This document shows, one piece after another, positions 1 through 64,000 of a DNA stretch of 64,000 nt. The position numbers and the translations under genes are program-made. Each line of letters starts with the position of its first letter. Within the stretch, counting starts at the first letter, position 1. Origin of the DNA: Papaver somniferum (lineage: Eukaryota > Streptophyta > Magnoliopsida > Ranunculales > Papaveraceae); contig NC_039366.1 of NCBI RefSeq assembly GCF_003573695.1, positions 160,026,770 to 160,090,769 of the forward strand. The letters run 5' to 3'. The notes under the pieces were generated by a model, which saw nothing but the letters and a program-made list of their open reading frames with translations, had not been told where the DNA came from and searched no databases.

Positions 1-1045
1 TGCAGACGACGGGCTGGTTTACACGCCTGTATTTTATTGTCCCATAGAAACGTGATCTAAGCCGCTCAATTTGTCCGGCAAAGTTGAGTAGTTGAGATTA
101 GTTTGCAATTGGGAGGTGTGACCACGCCTAGTTTGGGCGTGCGAATCAAGGCAACCGGGCATGATATACCTTGGTCGATCAGGTGTGGAGATAGATGGGC
201 CCACGACGATCATGTTGATGCGCACCGGACCTGCCTAGTCTATTCCTGGACCCTTCATTCGTGCAGGAGAAAATGGACGCTCGTGATGTTCAAACCCTAA
301 TTAGGGTTTCACCGGCCGCGTGTCATGCCTTGTTTGGGCGCACGAACTGGAATGACCAACGATAGTTGGTCCTGACCGATCGGTCATGTATGTAGGCGGG
401 ACCACGGTGATTGTGATGACATGCTCTGGGCCCTTTGAATCTACATCTACACCCTCCATCTATGCCTGCGAAGATGGATGGTTGAGACTGCTTTGCGACA
501 CATGTAATGTGCCGCAGACCCTAAATTAGGGTTTCTCGTCCGCGCTGCTTTGGCTGGACGATTTGGCAATCCATGCTACCCTTTTGGGGAGGCCGACCAT
601 GCAGGGCCCGCATTGGGTCGGTGGTGAATACTCCAATACCTGCCTGGGGGTTATGGATTCGATCTAAGCCATCCTATCATGCTGGTGAAGTTGGATGGTC
701 GTGATCGTTTCAGAGACTGATACGGACAGTCCAGATGCTCGATCGGGCTAGTATAACACTCCGAGAGTTATAGCCTGTACGAGTATTTCGTACATGCATC
801 TTTATTTAATGCTTGGAGATTCGTGTTGCTCTGCTGAGAGCGATCACTCAGTCGTCATGTCGCACCAATAATGAGAATAGAGTAGTACAGGAAATACAAG
901 GCTGGTCATGCATTAATTGGTAATGCTATAAGTTTATAGTGAAGAAGTATTCTCCCCTTCATCAGTGGCTTTATCCTTTGCAGGATGTTAGCGCATAGTT
1001 TTGGCTTTTACAATTTTAGCCTTAAATGAAAATCCACCATCAACA
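1..1045. repeat. LTR-like noncoding repeat, copy 1 (truncated by window start)
   Basis: There is no credible coding region; the short open frames overlap on both strands and match no family. The last 260 bases or so (from about 780) are a diverged direct copy of 3740-4053: both contain a GTCATG-CG-ACC block, an ACAGGAAA block and an ending with TTTTACAATTTTA followed by CCACCATCAACA. Ending in CA, this looks like the 3' end of an LTR. The AAACCCTAATTAGGGTTT palindrome near 292 and a related one near 517 are telo-box-like words common in plant repeats, not a telomere. Assignment to a Ty3/gypsy family is inferred. Confidence 0.4.
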
Positions 1046-1796
1046 ACAGTATTCCTTGCCATCTCCATCTTGGGTTGACGTGACTCTTTTGGTGGACGCT
1101 CCATTAGTGTCTTGAGGAGAATAGGCATCTCTTTCTGAGTTGTAGCCATGCCTGTATGAGCCTTACGAGATCCCTTCATCTTTCCATCAAATCAACAGCG
1201 GTAAAAGGAGGTCGTCTTCTTCTGGCTCCCCCAATTTCTCGTCCCGATGGTGGAGTAGCAGCGTCTCTGGTGACGGTTGGAGATACTACACTTGAAGAAA
1301 CGTTGGGGGTAGCGGCAGAGCCTCTGGCTCTGGTGATCGTAGGTGTAGCGCCTGAAGGGACATTTTCCGCACCGCTGGTATTAGCAGGTGGCGTATTAAT
1401 TCCACTTTGTTAGGAGGCATGAAGAATCTGTGATCCTTGCATTCGCGGCTTTGCAAAAATTTGGTTTGGCCATTGAGTGTTGGCGTCAGCGCTGCAACTT
1501 TGGCTACTGATCGGTAGCGGTGGCACTGCAACTTGGTCCGTGAGACGGTGCTCTGGATGGCTTTGGAAAGGGGGATGGCGCTGCCCCTGCCGGCTAAGGA
1601 ATGGCCCATGGCGCTGCTGGCTAGGACGTGAGATGTTGGCGTCGGCTTGACATGGAGACGATGGTGTTGGTTTTTGAAGTGGATCCGCTAGCATTGGCTC
1701 GGCGTGCGCCATCTCGGCTTGGTGATCCTTCAATATCGTTGGCTCGGCTTGGGACGCGGAGCTGTTGGTGCAATCGGCTATGGGCGGAGAAGTTGC
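1046..1796. other. Spacer between LTR-like repeats, no gene recognised
   Basis: This GC-richer stretch holds overlapping open frames on both strands (for example 1156-1413 + and 1410-1871 -), none with a recognisable domain. If the flanking repeats are LTRs, this is remnant internal retrotransposon sequence that has lost its gag-pol genes. Nothing else can be supported. Confidence 0.3.
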
Positions 1797-1921
1797 GCTG
1801 GAAGGGTGCAAGGTGTTAGCGCTGGAAAAGATGCAAGTTGCCGGCGCTGGAAGGACGCAAGCTGTTAGCACTGGAAAAGATGCAAGCTGTCGGCGCTGGA
1901 AGGACGCAAGCTGTTAGCGCT
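1797..1921. repeat. Tandem repeat, ~24-25 bp unit, 5 copies
   Basis: About five head-to-tail copies of a 24-25 bp unit read roughly GCTGGAAGGACGCAAGCTGT plus TAGC. Alternate copies differ (GGAAGG-ACG versus GGAAAAG-ATG), so the higher-order period is about 49 bp. It is a minisatellite inside the retrotransposon-like region. Confidence 0.8.
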
Positions 1922-2093
1922 CGTATTATTGGCTTTGCTTCCCTGTCTTGGTGTTAGCGGCAGAGTGGTAGCAATAAAGCAGGCGAACATATTCCAGGTA
2001 CGTATCTCCGTGTTTCTTCTTTCTGTTGTTGGTGCAAACCCTAGCCATAGGCATGTCCGTCATAGTTTTATGGGCGACGCCGTCCTGACCGCG

Positions 2094-2293
2094 AGAAGTC
2101 CCCAATCACTCCTTGTCGTGTGATAACTGGTAACTGAGTCGTTTGGTGATTGAGCCATTGATCCTCGAGCAGATCGTTTTCTTTCACCATTTTAGAAGTC
2201 CCCAGTCACTCCTTCTCGTGTGATAACTGGTAACTGAGTCGTTTGGTGACGGGGCCATTGATCCCCGAGTGGATCGTTTGCTTTCACCATCTT
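2094..2293. repeat. Tandem duplication, 100-bp unit, two copies
   Basis: AGAAGTCCCC starts at 2094 and again at 2194. The following 100 bases match almost base for base, including GTGTGATAACTGGTAACTGA and a CTTTCACCAT end. Differences are few, so the duplication is younger than the surrounding repeat decay. Confidence 0.85.
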
Positions 2294-2375
2294 AAAATCT
2301 GGGTTGAAGAATGAAATCGGGAATTGGAGATGGATATTGTAACCGAGAGATTAATCTCCCACTGTGGTCGCCAAT

Positions 2376-4053
2376 TGTTTGTGGGTGAAAACCGTTTCTG
2401 CTGATTTCGGTAATTTCGTGTGAGTGCGGGTGAGAAACAAATCTAAACCCAAAACAATGTACTGCACGGGAGTAATTTTGATTTGAGGGATCAATCTGTA
2501 AAATCCTGGCCTAAACCAAGAAATGGTCGTTCCAGGATTGCTTCGGTCACAAAGTGAAGGAGAAGGATTGGTCTTAGGGAGGGAAGCGAAGAAAGTGTTG
2601 AGGCCAGAATAGTTGATTCTGGAAGTGTGGGTGTTTTGCGACTTGTATCCGAAAGTTGAACTGGCGAGCTGAATGGAAAGCTACCAGGTGATTTCTGGAT
2701 GTGTATTGTTCTCCTGATCAAAAACTTGTTTTTGGTGGAAATAGGTGAGACCTATTTATATAAGTAGCAACGAAACGTACCCTGGCCTCGTAAGAAGTGG
2801 AAACGGTTGAGTAATGGAAGAAAGCGGCAACGGGTAACGCCTGGAATTGATGTTTCCATAATGAAGGAAACGTTTCACCATTACTTCTTGTATTTACTAA
2901 CCGCCTCACTCTTATGACACTTTCCTGTAACGGGCATATTGCACGCCGCACGTTGTAAACCGCCAGACCAATACCCTGATGAGCATCCCCCAGTTTGTGA
3001 CATGTTTTGATGTCTCGAGTGTTTTCGAGGAAAACGTATAGCATGTTGCTATTTTTTGGCAAGTTAAAATTGAGAGGCTTGTCGGTTCCGTGACGAACTT
3101 GTACAGCTGAGATTTGCATCTCAGAAGGAAGGGTAGCCGTTGATTGTTGCAACCTTCCGTTTGGCAGCCAGCGGCATGGTAGCGTGGCTGGCATGCGCGT
3201 CTGATAAGCGCGTCTGGCATGCGCGTCTGGTAAGTGCGTCTGGCATGCGCGTCTGGCATGCGCGTCTGGCAAGCACGTCTGGCAAGCGCGCCTGGCATGC
3301 GCGCCTGGCATGTGCGGCATGCACGTGTTTTTTGGGAAGCTAGCGCGTTTTTGGGAAGCTGGCGTGTTTTGGGAAGCCAACTTAGTATGGCGACCTTTTT
3401 GAGGCCGTGGCAAGTTTTGGAGCAACCCGATTGGTTGACGGGAAGTGGGGCCAGCATGCTAGGGCGTGGCCATACTTCCAACGCGCGGTGGCGTATTTGA
3501 AGCGACCTGATTGGTCGAAGGAAAGAGGGCCGGGGCGCGGCCGCACTTTTAGCGCGCTGTGGCAGATTCTGTTGCCTAGCTTGTTTAAGCATGGTTTCGA
3601 CCAACGGGGTCCAGTATACTACGCGGGTGCGAAACCCTAATTTGCAAATTAGTTCTTTGTGAGTTATCATAATAATTAGCTGGATTTTGTATGTTTCCAT
3701 ACAAAATATTTATCTACAGAATGCAGGGTGCTTTCTGTCTGAGCATTTCGTGCAATGGCCTTAACTTTGGTACTTGGAGGTTCATGCTACTCCACTGCGA
3801 GTGAACATAAATCCGTCATGCCATACCGATTAAGGGTTCTGCTGGGGAACATAGCACAGGAAAGTACTCAGTGAGTCTCGTATTGGCGAGGTGCCGAAAT
3901 TTACAGAGTGCTATGGATAAAAGTGTATTGAGCGTCTCAATAAATATGTCGGTGGAGAGGTTAGTACTCGCAGCACCGCTTCCTTGCAGAGTGACGTCAC
4001 ATCTGATGCAAGGTTTTACAATTTTAACCCTAAGCTAAAAACCACCATCAACA
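2376..4053 (+). repeat. Putative Ty3/gypsy-type LTR, ~1.68 kb
   Basis: The left edge is TGTTTGTGGGTG, just after CCCACTGTGGTCGCCAAT, a context I associate with the internal/3'-LTR boundary of Tat/Ogre-like gypsy elements. The right edge is CCACCATCAACA, shared with the copy ending at 1045. It has no coding capacity; the open frames between 2718 and 3700 are produced by the 13-bp minisatellite it contains. LTR identity is inferred. A database comparison of 2376-4053 against plant LTR libraries would settle it. Confidence 0.4.
3191..3316. repeat. 13-bp minisatellite inside the LTR-like repeat
   Basis: Nine full units of GCATGCGCGTCTG and variants (ATAAGCGCGTCTG, GCAAGCACGTCTG, GCATGCGCGCCTG) run from 3191 to 3307, followed by a partial unit. 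Because 13 is not a multiple of three and the unit makes no stop codon, the array stays open in several frames on both strands. That explains a cluster of mutually overlapping open frames that are not genes. Confidence 0.9.
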
Positions 4054-4059
4054 CAAGCT

Positions 4060-5316
4060 AAGTTCGATCTAACAGTTGAAATATATTAGCTTGGTTGAAT
4101 CGGGTTTTTCATCTAACGGTGATTATTGAATGCTTTGTTACCAAGGTAACTTGGATTGCAAACCCTGATTTGAAAACTGTATAAAGGAGAACTCTAGCAA
4201 CTGGAAACCTAATTCACACACCTCTTGTGTGTTACTAGTTACATAACTAGAGTCGATTCTCCTTTAACCTTAGGTTTCTTCTCGAGACCCTGTAGGTTAA
4301 CGACTTGAAGACTTCATTGGGATTGTGAAGCCAGACCCAACTATTCTCTTTGTAGTTGCTTGATCTGAACTTGTTGTTTCTATCGTGATTGAGCGCAATT
4401 GTAAAATTGGATTGAGATTTATATCTCCGATAGGCAAGATAGAAAAGTAGTCACAAACAAACTTCGTCTCATCATTTGTGATTCCACAAAAACTTGTTTC
4501 GCTAGTCGATTAAGTTTATTGTGAGGTGATTGATAATACTAGGCTGTTCTTCGGGAATATAATTCCGGTTTATCAATTGGTTCATGTTCACCTTGATTTA
4601 TCAAAAGACGGAACAAAAACTCTTGGGTATTTCTGTGGGAGACAGATTTATTCAATCTTATAGACTTTTCTGTGTGAGACAGATTTGTTTGTCAATTCTT
4701 CGACTTTGGGTCTTAGCAACTCTTAGTTGTGGGTGAGATCAGCTAAAGGAATCAATTGCGTAGTATCATGCTGGGATCAGAGACGTAAGGAGCGCAACTG
4801 TACCTTGAATAAGTGTGAGATTGATTATGGTTCAACTACAGTCCAGTCTGAATTTAATTGGTAGTAGGCTAGTGTTTGTAGCGGCTTAATACAGTGTGGT
4901 GTTCAATCTGGACTAGGTCCCGGGGTTTTTCTGCATTTGCGGTTTCCTCGTTAACAAAATTCTGGTGTTTGTGTTATTTCTTTTTCGCATTATATTTTGT
5001 TTTATAATTGAAATATCACACGTTGTGCGCTAAGACCAATCAATTAGGGTATCCAACTTTTGGTTGTTGATTTACATTGATTGACACTTGAACATTGGTC
5101 TTTGGTACCGTTCAAGTAATTCCTCTTATATTCAATCGGGTTCGCAGATTTCTATTTACTGATTGCGGATTGAATTAAGAGTTAGAAATATAAAACTCTT
5201 TGATATACTTTATTCTAGATTGAGTCTGACTGTCTAGTTGATTTTATAGAAAGTGTATTGGAGTAAGTCCTCTCAGATTGCCAAAAGAATTGTTGGGTGT
5301 GGTTGTTAGACCCCCG
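4060..5316 (+). repeat. Retrotransposon-derived noncoding block
   Basis: No open frame of note. A TATA-like GTATAAAGGAG lies at about 4180, followed by a transcribed-leader-like stretch. The block ends near TTAGACCCCCGCATTTTCA (about 5308-5326). I think it is the LTR or leader of another retroelement inserted next to the LTR above. The identity is an impression, and no paired copy is present in the window. Confidence 0.3.
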
Positions 5317-6059
5317 CATTTTCAGTCCTTAACCGAAATTCATCAAGCATGAACAAATGTTCATTAAGCTTAGTCATTATATTTCAAGAAATTATCAAGA
5401 TGAACTTGACTCGAAATTCTTGTTTATGCATACCCTAGTTAGTAATTCAACAAATTATTCGCTTATAATTCGCGAACGTATTCGAACCGACCGAATTCGA
5501 ATCATACGACCGAATATCTTAAACCCCGTTTCTGGTACGCAAATTATATGGAGCTCCCGAATTACGCGCAAATTATTCATGCCGCTTCGAAGTTCGGCGT
5601 ATTAGTTTGCCTTACCTTGTTGAAGCCCAGACATGAAACATCATATTAGAGGTGAGAATCGTTCCATAACCTCCATCTCCTTTGGACTACCTCTCAACCA
5701 CCAGGCCAACGACTTTTAGCTGATATAATTCGATGATACTTAATATATATTAGATTTCTAGCATAAACTATATTACCCCAACCTAAAATTCTAAAATTTT
5801 ATTATTTAATAAAGGGGAGTTTTTGAGTACCGAACTCACATTTCTAAAACGAATTATACACGTACGTATCCGTTCCGAACTACTCTTCGAACAACGAACC
5901 GTTGGCCGACTTTTGTCCGAATCCGACCTATCTGAATCCGTATAATTCTCGTACGTATGTCGTCCCGAACTACTCCTCAAACCCCAAATTGCTAACTAGG
6001 ATGCATACTAGTATAATTAGTTATGCGACATCGTCTCAGATGATTGGAAAAGTAAATAT
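5317..6059. other. Spacer, no gene; scattered CCGAACTAC-type words
   Basis: Short open frames only, none recognisable. Two patches (5460-5600 and 5840-5985) are rich in CGAA/TTCG words such as CCGAACTACTC, GAACCGACCGAATTC and GTACGTAT. They may be subterminal repeats of an unidentified DNA transposon, but no paired ends were found. Confidence 0.3.
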
Positions 6060-7240
6060 AACTTGAGATATAGGTGGTTCAATCTTCACTTAAATTTTTG
6101 TTGATGAAGTTCTCCAAAAGTTTCGGTTGATTTTTGCTTTCAAACGGTAGAACGCAATGAAGACTGGTTCGTTTCTCAACTACCTTTATCCTAGACCGAG
6201 ACTTAACTAATTGCATAGTAGAAATCAAGATATAGTTTTGATAACTATATTTGACAACAAGCTTGACATAACAACACTTGTGAATTCGACCGAGCAATGC
6301 TCTAACAGATGGGACCCCATTTTTACTATGTAACCATTTTAGCTTATTAACCTCTGTACAAGGAATGAGTAGAGTGAGAATGTTATTGCATATATGAGAA
6401 GAGAAATAGAAATTTAGAGTCTTGGTATTCCATTCACCATTCTCATAAATTAAATCAGCACTCTTAGTTGGTGTTTCTTCCTCGATAACTAATGGGTAAA
6501 GAGGGAAATCAATGTCCGGGATCCATTTTTCAGTCCAAATGTATGATTAGAGTTTGATGAAAGATCCAAGATACACCTACGTCTAAGAATTTCCATATTA
6601 TTTCTAAATCTAGACCATATCCATGAGATATTAGCCTGAGTATATGGGATTAATGAATTGGTATTTCAAACCTTTTACCCAAAGAGCAGATGAACAAGAG
6701 AGAACTCTCCACACCAGCTTAGTAAGCATAGAAAAATTAAAAATCTGACACATCACTAGCCTTAGGAATGCAAATAGTTCTCCAACTCTTGGGGAAAATG
6801 TTTTTTTAGTATCATTTTTATCCAACCAAAAGTTTCTCAGGAACCTATCCATTCTCTCAAGAGCATTTGTAGGAAATTTTAGCAAACTCATTTGAAAAGA
6901 TTGATAAGCAGAAGTAACATAATGTAATAAAATTGATCTACCAGCACGAGACAGTATTTAGACTTCCACCTTTTCAACTTATGTAAGTTTTTTCAAGTAA
7001 AGATTTGAAATTCAAGAACATTGCTCTACTAAAGAAAAGAGGCGTTCCCAAATATTTTTCATCTTTAGGGAAAAAAAATACTTTCAAAACATCAGTAATA
7101 ATCTTACAATGTTTATTAGGAACTTTAGACGAAAAGTAAATACGTGATTTCTGAAAGTCGATGGAGTCAAGATTTATAGGTTGAGGGTGCAAAGAAACAA
7201 CATTACGATCATATATAGACTAAAATTGGGCTTAAATTAG
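6060..7240 (-). pseudogene. Decayed LINE (L1-type) 3' part: reverse transcriptase C-terminus to zf-RVT region
   Basis: Read on the - strand, the pieces appear in the order expected for a plant L1-like ORF2. At 7192-6974 there is a segment with KSRIYFSSKVP followed by KYLGTPLFFSR, which matches the thumb-side reverse-transcriptase motif. At 6891-6631 there is a segment containing MDRFLRNFWL. Near 6545-6470 there is an IWTEKWIPDIDFPLYP block. Near 6340-6290 there is KLKWLHSKNGVPSVRALLGR, resembling the zf-RVT region. The frames are separated by stops and shifts, and no endonuclease or catalytic FADD-type block is visible here, so this is a 5'-truncated, mutated copy. The assignment rests on recalled family patterns. 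Confidence 0.7.
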
Positions 7241-7632
7241 GTTTTGGAGGCAGTTAACCTGGAAATACTAATGCACACCCTGTATTGGGTTAGCTCCGCC
7301 CGATAACTTGTGCAAGATCTGCTTTCCCAGAGACAAAGCAATCGTCCGCAAGAAACTAATTTAATGATTACTAAATTCTTATATACTTCTATCCCATGAA
7401 AAAGAAAAACTAAAACACATTAATCCAAGTCTCTCCTCAGTTTCACAAGAGAGGATATTTGAAAAATCCAAGGTTCAAATCTTCATACAATATTCATTTG
7501 ATCCAATAATTATGGAGGACTAATTGATGATAATAAACTTTTGTTAATCGGAACATACCCGTTGGAAATTAGAAATACAAAATAGTAACAAAATTAAAAT
7601 AGACATTTCTGGTCTTGATGGTAACGTGTCAT
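7241..7632. other. AT-rich spacer, nothing recognised
   Basis: I see no coding region, RNA gene or repeat structure between the LINE remnant and the target duplication of MULE-1. Confidence 0.4.
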
Positions 7633-7932
7633 TAATTTATCCTCGCGTTTTTAGGGGCCACCCTAAAGGATTTAGGGGCCATCAATTTATACCCAGCCAA
7701 AGACTCTAGTTAAGGGGTACCCTATATGATATTGAAGTTACATAAATGCCCTTCTGGTAAAACTGTATAAAAACCAAATCAAAAAAAATTCTACTCATTT
7801 CAATTCTTCTTCTTCCAGTTTCATACTATCTTCCGATTGTGGAAGAAAAAAAACTTTCCCTCGTTCTTGTGTTCAACCGAAACATCGCCGCGAATCGTAA
7901 AATCAAAACATCGTCGATTCGTTTATAAAACA

Positions 7933-8445
7933 ATGGATAAGGGAAATGAAACCCACAGACCTAGAACCAAAAACGTTGCTCGAGGTATCGATCCAAAGAT
8001 TGGGATTTTAGCAAGAAATAAAGAAATTGTTGCTGCAAATGAAGAAGAACGCGAAGAAGAAGTACCCGTTGATGTAGTCGGTGGTTGCGATTCCGATATT
8101 CAAACACTTCGTCAACTTCAAATGGCTCCAATTAGGTAAGAATCTATCATTTTTGGAGTTTATTTCGCTTTAATTCGACGAATCGAGAAAAAAAATTTCT
8201 AGGGTTTTCGGTTATTTATCCAGATTCGGGCGATGTTCATGCTTATTTACTTCCGAATGTAGTTGTGCTCTTCATTTCTCAAGAACATCGACAGTATTCG
8301 GGAGAAATATTTGATGGTTATCGGCCGAATATTGTTGGCCATATCTTCCTGGATACAAACTGGTAATAATCGGTAGTTTAATGAATTTTTTGGCTCCCGA
8401 ATATATTTAAGTAGACACACAGTATTCGGAAGTACACTCACTGCC

Positions 8446-8479
<34 letters not shown>

Positions 8480-11400
8480 AAAAAATCTCAAAATTTCTGA
8501 TATAGGAAAAATCCCACTTTGGGGCCAGTATTTATTCGGAAGACAATATAATGTTTTATACCTCCGATTGTGTAGGATAAAATTTTAGAGTTTTTGAACT
8601 CCAGTTGATGAATATTCGGTTGTAAACATGTTTAGTTATATTCTGATTGTTTTTCATTCGGGAAAAATATGTGTCTTCTTACTTCCGAATTTGTTCATTC
8701 GGGTTATAGTTGTGTACTTTGTCTTCCGATTGTGTAGGATGAAAAATTTAGAGCTTCTGAACTCCAATTGATGCATATTCGGTTGTAAATATGTTTAGTT
8801 ATCTTTCGATTGTTTTGTATTCGGGAACAGTATGTGTCTTCTTACGTCCGAATGTGTACATTCGGGTTATATTTCCATACTTTGTCTTCCGGTTGTATAG
8901 TTTGTAAATTTTGTTCCTTTCTTTGTTGTTTAGACAAAGTCGAGAAAGGAGGAAGAAAGTGACAGCTAGTGATAGGAGGGAAAGGAGTGCCAAAGATAAT
9001 TCAAGTGCTCAACAAAGCTTACAAGAACAAAGCAGTCAACAAGGAGTGCAACCAAGTGCTGAACAAAGTGTAGAACAACAAGGAAGTGAACAAGGGGTGC
9101 AACCAAGTGTTGAACAAGCCACTCAACAAAGTGCAGAACCAACTGCTCCACAAGTTACACCTTACCATGAAATTGAACCAGTTGATCCAGTGCCAAGAGT
9201 AGAAGAAAAAGGACAACCAAGTGGTACCCAAAAAGCCAAAAAAGGAAAAGATGGTGTAAAGAAGGATATTGCTAAAAAAGCATCACATCTTGTCCCTCGG
9301 CACTTGAAGAAGAAGGGTATTCCAGCAGGCACAATCCTTGGGCTACCGGCGGATGGAGGAAAATTGTTATTTGGATACAAAGACTCATGGGCCAGAGAAA
9401 TATACGAAACCGAGGTAATAAAATTACTATTTTTTATTAATGTATTGTCTATGTGTTATATCGTAATATTTATATTAAGGATTTTTTATGTACTTTAATA
9501 GGATCATCAAGATGCGGTCCGTCTACTCAAACCTACCGCCGCACCAACAAAAATGCTTGCGTGGCCTTTATCCGGTGAATGTGAAAGGTTCAAGTCAATT
9601 GTTGCCAACTCGGGGTTAGCTAATGCCGTCGAGAATTCATTGTTGGAACATGATCGTGTGGCCATATCGGCGTTCGTGGAGAGAATGTATCCTGAGACCG
9701 ATACTTTCCATATGCCGTTTGGGGAGATGACGATTACCCCGGATGATGTTGTGCAGATTCTTAACCTTCCAGACCAAGGCACAGCTGTGAAGTTTAACTA
9801 CACAAAGCAGTTAAGTTGGGCACAACTTTATGCTCTAACTAAAAAGTGCTTAGGTTGGGATGACGAGACAACAACAGCAGAGTTTAGGAGGCATGCAAGT
9901 TACAGAACAAGACAGATCAACATTACAGCTTTGATGAATATGTTCCGAGGCACCTTGGAGAAGGAAAAGAATGGAACGTTAACTGATGAGCAAGTGAACC
10001 ACGCTGCCACCGCATATCTCCTTTGTGTATTGGGATGTGTCATATTCCCCAATACTTCTGGCAACCGGATCGACGCCAACCTTATACAACTTTTGGATCC
10101 TCTCCATGAAGTCGGTGACTATTCTTGGGGCACGACATGCCTAGCATTCTTGATGGAAGAGTTGAGAAAGGCTTCGAGGATAGGAACCTGCCAAGTTTCC
10201 GGGAACGTGGCTCTATTGCAGGTTTTTTCTTTAACTCTATAACTCACTCTATAGTTATTCGGTAGACAATACATATGATGCATATTTATAACTCCAAACT
10301 ATGCATATTCGGGAACATGTTACTTAGTTTTACTTCTGATTGTTTAGAATCGGAGTTTAGTCTTGGGGAGTTACTACTGAATATATAGGCCAAAGTATTA
10401 TAGGTTACTGAACTCCAAATGACGCATATTCGGTAGGAAATGATCCATCTCTTTTTCCGAATGTTGGTTATTCGGTGGCTAGGTACTTATTTTGTTTTCC
10501 TATTATATATAATTGAAAATATTCTTTTGATATTAGAACTGAATATACAGGCCAGAAAAATTATAGGTTATTGAACTCCAAATGACGCATATTCGTTAGG
10601 AAATGATCCATATCTATTTCCGAATGTTGGTTATTCGGTGGATAGGTACTTAGTTTTATTTCCGATTATATATAATCGGAAATAATTTTTGGAAATTACT
10701 ACCGAATATACACAATCTATTTACTAAAACTTGGTTTCTTATGTATATATGCATGGATCTATGACCACTTCCCTATCCTGAAGTTGGCCGGAGAGAACCC
10801 GGGGTGGTGCAAAGGTAATCCTAGAGGAACAAAGTATATATTTGAAGACAACCGTTCTAGGACAAAAGAGCAGCAGTTGATTCACATGAGGGAGATTTTG
10901 GACCAATTGAAGGCCTCGGACGTATGCTTTGATCCATACAAGGAAGATCGAGCCAGTGGGCATATAAATGTTCGGTCGGACTTGTCCCTTTATTTTGGAC
11001 CATTGTGGCATCCCACGGGATATGTGATGTATAACCCCTCTAGAGTGATGCGACAACACGGGTATATACAACATCAACCTGTAGAGGAAATGGGGGATTA
11101 CTACAAATTGGAGTTGGAGTTGTGCTCTTCTAGTGGTGACAATCTCACGATTGTTCACACAGGACCACATACTGTTCTTGATAACTGGGATAAGAGGAAT
11201 GACTTCATTATCGACACTGGTAGACGAACCACCCGAGGTGATGGAAATTCTCCAGACTATATGAGTTGGTATAACAACGTATCACATCCTTTGGTTATCC
11301 GTGAAATCAAATCCAACACTACTGCGGCGGGTTCAAGTTATAATTGTATCATCAAAGACAAACCAACTGGTTATGATAGACTGGTGCGTGTTCTTATATT

Positions 11401-11795
11401 TATGTTCATTTTATATTATTCCTATAAATCTTAGGTAATTACCGTTTGATGTTATGTCATTACGTATAAAAAACAAGTGAATAGGTTCAAGCGTGTTTCC
11501 AAAATGTTAACTGCATGCCTGAAGAGCGGAGATCCCATGCCAGCTGAGAAGATCAAAGAGGCTAGAGACCTAGTTGATAATATGGATAACAAAGACTATG
11601 CTTCCCAGTTTGGGGAGAAAGTCACGAAGAGGCATCCGCCCAAGGTGGCAGTATCAAAGACGGGTAAAAGAACTCGAGCTTCATCGAGCGCTGAAGGTGC
11701 TCCAACTGAAGTTGCTCCAACTGAAGGTGCTCAAAACCCGTGGTCGTGCAGGACTGGGAGGTAGTCACGGTCGTAAAGTAAAGAAGAGCAGATAA
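7933..11795 (+). CDS. Plant mobile domain (PMD) protein carried by MULE-1, probably defective
   Basis: Proposed exons: 7933-8135, 8934-9414, 9502-10221, 10754-11383, 11492-11764. The ATG at 7933 opens a basic and acidic N-terminus (MDKGNETHRPRTKNVARGID). Exon 2 is rich in Gln/Ser/Glu repeats followed by a Lys-rich stretch. Exons 3-4 carry the PMD fold: an AISAFVERMYPETDTFHMPF block, then GEMTITPDDVVQILNLPDQG, SWGTTCLAFLMEELRKAS and, across the intron, LLQ joined to WIYDHFP. PMD proteins (MAIN/MAIL family) act in the nucleus, and relatives occur in transposons. Phases agree at the joins, but no AG lies before exon 4 (none between about 10653 and 10775). The C-terminus also ends early at 11764, while the +1 frame continues as RGRAGLGGSHGRKVKKSR to 11795. 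Both point to decay. The role within the element is unknown. Confidence 0.7.
8140..8930. repeat. ATTCGG/CCGAAT motif array in PMD intron 1
   Basis: Around fifteen or more copies of ATTCGG or its inverse CCGAAT lie in this one intron, often in longer shared contexts such as GTATTCGGGA, CTTCCGATTGTG and ACTTCCGAATGT. Related words (TTCCGATT, AATCGG) fill the gaps. Similar arrays lie at 10225-10740, 11810-12530, 15640-16200 and 16560-16660. The neighbouring exons hold hardly any. Confidence 0.85.
8448..8477. repeat. (TA)n microsatellite in PMD gene intron 1
   Basis: About fourteen TA dinucleotides lie directly next to a CCGAAT motif in the first intron of the PMD gene. Confidence 0.85.
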
Positions 11796-11809
11796 ATGAC
11801 AATGATTTG

Positions 11810-12530
11810 TGTTGTACATTCGGGACTTTACAAGGGCCAATATAGAAGGTTAGACAACCCATATTCGGAAGTTTGGGTAACTGAGTTGACTTCCGATTAT
11901 TGCAAGTTCAAAATCTGAAAAGTATCAGTTTTTCCCAAATTCTGATTTTTGGGCCATCGTACATTCGGGACTTTACAAAAAAAAATTATCCTCCGAATAT
12001 TACAAGTTCAAAATAAACCATGCCATGGATCTAGGTGGTTCCAAGGGCCAATATAGAAGGTTAGACAACCCATATTCGGAAGTTTGGGTAACTGAGTTGA
12101 CTTCCGATTATTGCAAGTTCAAAATTTGAAAAGTATCAGTTTTTCCAAAATTCTAATTTTTGGGCCGTCGTACATTCGGGACTTTACTCGAAATACCCAC
12201 CAAATCGGTAGATAGATATTTAAGATTTCTACCGATTATAATATTCAGAATCAAAACGTGTATCATTACCAACCGATTACAATATTTGGAATCAAAACGT
12301 GTATTAATACCAACCGATTATAATATTCGGAAGTAAAACGAAGTAAGATACTTTCGAAGGCACGTCATTCGGAAGTAAGATATGTATATGTACTACCGAA
12401 TATAGGAGTGTTCCAATTTCTCCTGGGTTCTGAGTTCAAAATGCATATAATCGGATAGTTAGGAAAAATTAAAGAGCCCGATTCCTACATTCTGGAGACA
12501 ACATTGTATATTTTGCGACCGATTAAATCA
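11810..12530. repeat. ATTCGG/CCGAAT array between the two convergent MULE-1 genes
   Basis: The gap between the PMD and transposase genes has no coding region. It contains a direct duplication: the block with ATATAGAAGGTTAGACAACC at about 11839 recurs at about 12050, each followed by CATATTCGGAAGTTTGGGTA. It also holds about ten ATTCGG-type motifs. Confidence 0.8.
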
Positions 12531-12592
12531 TATATCTTCACAAAAAAGTTTCCAAAAAACTTGTACAAATTACATGTTCGAAAAAAGAACGA

Positions 12593-15464
12593 TCAAACAT
12601 CGCCATCATCCGAGGGGATCAATTCGAGTAACTCAACGGGAAAGTTGTTGTCCATAACGCGATCCCAATCAACCATGTTGGACTCATATTGTTTCACCCA
12701 ATCCTTGCAATGGTTCAACGGGAAGTAATCGTGCCACTTACTCAATGGAGGTAACGGACAATCATTCTTTACTCTTAAACTGATAAAATGCATTTCATTC
12801 ACAAATGCCGTTACGATTCTTCTATCTTTAACCGACTCGTCGCAAGCCGTTCTTGTGGGTGCAAACGTCATGCTAAGTCCATACATAGGAGGAACAAAGA
12901 AATGTACCACGCAATTCAAAACGTCCGCTAGGAGATATCCAAATTTAGGCATTATCATCCAATACTTGGATCTGATTGTCTTCAATCCCTTTCGGCACTT
13001 CACACGCGCAACTAAGTCTTTGAACTCTTGTTCTTTGTCGTATCTATCTCCTCGCCTCATCATCTCCATATAAAAACCCTTGTCCTTCACTAGTTGTACC
13101 GCCATCTTATTTCTTAATTATTGGCATTGGGTGACATCTTCGATATCCGCCTCTCTAAAGTAACCCATTTGTTCCGTAGCAACGTGAAACCCACAATTTC
13201 CATCCCCATCAACCTCGTTGGTCGACAAAACAAATGGAATGATAAGTGGAGGGAGTTGTTCCAAATACTCTTTGTATATTGTATATGTGGATCGATTTGG
13301 TCTTCCATTAAGATCTCTAGGGCAACGATTAGTACCTTTGTCCTCTTTTATAGTAAGAATTTTCATTGGTTGAGTTTATTGCGAGGCGTTCATTTGCTCA
13401 ACAACTTCTTCGACAACATTGGGTTGACTTACTTGAGAAGGCTCTGTAGAGATCTTTGGCCTTACTTGTCGGGTGGTTGGTCCACTTTGATCATTTCTTG
13501 GACGACCTCTTTTCTTAGGTTCCGACTCATCTTCAAATTCGGCTTCCGAACGCTCGTGCCTAGACAATATTCTTTTATTAGACAAATACTCCTTCAACTC
13601 TTTTCTTTGGATGGTCCTCGATACTTCGGTGTACAGCCTACCGGTGTTCTTTTGCTTAATAGGTTCATCAACCTCCCTTAAACAAGGGTGAAGGGCTTCC
13701 TCCAAATTATGCATCAATATTTGCTTTTTGGTGCCGTTTGATGTAGCGTAACACTCGTCTATTCGTGCACACAATTCCGACTCCAAGAAAGACGGACCAT
13801 CAACTACCGGGGTGTTTGGAGTGAAATTTAATTGCTTCCAAAATGGATGAATATCATTGATGTCAATCACTTCAACATACCTACCCAACTTATGACGACA
13901 CGGGAGTCCAATACCTATCATATCCTTGCAAACACAAATCGTATTCTCGTCATCATAAGTTTTATATAACTTCAATTGTTTCATCATGCGATTTATTGCC
14001 CATCTTGAAACTTTATGAACAACTCCCCTTAGAAGCAATTTTTCCTTAATATGTTCCATCGGGAATTGGTGTACACTAAATTGCATACATTTCCTAATCT
14101 TTACGAGATCACGATTGGTGAATTCATGGATTGCTTCTTGGATCGACACAACTCCATTTTGACTACCAATTAGTATTTTCTTTAGTCGACCATGAGACCC
14201 CTCCGCAATGCTTGTCGCCTCGTTCTTGGAGTTACGATTCGTTAACCATTGTTTTTTATAATACTCAACCGGTTTTGGGTAGTCCGTGTCGTATTCATCC
14301 TCAAATTTCTTCAATTTACATTCGTAAATTTCCTCGGTCATCGACCAAACGATTTTGTCCCATGATTTCATGAACATTTTCCAAATAATTCCATCCTCCT
14401 TCCACTTTTCTTCAAATAACCTATCCTCTTCCTTACGTTCTTCCACGGTTAATTTACTAATGCGCTCATCCTCTTCCTTTGACCTCTTGGTACCCTTCCT
14501 TGGTCTTTTAGCTTGGAAATGATGATGGCAATTGGTTTTGAGATTGCATTGAATGTGCCACGTACATTGCAAGTTTTGGGCTTCCGGAAACACTACCGCT
14601 ATTGCATGCATTAAGGCTTGATCGTTATCCGTTACAATAACCCTTGGAAAATTATCACCGTTATAAATGGACCTCAACGTCTCCAACATCCAAATGAAAC
14701 TCACATTGTTCTCATGATCCATTAAACCCCATGCAATCGTAAACGTGTTTTTGTCCGAAGTATGGCAAGCAATGTTCAACAACGGCATGTTATACTTGTT
14801 TGTCTTATAAGTAGCATCTATCAACAAAATTTGATGAAAGCATTGAGCCAATTGGATCATTTCGGGATGTGCCAAGAAAATACGAACCACTATACCATCC
14901 TTTTCTTCCCTTCTCAAGGTGTAGCCGTGTAACTCCGCTAACCACTCCGATTGTTGCATGACCGTTCTACCATCCCATTCAGTCCTTTTGATCGTAGCTA
15001 GGGCCGACTTAATTGTAGACAAAGAAGACAAGTTGTCGGGGTCGTCCGCCTTTATTTTACTTAAGATCGCACTCGCTTTTTGGATCCGCATAGACCTCAC
15101 CGTCTGCATTTGATGTGGTTTTAACTTGGCAACCATTACATGTCCAATTAAATCCAACGGATCATCATGGTTGTGACAACCGTTATCAACTTTATACATT
15201 TTACTCTTTACCTTTAATACCATCGGGCTTATAGAAGACAATCTTAAATGGGCATCCTATCTTCTTGGTATTGCTTCGGTATTTCCTATTCGTCTTCCGT
15301 ACGTACTTACTATTCTTTCCCTCGTGACTCTTTCGCGTCCCACCTCGCTCACAAATCATTTCAAATCGAGTGTCACTAACATGATTATTTTGAACTACCA
15401 CGCACATGTTATCTTTTGCCTTGTTCATAAGCCATTCCTTTGCCTCCTTCTTACTTCCAAATGT
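12593..15464 (-). pseudogene. MULE-1 transposase fused to an OTU cysteine protease, broken by two stops and a frameshift
   Basis: Read on the - strand. 15464-15198 encodes a FAR1-type N-terminal zinc-finger region ending in CPFKIVFYKPDG. A one-base shift at about 15194-15200 then moves to the frame carrying the rest (KMYKVDNGCHNHD). The frame down to 13376 holds the MULE DDE domain (LLIDATYKTN with Asp, VIVTDNDQALMHAI with Asp) and a SWIM finger (CVCKDMIGIGLPCRH). The stop at 13376-13378 is followed in the same frame by an OTU domain: VDGDGNCGF with catalytic Asp/Cys (Cys codon 13193-13195) and NEMHFISLRV with the His (codon about 12788-12790). A second in-frame TAA lies at 13115-13117. All three parts share one reading frame, so the ancestral protein was one transposase-SWIM-OTU polypeptide of about 900 or more residues. 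It is now non-functional unless stops are read through. Confidence 0.85.
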
Positions 15465-16251
15465 CTAAACGTGCATAAAACAAAACAAATCTAATAAGCA
15501 TAACCATTTAACATATAAATTTTGAAAAAAAAAAAATAGTAATGAGTATACCAAATCGTTTGCATAGTAGGGAAGTGTCGGGCCTCAAATAGAAATCATC
15601 AACAAACTCTTCAACGGCCTGCATATGAAAGCAACAAATTATACAATAATCGGAGGTTATTAAATAAGTCAAACTGCCGAATATACTATATTCGGAATCC
15701 TATCGGTTACCCAAAACACCCGATTTATGCAAATGAATGTACACAGTTTACTGAGTGCAAAAAATGATATAATCGGAAGCTAAAATATATAGTAAAACAA
15801 CCGAATATAAATAACCGGGAGATAACTTTAATCGATAAACATCCGATTTTCAAGTTTTCGGAAATTTTATTTTGAGGCCACTGTTATATTCGGCAGTCAA
15901 ATAATGTTAAACTATTACCGATTGTAAAGGATAAGAATACTGAGTTTTGAAATTTTTTGAGGAATTCGTTTTTGGGGATTCGGGGTAAATAACTCTACAT
16001 AACTACCGAATGTAGATTTTTTTGGAAAACCAGTTTGGGGTTTTTTCTCATATTCGGCAGTAAACTACTATCTTGGAACTACCGAATATACATATTTGGT
16101 ACTCTGTGTTATATTCGTAAGTTTATTCGAGAAATTATCTACCGAATCTGGGTAGTTCATGGCATTCAATGCATGCAATAATCGGTTTTTCTTGTTTACA
16201 AAAGCACACAAACGCATGCAAATCGAGTATTTGAGTTTCTTAACACAATAC

Positions 16252-16449
16252 CTGTGTTTTACATGCATCGTTAGCTTCAATATCAGGCGATTCTCCATTT
16301 TCTTCCATGAAAGGGTCGTCTAGGTTTTCCTCTCCACAAAAGTTTGGATCATTCAACATATACCCCAAATCGTCTTCTCTAAACGGTCGTGAACCCTCAA
16401 TATTTTGTTCTTCGCCATGATTCTCACCTTCTTCTTCATATCCATCCAT
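16252..16449 (-). CDS. Candidate acidic first exon of the MULE-1 transposase gene
   Basis: An ATG at 16449 opens 66 codons of a strongly acidic sequence (MDGYEEEGENHGEEQN...), ending in ACACAG before a GT donor at 16251. Acidic N-termini are usual for FAR1/MULE transposases. The next exon is uncertain: a piece at about 15619-15552 has plausible splice signals, but its phase fits neither neighbour, so either the gene is further decayed or the model is wrong. Confidence 0.5.
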
Positions 16450-16761
16450 TTTTGTAGTGATAAAATGGGTTTTCCCTTTTTTCCTTCACCTTCTTCTCTA
16501 TAACTCTAACAACTCAAAAATGAAAAAGAAATGGAAAAAATGAAACAGAAATCATTCTAATACTGCACCGACTACAATCGGAAGTCTGGGTAATATTTTG
16601 GCTTCCGATTGCAATCGGAGGATAAAAATGTTATCATATCCTCCGAATATATAAGGGTAATTTGCCATTACGAATTACGCGAGATAAGGACTGGCTACAT
16701 TTTCCCTTTCGGTGACCTTTTGTGTTTTATTGTTGGCCCCTAAAAACGCGAGGTAATTTAT

Positions 16762-18200
16762 TAGCTATTTTTAACAATCAAACTTATGGCAGAGACTTGT
16801 ACTAACTTTGTCTAACATCTTATAGCCGTTGAGAATAAAAATCGAACGGTTAAGAATGACATTTATAAAACACTAGTTAAAGTAGTAGACACAGTTTTCC
16901 AATTTATATCAAGAAGTTAGATAAAGCCTGCATAATTGTACTATCGTCTAGAAGGGGACCATTAACACTGTCTTTGAAGTCTCAGATGGTCCAATAATAG
17001 AACCCATCCCAACACTTATAACCAGAAGTGAAACTTCTCCTAGCGTTCTGAAAACCAGAACCAAGTGAAACAATACCCAACTGATCATCCGTCAGAAACC
17101 GAACACAAACAATGCATTTTTCTGCGTTACTATCTCTCATTTTTAAGATATTATGTACCTTTTTAAATCGGAGAAAACGAAGAAGATATTATGTACCTTA
17201 TTCTCTTCAAAAGTGATGTAATCATTTTTGTACTACCAACTAGTAATCTCTCTGTATTTAAAAACAATAGTTTTGTTTGGTTTGCACAAAAATTTAGAAA
17301 ACTAACCATTATAGATATTTTTTCATATTTTTTTCCTAATTTGTCCTTAATCTCATTTATTTGATATTACAAAAAAAAAATGGAGAGAAAAGTCATAAAT
17401 GGTTTTGTAAACTCATCGCAATTGAGTTTTTATTCATGGAAATCGATTTTTTTTTTTTTTTTGACATGCAAATAAGGAAACCAGCCTATTTTAAAAAAAT
17501 GGAGGGAATATTTGATGTGGTCCTTAAATCACACGGTTTCACTGGTCGCATGAAAACGAGTCCCACTAAAAAAAAATCACAAAATGGAAATATATTTTTA
17601 GCATGTCTATTTGATTTCATTAATGTTTCCCCTGTATTTATTAAAATCTCATGTGCTTGTTTCCCAAACAGGATAATAAAAATACATTAAAGCTGTGAAT
17701 CAAAACAAAAACCTACTTTCACTTAGACCGGGTATCAAGTCTAACGTTTAGTGTAAGAAACCCGTAGCAGGTCGATAAATAAGCATCTACACAGTAACGT
17801 GTGATTTTCTTGACCTGCTTTCCATATAGGTGACGAAACCGACAAATAATCTGACCATAAAATTGAGAAACTGATTCGATAGAAGGCCAATGGGTTTAAT
17901 TAACCAATGCGAAAGCGGGTAAACAAAACAAACGAGACATGTGGTTGGCTTTTAAACCACGTGTTTATGTCAAGTTGGACGACTCACACGCCGCGTCTAA
18001 TGGGTAAGTCTAGTTAACATTTAAAAACAACCTTGTTAACTGATTTAATTTACCAAAGTAACCAAACAGAAGTATTAATTAAATGGTATACAGTACACGT
18101 ATATGTAGACATACGGTATACTAGGACTTTGTAACAAATACTACCAAGTATTATACTAGACGTTAGTGAAAAATGTAATTTATTAGTTCAACGAGGGAGA
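16762..18200. other. AT-rich intergenic region upstream of the DME gene
   Basis: I see no credible gene; the open frame 17361-17690 contains long homopolymers and no domain. A CACGTG G-box lies at 17958-17963. The region between MULE-1 and the DME leader presumably includes the DME promoter. Confidence 0.4.
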
Positions 18201-19056
18201 ATCAGAAAATATAAAAATTACAGTAAGGACTTAATTCTACTTTTTTTTCTTTCTTTCTTTAATTTCTTTTCTTTTCTCTCTCTACAAACACATTTCTCAG
18301 TTTGGTTGTTCTGGTTGTTGTTGTTATGGTATGATGCCTTGAAGATTGATTTCTATGAAGGCATTGACCATAAACACTAGCAGGTAACAAACAGCTAAGA
18401 AACTTAATTAATTTCTTAGTTGGGATTTCTGATTTATTTACATTTCTTCACTCATATATTGTTTTCGTTTAAATTCTCTGCATGTTCTCTCTCTAATATA
18501 TGAGAGTATCTTCAGAGATCACAGTGACTTAATTAAGATTATGGGTTGTTTAGTCTAAGGCTGATGAACCAAATTTTTGTTCTCTCCTGAAATTGTATCA
18601 AATTTAAGAGCTTTGAATTTTCTTCTAAAAAAAATCTGATTCTTTTAGGAAGGATTTATTGTCTTCCTATGATTTTTCTGTACATGTTTACAAACAAGTG
18701 AAGAAAGTGTGCTGGATTTTGGTTTGTAGAGATCTGAGAATTTAAGGAGGTGCGGATTTATAAGTGGGATGTCTTGATTAAGATTATTTTTCTTTCTGAA
18801 TTCTGGTGTTCATTTTGGGTTTTTGAGGAACAAGAGTTTGTCTTTATAATCACTTTACTCATCTCATCAGCTGATTAGAATGTTGAAAAGTAGGAAATAG
18901 ACGAGTTCGGGAGAAATGGGGTTTCAGGTGGGGAGAGATTTACCAAAAATAGGATCACTCAGTTTAGGTGATTTTGAAGAGGATGAAGACATAAGATTAA
19001 ATTAGGATTTATTTATTTGTTTTTGGATATTTGCGGATCCCGAAGAGGGAACCGAG
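18201..19056 (+). promoter_or_regulatory. DME gene promoter/leader: TATA, CT-rich tract, leader intron, upstream ORFs
   Basis: TATAAAA lies at 18210-18216 and is followed by a CT-rich tract (18241-18295) typical of plant leaders. A plausible leader intron runs from a GT at 18384 (after ACACTAGCAG) to an AG at 18729. Several short upstream ATGs are present. The longest upstream ORF (18916-19005) is listed separately. Transcription start and splicing are inferred. Confidence 0.5.
18916..19005 (+). promoter_or_regulatory. 29-codon upstream ORF in the DME leader
   Basis: The ATG at 18916 opens MGFQVGRDLPKIGSLSLGDF followed by an acidic EEDED tail and a TAG at 19003-19005, 51 bases before the DME start. 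It is out of frame with DME and does not overlap it. It could restrain translation of DME or be a relic of an earlier N-terminal exon. No direct evidence of translation. Confidence 0.45.
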
Positions 19057-22000
19057 ATGGATTACAGTAGAAGGCTAATGGAGGAGAGGGGTCCATGGAT
19101 TCCAGTAACACCTGCAAAACCTATGCCAATAAGACCACAACCTATGAACTCTAATGGGAGCCAACCAAATTGGATTGATGCTGTTGGGGTGGGTTTTCCA
19201 GCTGAGTATTTTCACCAGAATGCAAGTCTTCCTCATAGTAATTTCACTAGTGCTACTACTACTGCTACTTCTAATGGAGGAGTAATGAATGCATGCTTTA
19301 ATTCAATGGATTATGTGGATCGAAGTAGAGGAATGAGTACCTGGGAAGAAGCTTTGCTTGGGAATCACAGAACTGCAACTGACATTGTTGACAACACTTT
19401 CCCAGAAACTTCGTGTAGTAGTAATACAATCGGCTCGGTGTGGGATAATATTGGATTTTCGGAATTATTAGCTCTCAGTGGAACGCCTGCTGGGGCCGCC
19501 TCAATTCTCTCTCAAAGAGGCGAAAACATTGCAGTCAACAGTACAAACTTTCCCATTTCAAATTCTCATGTTCGTGGTAGCCTGCGATATACAAATAGGC
19601 CAATTGCAGATCAGAATTTTGTTACAAGCTCTAACTTGTCGAACAATCACAGCAACTTCTCACCGCATGCACCACCAGGTAAGTGACTGTAAACCTATCC
19701 CTTTCTTTTATTTTGTTTACAACTATCATTTTCCATTAATTTCTAAACTTTCAGACTAGGCAAAACTATCATTCATTTGAAATATTATTCATACCTGGAC
19801 ACTGAACACCAAACATGAAACTTGATTGACCTGAACAAGTGATAACACTCTTTTGTTGATTCATGTAATAACTGCATGCACTTCTACAGATGGGTTTCCT
19901 GTTCCATACCGTCCCACGTTCGACCTTAATTCTCCATCTCAAACATTTGCTGATGCAGTCTCAAATGGTGATATATCTTTACAGTTTTCACCTATTACAC
20001 CACCTCAGATTAAGGGAGGAGCAGTAAACCAGCATTCTGAAATTGCAGAGCATGTCTCAGTAAGAGTATCAGATTTGGTGAACAACGAAGTAGACCAAGG
20101 AAGTAATAACGGTATTGAAATTCAGTGCCAAGATTCACTCTTGCATTCTGTAGTGAACTCACCATCAGCTGCTGCCTCTATATTGCTTAAAGAGAATCAA
20201 AATGCAGACAGGACAGAGGAGCACGGCATTGACCTAAACAAGACACCAGTACTGAAGCCTAAACGGAAAAAGGTCAGACCCAGAGTTCTCATTGAAGGCA
20301 AAAAACCCAGTAAGACTCCTTACCACCGCACCAAGCAGCCTAGTGCAAAAGAAACTCCATCTGTGAAAAGGAAGTATGTAAGGAAAAATGGCCTTAAAAC
20401 CTCAAATACCCCCGCAGCCAATATTGAAGAAGAGGTTAATGCAGATAAGGTCATTCTTAAATCTGCCAAAAAGGTTTTGAATTTCGACTTGGTAGAAGTA
20501 AGAGATGGAAGCCGCAGCAGCACAACGGGTTATCACGAGGGGTTGCTGAGCAGCATTGTGGACAGTTCTTCAAGCAGGTGTAAGGAAAATTCACAATCCC
20601 AAACCAATGAGATATGTAGTGGTGTTAATAGTGAAACTAAATTGACAACGGAGCTTCCACAAGGACTGGAAGCTGTGGTAGAGAATTCACCAGCAAGACT
20701 TGCATTTGATCTCAATTGTACATCAACTCAGCTTCTGGAAGATTTTATCTCAATCCCTTATAAACCAATTCCAACTACCCCACCACCTACAAGGAGAGAA
20801 CCAACACGGGAAAGTCTGTCTGCCCTTTTGAGTAGCAGAGATAACACGGTCATCATAGATACCTGCCTGAACAATGGAGAACAATATCATCCTATCAGGA
20901 ATCAACATACCCAATCATATCAACAAAATGCTACAGCTTCCATACTTCAGAGCAATATTCAATTCACAAACCGAAATAATTTGATTCGAAGCAACCAAAT
21001 ACAGTTGGAAGGGTGTGACCTGGCGAGGGGATCAAAGAGAGGATACTGTCATACCATTGCCGAGACGGATCTCCAATCACTGAATCCATTAAGGAGCCGT
21101 GGGAATACTCTCCAGACTTACCAGAAGAAGTTAGGAGGACATGGATACCACATAAACAGTAGCACTGCCGAGCTACCTTTTTCAGAAATTAACAAGAAAA
21201 CGAGGATAGAGAGAGACCAGAATGTTGTCAATTCTAGCTTGGATTCTTCGGTTGCATCTTTTCTGGAAAATACAAGAAAAAAAATGGCATGCAAAGAGAA
21301 TGCTGTCAATGCCAATCGCATTGCATTTCAAGCTAAAACCAGAAGTGTCATTCAATTGGGCAATGTCAGTATAAACCACCCGAATGGAGCTGGTCATTCA
21401 GCACCAAATCTGCAGTTACAAGCGGTCGCAAATCAAAACTGCAGACTGCCAGATACTTGGGAAGCATTGCTTTCACACACCCAAAAACCAAGCTGTGAGC
21501 AATCTGAGAAGACAGCATACCTTGGTCAAACTAAGAACCGGTCAATAGTACCTGCACAGAACTGTGAACTGAGCTCCCTTACTACAACTCTTGATTGCAG
21601 TAAAATGCCAGGAACTCCTCAAAAAATGGCACCAATCCCTGGTGACAAGCTTGGAAACAAGAACTTCTCTAGGCATCGAGAAAGCAGAGCAGACCTGGCT
21701 GTAGATAACCAAGTGAAGAAGCCAAGAAGAGGGCGGCCGTCAAAGACACTTGACAATGGAATTTCTGTCTCCCGCTCCAGAAAAAAGAATGAGAGCCTTC
21801 AAAAGCGTGAGATGTTTATATATACTCAACATCCAGTCAATGAGAAGCCAAGAGGTTATCCTGATGGAACTAAATTTTTAGAAAGTATGTTTTGGACTAT
21901 CTTTTCTCAATTCCTATAGAAACTAACTGAAGCAACTACTTGAATTTTCTGCTGCAGGTTCATCAGATATGTCATGGCTTTCCATGGATGAGATAATAAA

Positions 22001-25000
22001 TAAGATAGACCGCCTAACGATCAATGATATGAGGACAGACGTGCCGGCACCAGAACAATATGCACTGGTTCCATTTGGAAGAGAGGGGCAAATGGTTCCA
22101 TATGAAGGTCTGTTTAATGGTATCAAGAAAAAACAGCTGCGGCCCAAAGTCAATCTTGATGCAGAAACTGATAGAGTGTGGAAGCTTCTGATGGGAATAC
22201 AGAACAATGATGGTGTTGAGGGGACCACTCAGGATAAAGAAAAGTGGTGGGAAGAAGAGAGAAAAGTTTTCCGTGGAAGGGCAGATTCATTCATTGCCCG
22301 CATGCATCTCATCCAAGGTACCTAATAAGTTATGAGCAGTTGATGTTTACTACTTTATAATAATAAGTCATATGTTTAAGTCCATGAAAGGCACAACTTT
22401 GGATAGAATAAGCTGGCAACACAGGAACTATTCAGTGATCTTCAAAGTTGGGACTGTGCTGTTGATGATATAACCAAAAAAAAAAAAAACACTGACAATT
22501 CTAGTGATTGGCACGGTGCCTACAAGGCTACAAGTAACGATAGGGCATTTCATTAAAAATGAGATGGGCCTGTATTTTTAGAGTTCAACCCCAAAAACCG
22601 TCTAGCTTAACCTTACAACAAAATAAATGAATAGACAAACATAAAAATCGAGGCAGCATAAAAATAAATATCTGAAAGAGATGAACTGTATAGTGCTTTG
22701 ACAAGACTGAATGAGGCCTTTATTATAGTTTTGGTACAAAATCTGATTTGAGTGCAAACACAGTGCCTACCTTATGCAAACCCTTCAGTAAAAAAAGAAT
22801 GAACTATAACAATGAGCTCTTTACGGAGTACTGAGTGAAAGATTTTACAAGGCAATGTATGTTCTTTACAGGGGATAGACGCTTCTCGAAATGGAAAGGA
22901 TCTGTCGTGGATTCAGTAGTTGGAGTCTTTCTTACGCAAAATGTCTCTGATATTCTCTCAAGGTAAGCCTCAAGTTTCTGTACTATTCAATCAAAATTTT
23001 CCGTAAGAAAATCCTCGTAGCGATGATGCTAGAGTTATATTTTCTTTTTCTAAAGGCAGAAACTCATTCTACTACTTTACAGTTCTGCCTTCATGTGTCT
23101 TGTGGCCCGATTTCCCTTAAAAACGGCAACCAACAACAATGCATGCAGCAAGGAAGGAACACAAATTATAGTCGAAGAGCCAGAGGTGTGCATTGTAGAT
23201 TCAGATGATAACATCAGTTGGCAAGAAAAGATGCCAGATCGTTTATTATCCAAACAAGACTATGTTGACATCCGTGAACTGCAGTTAGAAGAAAGGGAGA
23301 CAGGACACAGCAATGAATCATTTGGAAGCAACGTTGGTGGTTCGTCGAACCCAGGAACAGGGTGTCAGTTTTTGGTAGAAGCCGGAGATAAGAGAGCGGT
23401 GGAAGACGTAGTTTCATCACAAAACTCGGTAGTTTCGTCTCAAAATTCAATAGACTCAACCGAATTCCAAACAGCCGACGGAAACATTACTGCAAGGATA
23501 AGAGGAGAGAGCTTGTTAGAGAATGAGGTCAGAAGACAGTTGGAAGATGTTGTTTCATCTCAAGTCTCTGTAGATTCTTCAAGCATTTGTACAGATGACA
23601 GAATCAGATCATACTCTTATTTCAACTCCGGACCAGAGATAGCACCCAGTTGTACATCAAACAGTGTAAGTAATCATCCTTCTTTTACGGAACTTTTGCG
23701 GATGGGAGGTACCCCCTTGTTGCAAGAGCATTATAGTCAAGAAAGTGGGAACTTTGCTCAAAATCTAAACTCCAAAAGTTGTCGAGGTCAATCAGAAGGA
23801 AAGCGACAAGAAAAGAAAAGTGTAAGCACGAGCGGAATAGATGGATGGAAAGAGCTATTTTCTGTCTGCCCTTCCACTTCAGTTCCCAAAATGCAGTTGC
23901 CCAATCCCCCGCACTATTTGTTGCAGATGACCCCAGAGACAGTAGTACAAGAGGTTGAGTCACCAAAGATGTTGGGAATAGACAGTAGGTTTTCTTTGTC
24001 ATCAGATGCTCCTCAAATGACAACCGTAGTAGACACAAACTGGATGTGCAAAACGGTAATGCCAAATTCTGAAACTGTAAGTAACCGACAAATGTTGTCG
24101 ACAAATGCTGAAGCTGCACTCAAAACCGATACATACCCATTGGCAAGCAAGTGCTTAGAGCTCCCAGATATAAGTGCAGGACAAGAAACTCTCATTAGAG
24201 AGCACCAGGATTCATGGAATAACCTTCAAAAGGTTAGAGACGGCACCTTCAGATATCAAAGCTGTACAGCCACAGAATCTACAAACCCTGTTGAGACCCA
24301 AGCTCAAATGGGCAGCGTGATGCAGCAACCTCACTCAAACTTCGTAAATCTCTCACACGGGAACTTAGATGCTGAAGTCAGTACGTCGCTGACAGATAAG
24401 CAAACGTCTCAGAAAGAGCAAATACGTTCCTCAGACGGGGTATTTAGTGGGAAAACCATCAATGGTTCAAAAGCCAAAGGAAAGCCTGATAAGGAAAAAA
24501 AGAAAGAATTCGACTGGGATAGCTTGCGAAGGGATGTGTATCAGAAAGGTTTAAAAAGAGAAAAAAGCAACAACACAATGGACTCTCTGGACTGGGAAGC
24601 AGTGAGAACTGCTGATGTTAGTGAGATTGCCAACGCAATCAAAGAGCGAGGAATGAATAATATGCTCGCAGAGAGAATCAAGGTAAGCCTATAATCATTC
24701 ATCTTCTATGACTCAACAACTCAGGAAAACTTTGTTAGTATCATCAATTTGTATGAATGCATTTAAAGTAATAGAGATGAAAACAATTGCCCCATCTGCA
24801 GGCTTTCCTCAACAGGCTTGTAAGTGATCATGGAAGTATCGACCTTGAGTGGTTAAGGGATGTTCCGCCTGACAAGGCAAAGTAAGTCAACAAACTTGGA
24901 GCATACCTCTTTCAATATATTTTGGAAATTATTCAATTTCTTGTTTCAAGCAACAATCCATGGTGTCAGTTGTTAGTAATATTTGTTTTCCTCTGTTAAT

Positions 25001-27913
25001 TCCGACTTAATTATAATAGTTTGCCATTTTGTAGGGAATATCTGCTAAGCATAAGGGGATTGGGACTCAAAAGCGTGGAGTGTGTCAGACTTTTGACACT
25101 TCACAACCTCGCTTTCCCAGTGAGATATGAATTGCATAATCTTGTTAATTTTGTGCTGAGCTGAAAAGACGTAAAAACTTACACAAATCATCTCTATGTT
25201 ATGAATTTGCAATAGGTCGACACAAATGTTGGACGTATTGCTGTCAGACTAGGATGGGTACCACTTCAACCATTGCCTGAGTCCCTTCAACTGCATCTGC
25301 TAGAACTGTGAGTTTTATACATATAACAAAGATCATTAAACACAATTTTTCTCTCAATGATGAAACTTGCTAATTTGCAATTCTGGTATAGGTACCCAAT
25401 GTTGGAGACCATCCAGAAATTTCTTTGGCCACGGCTGTGCACACTTGACCAACCGACATTGTAAACTCATAATCCTTTTAAAGCTGTTATCTATTGCAAA
25501 CTGTATTTGATTATTTGGGTGGGAAAAAGTTTACGAGTTTATCTAATTTCATGAACTATTGCTGATTGACATCATGTAACCACAGGTACGAGCTGCATTA
25601 CCAGTTGATTACATTTGGAAAGGTATGTACTGTATTTACTAAGAATATGAGCTGATGTGAATGCGAATGTGACAAGTTAAATAACCTGGCTAATTGAAGT
25701 GCATGCATGACTTCATACAGGTTTTCTGTACCAAGAGCAAGCCAAATTGCAATGCATGTCCGATGAGAGCAGAATGCAGACACTTTGCAAGTGCATTTGC
25801 AAGGTATACTTGTCATCCCTAAAGATTAATTTCTTACTCCCTGAGGATGGGTGTTGGATACTTATGGACATCATTTAGAGAGGCACGGCCTTAGTATTTA
25901 GATTGAGCTTGGTATATCCTTTTCAAACTATCTTGGTGCTCTATAATTTAAACAATTTCTCAAGAGTTGACATGATTGAATCTCTATGTTGTTACTATCG
26001 ATGCACGGTTACACACTGTGAAACTAGCATCTTAATTATTACGAGGTGACTGATAACGAATGTTGGGTACAGTGCCAGGCTCGCCCTGCCAGGGCCAGAG
26101 GAAAAGGGTATTGTAACTTCATTTCCTTCAGAGAAATACCAAAATCCGCCCATGGATGCCAATCCGATGTCACTTCCTCTACTAGAAGCAAATCTGGCTT
26201 CAGGAACAAGAATCAGAAAGAATGAATGTGAGCCTATTATCGAAGAGCCGGCAACACCGGAGAATGATTATGCAGAAACACTGGAGAGTGATATAGAAGA
26301 TGCTTTTGGCGAGTGTCCCAATGAAATTCCTTCAATCAACCTCGACATTGAAGAGTTCACGATTACCTTACAGAATTACATGCAAGAAAACAAAATGGAA
26401 CTCCAAGAAGGCGATCTCTCCAATGCATTGGTGGCGATAACTCCTCGAGCTGCTTCCATCCCGGTACCAAAGCTGAAGAATGTCAACCGACTCCGAACAG
26501 AACACCTAGTGTAAGTACAATGATGAATACCAAGTTCGCCATATGAGGCCCAAATCTATTGTTGGAACCACGGCAATCTATGGGATTCTATGCTAACAAT
26601 TTCCCCTTGATTGCAGCTATGAACTTCCAGATTCACACCCTCTACTGGAAGGGGTTAGTTATTCTCTCCACTACTGGCCTCTCAATTTGTTACTGACTCA
26701 TCTCAGCACCTAATGCACTTAAATGTTCTTGATTACAGGTGCCAAGACGAGACCCTGATGATCATTGTTCGTATCTTCTTGCTATATGGACACCAGGTGA
26801 GCATGATTGTGAAACAGTTGTAACAGTATTTAAGAAAACCTACAATTTCATACGATCCTACCCTGTAAACGAATAAATAACCTAAAACCTGTTGTGCCGC
26901 CTGGCATGATAAAAAGTTTAAATCCTTGAGCTAATATGCTTCCAATTCTGTGTTTTAAGATACTCAAGTTTCTTCCTAACTTGAAACCTATAAAACATTT
27001 GGCATTCTTACATATCAAAAGCTAACTAATCATGCAAATGTGTAATATCAGGTGAAACGGCAGAATCAATTCAACCACCCGAAGGATGTTGTAGTTCCCA
27101 GGCATCAGGTAACCTATGCAGTGAGAAGACATGCTTTTCATGCAACAGTACACGTGAAGCAAGCTCCCAAACAGTCAGAGGAACACTTCTGGTAAGAAAA
27201 TGTAACTCTTTTAATTTAGAAACCTCGCTAGACCCACTTTTAGATGCTGATTAGCTTTTTTGCATCCCATGACTAGATACCTTGCAGAACAGCAATGAGA
27301 GGAAGTTTTCCTTTGAATGGAACATATTTTCAAGTGAATGAGGTAATTTTTTTTTGATATTCCCATTCTAATCTAAGTGTTTCCATGCATCCCATGTCGA
27401 GTTAAGTTCAGATCGAGCAGTATTAAAACTAATATATAATTGCCCTTTAGGTGTTCGCTGACCATGATTCAAGCCTTAATCCAATTGACGTTCCGAGGGC
27501 CTGGATATGGAACCTACCAAGACGAACTGTTCTGTTTGGAACCTCAGTATCAACGATATTTAAAGGTAAAGAGGATCCTTAGAGATGGTTAATTTCAAAG
27601 TCTACAGTACTAGGTCAAAACAACTAACTGCAGAACTTCAATTTTTGGTTTGTAGGTCAAACAACACAAGAAATTCAAAATTGCTTCTGGAAAGGTATTA
27701 ATTGATATCTACTAGATCTCATTTACTGCATAAGCGTGCTATGACCAACAGCAGAGAACATTTTTCTAATAAATAATGAATTATCCGGTTGCAGGATTTG
27801 TGTGTGTTCGTGGATTCGACCAGAAGTCGCGTGCACCCCGTCCTCTTATGGCAAGATTACACTTTCCAGCAAGCAAATTGGTCAAAAATAAATTATATGC
27901 AACCAAGGAATAG
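19057..27913 (+). CDS. DME: DEMETER-type 5-methylcytosine DNA glycosylase/lyase
   Basis: Nuclear enzyme that excises 5-methylcytosine to start active DNA demethylation. Nineteen exons: 19057-19678, 19890-21884, 21958-22317, 22872-22962, 23083-24682, 24802-24881, 25035-25119, 25216-25307, 25392-25460, 25586-25622, 25721-25803, 26073-26510, 26617-26653, 26739-26796, 27052-27191, 27277-27342, 27451-27565, 27656-27694, 27795-27913. All phases join, giving 2041 residues, close to full-length DME. The N-terminus has the PWIPVTPAKP motif, a basic block near 329 and an AT-hook (KKPRRGRPSK) near 818. Domain A starts near 993 (GDRRFSKWKGSVVDSVVGVF). The HhH-GPD domain has RGLGLKSVEC with catalytic Lys about 1595 and FPVDTNVGR with Asp about 1613. 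The Fe-S ligands C1680, C1687, C1690 and C1696 fit C-X6-C-X2-C-X5-C. A permuted CXXC unit and the RRM-like DME domain close the protein. DME versus ROS1 subclass is inferred from the N-terminus and length; a tree would decide. Confidence 0.95.
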
Positions 27914-28016
27914 ATCATGATGCAAGGATGATAATCAGAAATATATCCTAACCAAGATCTGAAAGCCAAAAGAACAGATCACCGACCAAGAAACTACCAA
28001 GCATTAAACGGTTACA

Positions 28017-28104
28017 TTGTCTAACATAATGTGCAATCAGCAGTTTCCCCAATTTACTTATTGTCTAACATAATGTGCAATCAGCAGTTTCCCCAATTTA
28101 CTTA
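28017..28104. repeat. Perfect 44-bp tandem duplication in the DME 3' region
   Basis: A 44-bp unit beginning TTGTCTAACATAATGTGCAA is repeated exactly (28017-28060 and 28061-28104), about 100 bases after the DME stop codon and probably in its 3' UTR. The identity of the copies implies a recent event or an assembly artefact. Confidence 0.9.
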
Positions 28105-29286
28105 GCGAGAGAGAAAAAAATGTAGGATGAGAGTTCCCACCTGTAAGTCACCATGTAAATGGGCTTGTAGTCTGTACATGGTTTAACATATCATGATTAT
28201 TTCATTACATGCTCGATATCGAGCCATTCTTCTATATAAAGTAGCTGAGCTCAAAGCAAGAGAAATATCAAATATATCTCAAACCGGATCTGCTTGCTGA
28301 TTATTCTTATTCAGTTACTAACAAACTTAAAAGGTGCAAAGATGAGGAATCACAATGCACAAAAACAAACCACTCGCACTGCTTGTAACTACACTTACAC
28401 TGCTCGTATAATCTGTAGAAATCCAGCGCTTAGCCGTACGCTTATCCTATCCTAAGGTTTTGTGGTGGAACACCACGAGAAAGGGTCATTAGTAGCACAG
28501 AGTTAAATGACTATAAAAGTAGAGATAAATCTATTAACAAGAAAGATGACACCTATCCAGAGATAAAGCTATTAACAAGAATGATACACCTATCCAGATT
28601 GCGCTTACATCTTCAAACATAGCTGGAATTTATGAAATCATAGCATTGGATAAGCAAACAAATACCGATACAGGATAACTATGTACTCTGTGACTCAATT
28701 GATTCCAAATCTATAATTCCCCATATCATTCATGCCTTGGGATTTTCCAGAATCAAATACTCGCTCTAACATCAATAATGCCTGGAGCATAACTCAACTA
28801 TCACTCTCAGATCCTAGATCTTCTTTTTCACTCGAAAAGTTCTAAAATAGCCTAATATCCTTTAGAAATAGCTAGAACAACATTTCTCATCGAAATAGAA
28901 TCCTTGAAACTGAAGTTGAAGATCTTCAGACTACTCAAATAAACAGATTAAAATAAACACAAACGAATAACCGGATTGCTATGAATCAATACTATTTTGA
29001 AGTACTCAAAGTTAGGGTTTCATATAATGAAATCTTCGCTGATATGATTAAAAGAAGCATTACCTGCTGTTATTGATGTTGAAGACGTACACCATAGAGA
29101 GAAGGGATTTATTTTCTGCTTATCACGAGAGAGAAGATATGAAATGCGAAAATCCATCTAGTAGATTAAAAATAATTAAAAAAATTGGAGGGAGGGATTT
29201 TAAAATTTTCGAATTTTGGACATTGGCACTTTTTGCCGCTTATTTCTTTACCCACTTCTTAATATTTAGGAGTAGACTATTTTTTT
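28105..29286. other. Intergenic region after DME; possible start of a - strand transcript
   Basis: No gene is recognised. There is a small imperfect tandem duplication (28522-28560 and 28561-28597, each containing CTATTAACAAGAA and CACCTATCCAG). On the - strand an ATG at 29095 opens MVYVFNINN and reaches an ACAG/GTAATG donor at about 29064, as a short first exon would. I could not trace a convincing downstream exon, so a gene is not claimed. Otherwise AT-rich. Confidence 0.3.
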
Positions 29287-30275
29287 CACTTTTGTTACAG
29301 GGAGGGAGTCTTTGGATCACCCCACCCAATAATACTGATTCAAGACTTTCCTATGAGTTGGACAACTCTATCCTTATACCAAACCCACGTTTTCAAACAA
29401 CCCAATACCAAATCATATTATCACATTGATTGTTCTTCCTTCCATCAACTGCCAAGAGAAAACATAAACCCCGAAATTGTTTTTTAAAACCTCTCGAATC
29501 ATGTTCACGATAGTGTGTATATTAAGTTTCATGTGTTTATTATTAGATGGTTTGATTTTTAATTATTATTTTTTTTCAATTTGAAATTGAGAATTAAGAA
29601 TTTTTCACTAAGTGGTTTTAATTTTGTTCTGTGATGAATGTATAAATTGATGGATTAAGATTGGTGACTTTTAAGGTTATCTAACTAGAACTTGAAATTG
29701 TCACAGACTCGAGAGGAAACTTAGTTTGAACTAGTAATGATCAAAACGAAGAGGGTATATTGTATAGTTGATGCCCCTTCTCAATTTTACAGTAGCTTTC
29801 GAAGTTGGGTTATAGTGAAATGATGTGTTTCGCTGCATCTTGTATGGTAGAGAAATTTCTAATTCGCGTTTTGAATTACGAACGTGAATCTTGTATTTCC
29901 TTTTCACTGATACAAACGAACCAAGCTTTTATAGACTAATATTTTGATACATGTATGGAAGAAAGACAGTATTATGCTTTAAATGCCAATAGTACATAGA
30001 AAAAAAAAGAGAATCATGTTTCGTTGTCCAATAATACCTTGATTAACCTGTTATGGATGGTGAGTTTAAAATATTTTGATAGGTTTTGAAAAACAATTTT
30101 AGGGTGTGTGCTTAAACTTCACAGTCGATGGAAAGAAGAAGCAAGAGGATTTGGATTTTGTGTAAGGGTATAATTGTCTAACTCATATGAAACTTATGAA
30201 TCGGTAGTATAGGGTGAGTTGAGTACGTTTTTTCCACTCCCTTGATCTAAAGACTCCCTCCCTATAACAAAAGTG
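29287..30275. mobile_element. Non-autonomous MULE-type element with ~110-bp inverted ends
   Basis: The left end CACTTTTGTTACAGGGAGGG (29287) and its following ~110 bases are matched in inverse by the right end (to 30275): AGGGAGGGAGTCTTT, then ATGAGTT and GGACAA-type blocks in the same order. Both sides are flanked by runs of T (7-8), which could be the target duplication. The ~760-bp middle is AT-rich and noncoding. The long inverted ends suggest a Mutator-type element; the family is inferred. Confidence 0.65.
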
Positions 30276-30289
30276 TTTTTTTTGATACA

Positions 30290-30663
30290 TACTCCCTTGA
30301 TCTAAAGAGAGTTTCTTATAAAATACGATTTTATAAAATACGTTTTTTCCACTCCCTTGATCTAAAGAGAGTTTCTTATAAAATACGATTTTTTTTTGCT
30401 TTTACAAATTTTCAGTTTTTACCTAATTTACCCTTAACAAGTTCCAATAAAATTAATTGAATTTATCTAGAAAATATCACATTAAGAGTTTTAAACCCAT
30501 TAAAATATTAGAGTGGTGGAATTATCGTTGGGAATACTATAAATTTAGTGATAGCCATACTCTTTAATAGGGGTATACAGGGAAAGAAGAACATTGGAAT
30601 AAGTTTTCTGCCTATCTAATGAGATTGAAAAATTTTGCTTCTCTGCCTTTATAATAGGGAGTA
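30290..30663. mobile_element. Stowaway-like MITE, ~370 bp
   Basis: It begins TACTCCCTTGATCTAAAGAG and ends ATAATAGGGAGTA, with TA at both outer edges, the pattern of Stowaway elements. The first 100 bases are a 60-bp tandem repeat (30291 and 30351 both start ACTCCCTTGATCTAAAGAGA). It sits next to the preceding element and shares a piece with its right end, suggesting nested or mixed events. Confidence 0.45.
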
Positions 30664-33600
30664 TTTAAGAGTGAATCATGCATGCTTTCCACTCTCTTTT
30701 GCAACTACGAGTCATCACTAATAAATCTGGAGAGAGGAGGATTTTTTGGCGAAATTTTTGGTTGTTTTCATAAATGTAAATTACATTTTGTTTGCTGCCA
30801 ATACTTAACTGTACTTGAGGGTGGACAATACTTTCAAATACATGTCGACCTTTTCATTACGTTGAAGTTCACGTTATGCTTGTCTCTTTTTACTGTAAGA
30901 ACTTCACTATTAAACCCTAACCTTATTTTCCATTTTTACTATCTTCTTTTCTCTCTCTTTTTCTTTTACTTGATTTCTTCTTTGAGTTCGTTATATTTTG
31001 ATAAAATTATTGACTGGTTTTGTTTTATATCGTCTTCACACCCACTATAATCAAAACTAAGTTTTTATATTGAAAAACTATAATCAGAGAAGGAACCAAA
31101 GTTCCAAGGTACATTTGATTTTTGATCCTTGTAATTTGATTTCATAGCAACGGTATTTCCGAATATGGAATCAGGTTTAGGAACTTCATGTTTGTGTGAT
31201 TCAATTTATTACTTATGTTTTATCAGTATTATCATGTTTTTCCATTATATAAGTTGTATCCTTGATTTCGATACATAGGTTTTTCAATTAATAAATTATG
31301 ACGTACAACTTTCAACAGTTACATGTTTGCTACAGGAATCACTTGGAATAATATGGCTACAATCAGCACGCAAATCATGTGATAAATTAGTACTAAAGTG
31401 CAGTCTTATCGCACGTTAGTTACTTGTATAGATCATGATATAGCATGAAACGATGTATTTAAATTCTCAAAATGATTAAATCATTGACGTGAATGCTATA
31501 ATTTATTGTAAAGACGACTAATGTACAATAGCATGGATATCACTTTTGTGTTATTGTTTTTGCATGTGATAATGTCAGTTGATTTTATTGGTTGTATTTA
31601 ACTGAAAAAATTTGATGAAATTTGTTGATATCATGTATGTAAATTTCAAGAAAAAAATTAATTTTAAATAAGGTTTATATCTTTGTTAATAAATAATATT
31701 GAAGTATGATATGTTATAGGGTCGTTATTAATAATTATGTTAGCTTTGATCGAATGATTATTAAATTTATAAAATGAGTGAAATCTTTGGAATCATTAGA
31801 ATTCGTTTAGTATTTAGTAGCATATGCAGTATATTGATTGATATTGTTTTAAGATGTTTGTGGTCAAACTGTAAAAAGCAAATATGCGTATGCTATAGAA
31901 TTTTAAATTGTTTATTTTATGAGTAATTCTGGACAAACTGGATATATATATATACTAATAAAATGATATACAGATAGTTGTAGATCAAAGATCAATGCAT
32001 AACTCTTTACGAAGGGATTCACCACGCATGTGTGACTAAATTTTAAAATTTACTAGAGAAGATTTCTAAAATGAATATGTCAAAACATTACGATGTTAAT
32101 ACAAAATATTCTTTCATAGAAAAAGATCAAGAGAGATAACGCACCTTGACATTTAGCATCTGATTTATATGTTCTGACAGAAAATGCTAGTTTAGAAAAG
32201 TAGACGACTACACCCAATGAAAAGCTAACAATTTCAGAATTGATCGAATCAATTGGTTTTAAAGAAATTTACGATTTTCCAAAATGGTATGTTACCAGAT
32301 GTGAACGATTTTGTAAGGTGTATTTACGGTATTAATATGGTCGTAATTACCTACATACCTTTTCGATATGGACGGTCCGAAAAACAGGATTATCACCTTG
32401 AATTCTCAATCATCGTAACATGGTTAACTTATACGATGAGTTTGATGATTTTTTTATTTGCAGTAGACATGCTATGATCATTTTGACCGTCATGACTTGT
32501 TGTTAATTTTTATTTTTTGTTTGACAATATATCAATAATATTATACAATTCAAAATTAATTCCACTTACTATATTAGATAGAATTTAAATTTATTACTAA
32601 CCTGATAGAATCTTCAATTAAACTTTATTGTACGTCAACACAAATATATACACTTTATTTCATTTTGAATGTTTACTTTTTCTGGTGAAGTACAAATTTA
32701 ACACATGGTTATAGGTATGTTTTGGTTTTTATTTCGAATTTGGATTATTTTTTTTGCTAGCTTTTCCTTTACCTTTATTTACATATTTTTTATGAAACTC
32801 TTAGGGGAAAAAAACCCGTTTGATCGAATTAGATAAATTTACAAAAACAGTTTTCATCTTTTTACTGAAGATAAACAACAATATTAAAATTGAAAACAAT
32901 GTGAAGATTCATATCATACGTATCGCATCAATACTACGCATAGCTATTAATTTTGCATTGCGGCTTTGAAACAATTTGCTCATAAATATATTATTGGGAC
33001 ATGCTTTTAAAAGATGACTATTCGGCTTTCATATCTGTCGAAACAAGTAGATGAACTAGTTAATCTTAGAGGATGTTAGACATGGTTGTAAACTTCATGC
33101 AACAACTAAGGTTCTTAAGGATTCCCATAAAAGTGTTTTCCAATGTGTATTTATTTGTGCCGCACTTTAGTGAAGCGTCTTTTTCTTGTTATCAGAAAAC
33201 ATGAGATTCCTTCTTGAAAATTATTTTCGAGTAGAAACCTTTTCAGAATAATGATTAAGAAAGGGTATACACGATGAAAATTTTATCAAGAAAGATTGTC
33301 AGGAATGGCTTAAGAAGACTTTTAGATGTATATTGAGAATTTTTGACCACTATATATCTATATATATCTAGGTTATAATAACTATTTTGTAACACCCCTG
33401 ATCCGTTGAATGGAATATAAGTAGTGGTTTGGACTTTACTAGCACCGAGGTATTTTTAGCATAATTGGCTTCGGAATTTTGAAAGTATCCTGCAGTTAAT
33501 TGCACTCTCGGGAAGGAGAAAAACATGTAACGACCTGTAAGCATGCTAATGGTTATTAGCTGGTCAATTGAGATTTTCAAGTTTCACGGCGTCAGTAAAT

Positions 33601-34309
33601 GACATAATGCGAAGGACTGATTAAGCGAATTCTCAGAAGATGGTAATGCGTCGAGTCTGTGATATCCATCCCTTAGTAATTTTAATTATACTATGGAAGA
33701 ACAAGAATACCGAGATGGATATATATAAATAACTATGTGTTTGTTATATGGATGGGTGCCCATAAAATAATAAAGTGATCAAAGAAGTTTGAATTAGTTT
33801 ATCTAGGTTAAATAAATTTTTGGCCGAAATAAATTGGGAAAAGGTTATAAGTATTGATAACTTTTGCTACACGTCCAAGATGAAAAGAGGTAGAACTTTA
33901 GTCGGCTGAATAAGAAGGGATAGAGGCGTGAAAGTGTTGCAAAAGAAAGGTTTGTAGCGTTTTCTTAACAATGATTAGCATGGATGGGTTTGTTAATCAT
34001 ATATTTTTCCGACAAGTATCAATATAATTACTAACAATGTTTATATGAGGTGCAATATCAGTTTAGGACTAAATTTAATAAATTCATATTCGCGGGTTGA
34101 GATTACTATTGGAATTGAAAAAAGTTTGATTCGTTTTTTTGTTGGGGAAAACTTTAGATTTAAGTTGAGTTTTGTAGTAAATATCAAGAGTTTCGGATAT
34201 AAATATTCTTCTGAAATTTGTATCCATGTTGGCCTATAGTCTGTTATGTATTTGTGAGAACTTTATATCGATGTGATATTTGAATATGCACTTTGGTGAC
34301 TATTGGTAT
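30664..34309. other. Gene-poor AT-rich intergenic region
   Basis: The only open frames are short and low-complexity (30682-31050, 32253-32477 and others), with no recognisable domain. At about 33389 and 33526, TGTAACACCCCTG and TGTAACGACCTG resemble LTR starts of gypsy-type elements, but no partner LTR or coding remnant was found. Nothing else can be supported. Confidence 0.4.
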
Positions 34310-37300
34310 TTTGAAATAGGGTTATTAATTGGTGTTTGGTATTTGCATTTTGTCTACTGTTAGTATTTGGTCTAATATTTGTCCAACTTAAGGGTTGGTA
34401 GTTCACAATAACGTTGACTTGTATTGACTTGGTTAAATATTGACTTCTGTTTAAAAATTAAAAAATGAAAGAAAAGAACAGATAAAATTATTATTGGAGT
34501 TTACTGTCTTACCCTTCACATTCCAAAGATTTACATACGATCCGACGTCTTAAATAAACTCACTTAGCCTACAGTCTTGATACAATCAATTAACCCCAAC
34601 CTTAAGTGTTTCGCTTATTCTACCTTTTTATTTCGCCTCCACCGAGAGCTTCCCCAATGGTATGTACGTGAAGAAAAAAGTATTCATCCACGTGGGATCC
34701 GTATTGATTTTCGTTAAGTTTTTTCTTCAACCCTAACCTATTTAATTGATATGTAAGTGACGGGGAATAGACATCCTCTTGGCCAACCTCTTGTTTCAGA
34801 GGTTCACCAAGAGGATATGTTACCATCCTAGTCAGCTTTTTATGAATAAAAACATATTAAATATATTCAAAAATGATTTATAAATCAACGTCTGAAGTTT
34901 CCCACGTTTTTTGTTCATTTTCTCTGTTTTTTTATGAACAAAATTTTTTCTTCCTTTTTTGTTTCCAACGAAAGCCATTATCATACCATCTCGAAATGTC
35001 AATCATTTCATCAATACACCATCTTTCGATTGGGTAACTTTTTTTCTTCTTCTTGTCAGCTTCAATTGGTATATCCATGGTAACATCATAATCTAAACAT
35101 ATCAGGATTAGTTAATATGCTCTTATTTGGATTCATTGGTTTGTAGTTTATAGGATATTTTCCAAAAGTTAAATTGATCTCACTTTTTCCAAAAACTGAT
35201 TCACCATAAGCTTCGTCCTTATTAATTAATTTTGAAAAATTCATTTTAATTGGTGTGTGGGGAAGAACTTAAATCGTTGTGGGTATTGCTCATTTATTTG
35301 GTAATATTGATGAACAAGGCAATGTTAGTAATTTTACTCTTAACTTTCACATAAACAATGAAGATTTCGTTACTCCTTTTCTTTGTTGCATCAGTTGCAG
35401 TACTTTTATTATATCTTTCTGGTTCGTCAATGGCTTAAAGATATGTTCTCAAGTAATTTTTTCGCAAATTTTCTTCTCATTCTCTTTCGCAGCCGATAAT
35501 TTATTTTTATCAATTAAAATCTCTAATCAATAGGTAAAGAGGATAACAACCGACAAAGAAGCGGTTAAAAGGCAAGTGGGTTAGAGAAGAATTTCTTTTA
35601 TTCCTAATATTTAGGAAAATTGGTTGTAAAATAGGATAGAGGATGTCTTCCCATAATGCCACATATGAAGCTGACCAAGTGACCATTGGGAGAAGCTCTA
35701 ACAGTAAGAACACCATTTCAGAGTTTCTATGCAAATCAATATATATAGGTGTTAATTAAAATATTTATATAATGTGAAAATTTTTGAGGAACCCAAGTTT
35801 GATACCTCTCTCTTCCACAAACCCATCATTAAGATGGTATATATGTATAGCCCAAATTTTAAGATCTACGGTTAAGAATAGTTATTTAGATTAGATTTAT
35901 ATTTTCAGATTTTAAGATGGACGAATTTAACCTTCATCCATAATCTATAATTAACTAAAAAAAAAAAATTTAAAAAAAATCATAAGCTTACGGTTAAATA
36001 TTTGTGGGGGACTGGGCGTTATTAGTTTATATTAACTGAAAGGTCAACCAAATTTGTCCATAAATTTCGACCAATTAAGGTTATTTCCATTATTTTCGGC
36101 AGGTTAAGGTTATTATTCACTTATTTTCATTGATTGGGAATCTCTCTCTCTTGTGAGTTTGTCACTGATTACTTTCTCTTCCTTCTTTCAATATCAAATG
36201 TTCTCTGATCACAAAACTTTCTTCTTAACGACGATTTAAAGATAGATTAATTAGTGTGAAGTTCACATTAGTACCATCTCAATATGAAATCTTGTCGTAT
36301 ATCAATCATATTTCATCGTCAAGGAGAAATTAATCCTTGCCCATGTAGCATCTTTATCAGAGAAAAACCTACATAGCAACAATTAATTAGATGACCCGGT
36401 GAGAAGATACAGGGAGGGATAATCCAAAATGTATCTTCAAATTAGGGCGTCATCTGTATTTCATGCTTTGGGTGTTATGCACTTTTTTTTTTGCCCCAAT
36501 TTCCCAATGTACATCTTCTGGTCTCCAATGTGATTGTCTCAGTTGCGTAACATACCAATTAAAGAAGGTGATGTTGGGGTGAAAGTTGTTGTTTATAACC
36601 TTGCAAACAAGGAGGTACCCGTGATAATTACAAATATCCCAACATTTGATAATTGTGATCCCAACATTTTGATAACTGTGATTTATTCATCACCACGAGA
36701 TTGTGAAAACTTGGATTTTTACCAACATGGGATAAATATTGTTTTCACGATTCCCGCACGTGGTAACTTCACCTTCCCTGATAATGAAAAAGGAAGACTA
36801 CAATTTTCACATTATTAAACCGTAATAACTGCATTTTTCACGATTAATAGATGTGAAAATTAAAGTGTAATCATCAAAAACTGGAAAAAAAAAGTGATTA
36901 TTAAAACGTGGAAAAATGTGATTATCAATAACAATGTTTACATCATTAAACCATGAAAACTAGATGAAAACGTGATTATCACGGATCAAGACTCAATGAA
37001 ATCTTGAATTTTCACGAATTTTACATGGTTAATTACGGGTGAAAAATAAAATTTTCACAAATTGCTCTAGTGAAAACTAAATTTTCCTAAACTTTACATG
37101 GGAAAAATGTGATTATTAAAAAAGTTTTTCTTCATAGGAGTCAAACAAATGAGCGTCAAAAGGAATCACTTAAGGAGAAGAATCAGGGACATATTTTAGG
37201 GAGGTAATTGTTCCAACAACGTAAGTCAAAGGAGTTATGTATGGAGTATTTTAAGGGATTACAATTTATCACACGGTTACACATATTTTGTATCAAAAAA

Positions 37301-38171
37301 TAAAATAAATTAATTTACTTAGTTAGTTAGAGGTTACTTGTGTAAATAAGTCATATTATGAATAATTATGGGTTTCTCAAATATGGAATTAATGGTGGGT
37401 TTTGTATATAAGAAAAAATGAATTGGGCTAGAAAAAAAGTTTATGGAGGAAGAACTCCTTCTTTCCAATTTCATGATCTCCATCACATCGTCGTCTTCTT
37501 GCATAACATCACCACATCCACCACACATCTCCACCATAGCCGCCGCCAGCACAACCACCACCACTTCCTAAAATTATCACGTTAACCATAGTTAGGGTTT
37601 GGGGGAAGATAAATACGAGATTTGAATCGATAGAAGATTTAAAGGTCACTGGTGGTTTAATAAAACTTTTTTTGATCTGTACCAGTGGCTTAATAATAGA
37701 TTGAAGTTTTCCCTTTTAAAAAAGAAGAAGTATCGTTGTCACTGATACACCTCTACTACATGCTATGGACATCAAATCTACGTATAAAGTCAACGAAAAA
37801 AATGTGAAATTGGGTTTCGTTTGATTCAGAAATTAGAGTTCTGAAAGCAATTTTGTTAATGGTGGCGCAAGTATTTATGTTCTTCAACAGATGAAAAAAA
37901 TCAGAGAAAAATGCTGAAAGTGAAAAATTGAGAAGCAAATCACTCGTTTTGACACAAACTGAAGGGTGTAAGTAAAATCACTTCACTATTTGATTTTATA
38001 TAATTTATAATTAATACTGAACTGAAGTTGAACTGAAGTTGAACTGAAGTCAAGAGTCAACGTGGGTCAACGTCATTTCCAAGTACCAACACCTAAGTTG
38101 GACAAAAGTTAGACCAAACACTAATGTTGCACAAAATATAGGTACCAAACGTCAATTAACCCTTTGAAATA
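34310..38171. mobile_element. Non-autonomous Mutator-like element, 3.84 kb, perfect 9-bp target duplication
   Basis: The element is 34319-38162. TTTGAAATA is duplicated exactly on both sides (34310-34318 and 38163-38171). The ends are inverted repeats of about 130 bp starting GGGTTA: left TTTGGTCTAATATTTGTCCA and right (inverse) TTTGGTCTAACTTTTGTCCA lie at equal depth, followed by GTTGGTA and ACGTTGAC blocks. Divergence between the ends is about 20-25%, so the element is old or its ends evolve separately. No transposase is present. An unidentified open frame (36534-36818, + strand, 94 codons) and repeats of GTGATTATCA-like words at 36860-37100 lie inside. It may be a Pack-MULE with captured DNA. 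Confidence 0.9.
34773..34816. repeat. 44-nt near-perfect hairpin inside the MULE-type element
   Basis: ATCCTCTTGG pairs with CCAAGAGGAT, and inside it AACCTCT pairs with AGAGGTT around a six-base loop, giving arms of about 19 bases with two unpaired bases each side. It could be a chance structure, a terminal remnant of a small nested repeat, or a small-RNA source. Confidence 0.6.
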
Positions 38172-39696
38172 TCATTAGCCCATGCTTGAGATCAGTATTC
38201 AAGTCTTTTTCGTTAAGTACTTTGACCATATTTTGTTGTCTAGACGACATGTGGATATATATAAATATCATAGCAATCTAACTATGAAGGTTTTCTTGAA
38301 TAATAATTTGGATACACTATGACTTTATATCTCATGCTCCAGCACATACTGTATGGAAAATAAAAATTCTTAATTAACTTATATGTTTAAAGGTTCAGAA
38401 CTTTGAGTTTTGTGAATATTGCTTGATCATATGAATAAGTTGGACTCTTTCATATTATTCAAACTATTTAGGCGTCGTCTTATTTGGCCCATACAAGTTT
38501 AAATACACAGTAGTCTAGTATGATATATTGTTTATTGGATTTTATTGTATTCTATTATTTTTAATGTCACTCAAGTTGTTTGAGAAGATTAGTTGGTATG
38601 ATATATATTATAGATTTACAAGTTATACATTCGTTTGAATCTAATGACTGACCTCCCAAGGGAAGTTAGCCTTGGTATGACCTTTTTGGCCTACTTGAAT
38701 GGTAGTCGAGTGTGTAGATTGTGAATTAATGACAATGCTCATTAGAAGTACATAATGTATGGTTGGATGGCTCAATATCAGGGTTTTTTTCCCAGTAAGG
38801 CTTAATCATATGGCCTAATGTATTACGTGAGTGCTCGAAATAAATAGTTCAGGGATTAGTTCACATGTTCTAAATCTAAAATTATATATGGAATCTACTC
38901 TCTTATGTCATTAAAATTCCAAGTGGTTATCCTAAAAATGAGTAGTAGATTCGATGTGTATGTGGTGCGATGTACGAGGCTTATTCAATTACATCATTTC
39001 AAGGTTATGATGCCAAAAAAAAGTAGCTTTGGGTTTGTCCTTTTTGATAATAGTGTATGGGATATTATGAGATTGGTTCTATTACACCGGTAGTACAAAA
39101 TCTACGAATATTAAAATGCATTTGGTTGACATTTCACCTGAGAATTGAGTTTTCTTATTTGGAAATCCTAATGCGGTCGCTAAAAAATTAGGTGTTATTT
39201 TAGTACTTGTCTTGTTAAATTTCCGTCGTTGTATTTTGCTGTCCAAAATTTTTAATTTGCTTGGTTTGAATCTTGGGTTTGTCGTGGCCCCGAGACTTAG
39301 TGAACTTGTTTAGAGTTGAACTCCTATTGATGATCTTTCTAGGCGTTATTAGGAGTCGCGAAGGACTCGAGTGATCCAATTTCAGGTGGATATTAGAGAT
39401 ACCAAACGGAGGGTGGACACACTTTTTCCATCCGTTTATTTTCTTCGCCATGTAGTTGTGAGTCACTAGGGTAGTTATTCATTTTTTTTTCTATATATTA
39501 GTTGACATTTATTATATGTATCTGACATATTTCCTCAGGAACATTGCTTTAGCAATGCAATCCTATCAAATTCTACAATAAATTATTTTCATTTCCCTTA
39601 TGCTTACGATTGATATGTGGAAATTGTTTATATGAATTTAATGACATATTTTTACGTAATCATCGGCCGAGGTTATATGAAAACAGGGTTATTACA
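38172..39696. repeat. Intergenic DNA ending in an LTR-like 3' edge
   Basis: No gene. The right edge GGGTTATTACA at 39696 is followed after one base by a primer-binding-site-like sequence (see next entry), so at least the last few hundred bases are probably an LTR. The 5' edge of that LTR could not be fixed. Confidence 0.35.
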
Positions 39697-39698
39697 GT

Positions 39699-39710
39699 TG
39701 GTGTCACAGC
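39699..39710 (+). other. Retrotransposon primer-binding-site-like sequence
   Basis: TGGTGTCACAGC matches 10 of 12 bases of the common plant TGGTATCAGAGC site complementary to initiator Met-tRNA, right after an LTR-like TTACA end. It is followed within 80 bases by another LTR-start-like TGTAACACCCTAG (39772), so the internal region is essentially missing. Confidence 0.5.
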
Positions 39711-41980
39711 TGAGTTAGAATAACTTTAGGATCTCAGGGAAGTGGTCCTAGAACGTTTTTGTTGTGTATATATCTGTAACACCCTAGTTTCTAAAACTAT
39801 TAGTTGTTAGGATTCCCTTTAAAGATCTTTATATTGTATTATTGTTAGCCGGTGTGTAGCCTTTAAAAGATAGTTAGATTCATACATAATTAGGTAATGA
39901 GAGGATAAATAAACCTAAGTTAAGTTGGTTGAGTTACATTAAATAAAAGCTAGTTCAGCTAGTTTTAAATAAGAAGAAAAAAATTATGTAGTTGCGAAAA
40001 GTGAAGTCTAGGGAAGCAGCTAGGAGAGGAGATTCGAGGTGGTGTAGCTCAAGCCAAAGACATGTTAATTCTTGCTCTATACATTCTTATTGTTAAAGAT
40101 TGAGTTTCAATTTTATAGTTATAAGAGAACCTAGTTCAATTTGAATCCCTAACTTTAGATTTGGGCTTGATTTTTCTGACATCTGAATTCTAAGTATTGT
40201 TTACATCATAAATTTAATTTGATCCGTCAGAAAGTAGTGACTTTCGGATATGTTATTCATAACAAGTTAATAATATACGACCAAAATTTTATGCCGATCA
40301 GAAAACACCTGAAACTACGGTGTTATGAAGACCCTGTGTATATTATTTTGGTAAAACCTGAACCGGTTTGATATCTTTATTTTAGAAGTAAGTTATATGG
40401 AATTAGATGATTTTTTATAGGAGAGACCCATTTAAATGATTATACTAGAGCTTTCAATGGGTCCGGATCCTCTCGGGTACCACTGGACCAGGAACCGAGT
40501 CCTACTCATAGAAGTTGGATCCGGTTCCTGACAGTTTCGGGTTCGATTACTAAATTTGTGGACTCGATACCAGACCCGTTAAAAACCTCGAGTACTCGTC
40601 GGTTCCGAATACCCGGTATTAAGAAAACTATACCAAAAAATCTAAAAACTTAATATTTTTCTCTTTTTGGCTTGAATCTGAATCACTTTTTCAAAAAATT
40701 ATTATTATTTCTTTACTATATTAATGTACTAAATAAAGATTAAATGTAATAAAGAAATTAGATATGGAAAAAAATCAAAGCCAAAACTAGCAAAAAAAAC
40801 TTGTAATTTTGCTAAAAATGTGTATAAAAGAATGAATAACCGGGTACCTAATACTCGTCGGGTCATATGTTGTTAATGGGTCCAACTTTAGGACCCGGAA
40901 CCGGACTCGAATATACCGAGTCTTGTTGTAGTTTCGGGTAATGGGTACCAATAGATACCTATATATTGTACTACTGTCAAAATTTCAGAGTAATTGGATC
41001 TTGGGAAGTTCCCCAACTAGGCAATGTTCTTCGGATGTGACTGTATGATTTCAGTCTGAACTGTGCATATGTATTTTGTCATAACTTGAGATCTACCGGT
41101 CACTTTTTATTTCAAATTTTATGCAATGCACCTAATACAGTTGTGAATGTATGATACAATTTTATCATGTTCTAACTAGTATAAGCCATGATTTTGATAG
41201 GGAAAACAAACTATGTTTGTATGATTTATTTTCTGAATTTTTTTAGGTATATGGTTGCAACTTTGGTTATGATCCGTTTGAATCATTATATGTTGCAGCA
41301 TGTATAGCTAAATGGAATGATTATACAACTGATATTATATGTCTATGCTGGAGATGCATCAACTTTATCGAGAAGTATATCTTCATAGATAGATGATCGT
41401 AGTCCTTGATTTGTGAACTCGATCGTTGTTAATCACTCTAATTTACGATCTCTGGATCAGTTTCCAGTGATGTTTAGTCAGGTTTTTTGATTATCTTTAA
41501 GTCGGTTCTAGAGTAAGGCATCTAAAAGCTAATCAGAAAGGAGAGAAAATTATTTGAAGTCTTATTTCTACTAATGAAATGATTCTGTCTACATTCTTAG
41601 CCTTTCTGGTTATTTATACATTGTATGAACATGAAGATTACATGTAAAATAACTAAGCACGTGATGGTGGGACCTGAAATCATTTTTACGCCTTGCACAT
41701 GTTCGGACATAAGACAACTCTTCGTTATAAACATCCAGCTTTTGAGGTCCCCACTCAGCTGACATCATTGAAATTCTTCTTAGCTTCGCATCTGGACTCA
41801 GGTCCTCCACATCTATGTTTGTGTCTCTATTGTGTTTGGCATCATGTGGCTTGATATTTAGACATCTGGTTCAAGTCTTCGACATCTGACCTTGAGTCTT
41901 ACTTCACGTCTCAGTTGTATTATTCTTCACCTGTCAATTCTCGGGTACATGCCATATTTTGTCATCTACATATGCTATGG
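39711..41980. repeat. Noncoding, partly retrotransposon-derived; GGGTCC-rich block at 40450-40960
   Basis: 39772 onward resembles an LTR start. 40450-40960 is rich in GGGTCC, GGTACC and CCGG words with an AT-rich core between two such flanks in opposite orientation, reminiscent of a decayed hAT MITE like the one at 54140. Its ends are too diverged to confirm. No gene is recognised in the rest. Confidence 0.35.
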
Positions 41981-42140
41981 GGACAGGGTTGCAATAGCTA
42001 TCATGCTTGTGAGCACCGGTGAACAGGGCCACAGTAGCTATCATGCTTGTAAGCGCCGGTGAACATGGCCACAGTAGCTATCATGCTTGTAAGCGTCGGT
42101 GAACAGGGCCACAATATCTATCATGCTTGTAAGTGCCCGT
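41981..42140. repeat. 40-bp tandem repeat, four copies
   Basis: Four copies start at 41981, 42021, 42061 and 42101. Each reads approximately GAACAGGGCCACAGTAGCTA followed by TCATGCTTGTAAGCGCCGGT, with one to six differences in the outer copies. Confidence 0.9.
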
Positions 42141-43149
42141 GGTAAATAAATGTGAATTTTTATAGGTTATGTGTTTGTGTGTGTTTCTGGAGTATTAGCG
42201 ACCGAAGGCAAAAAATAATTGTATGGGGTGTTATATCATTCTTGTATAGTCTCGTGGCATTCTTGACATAATTAAAGATGAATATCTTGGATTGATATTT
42301 TTTGACGCTCTTTTATATAATGGTAAATTTGATGGTTTAAGAGTGAACTTGCGATGCAATGATATTACCTTGTGTTGATTTTCTCCCCTTTCAGGTAGCA
42401 GAATAAGTAAGTGAGTCAGTGATAGGCTTTTCTCAAATTTCTGCTGCAGTAATTGGGAAGAAGTAGGATCTCTTCCTTGTTGTGGTTTCTTTTGGATTTG
42501 TTTGACTTTCCCTTTTGTCGATAAGGTTGTCATTGTTTATTTTGAGTATTATCTTTTGATTATTTTCTTATTATCAAAACATTGTTAAAACTTTAAAACT
42601 TTCGCTATTTGAACGTATTAGTCTATAACAATACTCGTTAATATGAAATAAATGGCTTTTATTCTACCTTTTATTTTAAAATATATGTTATTTAGAACTA
42701 GTATGAGCTATGTGGATTTTACGTTCATGTAGTTAAACCATGAGTCACTGATTATCCGTTTAGAGGAAGAGCTATGGATGTATAGTGACCAAGGCTATGT
42801 AATAATAAACCATTGTCCTTGACCTCCCAAATTTGTCTATAATTCAGATTCACCAATGGTAAAGTTTCGCCATAGACACCTTATTGACGCTTATATTGAC
42901 AACATCTTTAAAGGGGATATTAGGTTCTGTTCGATTGTTATTATTCAACGAAAATGCAGACGACGTTAAGGGTACTGTAAGAGTTACAGATTAATTGTTG
43001 AGAACATAAACTTTTGGTACCATTATGTTCAATTCGTTGAATAATATTTTATGAAAGTGGTGGGATCTAGCAGCTCTAAATGAGCCTAGATTCACAAAGT
43101 TCTCTAAATCATGCCAATGTGTCTCATCGGTAGTTATATTTGTTGTGCA
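42141..43149. other. AT-rich intergenic DNA, nothing recognised
   Basis: The - strand frame at 42231-42533 has no recognisable domain. I see no RNA gene or paired repeat in this stretch. Confidence 0.35.
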
Positions 43150-43930
43150 TGTCATTCCTTCCTCTTTGTGTCTGTAGATTTACTAAGTACATAATTAGTT
43201 AATATCAATATAACGGAAAAGAGAAAAAATGAACCATAAATTGACTATTGCACGCTAATCACATCAAGTGAAATTTTAGAGAAATGAAATCTGTATCAGT
43301 TTTAGTCTAGGACGATCGAGGAATCGTCTACAGTTTATAGGAGAAGAGAGGAGGAAGAGAGCAGTAAATGATACCCTACCCATACAAATTTTCAATTTAA
43401 ATAAAAACGTGTGTCGTGATTCTGCTTCTAAGGTCATCCCATATCGAAATGCTATGGTTAGGTTTGAATTCCACACCCACCCCATATCGAAGTGGGACAT
43501 GATAATCCAGAAAAATTTTCAATTAAAATGAAAGCGAGTGTCGTGGTGATTCTGCCTCTTGTAACATCTCATTCTCTATCTCTTTGTGGTTCTAGATATA
43601 CCACGTACATAACTAGTTAGTATCAATGTAGGGGAAATGAGAAAAAATGAACTATGACTTGACTATTACACGGTAATCACATCCAGTGAAATTTTAAAGA
43701 AATGAAATATCTGCCAGCTGCGGTTTAGGACGAGAATAAGAATCGTCTACAATATATAGGAAAAGAGAGAAGAAGAAAACGGGAAACATCAACAGAAATT
43801 TTCAATTTAAATAAAAACGTGTGTCGTGATTATACTTTTAAGGTCATCCTATATCGAAGTGGTATGGTTGAGTTTGGATTCCCCATATTTAAGCGGGAAC
43901 TGATCCCAACCTACACAAATTTTCAATTTA
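43150..43930. repeat. ~415-bp tandem duplication upstream of HSFA3
   Basis: Two diverged copies are offset by about 415-420 bases. The block around AAATGAACCATAAATTGACT (43228) recurs as AAATGAACTATGACTTGACT (43645). The block AAATAAAAACGTGTGTCGTG at about 43399 recurs exactly at about 43813. A partial third copy of the latter lies near 43520. The duplication ends about 600 bases before the HSFA3 start and may lie in its distal promoter. Confidence 0.75.
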
Positions 43931-44359
43931 AATGAATACGGGTGTTGTAGTAATTCAATTGAACACGTCAAGGTCCAAGTTGGAGTTTATTTTTATGTTT
44001 TTTCTAAAAGAAATTTTAGGAAAAAAAGTAAAAGAGAATAGAAGAAATACAAGGACCACTTACCAAAATTTTGGAGAATTCGAGCATGAATGTACACACT
44101 CAGGTTTTAAAGGAGTGCACAAATTTGGTATGCTCAACACGCACAGCGTCTACAACATGGCGACCTACATAACACGCAGTTACAAACATCTGCAACATTT
44201 TATACTTGGCGACTTACAATTGGCTGAGCCGTGTCACACGAAAAGGGTATATACTCTCAGGTCCCTCAAGTGTTTGTCAAATTACGTTAGAGCCAAGTAA
44301 GTGAACAGTGTACTCCGTGTAAAGCTACAGTAAGTCGGTGTTGTGACGCATCAAATCCA

Positions 44360-44365
44360 ACCGAC
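44360..44365 (+). promoter_or_regulatory. DRE/CRT core (ACCGAC) in the HSFA3 promoter
   Basis: ACCGAC lies about 80 bases upstream of the TATA box and 163 upstream of the start codon. In Arabidopsis, HsfA3 is activated by DREB2-type factors through such elements. That this copy works the same way is inferred from position and sequence only. Confidence 0.5.
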
Positions 44366-44443
44366 TTTCTTACAGGTTTCCACCCCAAAAGAACAAAAAA
44401 TATCTTACTCTCCACCGTAAAGGCGGCAAGTACCCGAAACCCA

Positions 44444-44449
44444 TATAAA
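44444..44449 (+). promoter_or_regulatory. TATA box of HSFA3
   Basis: TATAAA in CCATATAAACCCCTC, about 80 bases upstream of the ATG at 44528, a normal distance for a short plant leader. Confidence 0.65.
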
Positions 44450-44527
44450 CCCCTCTTCAATCCCAGAAAATATCTCGTGTTCTTACAAATGAAATACTTT
44501 CCTCACTCTCTCCCTGCTTAGATCAAA

Positions 44528-47014
44528 ATGAATAAATCTCCAACTTCTGAATTCGGAACATTTTCATCTCCGCCTTCGATGTTTCTAGGACAAAAAGGAA
44601 GTACTCATGGAGAGTGTTCTGGTTTTACTGATTCTTCTTCTTCAACTCCACTGATGGTTGAACCACTTACTGCTATAAAACAATTTTCTTTAGAAGAAAA
44701 TTCTAATAGAGAGAAATTTTCTGAGAGTAATTTGAAGATTAAGGGGGAAAATACAAGAGTGGGTTCAATACCTCAACCTTTAGAATGTTTACAAGGTAAT
44801 CCTGTTCCTCCATTTCTCTCGAAAACTTATGATTTAGTTGATGATCCGTCCTTGGATAAGGTGATTTCTTGGGGATTGAATGGTCAGAGTTTTGTGGTTT
44901 TGGACACGATGGAATTTTCCAAAGTTGTACTTCCGCGGAACTTTAAGCACAACAATTTCTCCAGTTTTGTTCGGCAGCTAAATACTTATGTGGGTATCGT
45001 AGGAAAGCAGCCTCTAACGGCTGCTGTACTCTGTTTGTAATTCCCCCCCCTTAATTTTTTGTTCTTGTAAATTTGTGTAGTTTCTTTGTAATTTTGTGTA
45101 GTTTTTTCCTAATTTCGTTTCACTGATCGCTTTGTAACCTATTTTTGTCAAGAATCGATGTAGATTACTGCCAAGGTACAAGCCTTATTATTAAAATTGG
45201 GAAACAACTCAGATTTGTCAATGCTTGTACATGTTTAATTGGAATTTCAGACATTTTTTGATTGATTACTTCCATTAGATTTTGATTGTTAGTATAAGAA
45301 TTATGGTCTGGAAACCTTTGAAGACATTATTCACTTCTTTTGGCTGTACAATGATTGTTACAATGTTTTGTTTGGTTCATGAAATTTTATGTTTCTTGTG
45401 TTGTTTTAGTTCTAATGCTGTCAAGAAAGTTGTAATTGGTTTCGTATCTTCTGATGTTTGTTGTTGGTATCTCAAGTTTGTGTGTATGTTGATGCAACTC
45501 CACGGCATAGATTATGGAAATAGTCATAGAAGGGTCATTCTTTTTATCCTATATACACCTGAGATTCTTTCCTTTTCTTTGGAATTTTTCTGTATGACTT
45601 GCCACTTGATAACATTACCTTTCTTCTATCACTGAAGCAGGCGGCGGGAGTCTCACAGGTAGTAAATGTGTATCTTAAGATGTTATAATCCTCATTCCTG
45701 TTTAATTCCATTTTCATTTCTCCCTGTAATCTTATATTGTCTTTTGTTTAATGGTTGCTTAGTTGCTTACAGATTGGCTCTGTAGGGTAATTAGATCTTG
45801 TTCGTGTGCATGATCACGTGGGACGCAACATATCTCGTATCAGATGTTCTTAACATATAAACCTATTATTGTTTTTGTGTATTATGTTTCTCAAGATGTG
45901 ACCCATTGATTCTAGAGTCTCTGTTGGTTACTGTGCTCAGGGTTTTCGCAAAGTTGAAACTGATCGCTGGGAATTTGCAAATGAAGATTTTTTACGTGGG
46001 AGGAGGCACTTGTTGAAAAACATCCACAGGCGCAAGTCTCTCCAAGGACAGCAAATTGGGGGATTCTCACAGTTCACTGGTGAAACAGGGATATCCAAAT
46101 TGGATGGTGAGGTACAGCAGCTGAGAAATGACAGGAATTTCTTGATACAGGAGCTCTCAAACCTGCACCGAGAGCATCGAGGGAGAGCTGAACAGGTAGA
46201 GGCAATGAAACAGCGGATGACAGTGGCGGAACAGAGACAGAAGCAGATGCTTTCATTCTTGGCGAAAGTTCTACAGAACCCTGTATTCTTGTCCCGTCTT
46301 CAGCTAATGAAGAAGCAGAGAGAGATTACTTCTCCAAGGATGAAAAGAAAATTCATCAAGCAACAGTCAGCTGATGGCTGTAAACTAGCTTCATCTGTAG
46401 AAGGGAAGATCGTGAACTATGACTCAAAATTGTGCCATGTTGCTTCTTCAGCACTTTCAGATATAGAAGAACCTGTCACAGATAAGCATCTAACTGACAA
46501 TTTCTTAGACGATATGGTGGGGAAACTAGAGCTTGGTGCAACTCATAAGCAAGTTCAGGTTTGGAACGTTGCCTCAAATGAATTAGTGCAAGAACTTGTG
46601 GGTGCTTCAGGTCAGATGGGAATGGAGATACTGGATGTAGGATCTCTGGGATGTCAGGGAGGCAAGGAAGTATTAAACGGTCAACCTGAAGTTGTTGGGG
46701 AACCTTTTGTCTCCTTTGCGGAGGATTTGGCGAAGGAGAAGACGTTTCCTGACTTTATGTCGCCAGGAGTTGAAAGCATCATTAAAGAGGAGGACATCTG
46801 GAGCAAGGGATCCGAAATCAGTTTTGGTCTGCCTACTTCTACCAGTGATATATGGGGTGATATTGCCAACTTTGACCCTCAAGATCTTCAAGTCATAGGT
46901 GGATTTTCAAATCTGTGGGACCAGGAATTCGAAGCTGCTGGAGGTTCAGGAAGTAATATGTGGGCCGATGATGAACTGTCTTTCAATGACACTGAAAGCA
47001 GTCCAGACAACTAG
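44528..47014 (+). CDS. HSFA3: Class A heat-shock transcription factor, HsfA3 type
   Basis: Nuclear activator that binds heat-shock elements as a trimer. Exons 44528-44989 and 45941-47014 join in phase 0 (511 residues). The intron sits inside the DNA-binding domain after LNTY, before GFRKVE, the conserved plant HSF position. The DNA-binding domain spans residues 94-187 (starting [20 protein letters not shown]). The hydrophobic heptad oligomerisation region HR-A/B lies at about 208-275 and has the extended class A spacing. A basic nuclear-localisation stretch follows at about 277-295 (KKQ, then MKRKFIKQQ). The C-terminus has a KEED motif and four Trp-centred acidic motifs (DIWSK, DIWGD, NLWDQ, NMWAD). 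The PLECLQGNP lead-in and the Trp-rich activation region instead of a classic AHA motif are HsfA3 hallmarks. It appears intact. Confidence 0.92.
44990..45940 (+). other. HSFA3 intron, 951 bp
   Basis: GT at 44990 and AG at 45939-45940. The intron is T-rich without recognisable repeats or RNA genes. Retained reading would add only sixteen residues after LNTY before a stop at 45040, giving a protein with a truncated DNA-binding domain. Confidence 0.85.
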
Positions 47015-47716
47015 AATATAATAGCCATTTAGGATAGTATAGTATGGTTCATATTTATTTTCCTGGTTGAAGGTTTTCTGACGTTTGAATGATTGACTAA
47101 AATAAACGCTTTATAATTTTCTTTTGCTCATTCTTCTTGAACTCATGCACTTGTTTAATTAGGATTTACACAATTAATCCAGATATAATCTAACACAGAG
47201 GCAGATATTCTGTTTATTTATTTTTCTCTTCCTTCTTCTGTTCAACTGATGGTCTTTCACGTACTATATAATTGCTGGATCAGCTCAATAACATAGAATT
47301 TGAAGTACTGAATTTTGCAGGTGTTCTGAGGTATGAGACTTGAGTCAGGATCTGGAATTTGGGTGCAGTCATGGCTTCGCATGCATCCACTTTCTTGGAC
47401 AATGACTCTTGGTAAGACAACACAACTGATTTCTGAATTTGCTTGCTAGTAACAATGCTATGCATTACTGTTATTCATCTTAATTTTCCTATGTCTGTAA
47501 TAGGACTGGTTACAAGTTTCATATGGGAGTAGGAAGTTCTATTAAAATTGCATTAAAAGGGAAACTGAAAGCTGGTCAGGAGATCTTTATAGATGTCCTT
47601 GATTTATTTGGAACTATATTTTGTTTATGTACGCTGGCCCATACCCTCCTTCCACGCACACACACACACACACCTAAACTAAATCCTAAAACTGAACTTC
47701 TTGTTTGCAATTTAGG
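47015..47716. other. HSFA3 3' region and spacer
   Basis: No gene. A (CA)n microsatellite lies near 47657-47673. The HSFA3 polyadenylation site probably lies in the first 150 bases. Confidence 0.4.
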
Positions 47717-48290
47717 ATGGAAACGAGGAGTCGGGGAAAGCTGATCTACCTTACAGAAGATCTAATCATTGAAATTCTGATACGGCTACCACTAATTTCT
47801 ATCGTAAGATTCAGGTGCGTGTACAAGTCATGATGTAAGTTACTTGATCTTAATTTTCTTAATACGAAATTTAATTAAGATATTATACATGAAAATGTTA
47901 AGACTACCTTATGACTACAAACACAACGTAGAATCAAAATCATGGTTATCTAGTGAGGATGCTGTAAAGATTGTGCACCAATTCAATAAGCTCTGTGGAG
48001 CTGGAGGTATTCAAATTGTGGGTAGTTGTAACAGTTTGGTTTCTGCAAACCATGCTGGTCATACATTTGGGAATCCATGTACTGCAGAGTGTAAGGAAAT
48101 GAGATCACCGTTTGGATTTCTGACCAAATATTTTGGGTTCGATTATGATTCCAAAACTTGTGATTACAAGTTTGTGTCAATTTACTGTCAACCAAATAAT
48201 GGATGTTTCTCAAATGGAGATATATACTTATGTTTCAGATGCATGGACATATGATCCTTACATTCCTTGTAAAACTTCCTGAACATATGG
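47717..48290 (+). pseudogene. F-box protein pseudogene with F-box-associated domain remnant
   Basis: The ATG at 47717 opens an F-box (LTEDLIIEILIRLPLISIVR then FRCVYKS), but the codon where a Trp is expected is TGA at 47831-47833. Further stops follow. From about 47940 another frame carries an F-box-associated interaction region: IQIVGSCNSLV, then a GNPCT block and FGFDYDSKTCDYKFV. Near 48235 the frame shifts again: SDAWTYDPYIP continues in a different frame to about 48286. The gene is truncated as well as shifted. Intact relatives bind SKP1 and select proteins for ubiquitination; this copy cannot. Confidence 0.85.
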
Positions 48291-48605
48291 ATGATTCCGA
48301 TTTATAAATTTGTTCAATTGTTTAGAAGTTGCCTTTGCTTGCTTTGTAATGTTTCTAATGTTGGTTTCGAGATATGGGAGATGAAGCATTTCACGGAGTG
48401 AGAGAGAGTCGGCCTATAGTGTTCAAAACTGACAAGCGCAAGAACTTATGTAAAATAATGGGTCTTCGATCCTGTCATTACATAAGAAGAGACTGAGGAG
48501 GAGTTACCAGTATTCCATCCGAGAAAGTCATCATTGGAATCAGCCAACATAGGGTTACTTATGAGATCAAGTAATTCAGCTGCCAAAACCACTTCAGGCT
48601 CGTTT
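48291..48605 (-). pseudogene. Possible small LINE fragment
   Basis: On the - strand (48628-48446) a short frame contains ELLDLISNPML and DDFLGWNTGNSSSVSSY, which resembles the D-x-W...G-x-FSV-SY signature of the zf-RVT region after LINE reverse transcriptase. Only one motif is visible, so this is tentative. Confidence 0.3.
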
Positions 48606-49020
48606 GGCCAAGCACTATGGTTTGGCATTTCTCTTGGCTATAACTTAAATGTAGCCAGGCAAAAGGTGAGAGACATTGCACCTCGCTATGGGAGATGGGC
48701 ATCGGTTAGCCTAATGAGACGGAAACTTAATTTCTGTCCAAATAGTAAACACGGAAACTCAGTCTCCGTGTGATGTTTACTATATACAGGGAAATCTACA
48801 AAATTTAGGAGTAAATAAATGAATCGGTTTCCGTCCAAAACCGGACGAAAACCGAGTTTTGTAAAGTAACTTTCTACGGGGGGGAACTCAGTTTCCGTGA
48901 GGGATCGCTTACCTTAAAAAGGAACACTCTTTGGAGAAGCCAAGCGATGGCCCAAAGTAGTTATATTTCGCTATACTTGAGCTATAGCCAAGCGAAATAG
49001 GCTACCATAGTGCTTGGCTT
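48606..49020. mobile_element. MITE-like inverted-repeat element, ~415 bp
   Basis: The left end GGCCAAGCACTATGGT (48606-48621) and, a little inside it, CTTGGCTATA are matched in inverse at the right by AAGCGAAATAGG and ACCATAGTGCTTGGCTT (to 49020). A target duplication could not be fixed. The interior contains repeated TTTCCGT/ACGGAAA words. Confidence 0.55.
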
Positions 49021-49185
49021 TACAACTCTATAGAAGTAGAAATTCCAACCTGGTACATCATTAGTAAGGACAGGGCAATGTTCTTCAGGTGAAATATACA
49101 TCCATTTGTGATATTTTCTTCTATCGATGTGTTTAAAGTGGTTTCATTTAGCTATTTTTTCATGAAATGTTCACAGTCATTTCCT

Positions 49186-49522
49186 TAACACCTTGTTTGG
49201 TTGGAAGAATTGGATTCCTAGGAATTCAATTATGGGGTAATCCAATTCTTGGAAATGAATTTTATGGAGTTTGATTCAATTCCAAAAAATTAGCGTTTGG
49301 TTGAGGTAATCCAATTTCTTTTGTTTTTACCTTGGAACCCAATTCCATTGCACTACTAGACCAATGCAATGGAAATCAATTATTTTGGGGGAATTGGATT
49401 CCTAGGAATCAAAAATCTCAATTACATAGAGTTGGTTTGGACCGGTTGGTTCAAGCAATTGATCATATTCCCCTGGAATTGGATTACCAGGAATCCAATT
49501 CCTTGAACCAAACACGCTGTAA
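49186..49522. mobile_element. Tourist/Harbinger-like MITE with TAA target duplication
   Basis: The element is 49189-49519 (331 bp) with TAA on both sides. The left end is CACCTTGTTTGGTTGGAAGA and the inverse of the right end is CAGCGTGTTTGGTTCAAGGA. The interior is built from GGAATTGGATTCC-type words in both orientations, so the transcript could fold almost entirely. The 3-bp TAA duplication is the Harbinger/PIF hallmark. Confidence 0.85.
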
Positions 49523-49823
49523 GAGTGGAAATCTTATTTCTTGAGATCTTGTACTAGCAGGATCAAATACATGCTTAATCATGTTTGAAGATGTTGCAGT
49601 AAGCCAGTAAAAGCATCAGGATCCAATCCAACTCCTAACCAATTCCAGGAACAAATCTTTACTTCAAAGAAAACCGGACTGAATTTGAAGATGAATCAGA
49701 GACGAACAACAACGGAAGCTGTGGACCATACCCTTGAGAAACATTCAGGTCCCATGCTAACATTTAATATATTGAATGTCTACAGTTTACTGAAGACAAT
49801 TTGAATCAAAGATTGATTAAAAG

Positions 49824-51236
49824 AAGATAGAAGGGAATTTTAAAGAAATGCCACACTTTCAATTTCCGATATAAGAAAGTGCCATTGTCTTTTTCAAAAT
49901 ATATAAAATGCCATCTCTGTTATATTTTCCGTTTGAGCCCACGTTTTTGGTCAATTCTCGTTGACATAGTCCATTCATCACGTGATTAAGAACAATTTTG
50001 GAGACGCAATTACTACCATATCCCTCCCTTCCCTTTCATCGTTTCTAACAGTGCCTTCTTCTTCATCCATGGGTTCATGAAAATTCATCTTATTGATGTT
50101 TATTTGAATTTCAACCGATCAATTATAGTTTGTTGTAAATATCAATTAGAGGATTCCCCTAAATATGGTGGTAATATGGGTCAAGACTTGGCAGGGAAGG
50201 GATCTGATGTTGCTATTGTTTGGTGGCTGATTTTAAAATTTCTAAGATTGGTTTTCAGCAGTTGATTAAGATATAAGACAAGGGTGCGAACTCGTTTCGG
50301 ATTTGGTTAGATTTTAAGCTCGAAACATCACTCGAACCTGTTCCTGCAACAGATGGAAAAGAGAGGTTAATGGCAGAAATTGAGAGAGATGCAGTTGACG
50401 AGATGGAGAAGAGGAATCAGAAGTTGACGGTGATCTTTTGATTTGCCGAGAAGTAGGATTTAATCCAGGGTTCCTGAAATTGATTGAATAAACAAATCTA
50501 CGGTTTCTGAAGTGCTTCAATCGATTGAGAGAGGGGTTTGTTGTGAGATGGGTTCAATATTTGTAGATGAGATTGAATCTGAGAACATAATTGAAGATGT
50601 ATTCAATAAACAACAATGAAGAAAGAGTTGAAGAAATCAGATGGAAGATGTTAACGGGTATGAGGTTGTAATTGAGGGTCGAGATCGAGAATCGAAGAAG
50701 AAATGGTGTTGTTGTGTCACTGTTGTTTTTGCTTCCATGAATACAGTCGACATGAAATGTTATTATCGTTAATTGTATAAGATGCATAACTTAGATCGGT
50801 GACATTATAGAGATTGTGTACGTTTTGATTGTTGGGTCTCTATCCTATTCATATTTGCAGGGAAGATCGATAGTAAAGGAGTCTTAAACCATCAACAGAG
50901 ATGTATCCATAGTTCACCATCAGTACGCACATCACCTGTTCGACAGAAGTTCCCTTTCAGTTCACTAACCAGTTCTACTAGCAGTTTCACTCGGTAGTGA
51001 CTCACGTTACTAAGTCGATTTGAATCAGTCCTAGTTAGATGATTTGAGGGCTTAAATGTCTTTTACTAGGATTCATTTACTGCCACATAGGCACTAACGA
51101 AAGTTAACGGTTTCTCAAAAAAACAGGATGGAAAAGGTCAAGAATATGGCATTTAATAAATTCTGAAAAAAACGGTGGCACTTTCTTAAACATAAAATCT
51201 GAAGTGTGGCACTTTATTAAAATCCCCAAGATAGAA
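49824..51236. mobile_element. Non-autonomous MULE-type element, 1.4 kb, perfect 9-bp target duplication
   Basis: The element is 49833-51227 (1395 bp), flanked by exact AAGATAGAA copies (49824-49832 and 51228-51236). The ends are inverted repeats of 100 or more bases: AAGTGCCAC, TTAAGAAAGTGCCA and AAATGCCAT blocks come in the same order from both sides. No transposase. The middle has a few short open frames of unknown origin and could be captured host DNA. Confidence 0.9.
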
Positions 51237-51498
51237 TGTATACATGACAGAGATGAGAATACATATGTTCTCTTCTGTCTCTTGTATAATTCTCACGTGC
51301 TATTGGCACGTACACAACACTCATACCTTTCACACAACACACACTCTCTATCTATGCTATTAGATCCCTCAACGTTGGAGATTATTTATAAATGAAGAAC
51401 AGTCACAGACAATCATTCATGTACTCTAGACCCATGTGTTTAATGAATTTCTTGAGTTAATAATTTGTTGATAGTTAAACTACTACTACTACTCCCTT
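51237..51498. other. 3' flank of the phytosulfokine gene
   Basis: Short spacer between the MULE-type element and the phytosulfokine stop codon, including its presumed 3' UTR. An ACT triplet run lies near 51480-51491. No other feature. Confidence 0.4.
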
Positions 51499-51907
51499 TT
51501 AAGGTTTATGATGTCTTTGGGTGTAAATGTAGTCCAAGTGAGCCTCTGCAATCATTCTCCTTTTTAAACAATCTTCATCTCGATTCCCACACTCTTCTTC
51601 GTCTTCCTCTGCTCCCATCAACTGTATCAAAAGAAGTAAAATAAAAAAAAATACAGAAGATAATCAATACCAGGAATTGAAGAGAATTAAAAACACTAGT
51701 TAGGCAAACAAAAAAAGTTCATGATCGTCTTACATTCATCGAATCCTTTGCCAACACCTCCAGCATGGGAGCATTTGGATGAGATAACCCATTAGTAGTT
51801 AAATTCTCGTCTACTGCGGATTTTAGAGGATGGAGTGCTGTTGTTGCGTTGAATATGATGAATAGAGAAAATAATAGTAGAGACGAAATAACCATAAGAG
51901 ACTTCAT
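51499..51907 (-). CDS. PSK: Phytosulfokine (PSK) peptide hormone precursor
   Basis: Secreted precursor of the tyrosine-sulfated pentapeptide PSK, a growth and defence signal perceived by PSKR receptor kinases. Exon 1 runs 51907-51734 on the - strand: [18 protein letters not shown] is a signal peptide ending near ATTA, followed by a variable propeptide. Exon 2 runs 51621-51499, and the join is in phase 0. Exon 2 encodes an acidic stretch, the conserved [12 protein letters not shown] pair of cysteines, then [15 protein letters not shown] and a stop. YIYTQ is the hormone; the Asp before its first Tyr fits the tyrosylprotein sulfotransferase requirement. Total 98 residues, within the usual 75-125. 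The start was chosen at 51907 because it gives the signal peptide; an upstream in-frame codon at 51982 reads through the GA repeat of the leader. Confidence 0.93.
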
Positions 51908-51937
51908 GGCTGGGTTCTGCACTTCTGCTAGTTTATT

Positions 51938-51963
51938 GAGAGAGAGAGAGAGAGAGAGAGAGA
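51938..51963. repeat. (GA)13 microsatellite in the PSK leader
   Basis: Thirteen GA dinucleotides lie 31 bases upstream of the PSK start codon; on the coding strand they read as CT. CT-rich leaders are common in plants. A TATA-like TATATATA lies at about 52018-52026, roughly 110 bases upstream of the start. Confidence 0.85.
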
Positions 51964-52099
51964 CGATTTCCAGTGAGAGCACAGGTGAGTGTTATAAAAA
52001 TACATGCAGGTGTAGGCATATATATAGATATCATTTCACTTGCAAATCACATGGTGATGCCTGTGCTCAAACTACAAATATAACCCGGGGTAGTTAACA

Positions 52100-53850
52100 A
52101 GTACTACTACTACCTCATGCGATCGCTCATTTGTGGTGGTCCAGAAAGAGAAAGTAGTTCAAAAGTTGAAGACAAATGTCAAACATGTAATAAAGAAAGA
52201 TCTGATCATCCACTGGCCTCCTCTCCAAATCGCAAGAAACATTACAAAGAACTTTGCAGTAGTCAACTATGAAGTTGCAGTGGTTCTTGTTAATACTGCT
52301 CTAATAACAGCTGTTAAACCATTGCATTATGTTCTACTTTTACCTTCACTCTCCTGCATATTCACATGCTCAAACAACAAAAACCAAAACAAAACTACTT
52401 TTTCCCTTACCAGCTAATATATATGTACGTCCATTCATGTTTTGAATTCTAAATTAGTAAAAAAGCATATCTGAGATATTAATCCAGTACTATACAGGCC
52501 GTTCAAGGTCCAGAGGAAATGAAGCATATCTGATTATGCTTCACTTTTGGAAGCTTGAATGACACACGTTGCTTGAGGAGTACCTTTAGCTAGCTGCTAT
52601 GTTTTGTAATTAGCTGAGGATGTCGTTAATGTTGATCCAGTTTGAAATATTCTTTTAAACCCACTTACATTGTCTTTTGTCTTGATAAATGAGAATTAGA
52701 GCAGAAAGCAAATATGTCTGCTAATGTGTGACAAATCTTGTTTGTAGATGATATAATATCTCATTAAACAAATCAGATGTTTTTACGACCAAATTTATTA
52801 TGAAACAAATAGTACCACTTTATGGAGTCCAATTTTGTGCACACTCCTTCAAAGAGTGTGCACATAACAAACCAACTCTATTGGCTGCTTTAAACACACC
52901 GTTATCTTTTTAATAAATTATTATTTTAATTTAATTTTAATCTTAAAACGGTAAGGAGGATAAATCATGAGTCTTTTTAACTTGTATACTCGTGTACATG
53001 TTAAGTTTCACTAAAAAACTATTTTCTTTTGCATTGGAAACAAGATTTGTTTGTTTCATTGCATTGAAAATAGTGATTCTTTGCATCAGGAAAAAGATTT
53101 GTTGTTCTTTATGCAAGAAAAACCAATTTCTAGTAGAATAAGACAAAAAAACACAATTTCCAATGAAATAAAATAATTCTTTATTAAACATTAACATGTA
53201 TACGGATATACAAGTTAACAAAAGCCATAAATCATATGTAACTATTACCTAAAATATATCCTGAATCATCTATATTTTGTTTAAACGACAAAATGTGATG
53301 ATCAGCTGATTACCATGCTCGATTAGATAGATGCGTGGCATATCGAAAGACAAAAACCCCTCAAAAATAAATTACCCTAAGATCAGACATCAAAGTGACT
53401 AGTACTTATATCCAAGATATAATCAATGGAAACAAGGTTACACATGAATTTATGATTAAGTTTTTATCTAAAGAAAATTATCAAGTTTTTACCTAGAGAA
53501 AATTGATGATTAACTTTTGTTCATAAAAAGGGGAAGTCACATAATTTGTTCCTGGGACGCATGGATTGAAGAGTGACTATGAATGGATGGATAATCACCA
53601 GAAACTTTGTCAAAGTAGATAATAATTCAGTTACCAAATAAATAAAATGCTTGAGTTTGAATAATTAATAACGGATGATCAGAGAAAATTGAGTTTCTTT
53701 TAATTAGTTATTTATTAATTATAAGTTATTTGTTACTGGCCATGATGAAAGACAATTGCCTTTGTGCTTTTATTTAGTCTGCAACCATGGCGAAGACATT
53801 CAAATATTCACCATGTATTATTTGATAAAGACCCTTTAAGGCTTAGTTTG
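52100..53850. other. Intergenic region upstream of PSK, no gene
   Basis: The open frame 52133-52417 has no recognisable domain. A perfect hairpin with 10-base arms (GTGCACACTC and GAGTGTGCAC, seven-base loop) lies at 52837-52863. The rest is AT-rich. Confidence 0.4.
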
Positions 53851-54131
53851 GTATTGCTGCGGCTTTTCTAAAAGCACTTTTCTGCTGTGCGTTGTTGTGC
53901 TGTGTTGTGAGACAAAAGCAGTTAGACGTTTGGTAAAATATTAATTAAAGTTAAAGTTGATTAAAAAAACAACCAAAGTGTGTTTGGTAAATATTAGATT
54001 CAACCATTGTTGTTATGGCAAATGACAAAAATAGACATATCTCTGAAAATAGTTTTATTCAATTTATTGGGTTTAATTATTATTATTTTTACTATTCAAT
54101 ATAAAAATATTAAATTTTACTAAGTGTTACT

Positions 54132-54844
54132 GCTATTATTAGGGCTGCACATGGGTCGGTTTGGGTCGGGTTTGACCTCACCCACCACCCAACCCACTGA
54201 TGGTGGGTAGCAGAAGTTGTCACCCACAACCAACCCAACATAACAATGGGTCGGTTTTCACCCGACCCACATTACAATGGGTTGGGTCGGGTGGGTGGTG
54301 GGTTACCCACCATAAAATACACATTACAGTTACATTGCATCAAAAAAAAAAGTTACAGACTTACCCAAGACTCTTACAGATGACAATTAAAGAACTGACC
54401 CCAGGTCAAGTGTAAACAAATGATAATTATAATACAAAGAAGTAAGAAGTTGGTGCAAAGTGCATACAAATTACAAGAAATGAGTTCAATTGTTCGAAGC
54501 TCAAAAGATAAAAGATTATTCAAGGAAGTGATTGAAAAAGTGAAGACTGAAGTGAAGTTAGCGATTTAGGTTTAGGCATTATATATCACTACTTCAACGG
54601 CTGTGATTCATCTAGGATAGGTAATCTAAGGGTTAATATTAACTAAGAAATATTTAGGTGGGTGGGTGGGTTGGGTCGGGTGAGGGAAGCTTTGACCCAT
54701 AGTCGACCCACAATACTATGGGTTTTGATGTTGTGACCCATAGTCGACCCGCTCCTAGGTGGGTTGGGTCGGGTGTGGGTAATTTCAGGCGGGTGTGGGT
54801 TGGGTCGGTGGGTTGAGTCGGGTTTGTGCAGCCCTAGCTATTAT
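54132..54844. mobile_element. hAT-type non-autonomous element with 8-bp target duplication
   Basis: The element is 54140-54836 (697 bp). TAGGGCTGCACA at the left is the exact inverse of TGTGCAGCCCTA at the right, and GCTATTAT is duplicated exactly on both sides (54132-54139 and 54837-54844). Both subterminal regions carry many GGGTCGG/GGGTTGGG/CCCACC words, the sort of repeats hAT transposases bind. No transposase; the frame at 54200-54415 is made of these repeats. Confidence 0.95.
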
Positions 54845-54860
54845 GATTGTTAAAAAAAAT

Positions 54861-55366
54861 TATTCCCTCTGTTTCTGAAAGACTGTCCTCTATTCCATTT
54901 TGGTATGTTTCAAAATTGTGTCCAGCTTCTGTTTATGGACGTATTTTTTCAATGATCTCTCCAATATACCCTTAAACCTTATATATTTATAAAAAAAAAA
55001 CTAATGAGACCCAATTTAAAAATCTATATAATTAAGAAAATACAATAATTCTACATTCCTTTTAAAAGACAATATATATGGTTCCAAATTAAATTCCTTA
55101 TAAAGTTTATCCTCCATAAGTATACAATCTTTTTATTTCTATATTCTTTTCATCTCTTTTCTTTTTTGCAAAAATGGGATATGTTTTAATTTTATTTTTT
55201 TTATTTCCTATTTACAATTCCATATCAATTTTTGGAAGTTTTTATTATTAACATTTTAATTGAATTAAATTAGGCAAGTACTTGAGGGTAGACATGTAAA
55301 CTACAATGGTCTTCTTAATATCTTGACAAAGTCAAACCGGACTATTTTTGTGAAACGAAGGGAGTA
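54861..55366. mobile_element. Stowaway-like MITE, ~500 bp
   Basis: It starts TA-TTCCCTCTGTTTCTGAA and ends ACGAAGGGAGTA, whose inverse is TACTCCCTTCGTTTCAC; TA is duplicated. It lies only 16 bases after the target duplication of the hAT element, so the two insertions sit side by side. Confidence 0.7.
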
Positions 55367-56370
55367 TTTTACTTAACCACTTTTTAATATATGTATATAA
55401 TTTTCAAACAAAAAATCAAACTAAAATTAAGTAATTATTTAATATTTATTTTTATTTTTGATAAATTAAATGAAATGGTATCATAAAATAGTTTGAAAAT
55501 AAAATATAATAATATTTAAGAAGTAAAATATAAGAAATAAAAAATTGATTGTATATATATTTAAGGGTAATTTATGTCATTTACAAATAAAATAGGGACA
55601 AAAGGGATAAATTAAGCATTAAATTTTGGTGGGACCAAAACTTATGTTTTTGTAGCTTTTAAAAGCTCCTCCTCCCCGGCTTTTAAAAATTGAGAAATTT
55701 GGGAAGTGCTTTGGGTAAAAAGCACTTTGATTTTTTTTTATCAAACACCAATTTCAAAAGCGAATTTTAGGCGCTGGCCCAAAATAATTTATTTTCTTAC
55801 CGTCAGGCCCTTAATTAACTTTGGATATGCTCGCACCCAAAGTTTTTTATAAATATGTTTTTACTCTATTACCCTCGGCAGTTTCGAACTAAAGCGGTTT
55901 TTCTTTTCTCCTGAGAAGTTATTACCCTAAGCGGTTTAAAAACTTTCAGCAGTTTCTTTTCTCCTCCACCAAAAACTCTGTAACTGATTTGAGGAGTTAA
56001 TTTCTTCTCCATTTAAACCCTAGAAAATCAATTTCATACTCTATAAAACCAACCTAGAAACTAGTTAAGTTGAAATTACAAACCCTAGAAAGAACATTTC
56101 GACAAGAATGAACGAAACAGAAGCACAATCAGGTTAACAACATCATTTTATTTTAATTTCTTCTCCATTTATCACTTTCTTTTTCTTTGATTTTAACATC
56201 ATTTTTACTTGTTGATGTTGAATTTGAAAATGGAGAAACAGATAGTGAAAGACCACTGATTGAGTTTACAATGAAGGCAAAGGAAGATTCTGTGAAAGAG
56301 AAAAAGGAATTGTCTGGTATGCATCTATAATAAGTCATTTGTTTTACTTTTAAATAACATATGTTACGCA

Positions 56371-56850
56371 GGAAACATAATGTGCATAACTTGTTATGCA
56401 GTAAAAATAACTATGCATAACTGCGTAGCTTATTATGCATAACTGGTTATGCAGTAAAAGCAACTATGCAGAACTGCGTAGCTTATTATGCATAACTTGT
56501 TATGCAGTAAAATCAAACATGCTGAACTGCGTAGCTTATTATGCATAACTGCTTATGCAGTAAAATCAAACATGCTGAACTGCGTAGCTTATTATGCATA
56601 ACTGCTTATGCAGTAAAATCAAACATGCTGAACTGCATAGCTTATTTGCATAACTTGTTATGCAGAAAAAGCAACTATGCATAACTGCGTAACTTATTAT
56701 GCATAACTTGTTATGCAGTAAAAACAACTATGCTGAACTGCATAACTTGTTATGCAGTAAAAGCAAACATGCTGAACTGCGTAGCTTAGTATGCATAACT
56801 GGTTATGCAGTAAAAACAACTATGTGCATAACTAGTTATGCAGGTACATA
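56371..56850. repeat. TGCATAAC/GTTATGCA array, intron 1 of the Ulp1-type gene
   Basis: About twenty copies of TGCATAAC or its inverse lie in 480 bases, many paired as the 18-mer TGCATAACTTGTTATGCA or with GG or TA at the centre. Part of the array is a 53-bp tandem repeat (56504 onward, unit starting GCAGTAAAATCAAACATGCT, at least two full copies). Confidence 0.9.
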
Positions 56851-57129
56851 ACTTGCATGATGCATAAGTCATGATGATTTAACCCCTTTCTTACTTTTAA
56901 GTACTTATTATATTTTATCTTTTGTGTTGAATTTGTCTGTTTCAGTCAAGCAAGTTGTTGATAATAGGAAGAAAAGAAAAAGACGTGAACCCCAACAAAC
57001 AGAAAAACTTAAAAAGAAGAAGAACCAAGGTGAAAATGAAGAAGAAGAACCTGCCCCCTTATGCATCAATTATTATAAAGAAGGTGCGTTAACCTGGCAA
57101 TCATTAATAACATGTTATCCCCATATAAT

Positions 57130-57262
57130 TTCTTATGTTCAAAAAATAAATGCATAACAGGTTATATACTATGCATAATAGGTTATGCACACAACTGTCT
57201 GTTTAACAAATCTGCATAACAGTTTATGCATAAGCCTGGATAAAAGGCATATGAGGTTATGC
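57130..57262. repeat. TGCATAAC/GTTATGCA motifs, intron 2
   Basis: Several copies (AATGCATAACAGGTTA, CTATGCATAATAGGTTATGC, GCATAACAGTTTATGCATAA) fill the intron between exons ending 57083 and starting 57325. Confidence 0.85.
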
Positions 57263-58119
57263 AGTGAAAGTAGCAATTCTAACTTAGTAAAATACTTTTT
57301 TATTTTGTTATTTTGTTTGTGCAGTTAAAGCTAAGACCAAGCCTGCAACTCAAGGAGGTACTTATAGAGCAGGTTTTCCAAGGATATTTGCATTGTTCAA
57401 TAGGATAAGGGAAAGAGGTGGTTTTAGTCAGTTGCAGGCTAATATATCAATGTGTCTCCATTTGGGAAAGTCTATAACTGGTTAAATGCTGCGAACATTT
57501 CATACTTGGATGGTAAGAGAAACCAGCTGATGGATGAGGTCCTTTTATCATATGACCATGATGATTTGAGTCAGCATTCACTCAAGGTGTCAGAAAACAA
57601 GTATATACAGTCAACGGCTAGTGAGCTAGCTGTTATTTTTCAGATGCCAAGAGTTAAAGGAAACAGAGGAAGAGATATTCTGACCTCAAAAGAAGAGATA
57701 GGGATGACTCAGTCACTTGCCCTCGTCAAGCAATTCCCATGCAAAACAAGAGCAGGTGCTGTGAATAAAACTCCCAAATCACAAGTAACAAAGGTGTGGA
57801 TAGATGATATTGAAAGGTTGTTGATGGAAAAACTTGATCAGAAAGGTCATGAAGAGGAAGTTGTTTCCCTTGCATGCCTTTACATGCTAGTGGTTCTGTT
57901 TTTTTGTCGATCAATGGGAGACTCACTGGACGTCTCGTATGTTGGTTTGGTGAAGGATTTGGAAACCATGGATTCTGTATCTTTTCCTGATCTAATTCAC
58001 CAACACCTGATGGATGGCATCAAGACTGTCAAAAGAGACAATCTTCTTATCAGGAATTGCGGTGGTTGCACTGTATATTCTCTTGTGAGTTCTTTTTTTT
58101 CTTTTTTAAACTTTCTTAA

Positions 58120-58315
58120 AAAATATCTGCATAAAAAGTCTGCATAACTAGATATGCAGTACCATAAAAATCTGCATAACTAGTTATGCAGTATAATTTT
58201 TATACTGCATAACTAGCTATGCAGTACAAATAAAATGTGCATAACATGTTATGCAGTACAAAAAAAAGTTATGCAGTACAAAATGTGCATAACAAAATAT
58301 GCATTACAAATAAAA
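58120..58315. repeat. TGCATAAC/GTTATGCA motifs, intron 3
   Basis: About ten motif halves lie here, including CTGCATAACTAGTTATGCAG at about 58171, in the intron that splits the PMD-like region. Confidence 0.85.
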
Positions 58316-58519
58316 TAAATGTATATAATATCTTTCTTTTTTTTTCAGCTTTGGTTGGATGAGCACTCTAACATAGCTGAGATATCATCATCAGACATTG
58401 TCAAGGTCAATCCCAATGCTACACCAAAAGCTGCAAGGTGGGACTTTGCAGCAATGAAGAAATCAATGCTCAAGAAGCATATTTCAAGCTTAGAGGTACT
58501 TGTTTATGAACCTTAAGAA

Positions 58520-59370
58520 TGAATGTATATTTCAAGCATATGAAAGCAAACATGCAGAACTGCATAACTTACTATGCATAACTTGTTTAACTGCATAAAA
58601 TACGAACATTGTTTAACTGCATAACATCTTATGAAGATCCAAAAATAACTGCATGACCTGTTATGCATTGTTTAGAGTATCTGCATAACTTGTTATGCAT
58701 ATAAGAAGTGTTATTGTTTTTGTTAAGCATTCCCTGTGTCACTTATTGTTTTAATGCACAACATCTTATGCAGATCCAACATTGACAGCATGACAAGTTA
58801 TGCATTGTTTAGGTTATCTGCATAAGTAGTTATGCATATAAAAGGGTTTTTACGCCTTCCCTGCGTCACTTATTGTTTTAATGCATAACATCTTATGCAG
58901 ATCCAACATTGACAGCATGACAAGTTATGCATTGTTTAGGTTATCTGCATAAGTAGTTATGCATATAAAAGAGTTTTAACTCCTTCCCTGCGTCACTTAT
59001 TGTTTAACTACATAACATCCTATGCAGATCCAACATTGACAGCATGACAAGTTATGCATTGTTTAGGTTATCTGCATAAGTAGTTATGCATATAAATTTT
59101 TTTTTACGCCTTCCCTGCGTCACTTATTGTTTAACTGCATAACATCTTATGCAGATCCAACATTGACAGCATGACCTGTTATGCATTGTTTAGGTTATCT
59201 GCATAAGTAGTTATGCATATAAAAGGTTTTTTACGCCTTCAATGCGTCACTTATTGTTTAACTGCATAACATCTTATGCAGATCCAAAATTAACTGAATG
59301 ACCTGTTATGCATTGTTTAGGTTATCTGCATAAGTAGTTATGCGTATAAAAATTTATGCATTTGCTGATG
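58520..59370. repeat. Motif array with 127-bp tandem repeat, intron 4
   Basis: From about 58729 the intron is a tandem repeat with a 127-bp period (unit edges at 58729, 58856, 58983, 59110, 59237), five copies. Each unit contains CTTCCCTGCGTCACTTATTG, a CATAACATCTTATGCAG pair, a GTTATGCATTG half and a TGCATAAGTAGTTATGCATA pair, so the private motif is amplified with the unit. Confidence 0.9.
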
Positions 59371-61139
59371 ATTGTTATTAAATCATGTTGCAGTTTCAAG
59401 AGAACTTTAGAGATGAGTACAGTGCAATGGAGTTGGAACTCTGTGAACCAAGAGAACCAAGAAAAAGGTCAGCTATATTGGAACTCGTTGCAATGAATCT
59501 TGAAGAGAACGGGGACAAGTATGAAGAAGCATTTCAAGATGCGTTACAAATCATTGAAGAAGAGAAGTGTCCTGATAGTATTGAAGCAAGGTTTAAGATT
59601 ATTCAAGCAAAGCTGAAAGACATGAAGAAGACTCAGGAGACATATAGACGGACTGGAGGAGACTTCAATTCTCAGATGTATGGATATGTGAAGATTTTTC
59701 TCATTGATTCAGGCATAAATGAGGTGCAGGAAGAGTCGTCAGGTGGCCCTAGCTTAAATCCATCATCAGCTGATACTATTGTCCCACTTTGTGAAAATTT
59801 TCCAAAGAATCAGACACATGTTGAAGTAGTATCTTCAACTGAACCACCTACTCAAGAAGCATTTCCAGAAGTTACCAGACTTGATAGCCAAGAGAAAACT
59901 GCTAGTCAAGGACTCAAGTCTTCACCTTTCAAGTTCATGGACATGGAAAAAGCTGTTGATCTCTCCATCTACAAGGAAATTGACACACCAGAGAAATCGG
60001 AGACAACACCAAATCTTGCAACAACTCAGGAAAGAATTGAAGCGCAAGAGAAAGATTTTTTGGATGGTGATGATGATGATGACATTCTTTCAGAAACTGA
60101 GAAGAAAGCTGAAGAAAATGAACAACCCACATTTGATATCCATATTTCACAAGGAGATGATGCTGGTGGACAACAACAGCAAGCTGTTGAGATGCCAGAA
60201 GAGACAGTCGCAGAAAAGCCGGAACAACTCGCTGTTGAGATGCCAGAAGAGCAATCCACAAAAAAGCCGGAACAACCAGCTGTTGAGATGTCCATTGATG
60301 AGGGAACATGTGATAAATATTTAGAAGAAATTATGGAACCTGCACTGAAGTACTTAGAAGACCTGGAAGAAGAATTTGTTTCTGGAACAAAATTTGGGAA
60401 GAAGGAAACTATGAAGAAATACTCGAGAAAAAAGGATGGGGACCATGAACATAAAGAAGGAAGAAACCAACAAGGAAGCAAGGTAAGGAGAATCAAGGAA
60501 AGGACATTGAGTAAAGAAAGGACAGCCAGTATACTACTCAAAGATTGTGAACTAGGGAAGCAGCAGAAGAAGAAGCCTGATGACAATAAAGTTCAAGAAG
60601 AAGAACAAAGACAAGCCTGTACGTCTGTTGGCAGGCCATTCAGTAAATTACCTCCGCTGGAAACAATGACATGTTTCAAAGATTACAAAGATACAATAGA
60701 ATCACCCATGAAGAAAGTACTGCAGACATACTTTGAGCATGCCAACAACCTGTAAGTATATATAAACTACCTCTATGCTTGTTTAAATAATAAATGCATT
60801 ACAAGTTATGCTTCAAAACAACCCATGCATAATAAAAGAACCCATGCCACTAATTGTGTCTTCTACAGAAATACTATTTGGAGTATCAGAGACGGAGAAG
60901 ACCCGTACTTATGGGATATTCGGATTCACGGAGATGTAATAACGCAGCTAATGAACAATGAATACCTAGAAGAACAAGTTATACGCTATTACAGTTACAT
61001 GTTGTTCAAGAAGCGGAAAAATGAAGAGAATAATGTGAGTTTTCAACAGCAGTATGCGGAGTGTTCATTCATGAGGCCAGATGCTTGGGTAAGTTATCTC
61101 CCAACACTTTAACTTTTAAAACTATTTTGCTACATCTAA

Positions 61140-61470
61140 ATTTGAACTGCATAACTAGTTATGCAGTTAAATTTGAACTGCATAACAAGTTATTCAGCAT
61201 ATTCTTACTTCTGCATAACAAGTTATGCAGCTAATTTTAACTGCATAACAAGTTATTCAGCTTTTTTTTACTTCTGCATAATATGTTATAACCTAAAGTT
61301 ATCTGCATAAGTTATGCAGTTAAATTTGAACTGCATAACAAGTTATTCTGCATAACTAGTTATGCAGTTAAATTTGAACTGCATAACATGTTATTCGGCA
61401 TATTCATACTTCTGCATAACTTGTTATGCAGATAAATTTAACTGCATAACTACTTATGCCGTATTGTTTC
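61140..61470. repeat. TGCATAAC/GTTATGCA array, intron 6
   Basis: About fifteen motif halves lie in the intron between the two Ulp1-domain exons, many as CTGCATAACTAGTTATGCAG or TGCATAACAAGTTATGCAG, separated by AAATTTGAA spacers. Confidence 0.9.
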
Positions 61471-62108
61471 CTACACCTGTTGTGCACCCTTTCAATGACA
61501 AACTCTAACCTTTTTTTTTCCAGTACTTTGTTAAAACTAGGGTCAATGATGGGATTGCCAAATTTGTTGAAGAATTCATCTTGAATATCCCTATCTCAGT
61601 TGAGAAAATGTTCATTCCAATGAACTATATAACAAAGGAAAATCCTGCTGGTACACATTGGACATTGTTAGAGTATGACTTTTCAGAGGGTGAGTGGAAC
61701 TTCTATAATAGTGTTTCAAGCTTTAAAGTTAAATGCAAGAATCAAGCTCTGATAATGGCAAAGGCTTGTATGCCTTATTTGATCAAAAGACATGACCAAA
61801 TGAAGATATCTCCAGAAATTGTGGATATAAAGAGGGAACCTCTTATATACAAGGATATTATTTGCAAGAATATTCCTGAACAAGGTCATCACCCAGACTG
61901 CCTCATATTTGTATGCTACTATATGAAGATGAGTATGAAATGTCAAGTCAGAGAGAAATGGCTGAAGTTGAAAAAGAAAGATGCAATAAAAAAAGCCAAC
62001 AAGAAAAGAATAAGTCTGGTATTGAAAATGTTGACAGATCCAGTTAACAGTTGGAAGATAGATGCAAATGAAGACGTCTGGGATGCAATTGCTCAACAAT
62101 ATGATTAA

Positions 62109-62814
62109 GCTGTGTAATGTTATGCATAATGTGTTGGTATGAAGCATGTCTAAACAATTTATATCTTGTTAACTTTCGATTTTTTTATATACTTATATAT
62201 CAATGCTTTTTCCAGTGCTTCTTATATATATTTGCTACAATCTTATTTCACAAAAATTAGAAAAACTGTACTATCATAATGGATAATAAGTTATGCATCT
62301 TCATAAAATAATGCATAACAAGTTATGCATCTTCAAAAATAATGCATAACAAGTTATGCATCTTCAAAAATAATGCATTTTCTATTATGCATTTAAGAAT
62401 AAAAATGAATAACGTTATCTTATAAAAATGATGCATAACCCGTTATGCATCTTCATAAAAATAAATGCATAACTTACTATGCATCTTCAAGAAATAATGC
62501 ATAATAAGTTATGCATTAGATGCATCTTCAAAAATAAATGCATAACTTACTATGCATCTTCAAGAAATAATACATAATAAGTTATGCATTAGATGCATCT
62601 TCAAAAATAATGCATAACTTACTATGCAATAACATTATCTGATATAAGCAGAAAAGAACAGTGAAAAAAGAATTATTTTTTTTTCATAAAAACCAATACA
62701 AAATGAAAAAGTACTTGTTCATAAAATCCCATACAGAAATTAAAATGAAGAAAAATGAATTAGGTTCAAACGTAAAACTAAGCTTGAAGAAACCAACAAG
62801 TTAAATTCTCTCCC
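62109..62814. repeat. TGCATAAC/GTTATGCA array between the convergent MULE-2 genes
   Basis: The motif resumes within about 15 bases of the stop codon at 62108. From 62285 to 62640 it forms a quasi-regular array of ATGCATAACAAGTTATGCAT and related words separated by CTTCAAAAATA spacers. No gene in this spacer. Confidence 0.9.
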
Positions 62815-63891
62815 TTAACTTCCCTTAGGATGCTTCAACGGCTTCTTGTAGCAGGTAGGATTTGTGCAAGTTTGCTTGTTGTGATGACCAATCTGAAAAC
62901 AATTACCACATCGAATAGATCTCCTTGGCGGCTTCTCGTAACTGCTCAAATGTCTATTAGCTGGTGGTCTCCCAGGCGGCCTCCTAACATCAGGCACATC
63001 GATAATCTGATTACCTTCATAAACTTCGGGCCTGTTGTAGTTTGGAATATGATGAATGGCATGGTTGTAGGTATTATTGAAGTATGAAGTAGTGAAATAA
63101 GGTTCAACAAAATCATATGGATTAGAACCAGACATTGTTATCGGAGCAAAAGCATGCACACATGGAAACCCATAGACGCGCCACCTCTGACAGGTACATG
63201 TCTTTAGATCAAGGTTAACACAATGAGAACTCTCCCCGCCCTCCACTTCATAAACATGAGTATCAGACTGTATAACCAGCCAGGTTAAACCCTCATCAAT
63301 AAGAGCCTTCATCTTTACTTCATTCTTCGGTGTGAGAACTGTTATGAAACTTTTACCGGTATTTCTCCTTTCTGACATCATCCTCATCACATCCTTCCTT
63401 ATCTGATCCAGAAGAGCATTAGCAGGGAGCTTCTTATGTACCTTCATCCAACTATTGAAGGATTCAGCAAGAGTAGAAGATGTCCTTCCATACCTACAAC
63501 CCTGAAAAAAGGCATTTGACCATCTCTCGGAGGTATATCTTCAATATAGTTTGCAACCCAACCACAACCAAGACCCCTAATCGTAGCAATGGATTTTGGA
63601 AGCCTTCAGGACTAAGAGCATATACAGCAGCATGAAATGCATCAATAACGGCACCATACCTTTCGTCAGAAGCATTAATAGGTAAGTTCATCTTAAGATG
63701 ATAATAGCAGAAACTATGGAAGGATCCAGGGAAAATAACTGGAATCGATCTCTTTAATCCTTCTGCACGATCGGATAAAAATGTGATTGGCCTTTGATCA
63801 TGATCAACAACATTACTCAAATTCCTCATGAACCATTCCCAGTTATCATTATCTTCAGCAGGTACTAGGGCCATGGCTAGTGGAAAGAACC
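62815..63891 (-). pseudogene. MULE-2 transposase, last exon, with two frameshifts
   Basis: The exon starts after a TACAG acceptor at 63892. In order on the - strand: FFPLAMALVPAEDNDNWEWF and ITFLSDRAEGLKRSIPVIFP (MULE DDE domain with the conserved Asp), then HSFCYYHLKMNL. At about 63591-63602 the frame changes to SIATIRGLGCGWVANYIEDI, and at about 63525-63532 it changes again to ERWSNAFFQGCRYGRTSSTL. This last frame runs to the SWIM finger (CTCQRWRVYGFPCVH, about 63198-63154) and a CCHC zinc knuckle (CGNCFQIGHHNKQTC) before the stop at 62815. SWIM and knuckle are usual for plant MULE transposases. The 5' exons and the first catalytic Asp lie outside the window. Two single-base shifts inactivate it unless they are assembly errors. 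Confidence 0.85.
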
Positions 63892-64000
63892 CTGTACAGC
63901 AAGAAAACATGGTTCAGGACTTAAAAAATTATAAAATCAAGCCAACGTATACATAAAGTATGTGCATCTAAATAAAATGATGCATAATGTCTTATGCATC
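63892..64000 (-). other. Part of a MULE-2 transposase intron
   Basis: Upstream of the acceptor at 63892 on the - strand. The motif reappears at the very end of the window (TGATGCATAATGTCTTATGC, 63979-63998), showing that the private motif also occupies introns of the transposase gene. Confidence 0.7.

Follow-up and report, generated by a model that had tools for sequence, protein, structure and literature searches.

The locus examined here raises the question of why the non-coding DNA of a Mutator-like element in Papaver somniferum is filled with one short inverted repeat, and what would recognize it. The window is the whole 64,000-nucleotide stretch of DNA that was analyzed, and the element (MULE-2) was taken as positions 55766-64000, with its left end as given in the first-pass annotation; the window ends before its right end. 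A half-site was defined as GTTATGCA and a palindrome as TGCATAAC-NN-GTTATGCA (18 bp). A total of 81 exact half-sites were found window-wide, and 77 of the 81 lie in 55766-64000, whereas 100 shuffles gave an expectation of 2.31 and never more than 7; the other 55.8 kb holds only four, none of them in the neighboring element MULE-1. When one mismatch was allowed, MULE-2 contained 133 half-sites, 129 in its 3,814 nt of non-coding DNA and four in its 4,421 nt of coding DNA, and the remaining 55,765 nt of the window contained 57, of which 11 fall within MULE-1 (9,113 nt). The first-pass annotation had put the non-coding half-sites at well over a hundred and had proposed comparing them with exons; both the number and the enrichment are borne out. 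Its observation that many half-sites are joined as 18-bp palindromes also holds, since 57 palindromes with at most two mismatches were detected in MULE-2 (18 of them perfect) and none elsewhere in the window. Divergent half-site pairs with gaps between -8 and 30 numbered 58, and 40 of them are separated by exactly 2. The centers do vary as had been described, with TT (18), AA (15) and TA (12) the most frequent among the 69 palindromes with at most four mismatches, although GG, also listed earlier, is absent from this set and AT (10), TG, AG and CT (4 each), and CC and GT (1 each) are present.

To place these sites relative to genes, a spliced reading with hand-chosen exon landmarks was made, in which all seven introns are GT-AG:

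56108..62108, plus strand: VANC/KIU-like gene, 8 exons
56108-56132, 56236-56316, 56946-57083, 57325-58084, plus strand: exons 1-4 of this Ulp1 gene
58349-58495, 59394-60751, 60869-61088, 61524-62108, plus strand: exons 5-8
61524..62108, plus strand: exon with the Ulp1 (Peptidase_C48) domain (Pfam; weak match to SENP8, 1xt9, E 0.62)
62815..63910, minus strand: Mutator-type transposase gene, C-terminal part, free of arrays, its two ORFs differing in frame

In the Ulp1 gene the frame shifts once, near 57450 within exon 4, and the transposase gene of this copy likewise changes frame once. Peptidase_C48 was matched with E 3.7e-08 in the last ORF and E 1.6e-06 in the spliced protein, and the transposase, only the C-terminal part of which is in the window, contains the MULE (PF10551, E 6.2e-12) and SWIM (PF04434, E 2.3e-06) domains.

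The palindromes are distributed around these genes as follows (no strand assigned; array counts allow three mismatches or fewer):

56317..56945: intron 2, array with a 53-bp tandem unit (TRF), 15 palindromes
57084..57324: intron 3, 4 palindromes
58085..58348: intron 4, array with period 32 (TRF), 5 palindromes
58496..59393: intron 5, array with a 127-bp unit (TRF), 19 palindromes
60752..60868: intron 6, a single imperfect palindrome at 60795
61089..61523: intron 7, array with many intervals of 30-33 bp, 9 palindromes
62109..62814: spacer separating the two convergent genes, 9 palindromes, starting from 62280
63911..64000: transposase-gene intron, visible start (inferred), one imperfect palindrome at 63981

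The five introns, the spacer and the visible transposase intron named in the first-pass annotation can thus be specified: introns 2, 3, 4, 5 and 7 and the spacer are filled, whereas only a single imperfect copy occurs in intron 6 and none in intron 1, and the 90 visible nucleotides of the transposase intron hold only the one imperfect palindrome. The first ~600 bp of the interval given for the motif are without any half-site. Where the motif had been said to stop close to exon edges, half-sites with at most one mismatch leave 33-77 nt free at the edges of introns 2-7. A restart about 15 bases after the stop codon is true of a lone exact half-site at 62119, but not of the palindromes.

Tandem arrays were identified by TRF in introns 2, 4, 5 and 7 and in the spacer, with repeat units of 53, 32, 127, 63 and 41/73 bp; the 127-bp unit of intron 5 consists of three palindromes at intervals of 32, 32 and 63, and the spacer palindromes follow one another at 32, 31, 89, 34, 32, 41, 32 and 40. 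Such arrays are what would be expected if a palindromic seed had spread neutrally through non-coding DNA by slippage and exchange, with nothing removing it. After the palindromes were masked, different arrays had only short words in common, up to 13 nt. Because the same palindrome, always with the same 2-bp gap, recurs in unlike arrays whose spacers share so little, local duplication alone does not account for its presence in separate introns, and nothing similar occurs elsewhere in the window. Two further features are in keeping with neutral growth. First, conservation between tandem copies shows no clear advantage of the palindromes over the spacers: 0.977 versus 0.959 in four copies of the 127-bp array, 0.963 versus 0.988 over the first 88 positions of five copies, and 0.956 versus 0.931 in five copies of the 53-bp array. 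A larger difference for the 127-bp array (0.96 versus 0.88) was discarded, because the last copy runs out of the array at its tail and exaggerates the figure. Second, half-site distances between palindromes gave a best period of 10.3-10.7 bp in six of six arrays (scan 6-20 bp, collapsed-array limits set by hand; jitter-null p 0.002-0.048), but a mean 10.5-bp cosine of 0.44 was also obtained for 19 further 6-mers taken from these arrays; such spacing is therefore a property of the repeat units and not specific to the motif. In 25 hand-picked intervals, period 8 fits better than 10.5 (0.55 versus 0.36). On balance, we consider neutral growth an improbable account of the arrays.

The first-pass annotation had left a choice between a dimeric binding protein and a hairpin-forming transcript. 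Hairpins acting as RNA, in splicing, as a small-RNA source or as a decoy, would agree with the strong fold of intron 2 RNA (z -13.4, better than 20 of 20 shuffles), although a fold of this kind is expected of any palindrome array. Among 36 distinct 18-mers with 52 mismatched positions, 51 changes are one-sided and none is compensated, and one two-sided change was seen against 3.7 expected under independence; the 69 palindromes with at most four mismatches have 93 one-sided and five two-sided changes, two of the latter paired. Since the mismatches are one-sided and uncompensated, double-stranded DNA sites fit better than RNA hairpins, and we rejected the hairpin reading as extremely improbable. 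The dimeric DNA-binding alternative, to which the symmetry, the fixed 2-bp gap and the one-sided mismatches point, is retained.

We compared MULE-2 with elements known to encode binders of their own non-coding DNA. In Arabidopsis, VANC21 binds clustered YAGTATTAY motifs, all in one orientation, in non-coding VANDAL21 DNA, and the targets of VANC6 have a different motif (PMC5735166). VANDAL21 (Hiun) and MULE-2 are both Mutator-like elements with a transposase and a dense short motif in introns and intergenic DNA (and, in VANDAL21, terminal non-coding DNA) that is rare in exons and, for MULE-2, in the rest of the 64-kb window; in both, the motifs are multiplied in tandem repeats and private to the family, in MULE-2 as judged within the window. 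They differ in that the MULE-2 sites are 18-bp inverted pairs instead of same-orientation sites, and in that VANC proteins carry DUF1985 and DUF287 whereas the MULE-2 protein carries Ulp1 and no detected DUF1985. VANC genes bearing Ulp1 are, according to a review, called KIU (Kaonashi; PMC13317346). By description, these elements resemble MULE-2 in having a VANC-type, Ulp1-bearing non-transposase gene in a Mutator-like element and in motif recognition in non-coding DNA, which for MULE-2 is proposed. VANC specificity is reportedly set by the sequence, density and helical periodicity of the motif (Sasaki 2022, abstract).

The arrays are probably best read as target sites of a DNA-binding protein of MULE-2 itself, most likely the Ulp1-domain protein, in a VANC-like anti-silencing system. 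This reading draws on the confinement to non-coding DNA, the recurrence of one palindrome in arrays built of unlike units, the fixed gap, the one-sided mismatches, the 10.3-10.7-bp period, the Ulp1 gene beside a Mutator transposase, the lack of any palindrome with at most two mismatches elsewhere in the window, and the VANC precedent. Each 18-bp palindrome would be occupied by a dimer of the Ulp1-domain protein, and the many dimers lined up in the introns and the spacer would erase or block silencing marks across the whole element, which would allow the transposase and the Ulp1 gene itself to be transcribed. This would be the mechanism of VANC anti-silencing in Arabidopsis VANDAL elements, with one private motif per family. 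Self-specific recognition, as put forward in the first-pass annotation, agrees with that precedent; the binding itself we infer.

Several results weaken the VANC-like reading, namely the inverted sites, the non-specific spacing, the unclear conservation of palindromes, the frame changes in both genes and the properties of the protein. Its N-terminal region has no Pfam match to DUF1985 or PMD, so that the earlier label "PMD-like" is not upheld. The protein weakly resembles the MULE-1 PMD (BLASTP E 0.019 with three short sequences as database; hhalign E 0.011 but probability only 3.8%), in a stretch where MULE-1 has a weak DUF1985 match of its own (E 0.022, which does not reach the curated cut-off). 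The whole spliced protein has one relative, a poppy protein, among 7,980 scored candidates, and it aligns to parts of exons 3 and 6, leaving the exon 4-5 region and the Ulp1 domain unmatched. No relatives were found for residues 86-388 among 1,430 candidates or for residues 800-1104 among 423 candidates at E up to 0.1, and an alignment-free structure prediction for the exon 4 portion was unusable (mean pLDDT 34). A two-palindrome pattern had no match in viral contigs and positions 56300-57300 had none in phages (collections not expected to contain plant DNA), and a search of mostly open-access papers, without the motif letters as query, retrieved no report of such an array.

Palindromic sites are often used by dimeric factors, and transposases bind their own elements. 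The MULE-2 transposase or a host factor might bind the palindromes in place of the Ulp1 protein, the presumed binder. We regard this as unlikely: an empty first ~600 bp and filled introns do not resemble terminal transposase sites (the right end being beyond the window), and if one host factor served both elements, different sites in neighboring MULE-1 would not be expected. MULE-1, about 39 kb from MULE-2, carries a PMD gene next to the transposase gene (coding limits chosen by hand) and non-coding sites in inverted pairs with a fixed gap. One motif common to both elements was rejected, as the letters differ; the earlier statement that the two motifs have nothing in common is correct for the letters, but not for the non-coding location, inverted pairing and fixed gap.

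PMD domains have been captured by MULEs, for which an anti-silencing role was speculated (PMC5418596). Those PMDs are described as fused to the transposase. MULE-1 of the window likewise has a PMD, encoded in a gene of its own, and MULE-2 differs by its Ulp1 protein and its lack of a Pfam PMD match. Two neighboring elements with different proteins and motifs bear on that suggestion. Each has its own putative regulatory gene (PMD in MULE-1, Ulp1 with an unclassified N-terminal region in MULE-2) and its own inverted-pair sites of fixed geometry; if both were anti-silencing systems, which we propose only tentatively, sequence-specific anti-silencing would be broader than VANC, and distant transposable element proteins would use dimeric, regularly spaced non-coding target sites.

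Anti-silencing of this kind is already known from Arabidopsis VANDALs; compared with VANC21 targets, the MULE-2 sites differ in being inverted pairs. Because the site is symmetric, its binding mode is directly testable. If the VANC-like reading is true, self-specific anti-silencing would extend beyond Arabidopsis, and its target in MULE-2 would be palindromic and of the dimer type.

The exact half-site GTTATGCA occurs 81 times in the window by word count, and 77 of these copies lie at 55766-64000, the interval assigned to the Mutator-like element MULE-2; across 100 shuffles the mean count was 2.31 and the highest 7. The features to which the sites were compared are as follows.

56108-62108, + strand: eight-exon gene of MULE-2 with seven GT-AG introns (landmarks hand-chosen)
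61524-62108, + strand: Ulp1 (Peptidase_C48) domain in the last exon of this gene (domain match)
− strand, facing the eight-exon gene: C-terminal part of a Mutator-type transposase (MULE and SWIM domains, two ORFs)
7641-16753: MULE-1, a complete element with inverted ends and an 8-bp TAATTTAT duplication

With up to one mismatch, 129 half-sites were found in 3,814 nt of MULE-2 non-coding DNA versus 4 in 4,421 nt of coding DNA, while the remaining 55,765 nt of the window contain 57 (the coding limits behind these counts are a few bases off the final gene model); MULE-1 has 11 in 9,113 nt. Thus, the saturation of MULE-2 non-coding DNA claimed in the first-pass annotation stands, as does the joining of half-sites into 18-bp palindromes, TGCATAAC-NN-GTTATGCA. 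Eighteen perfect palindromes were detected in MULE-2 and none elsewhere in the window; the numbers inside and outside are 35 and 0, 57 and 0, 63 and 2, and 77 and 28 with up to one, two, three and five mismatches, respectively. The described filling of introns holds for introns 2, 3, 4, 5 and 7 and the spacer, which the palindromes crowd, and fails for intron 6 (a single imperfect palindrome) and intron 1. Intron 1 contains no half-site with up to one mismatch, nor do the initial ~600 bp of 55766-64000. In introns 2-7, half-sites keep 33-77 nt from the edges, which would leave splice signals unobstructed.

The eight-exon gene has one reading-frame change, in exon 4 near 57450, and the two transposase ORFs are in different frames (shift at 63447-63494); these changes reflect either slight decay of this copy or small assembly errors. 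In the Ulp1 domain the His of THW is kept, and YNS stands in place of the YDS of SENP8 in a weak alignment (E 0.62); the usual catalytic Asp may therefore be replaced by Asn.

The arrangement of the sites is regular. The gap is exactly 2 in 40 of 58 divergent half-site pairs (gaps of -8 to 30 considered), placing half-site starts 10 bp apart. Intervals between neighboring palindromes (up to two mismatches, intervals up to 150 bp) measure 30-34 bp in 26 of 49 cases, followed by 53 bp (5), 63 bp (3) and 39-41 bp (5), and half-site distances peak at 10, 21-22, 31-32, 42-43, 53, 63-64, 73-74, 84-85, 95-96, 105-106, 115-117 and 127. A scan of periods from 6 to 20 bp, with the within-palindrome distance taken out and jittered sites as the null, gave best periods of 10.5 in introns 2 (p 0.004) and 3 (p 0.038), 10.7 in intron 4 (p 0.048), 10.6 in introns 5 (p 0.002) and 7 (p 0.038), and 10.3 in the spacer (p 0.048). 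When tandem arrays were reduced to one copy each, the mean cosine was 0.43 over 265 distances versus 0.00 ± 0.07 for 400 jitters (largest 0.24). For nineteen other 6-mers from MULE-2 arrays the 10.5-bp cosine averages 0.44, so this periodicity is a property of whole repeat units; eight abundant 6-mers of host DNA gave -0.03 (maximum 0.17). Twenty-five hand-picked intervals fit 10.5 bp moderately (mean cosine 0.36, p 0.004); 12 of them lie no more than 1.25 bp from a multiple (p 0.009). A period of 8 scored higher (0.55) because 32 bp suits both. Rayleigh p values for unique palindrome intervals were 0.15, 0.007, 0.24 and 0.34 at 0, 1, 2 and 3 mismatches. Taken together, the preference for a spacing near 32 bp is solid, and helical phasing as such is suggestive.

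The palindrome had been taken to imply either a dimeric binding protein or a hairpin-forming transcript. In a set of 36 different 18-mers carrying three or fewer mismatches, 51 changed positions are one-sided, one is two-sided without pairing and none is two-sided with pairing (3.7 two-sided changes expected under independence). The one-sided mismatches favor a protein on double-stranded DNA, which fits better than a hairpin, for which paired changes are missing. Intron 2 RNA does fold well (z -13.4, 20 shuffles), owing to its palindromes.

Tandem arrays in MULE-2 have units of 53, 32, 127, 63 and 41/73 bp, among others (TRF); once palindromes are masked, they have only short words in common (longest 13 nt, some being leftover half-sites). 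Palindromes were not clearly more conserved than spacers within the 127-bp array (0.977 versus 0.959 in four copies; 0.963 versus 0.988 over the first 88 positions of five) or the 53-bp array (0.956 versus 0.931, five copies), indicating local spread of sites by duplication. That an identical palindrome and gap have arisen or been retained in separate introns and the spacer speaks for selection.

The MULE-2 motif was said to have nothing in common with that of MULE-1. Its letters do differ from AWTCGG, but MULE-1 sites are likewise non-coding (68 of 70, hand-set limits; 12 in the following 39,013 nt) and form fixed-gap inverted pairs (gap 23 or 24 in 22 of 26 convergent pairs). Same-strand distances group at 41-42, 80-83 and 121-124, and the 10.5-bp cosine is not elevated (0.03; best 0.46 at 10.1). 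The MULE-1 plant mobile domain (PMD) gene has domain matches in two ORFs (E 1.9e-28 and 1.2e-09) and faces the transposase gene of MULE-1. The observed/expected CpG ratio is 0.32 across the introns and spacer of MULE-2, 0.31 in MULE-2 coding DNA, 1.31 in MULE-1 non-coding DNA and 0.60 at 17-55 kb. Adjoining MULE-1, a gene at 19057-28000 resembles DNA demethylases of the DEMETER/ROS1 type, judged by its ORF features; the single ORF scanned (19853-21919) had no Pfam match. A heat-shock transcription factor gene lies at 44528-47014 (HSF DNA-binding domain, E 9.6e-20, ORF 44528-45040).

The sole protein relative found for the eight-exon gene is P0001, an annotated Papaver somniferum protein matching exon 6 (66% identity, 140 residues) and exon 3 (49%, 39 residues). 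The match makes a poppy or a close relative the probable host. Its N-terminal part has a partial PMD match under the Pfam cut-off and resembles the MULE-1 PMD; P0001 may stem from a composite element or from an erroneous gene model.

Specificity of KIU, the Ulp1-bearing VANC genes, was reportedly traced in a 2022 primary study to motif sequence, density and helical periodicity. Such genes are described in a review (PMC13317346). According to PMC5735166, Arabidopsis VANC21 binds YAGTATTAY motifs that are clustered in VANDAL21 non-coding DNA and multiplied through tandem repeats, and the targets of VANC6 carry the motifs AGTTGTCC/AGTTGTAC; the same non-coding regions are targets of RNA-directed methylation (PMC10398659). 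MULE-2 differs from these systems in its inverted-pair site and in its eight-exon gene product, which had no DUF1985 match. By analogy with VANC, the palindromes most likely serve as an array of targets for an anti-silencing protein that MULE-2 itself encodes. We infer both the identity of the binder and its effect: a protein encoded by MULE-2 would act on the palindrome array, as VANC does, to counter silencing.
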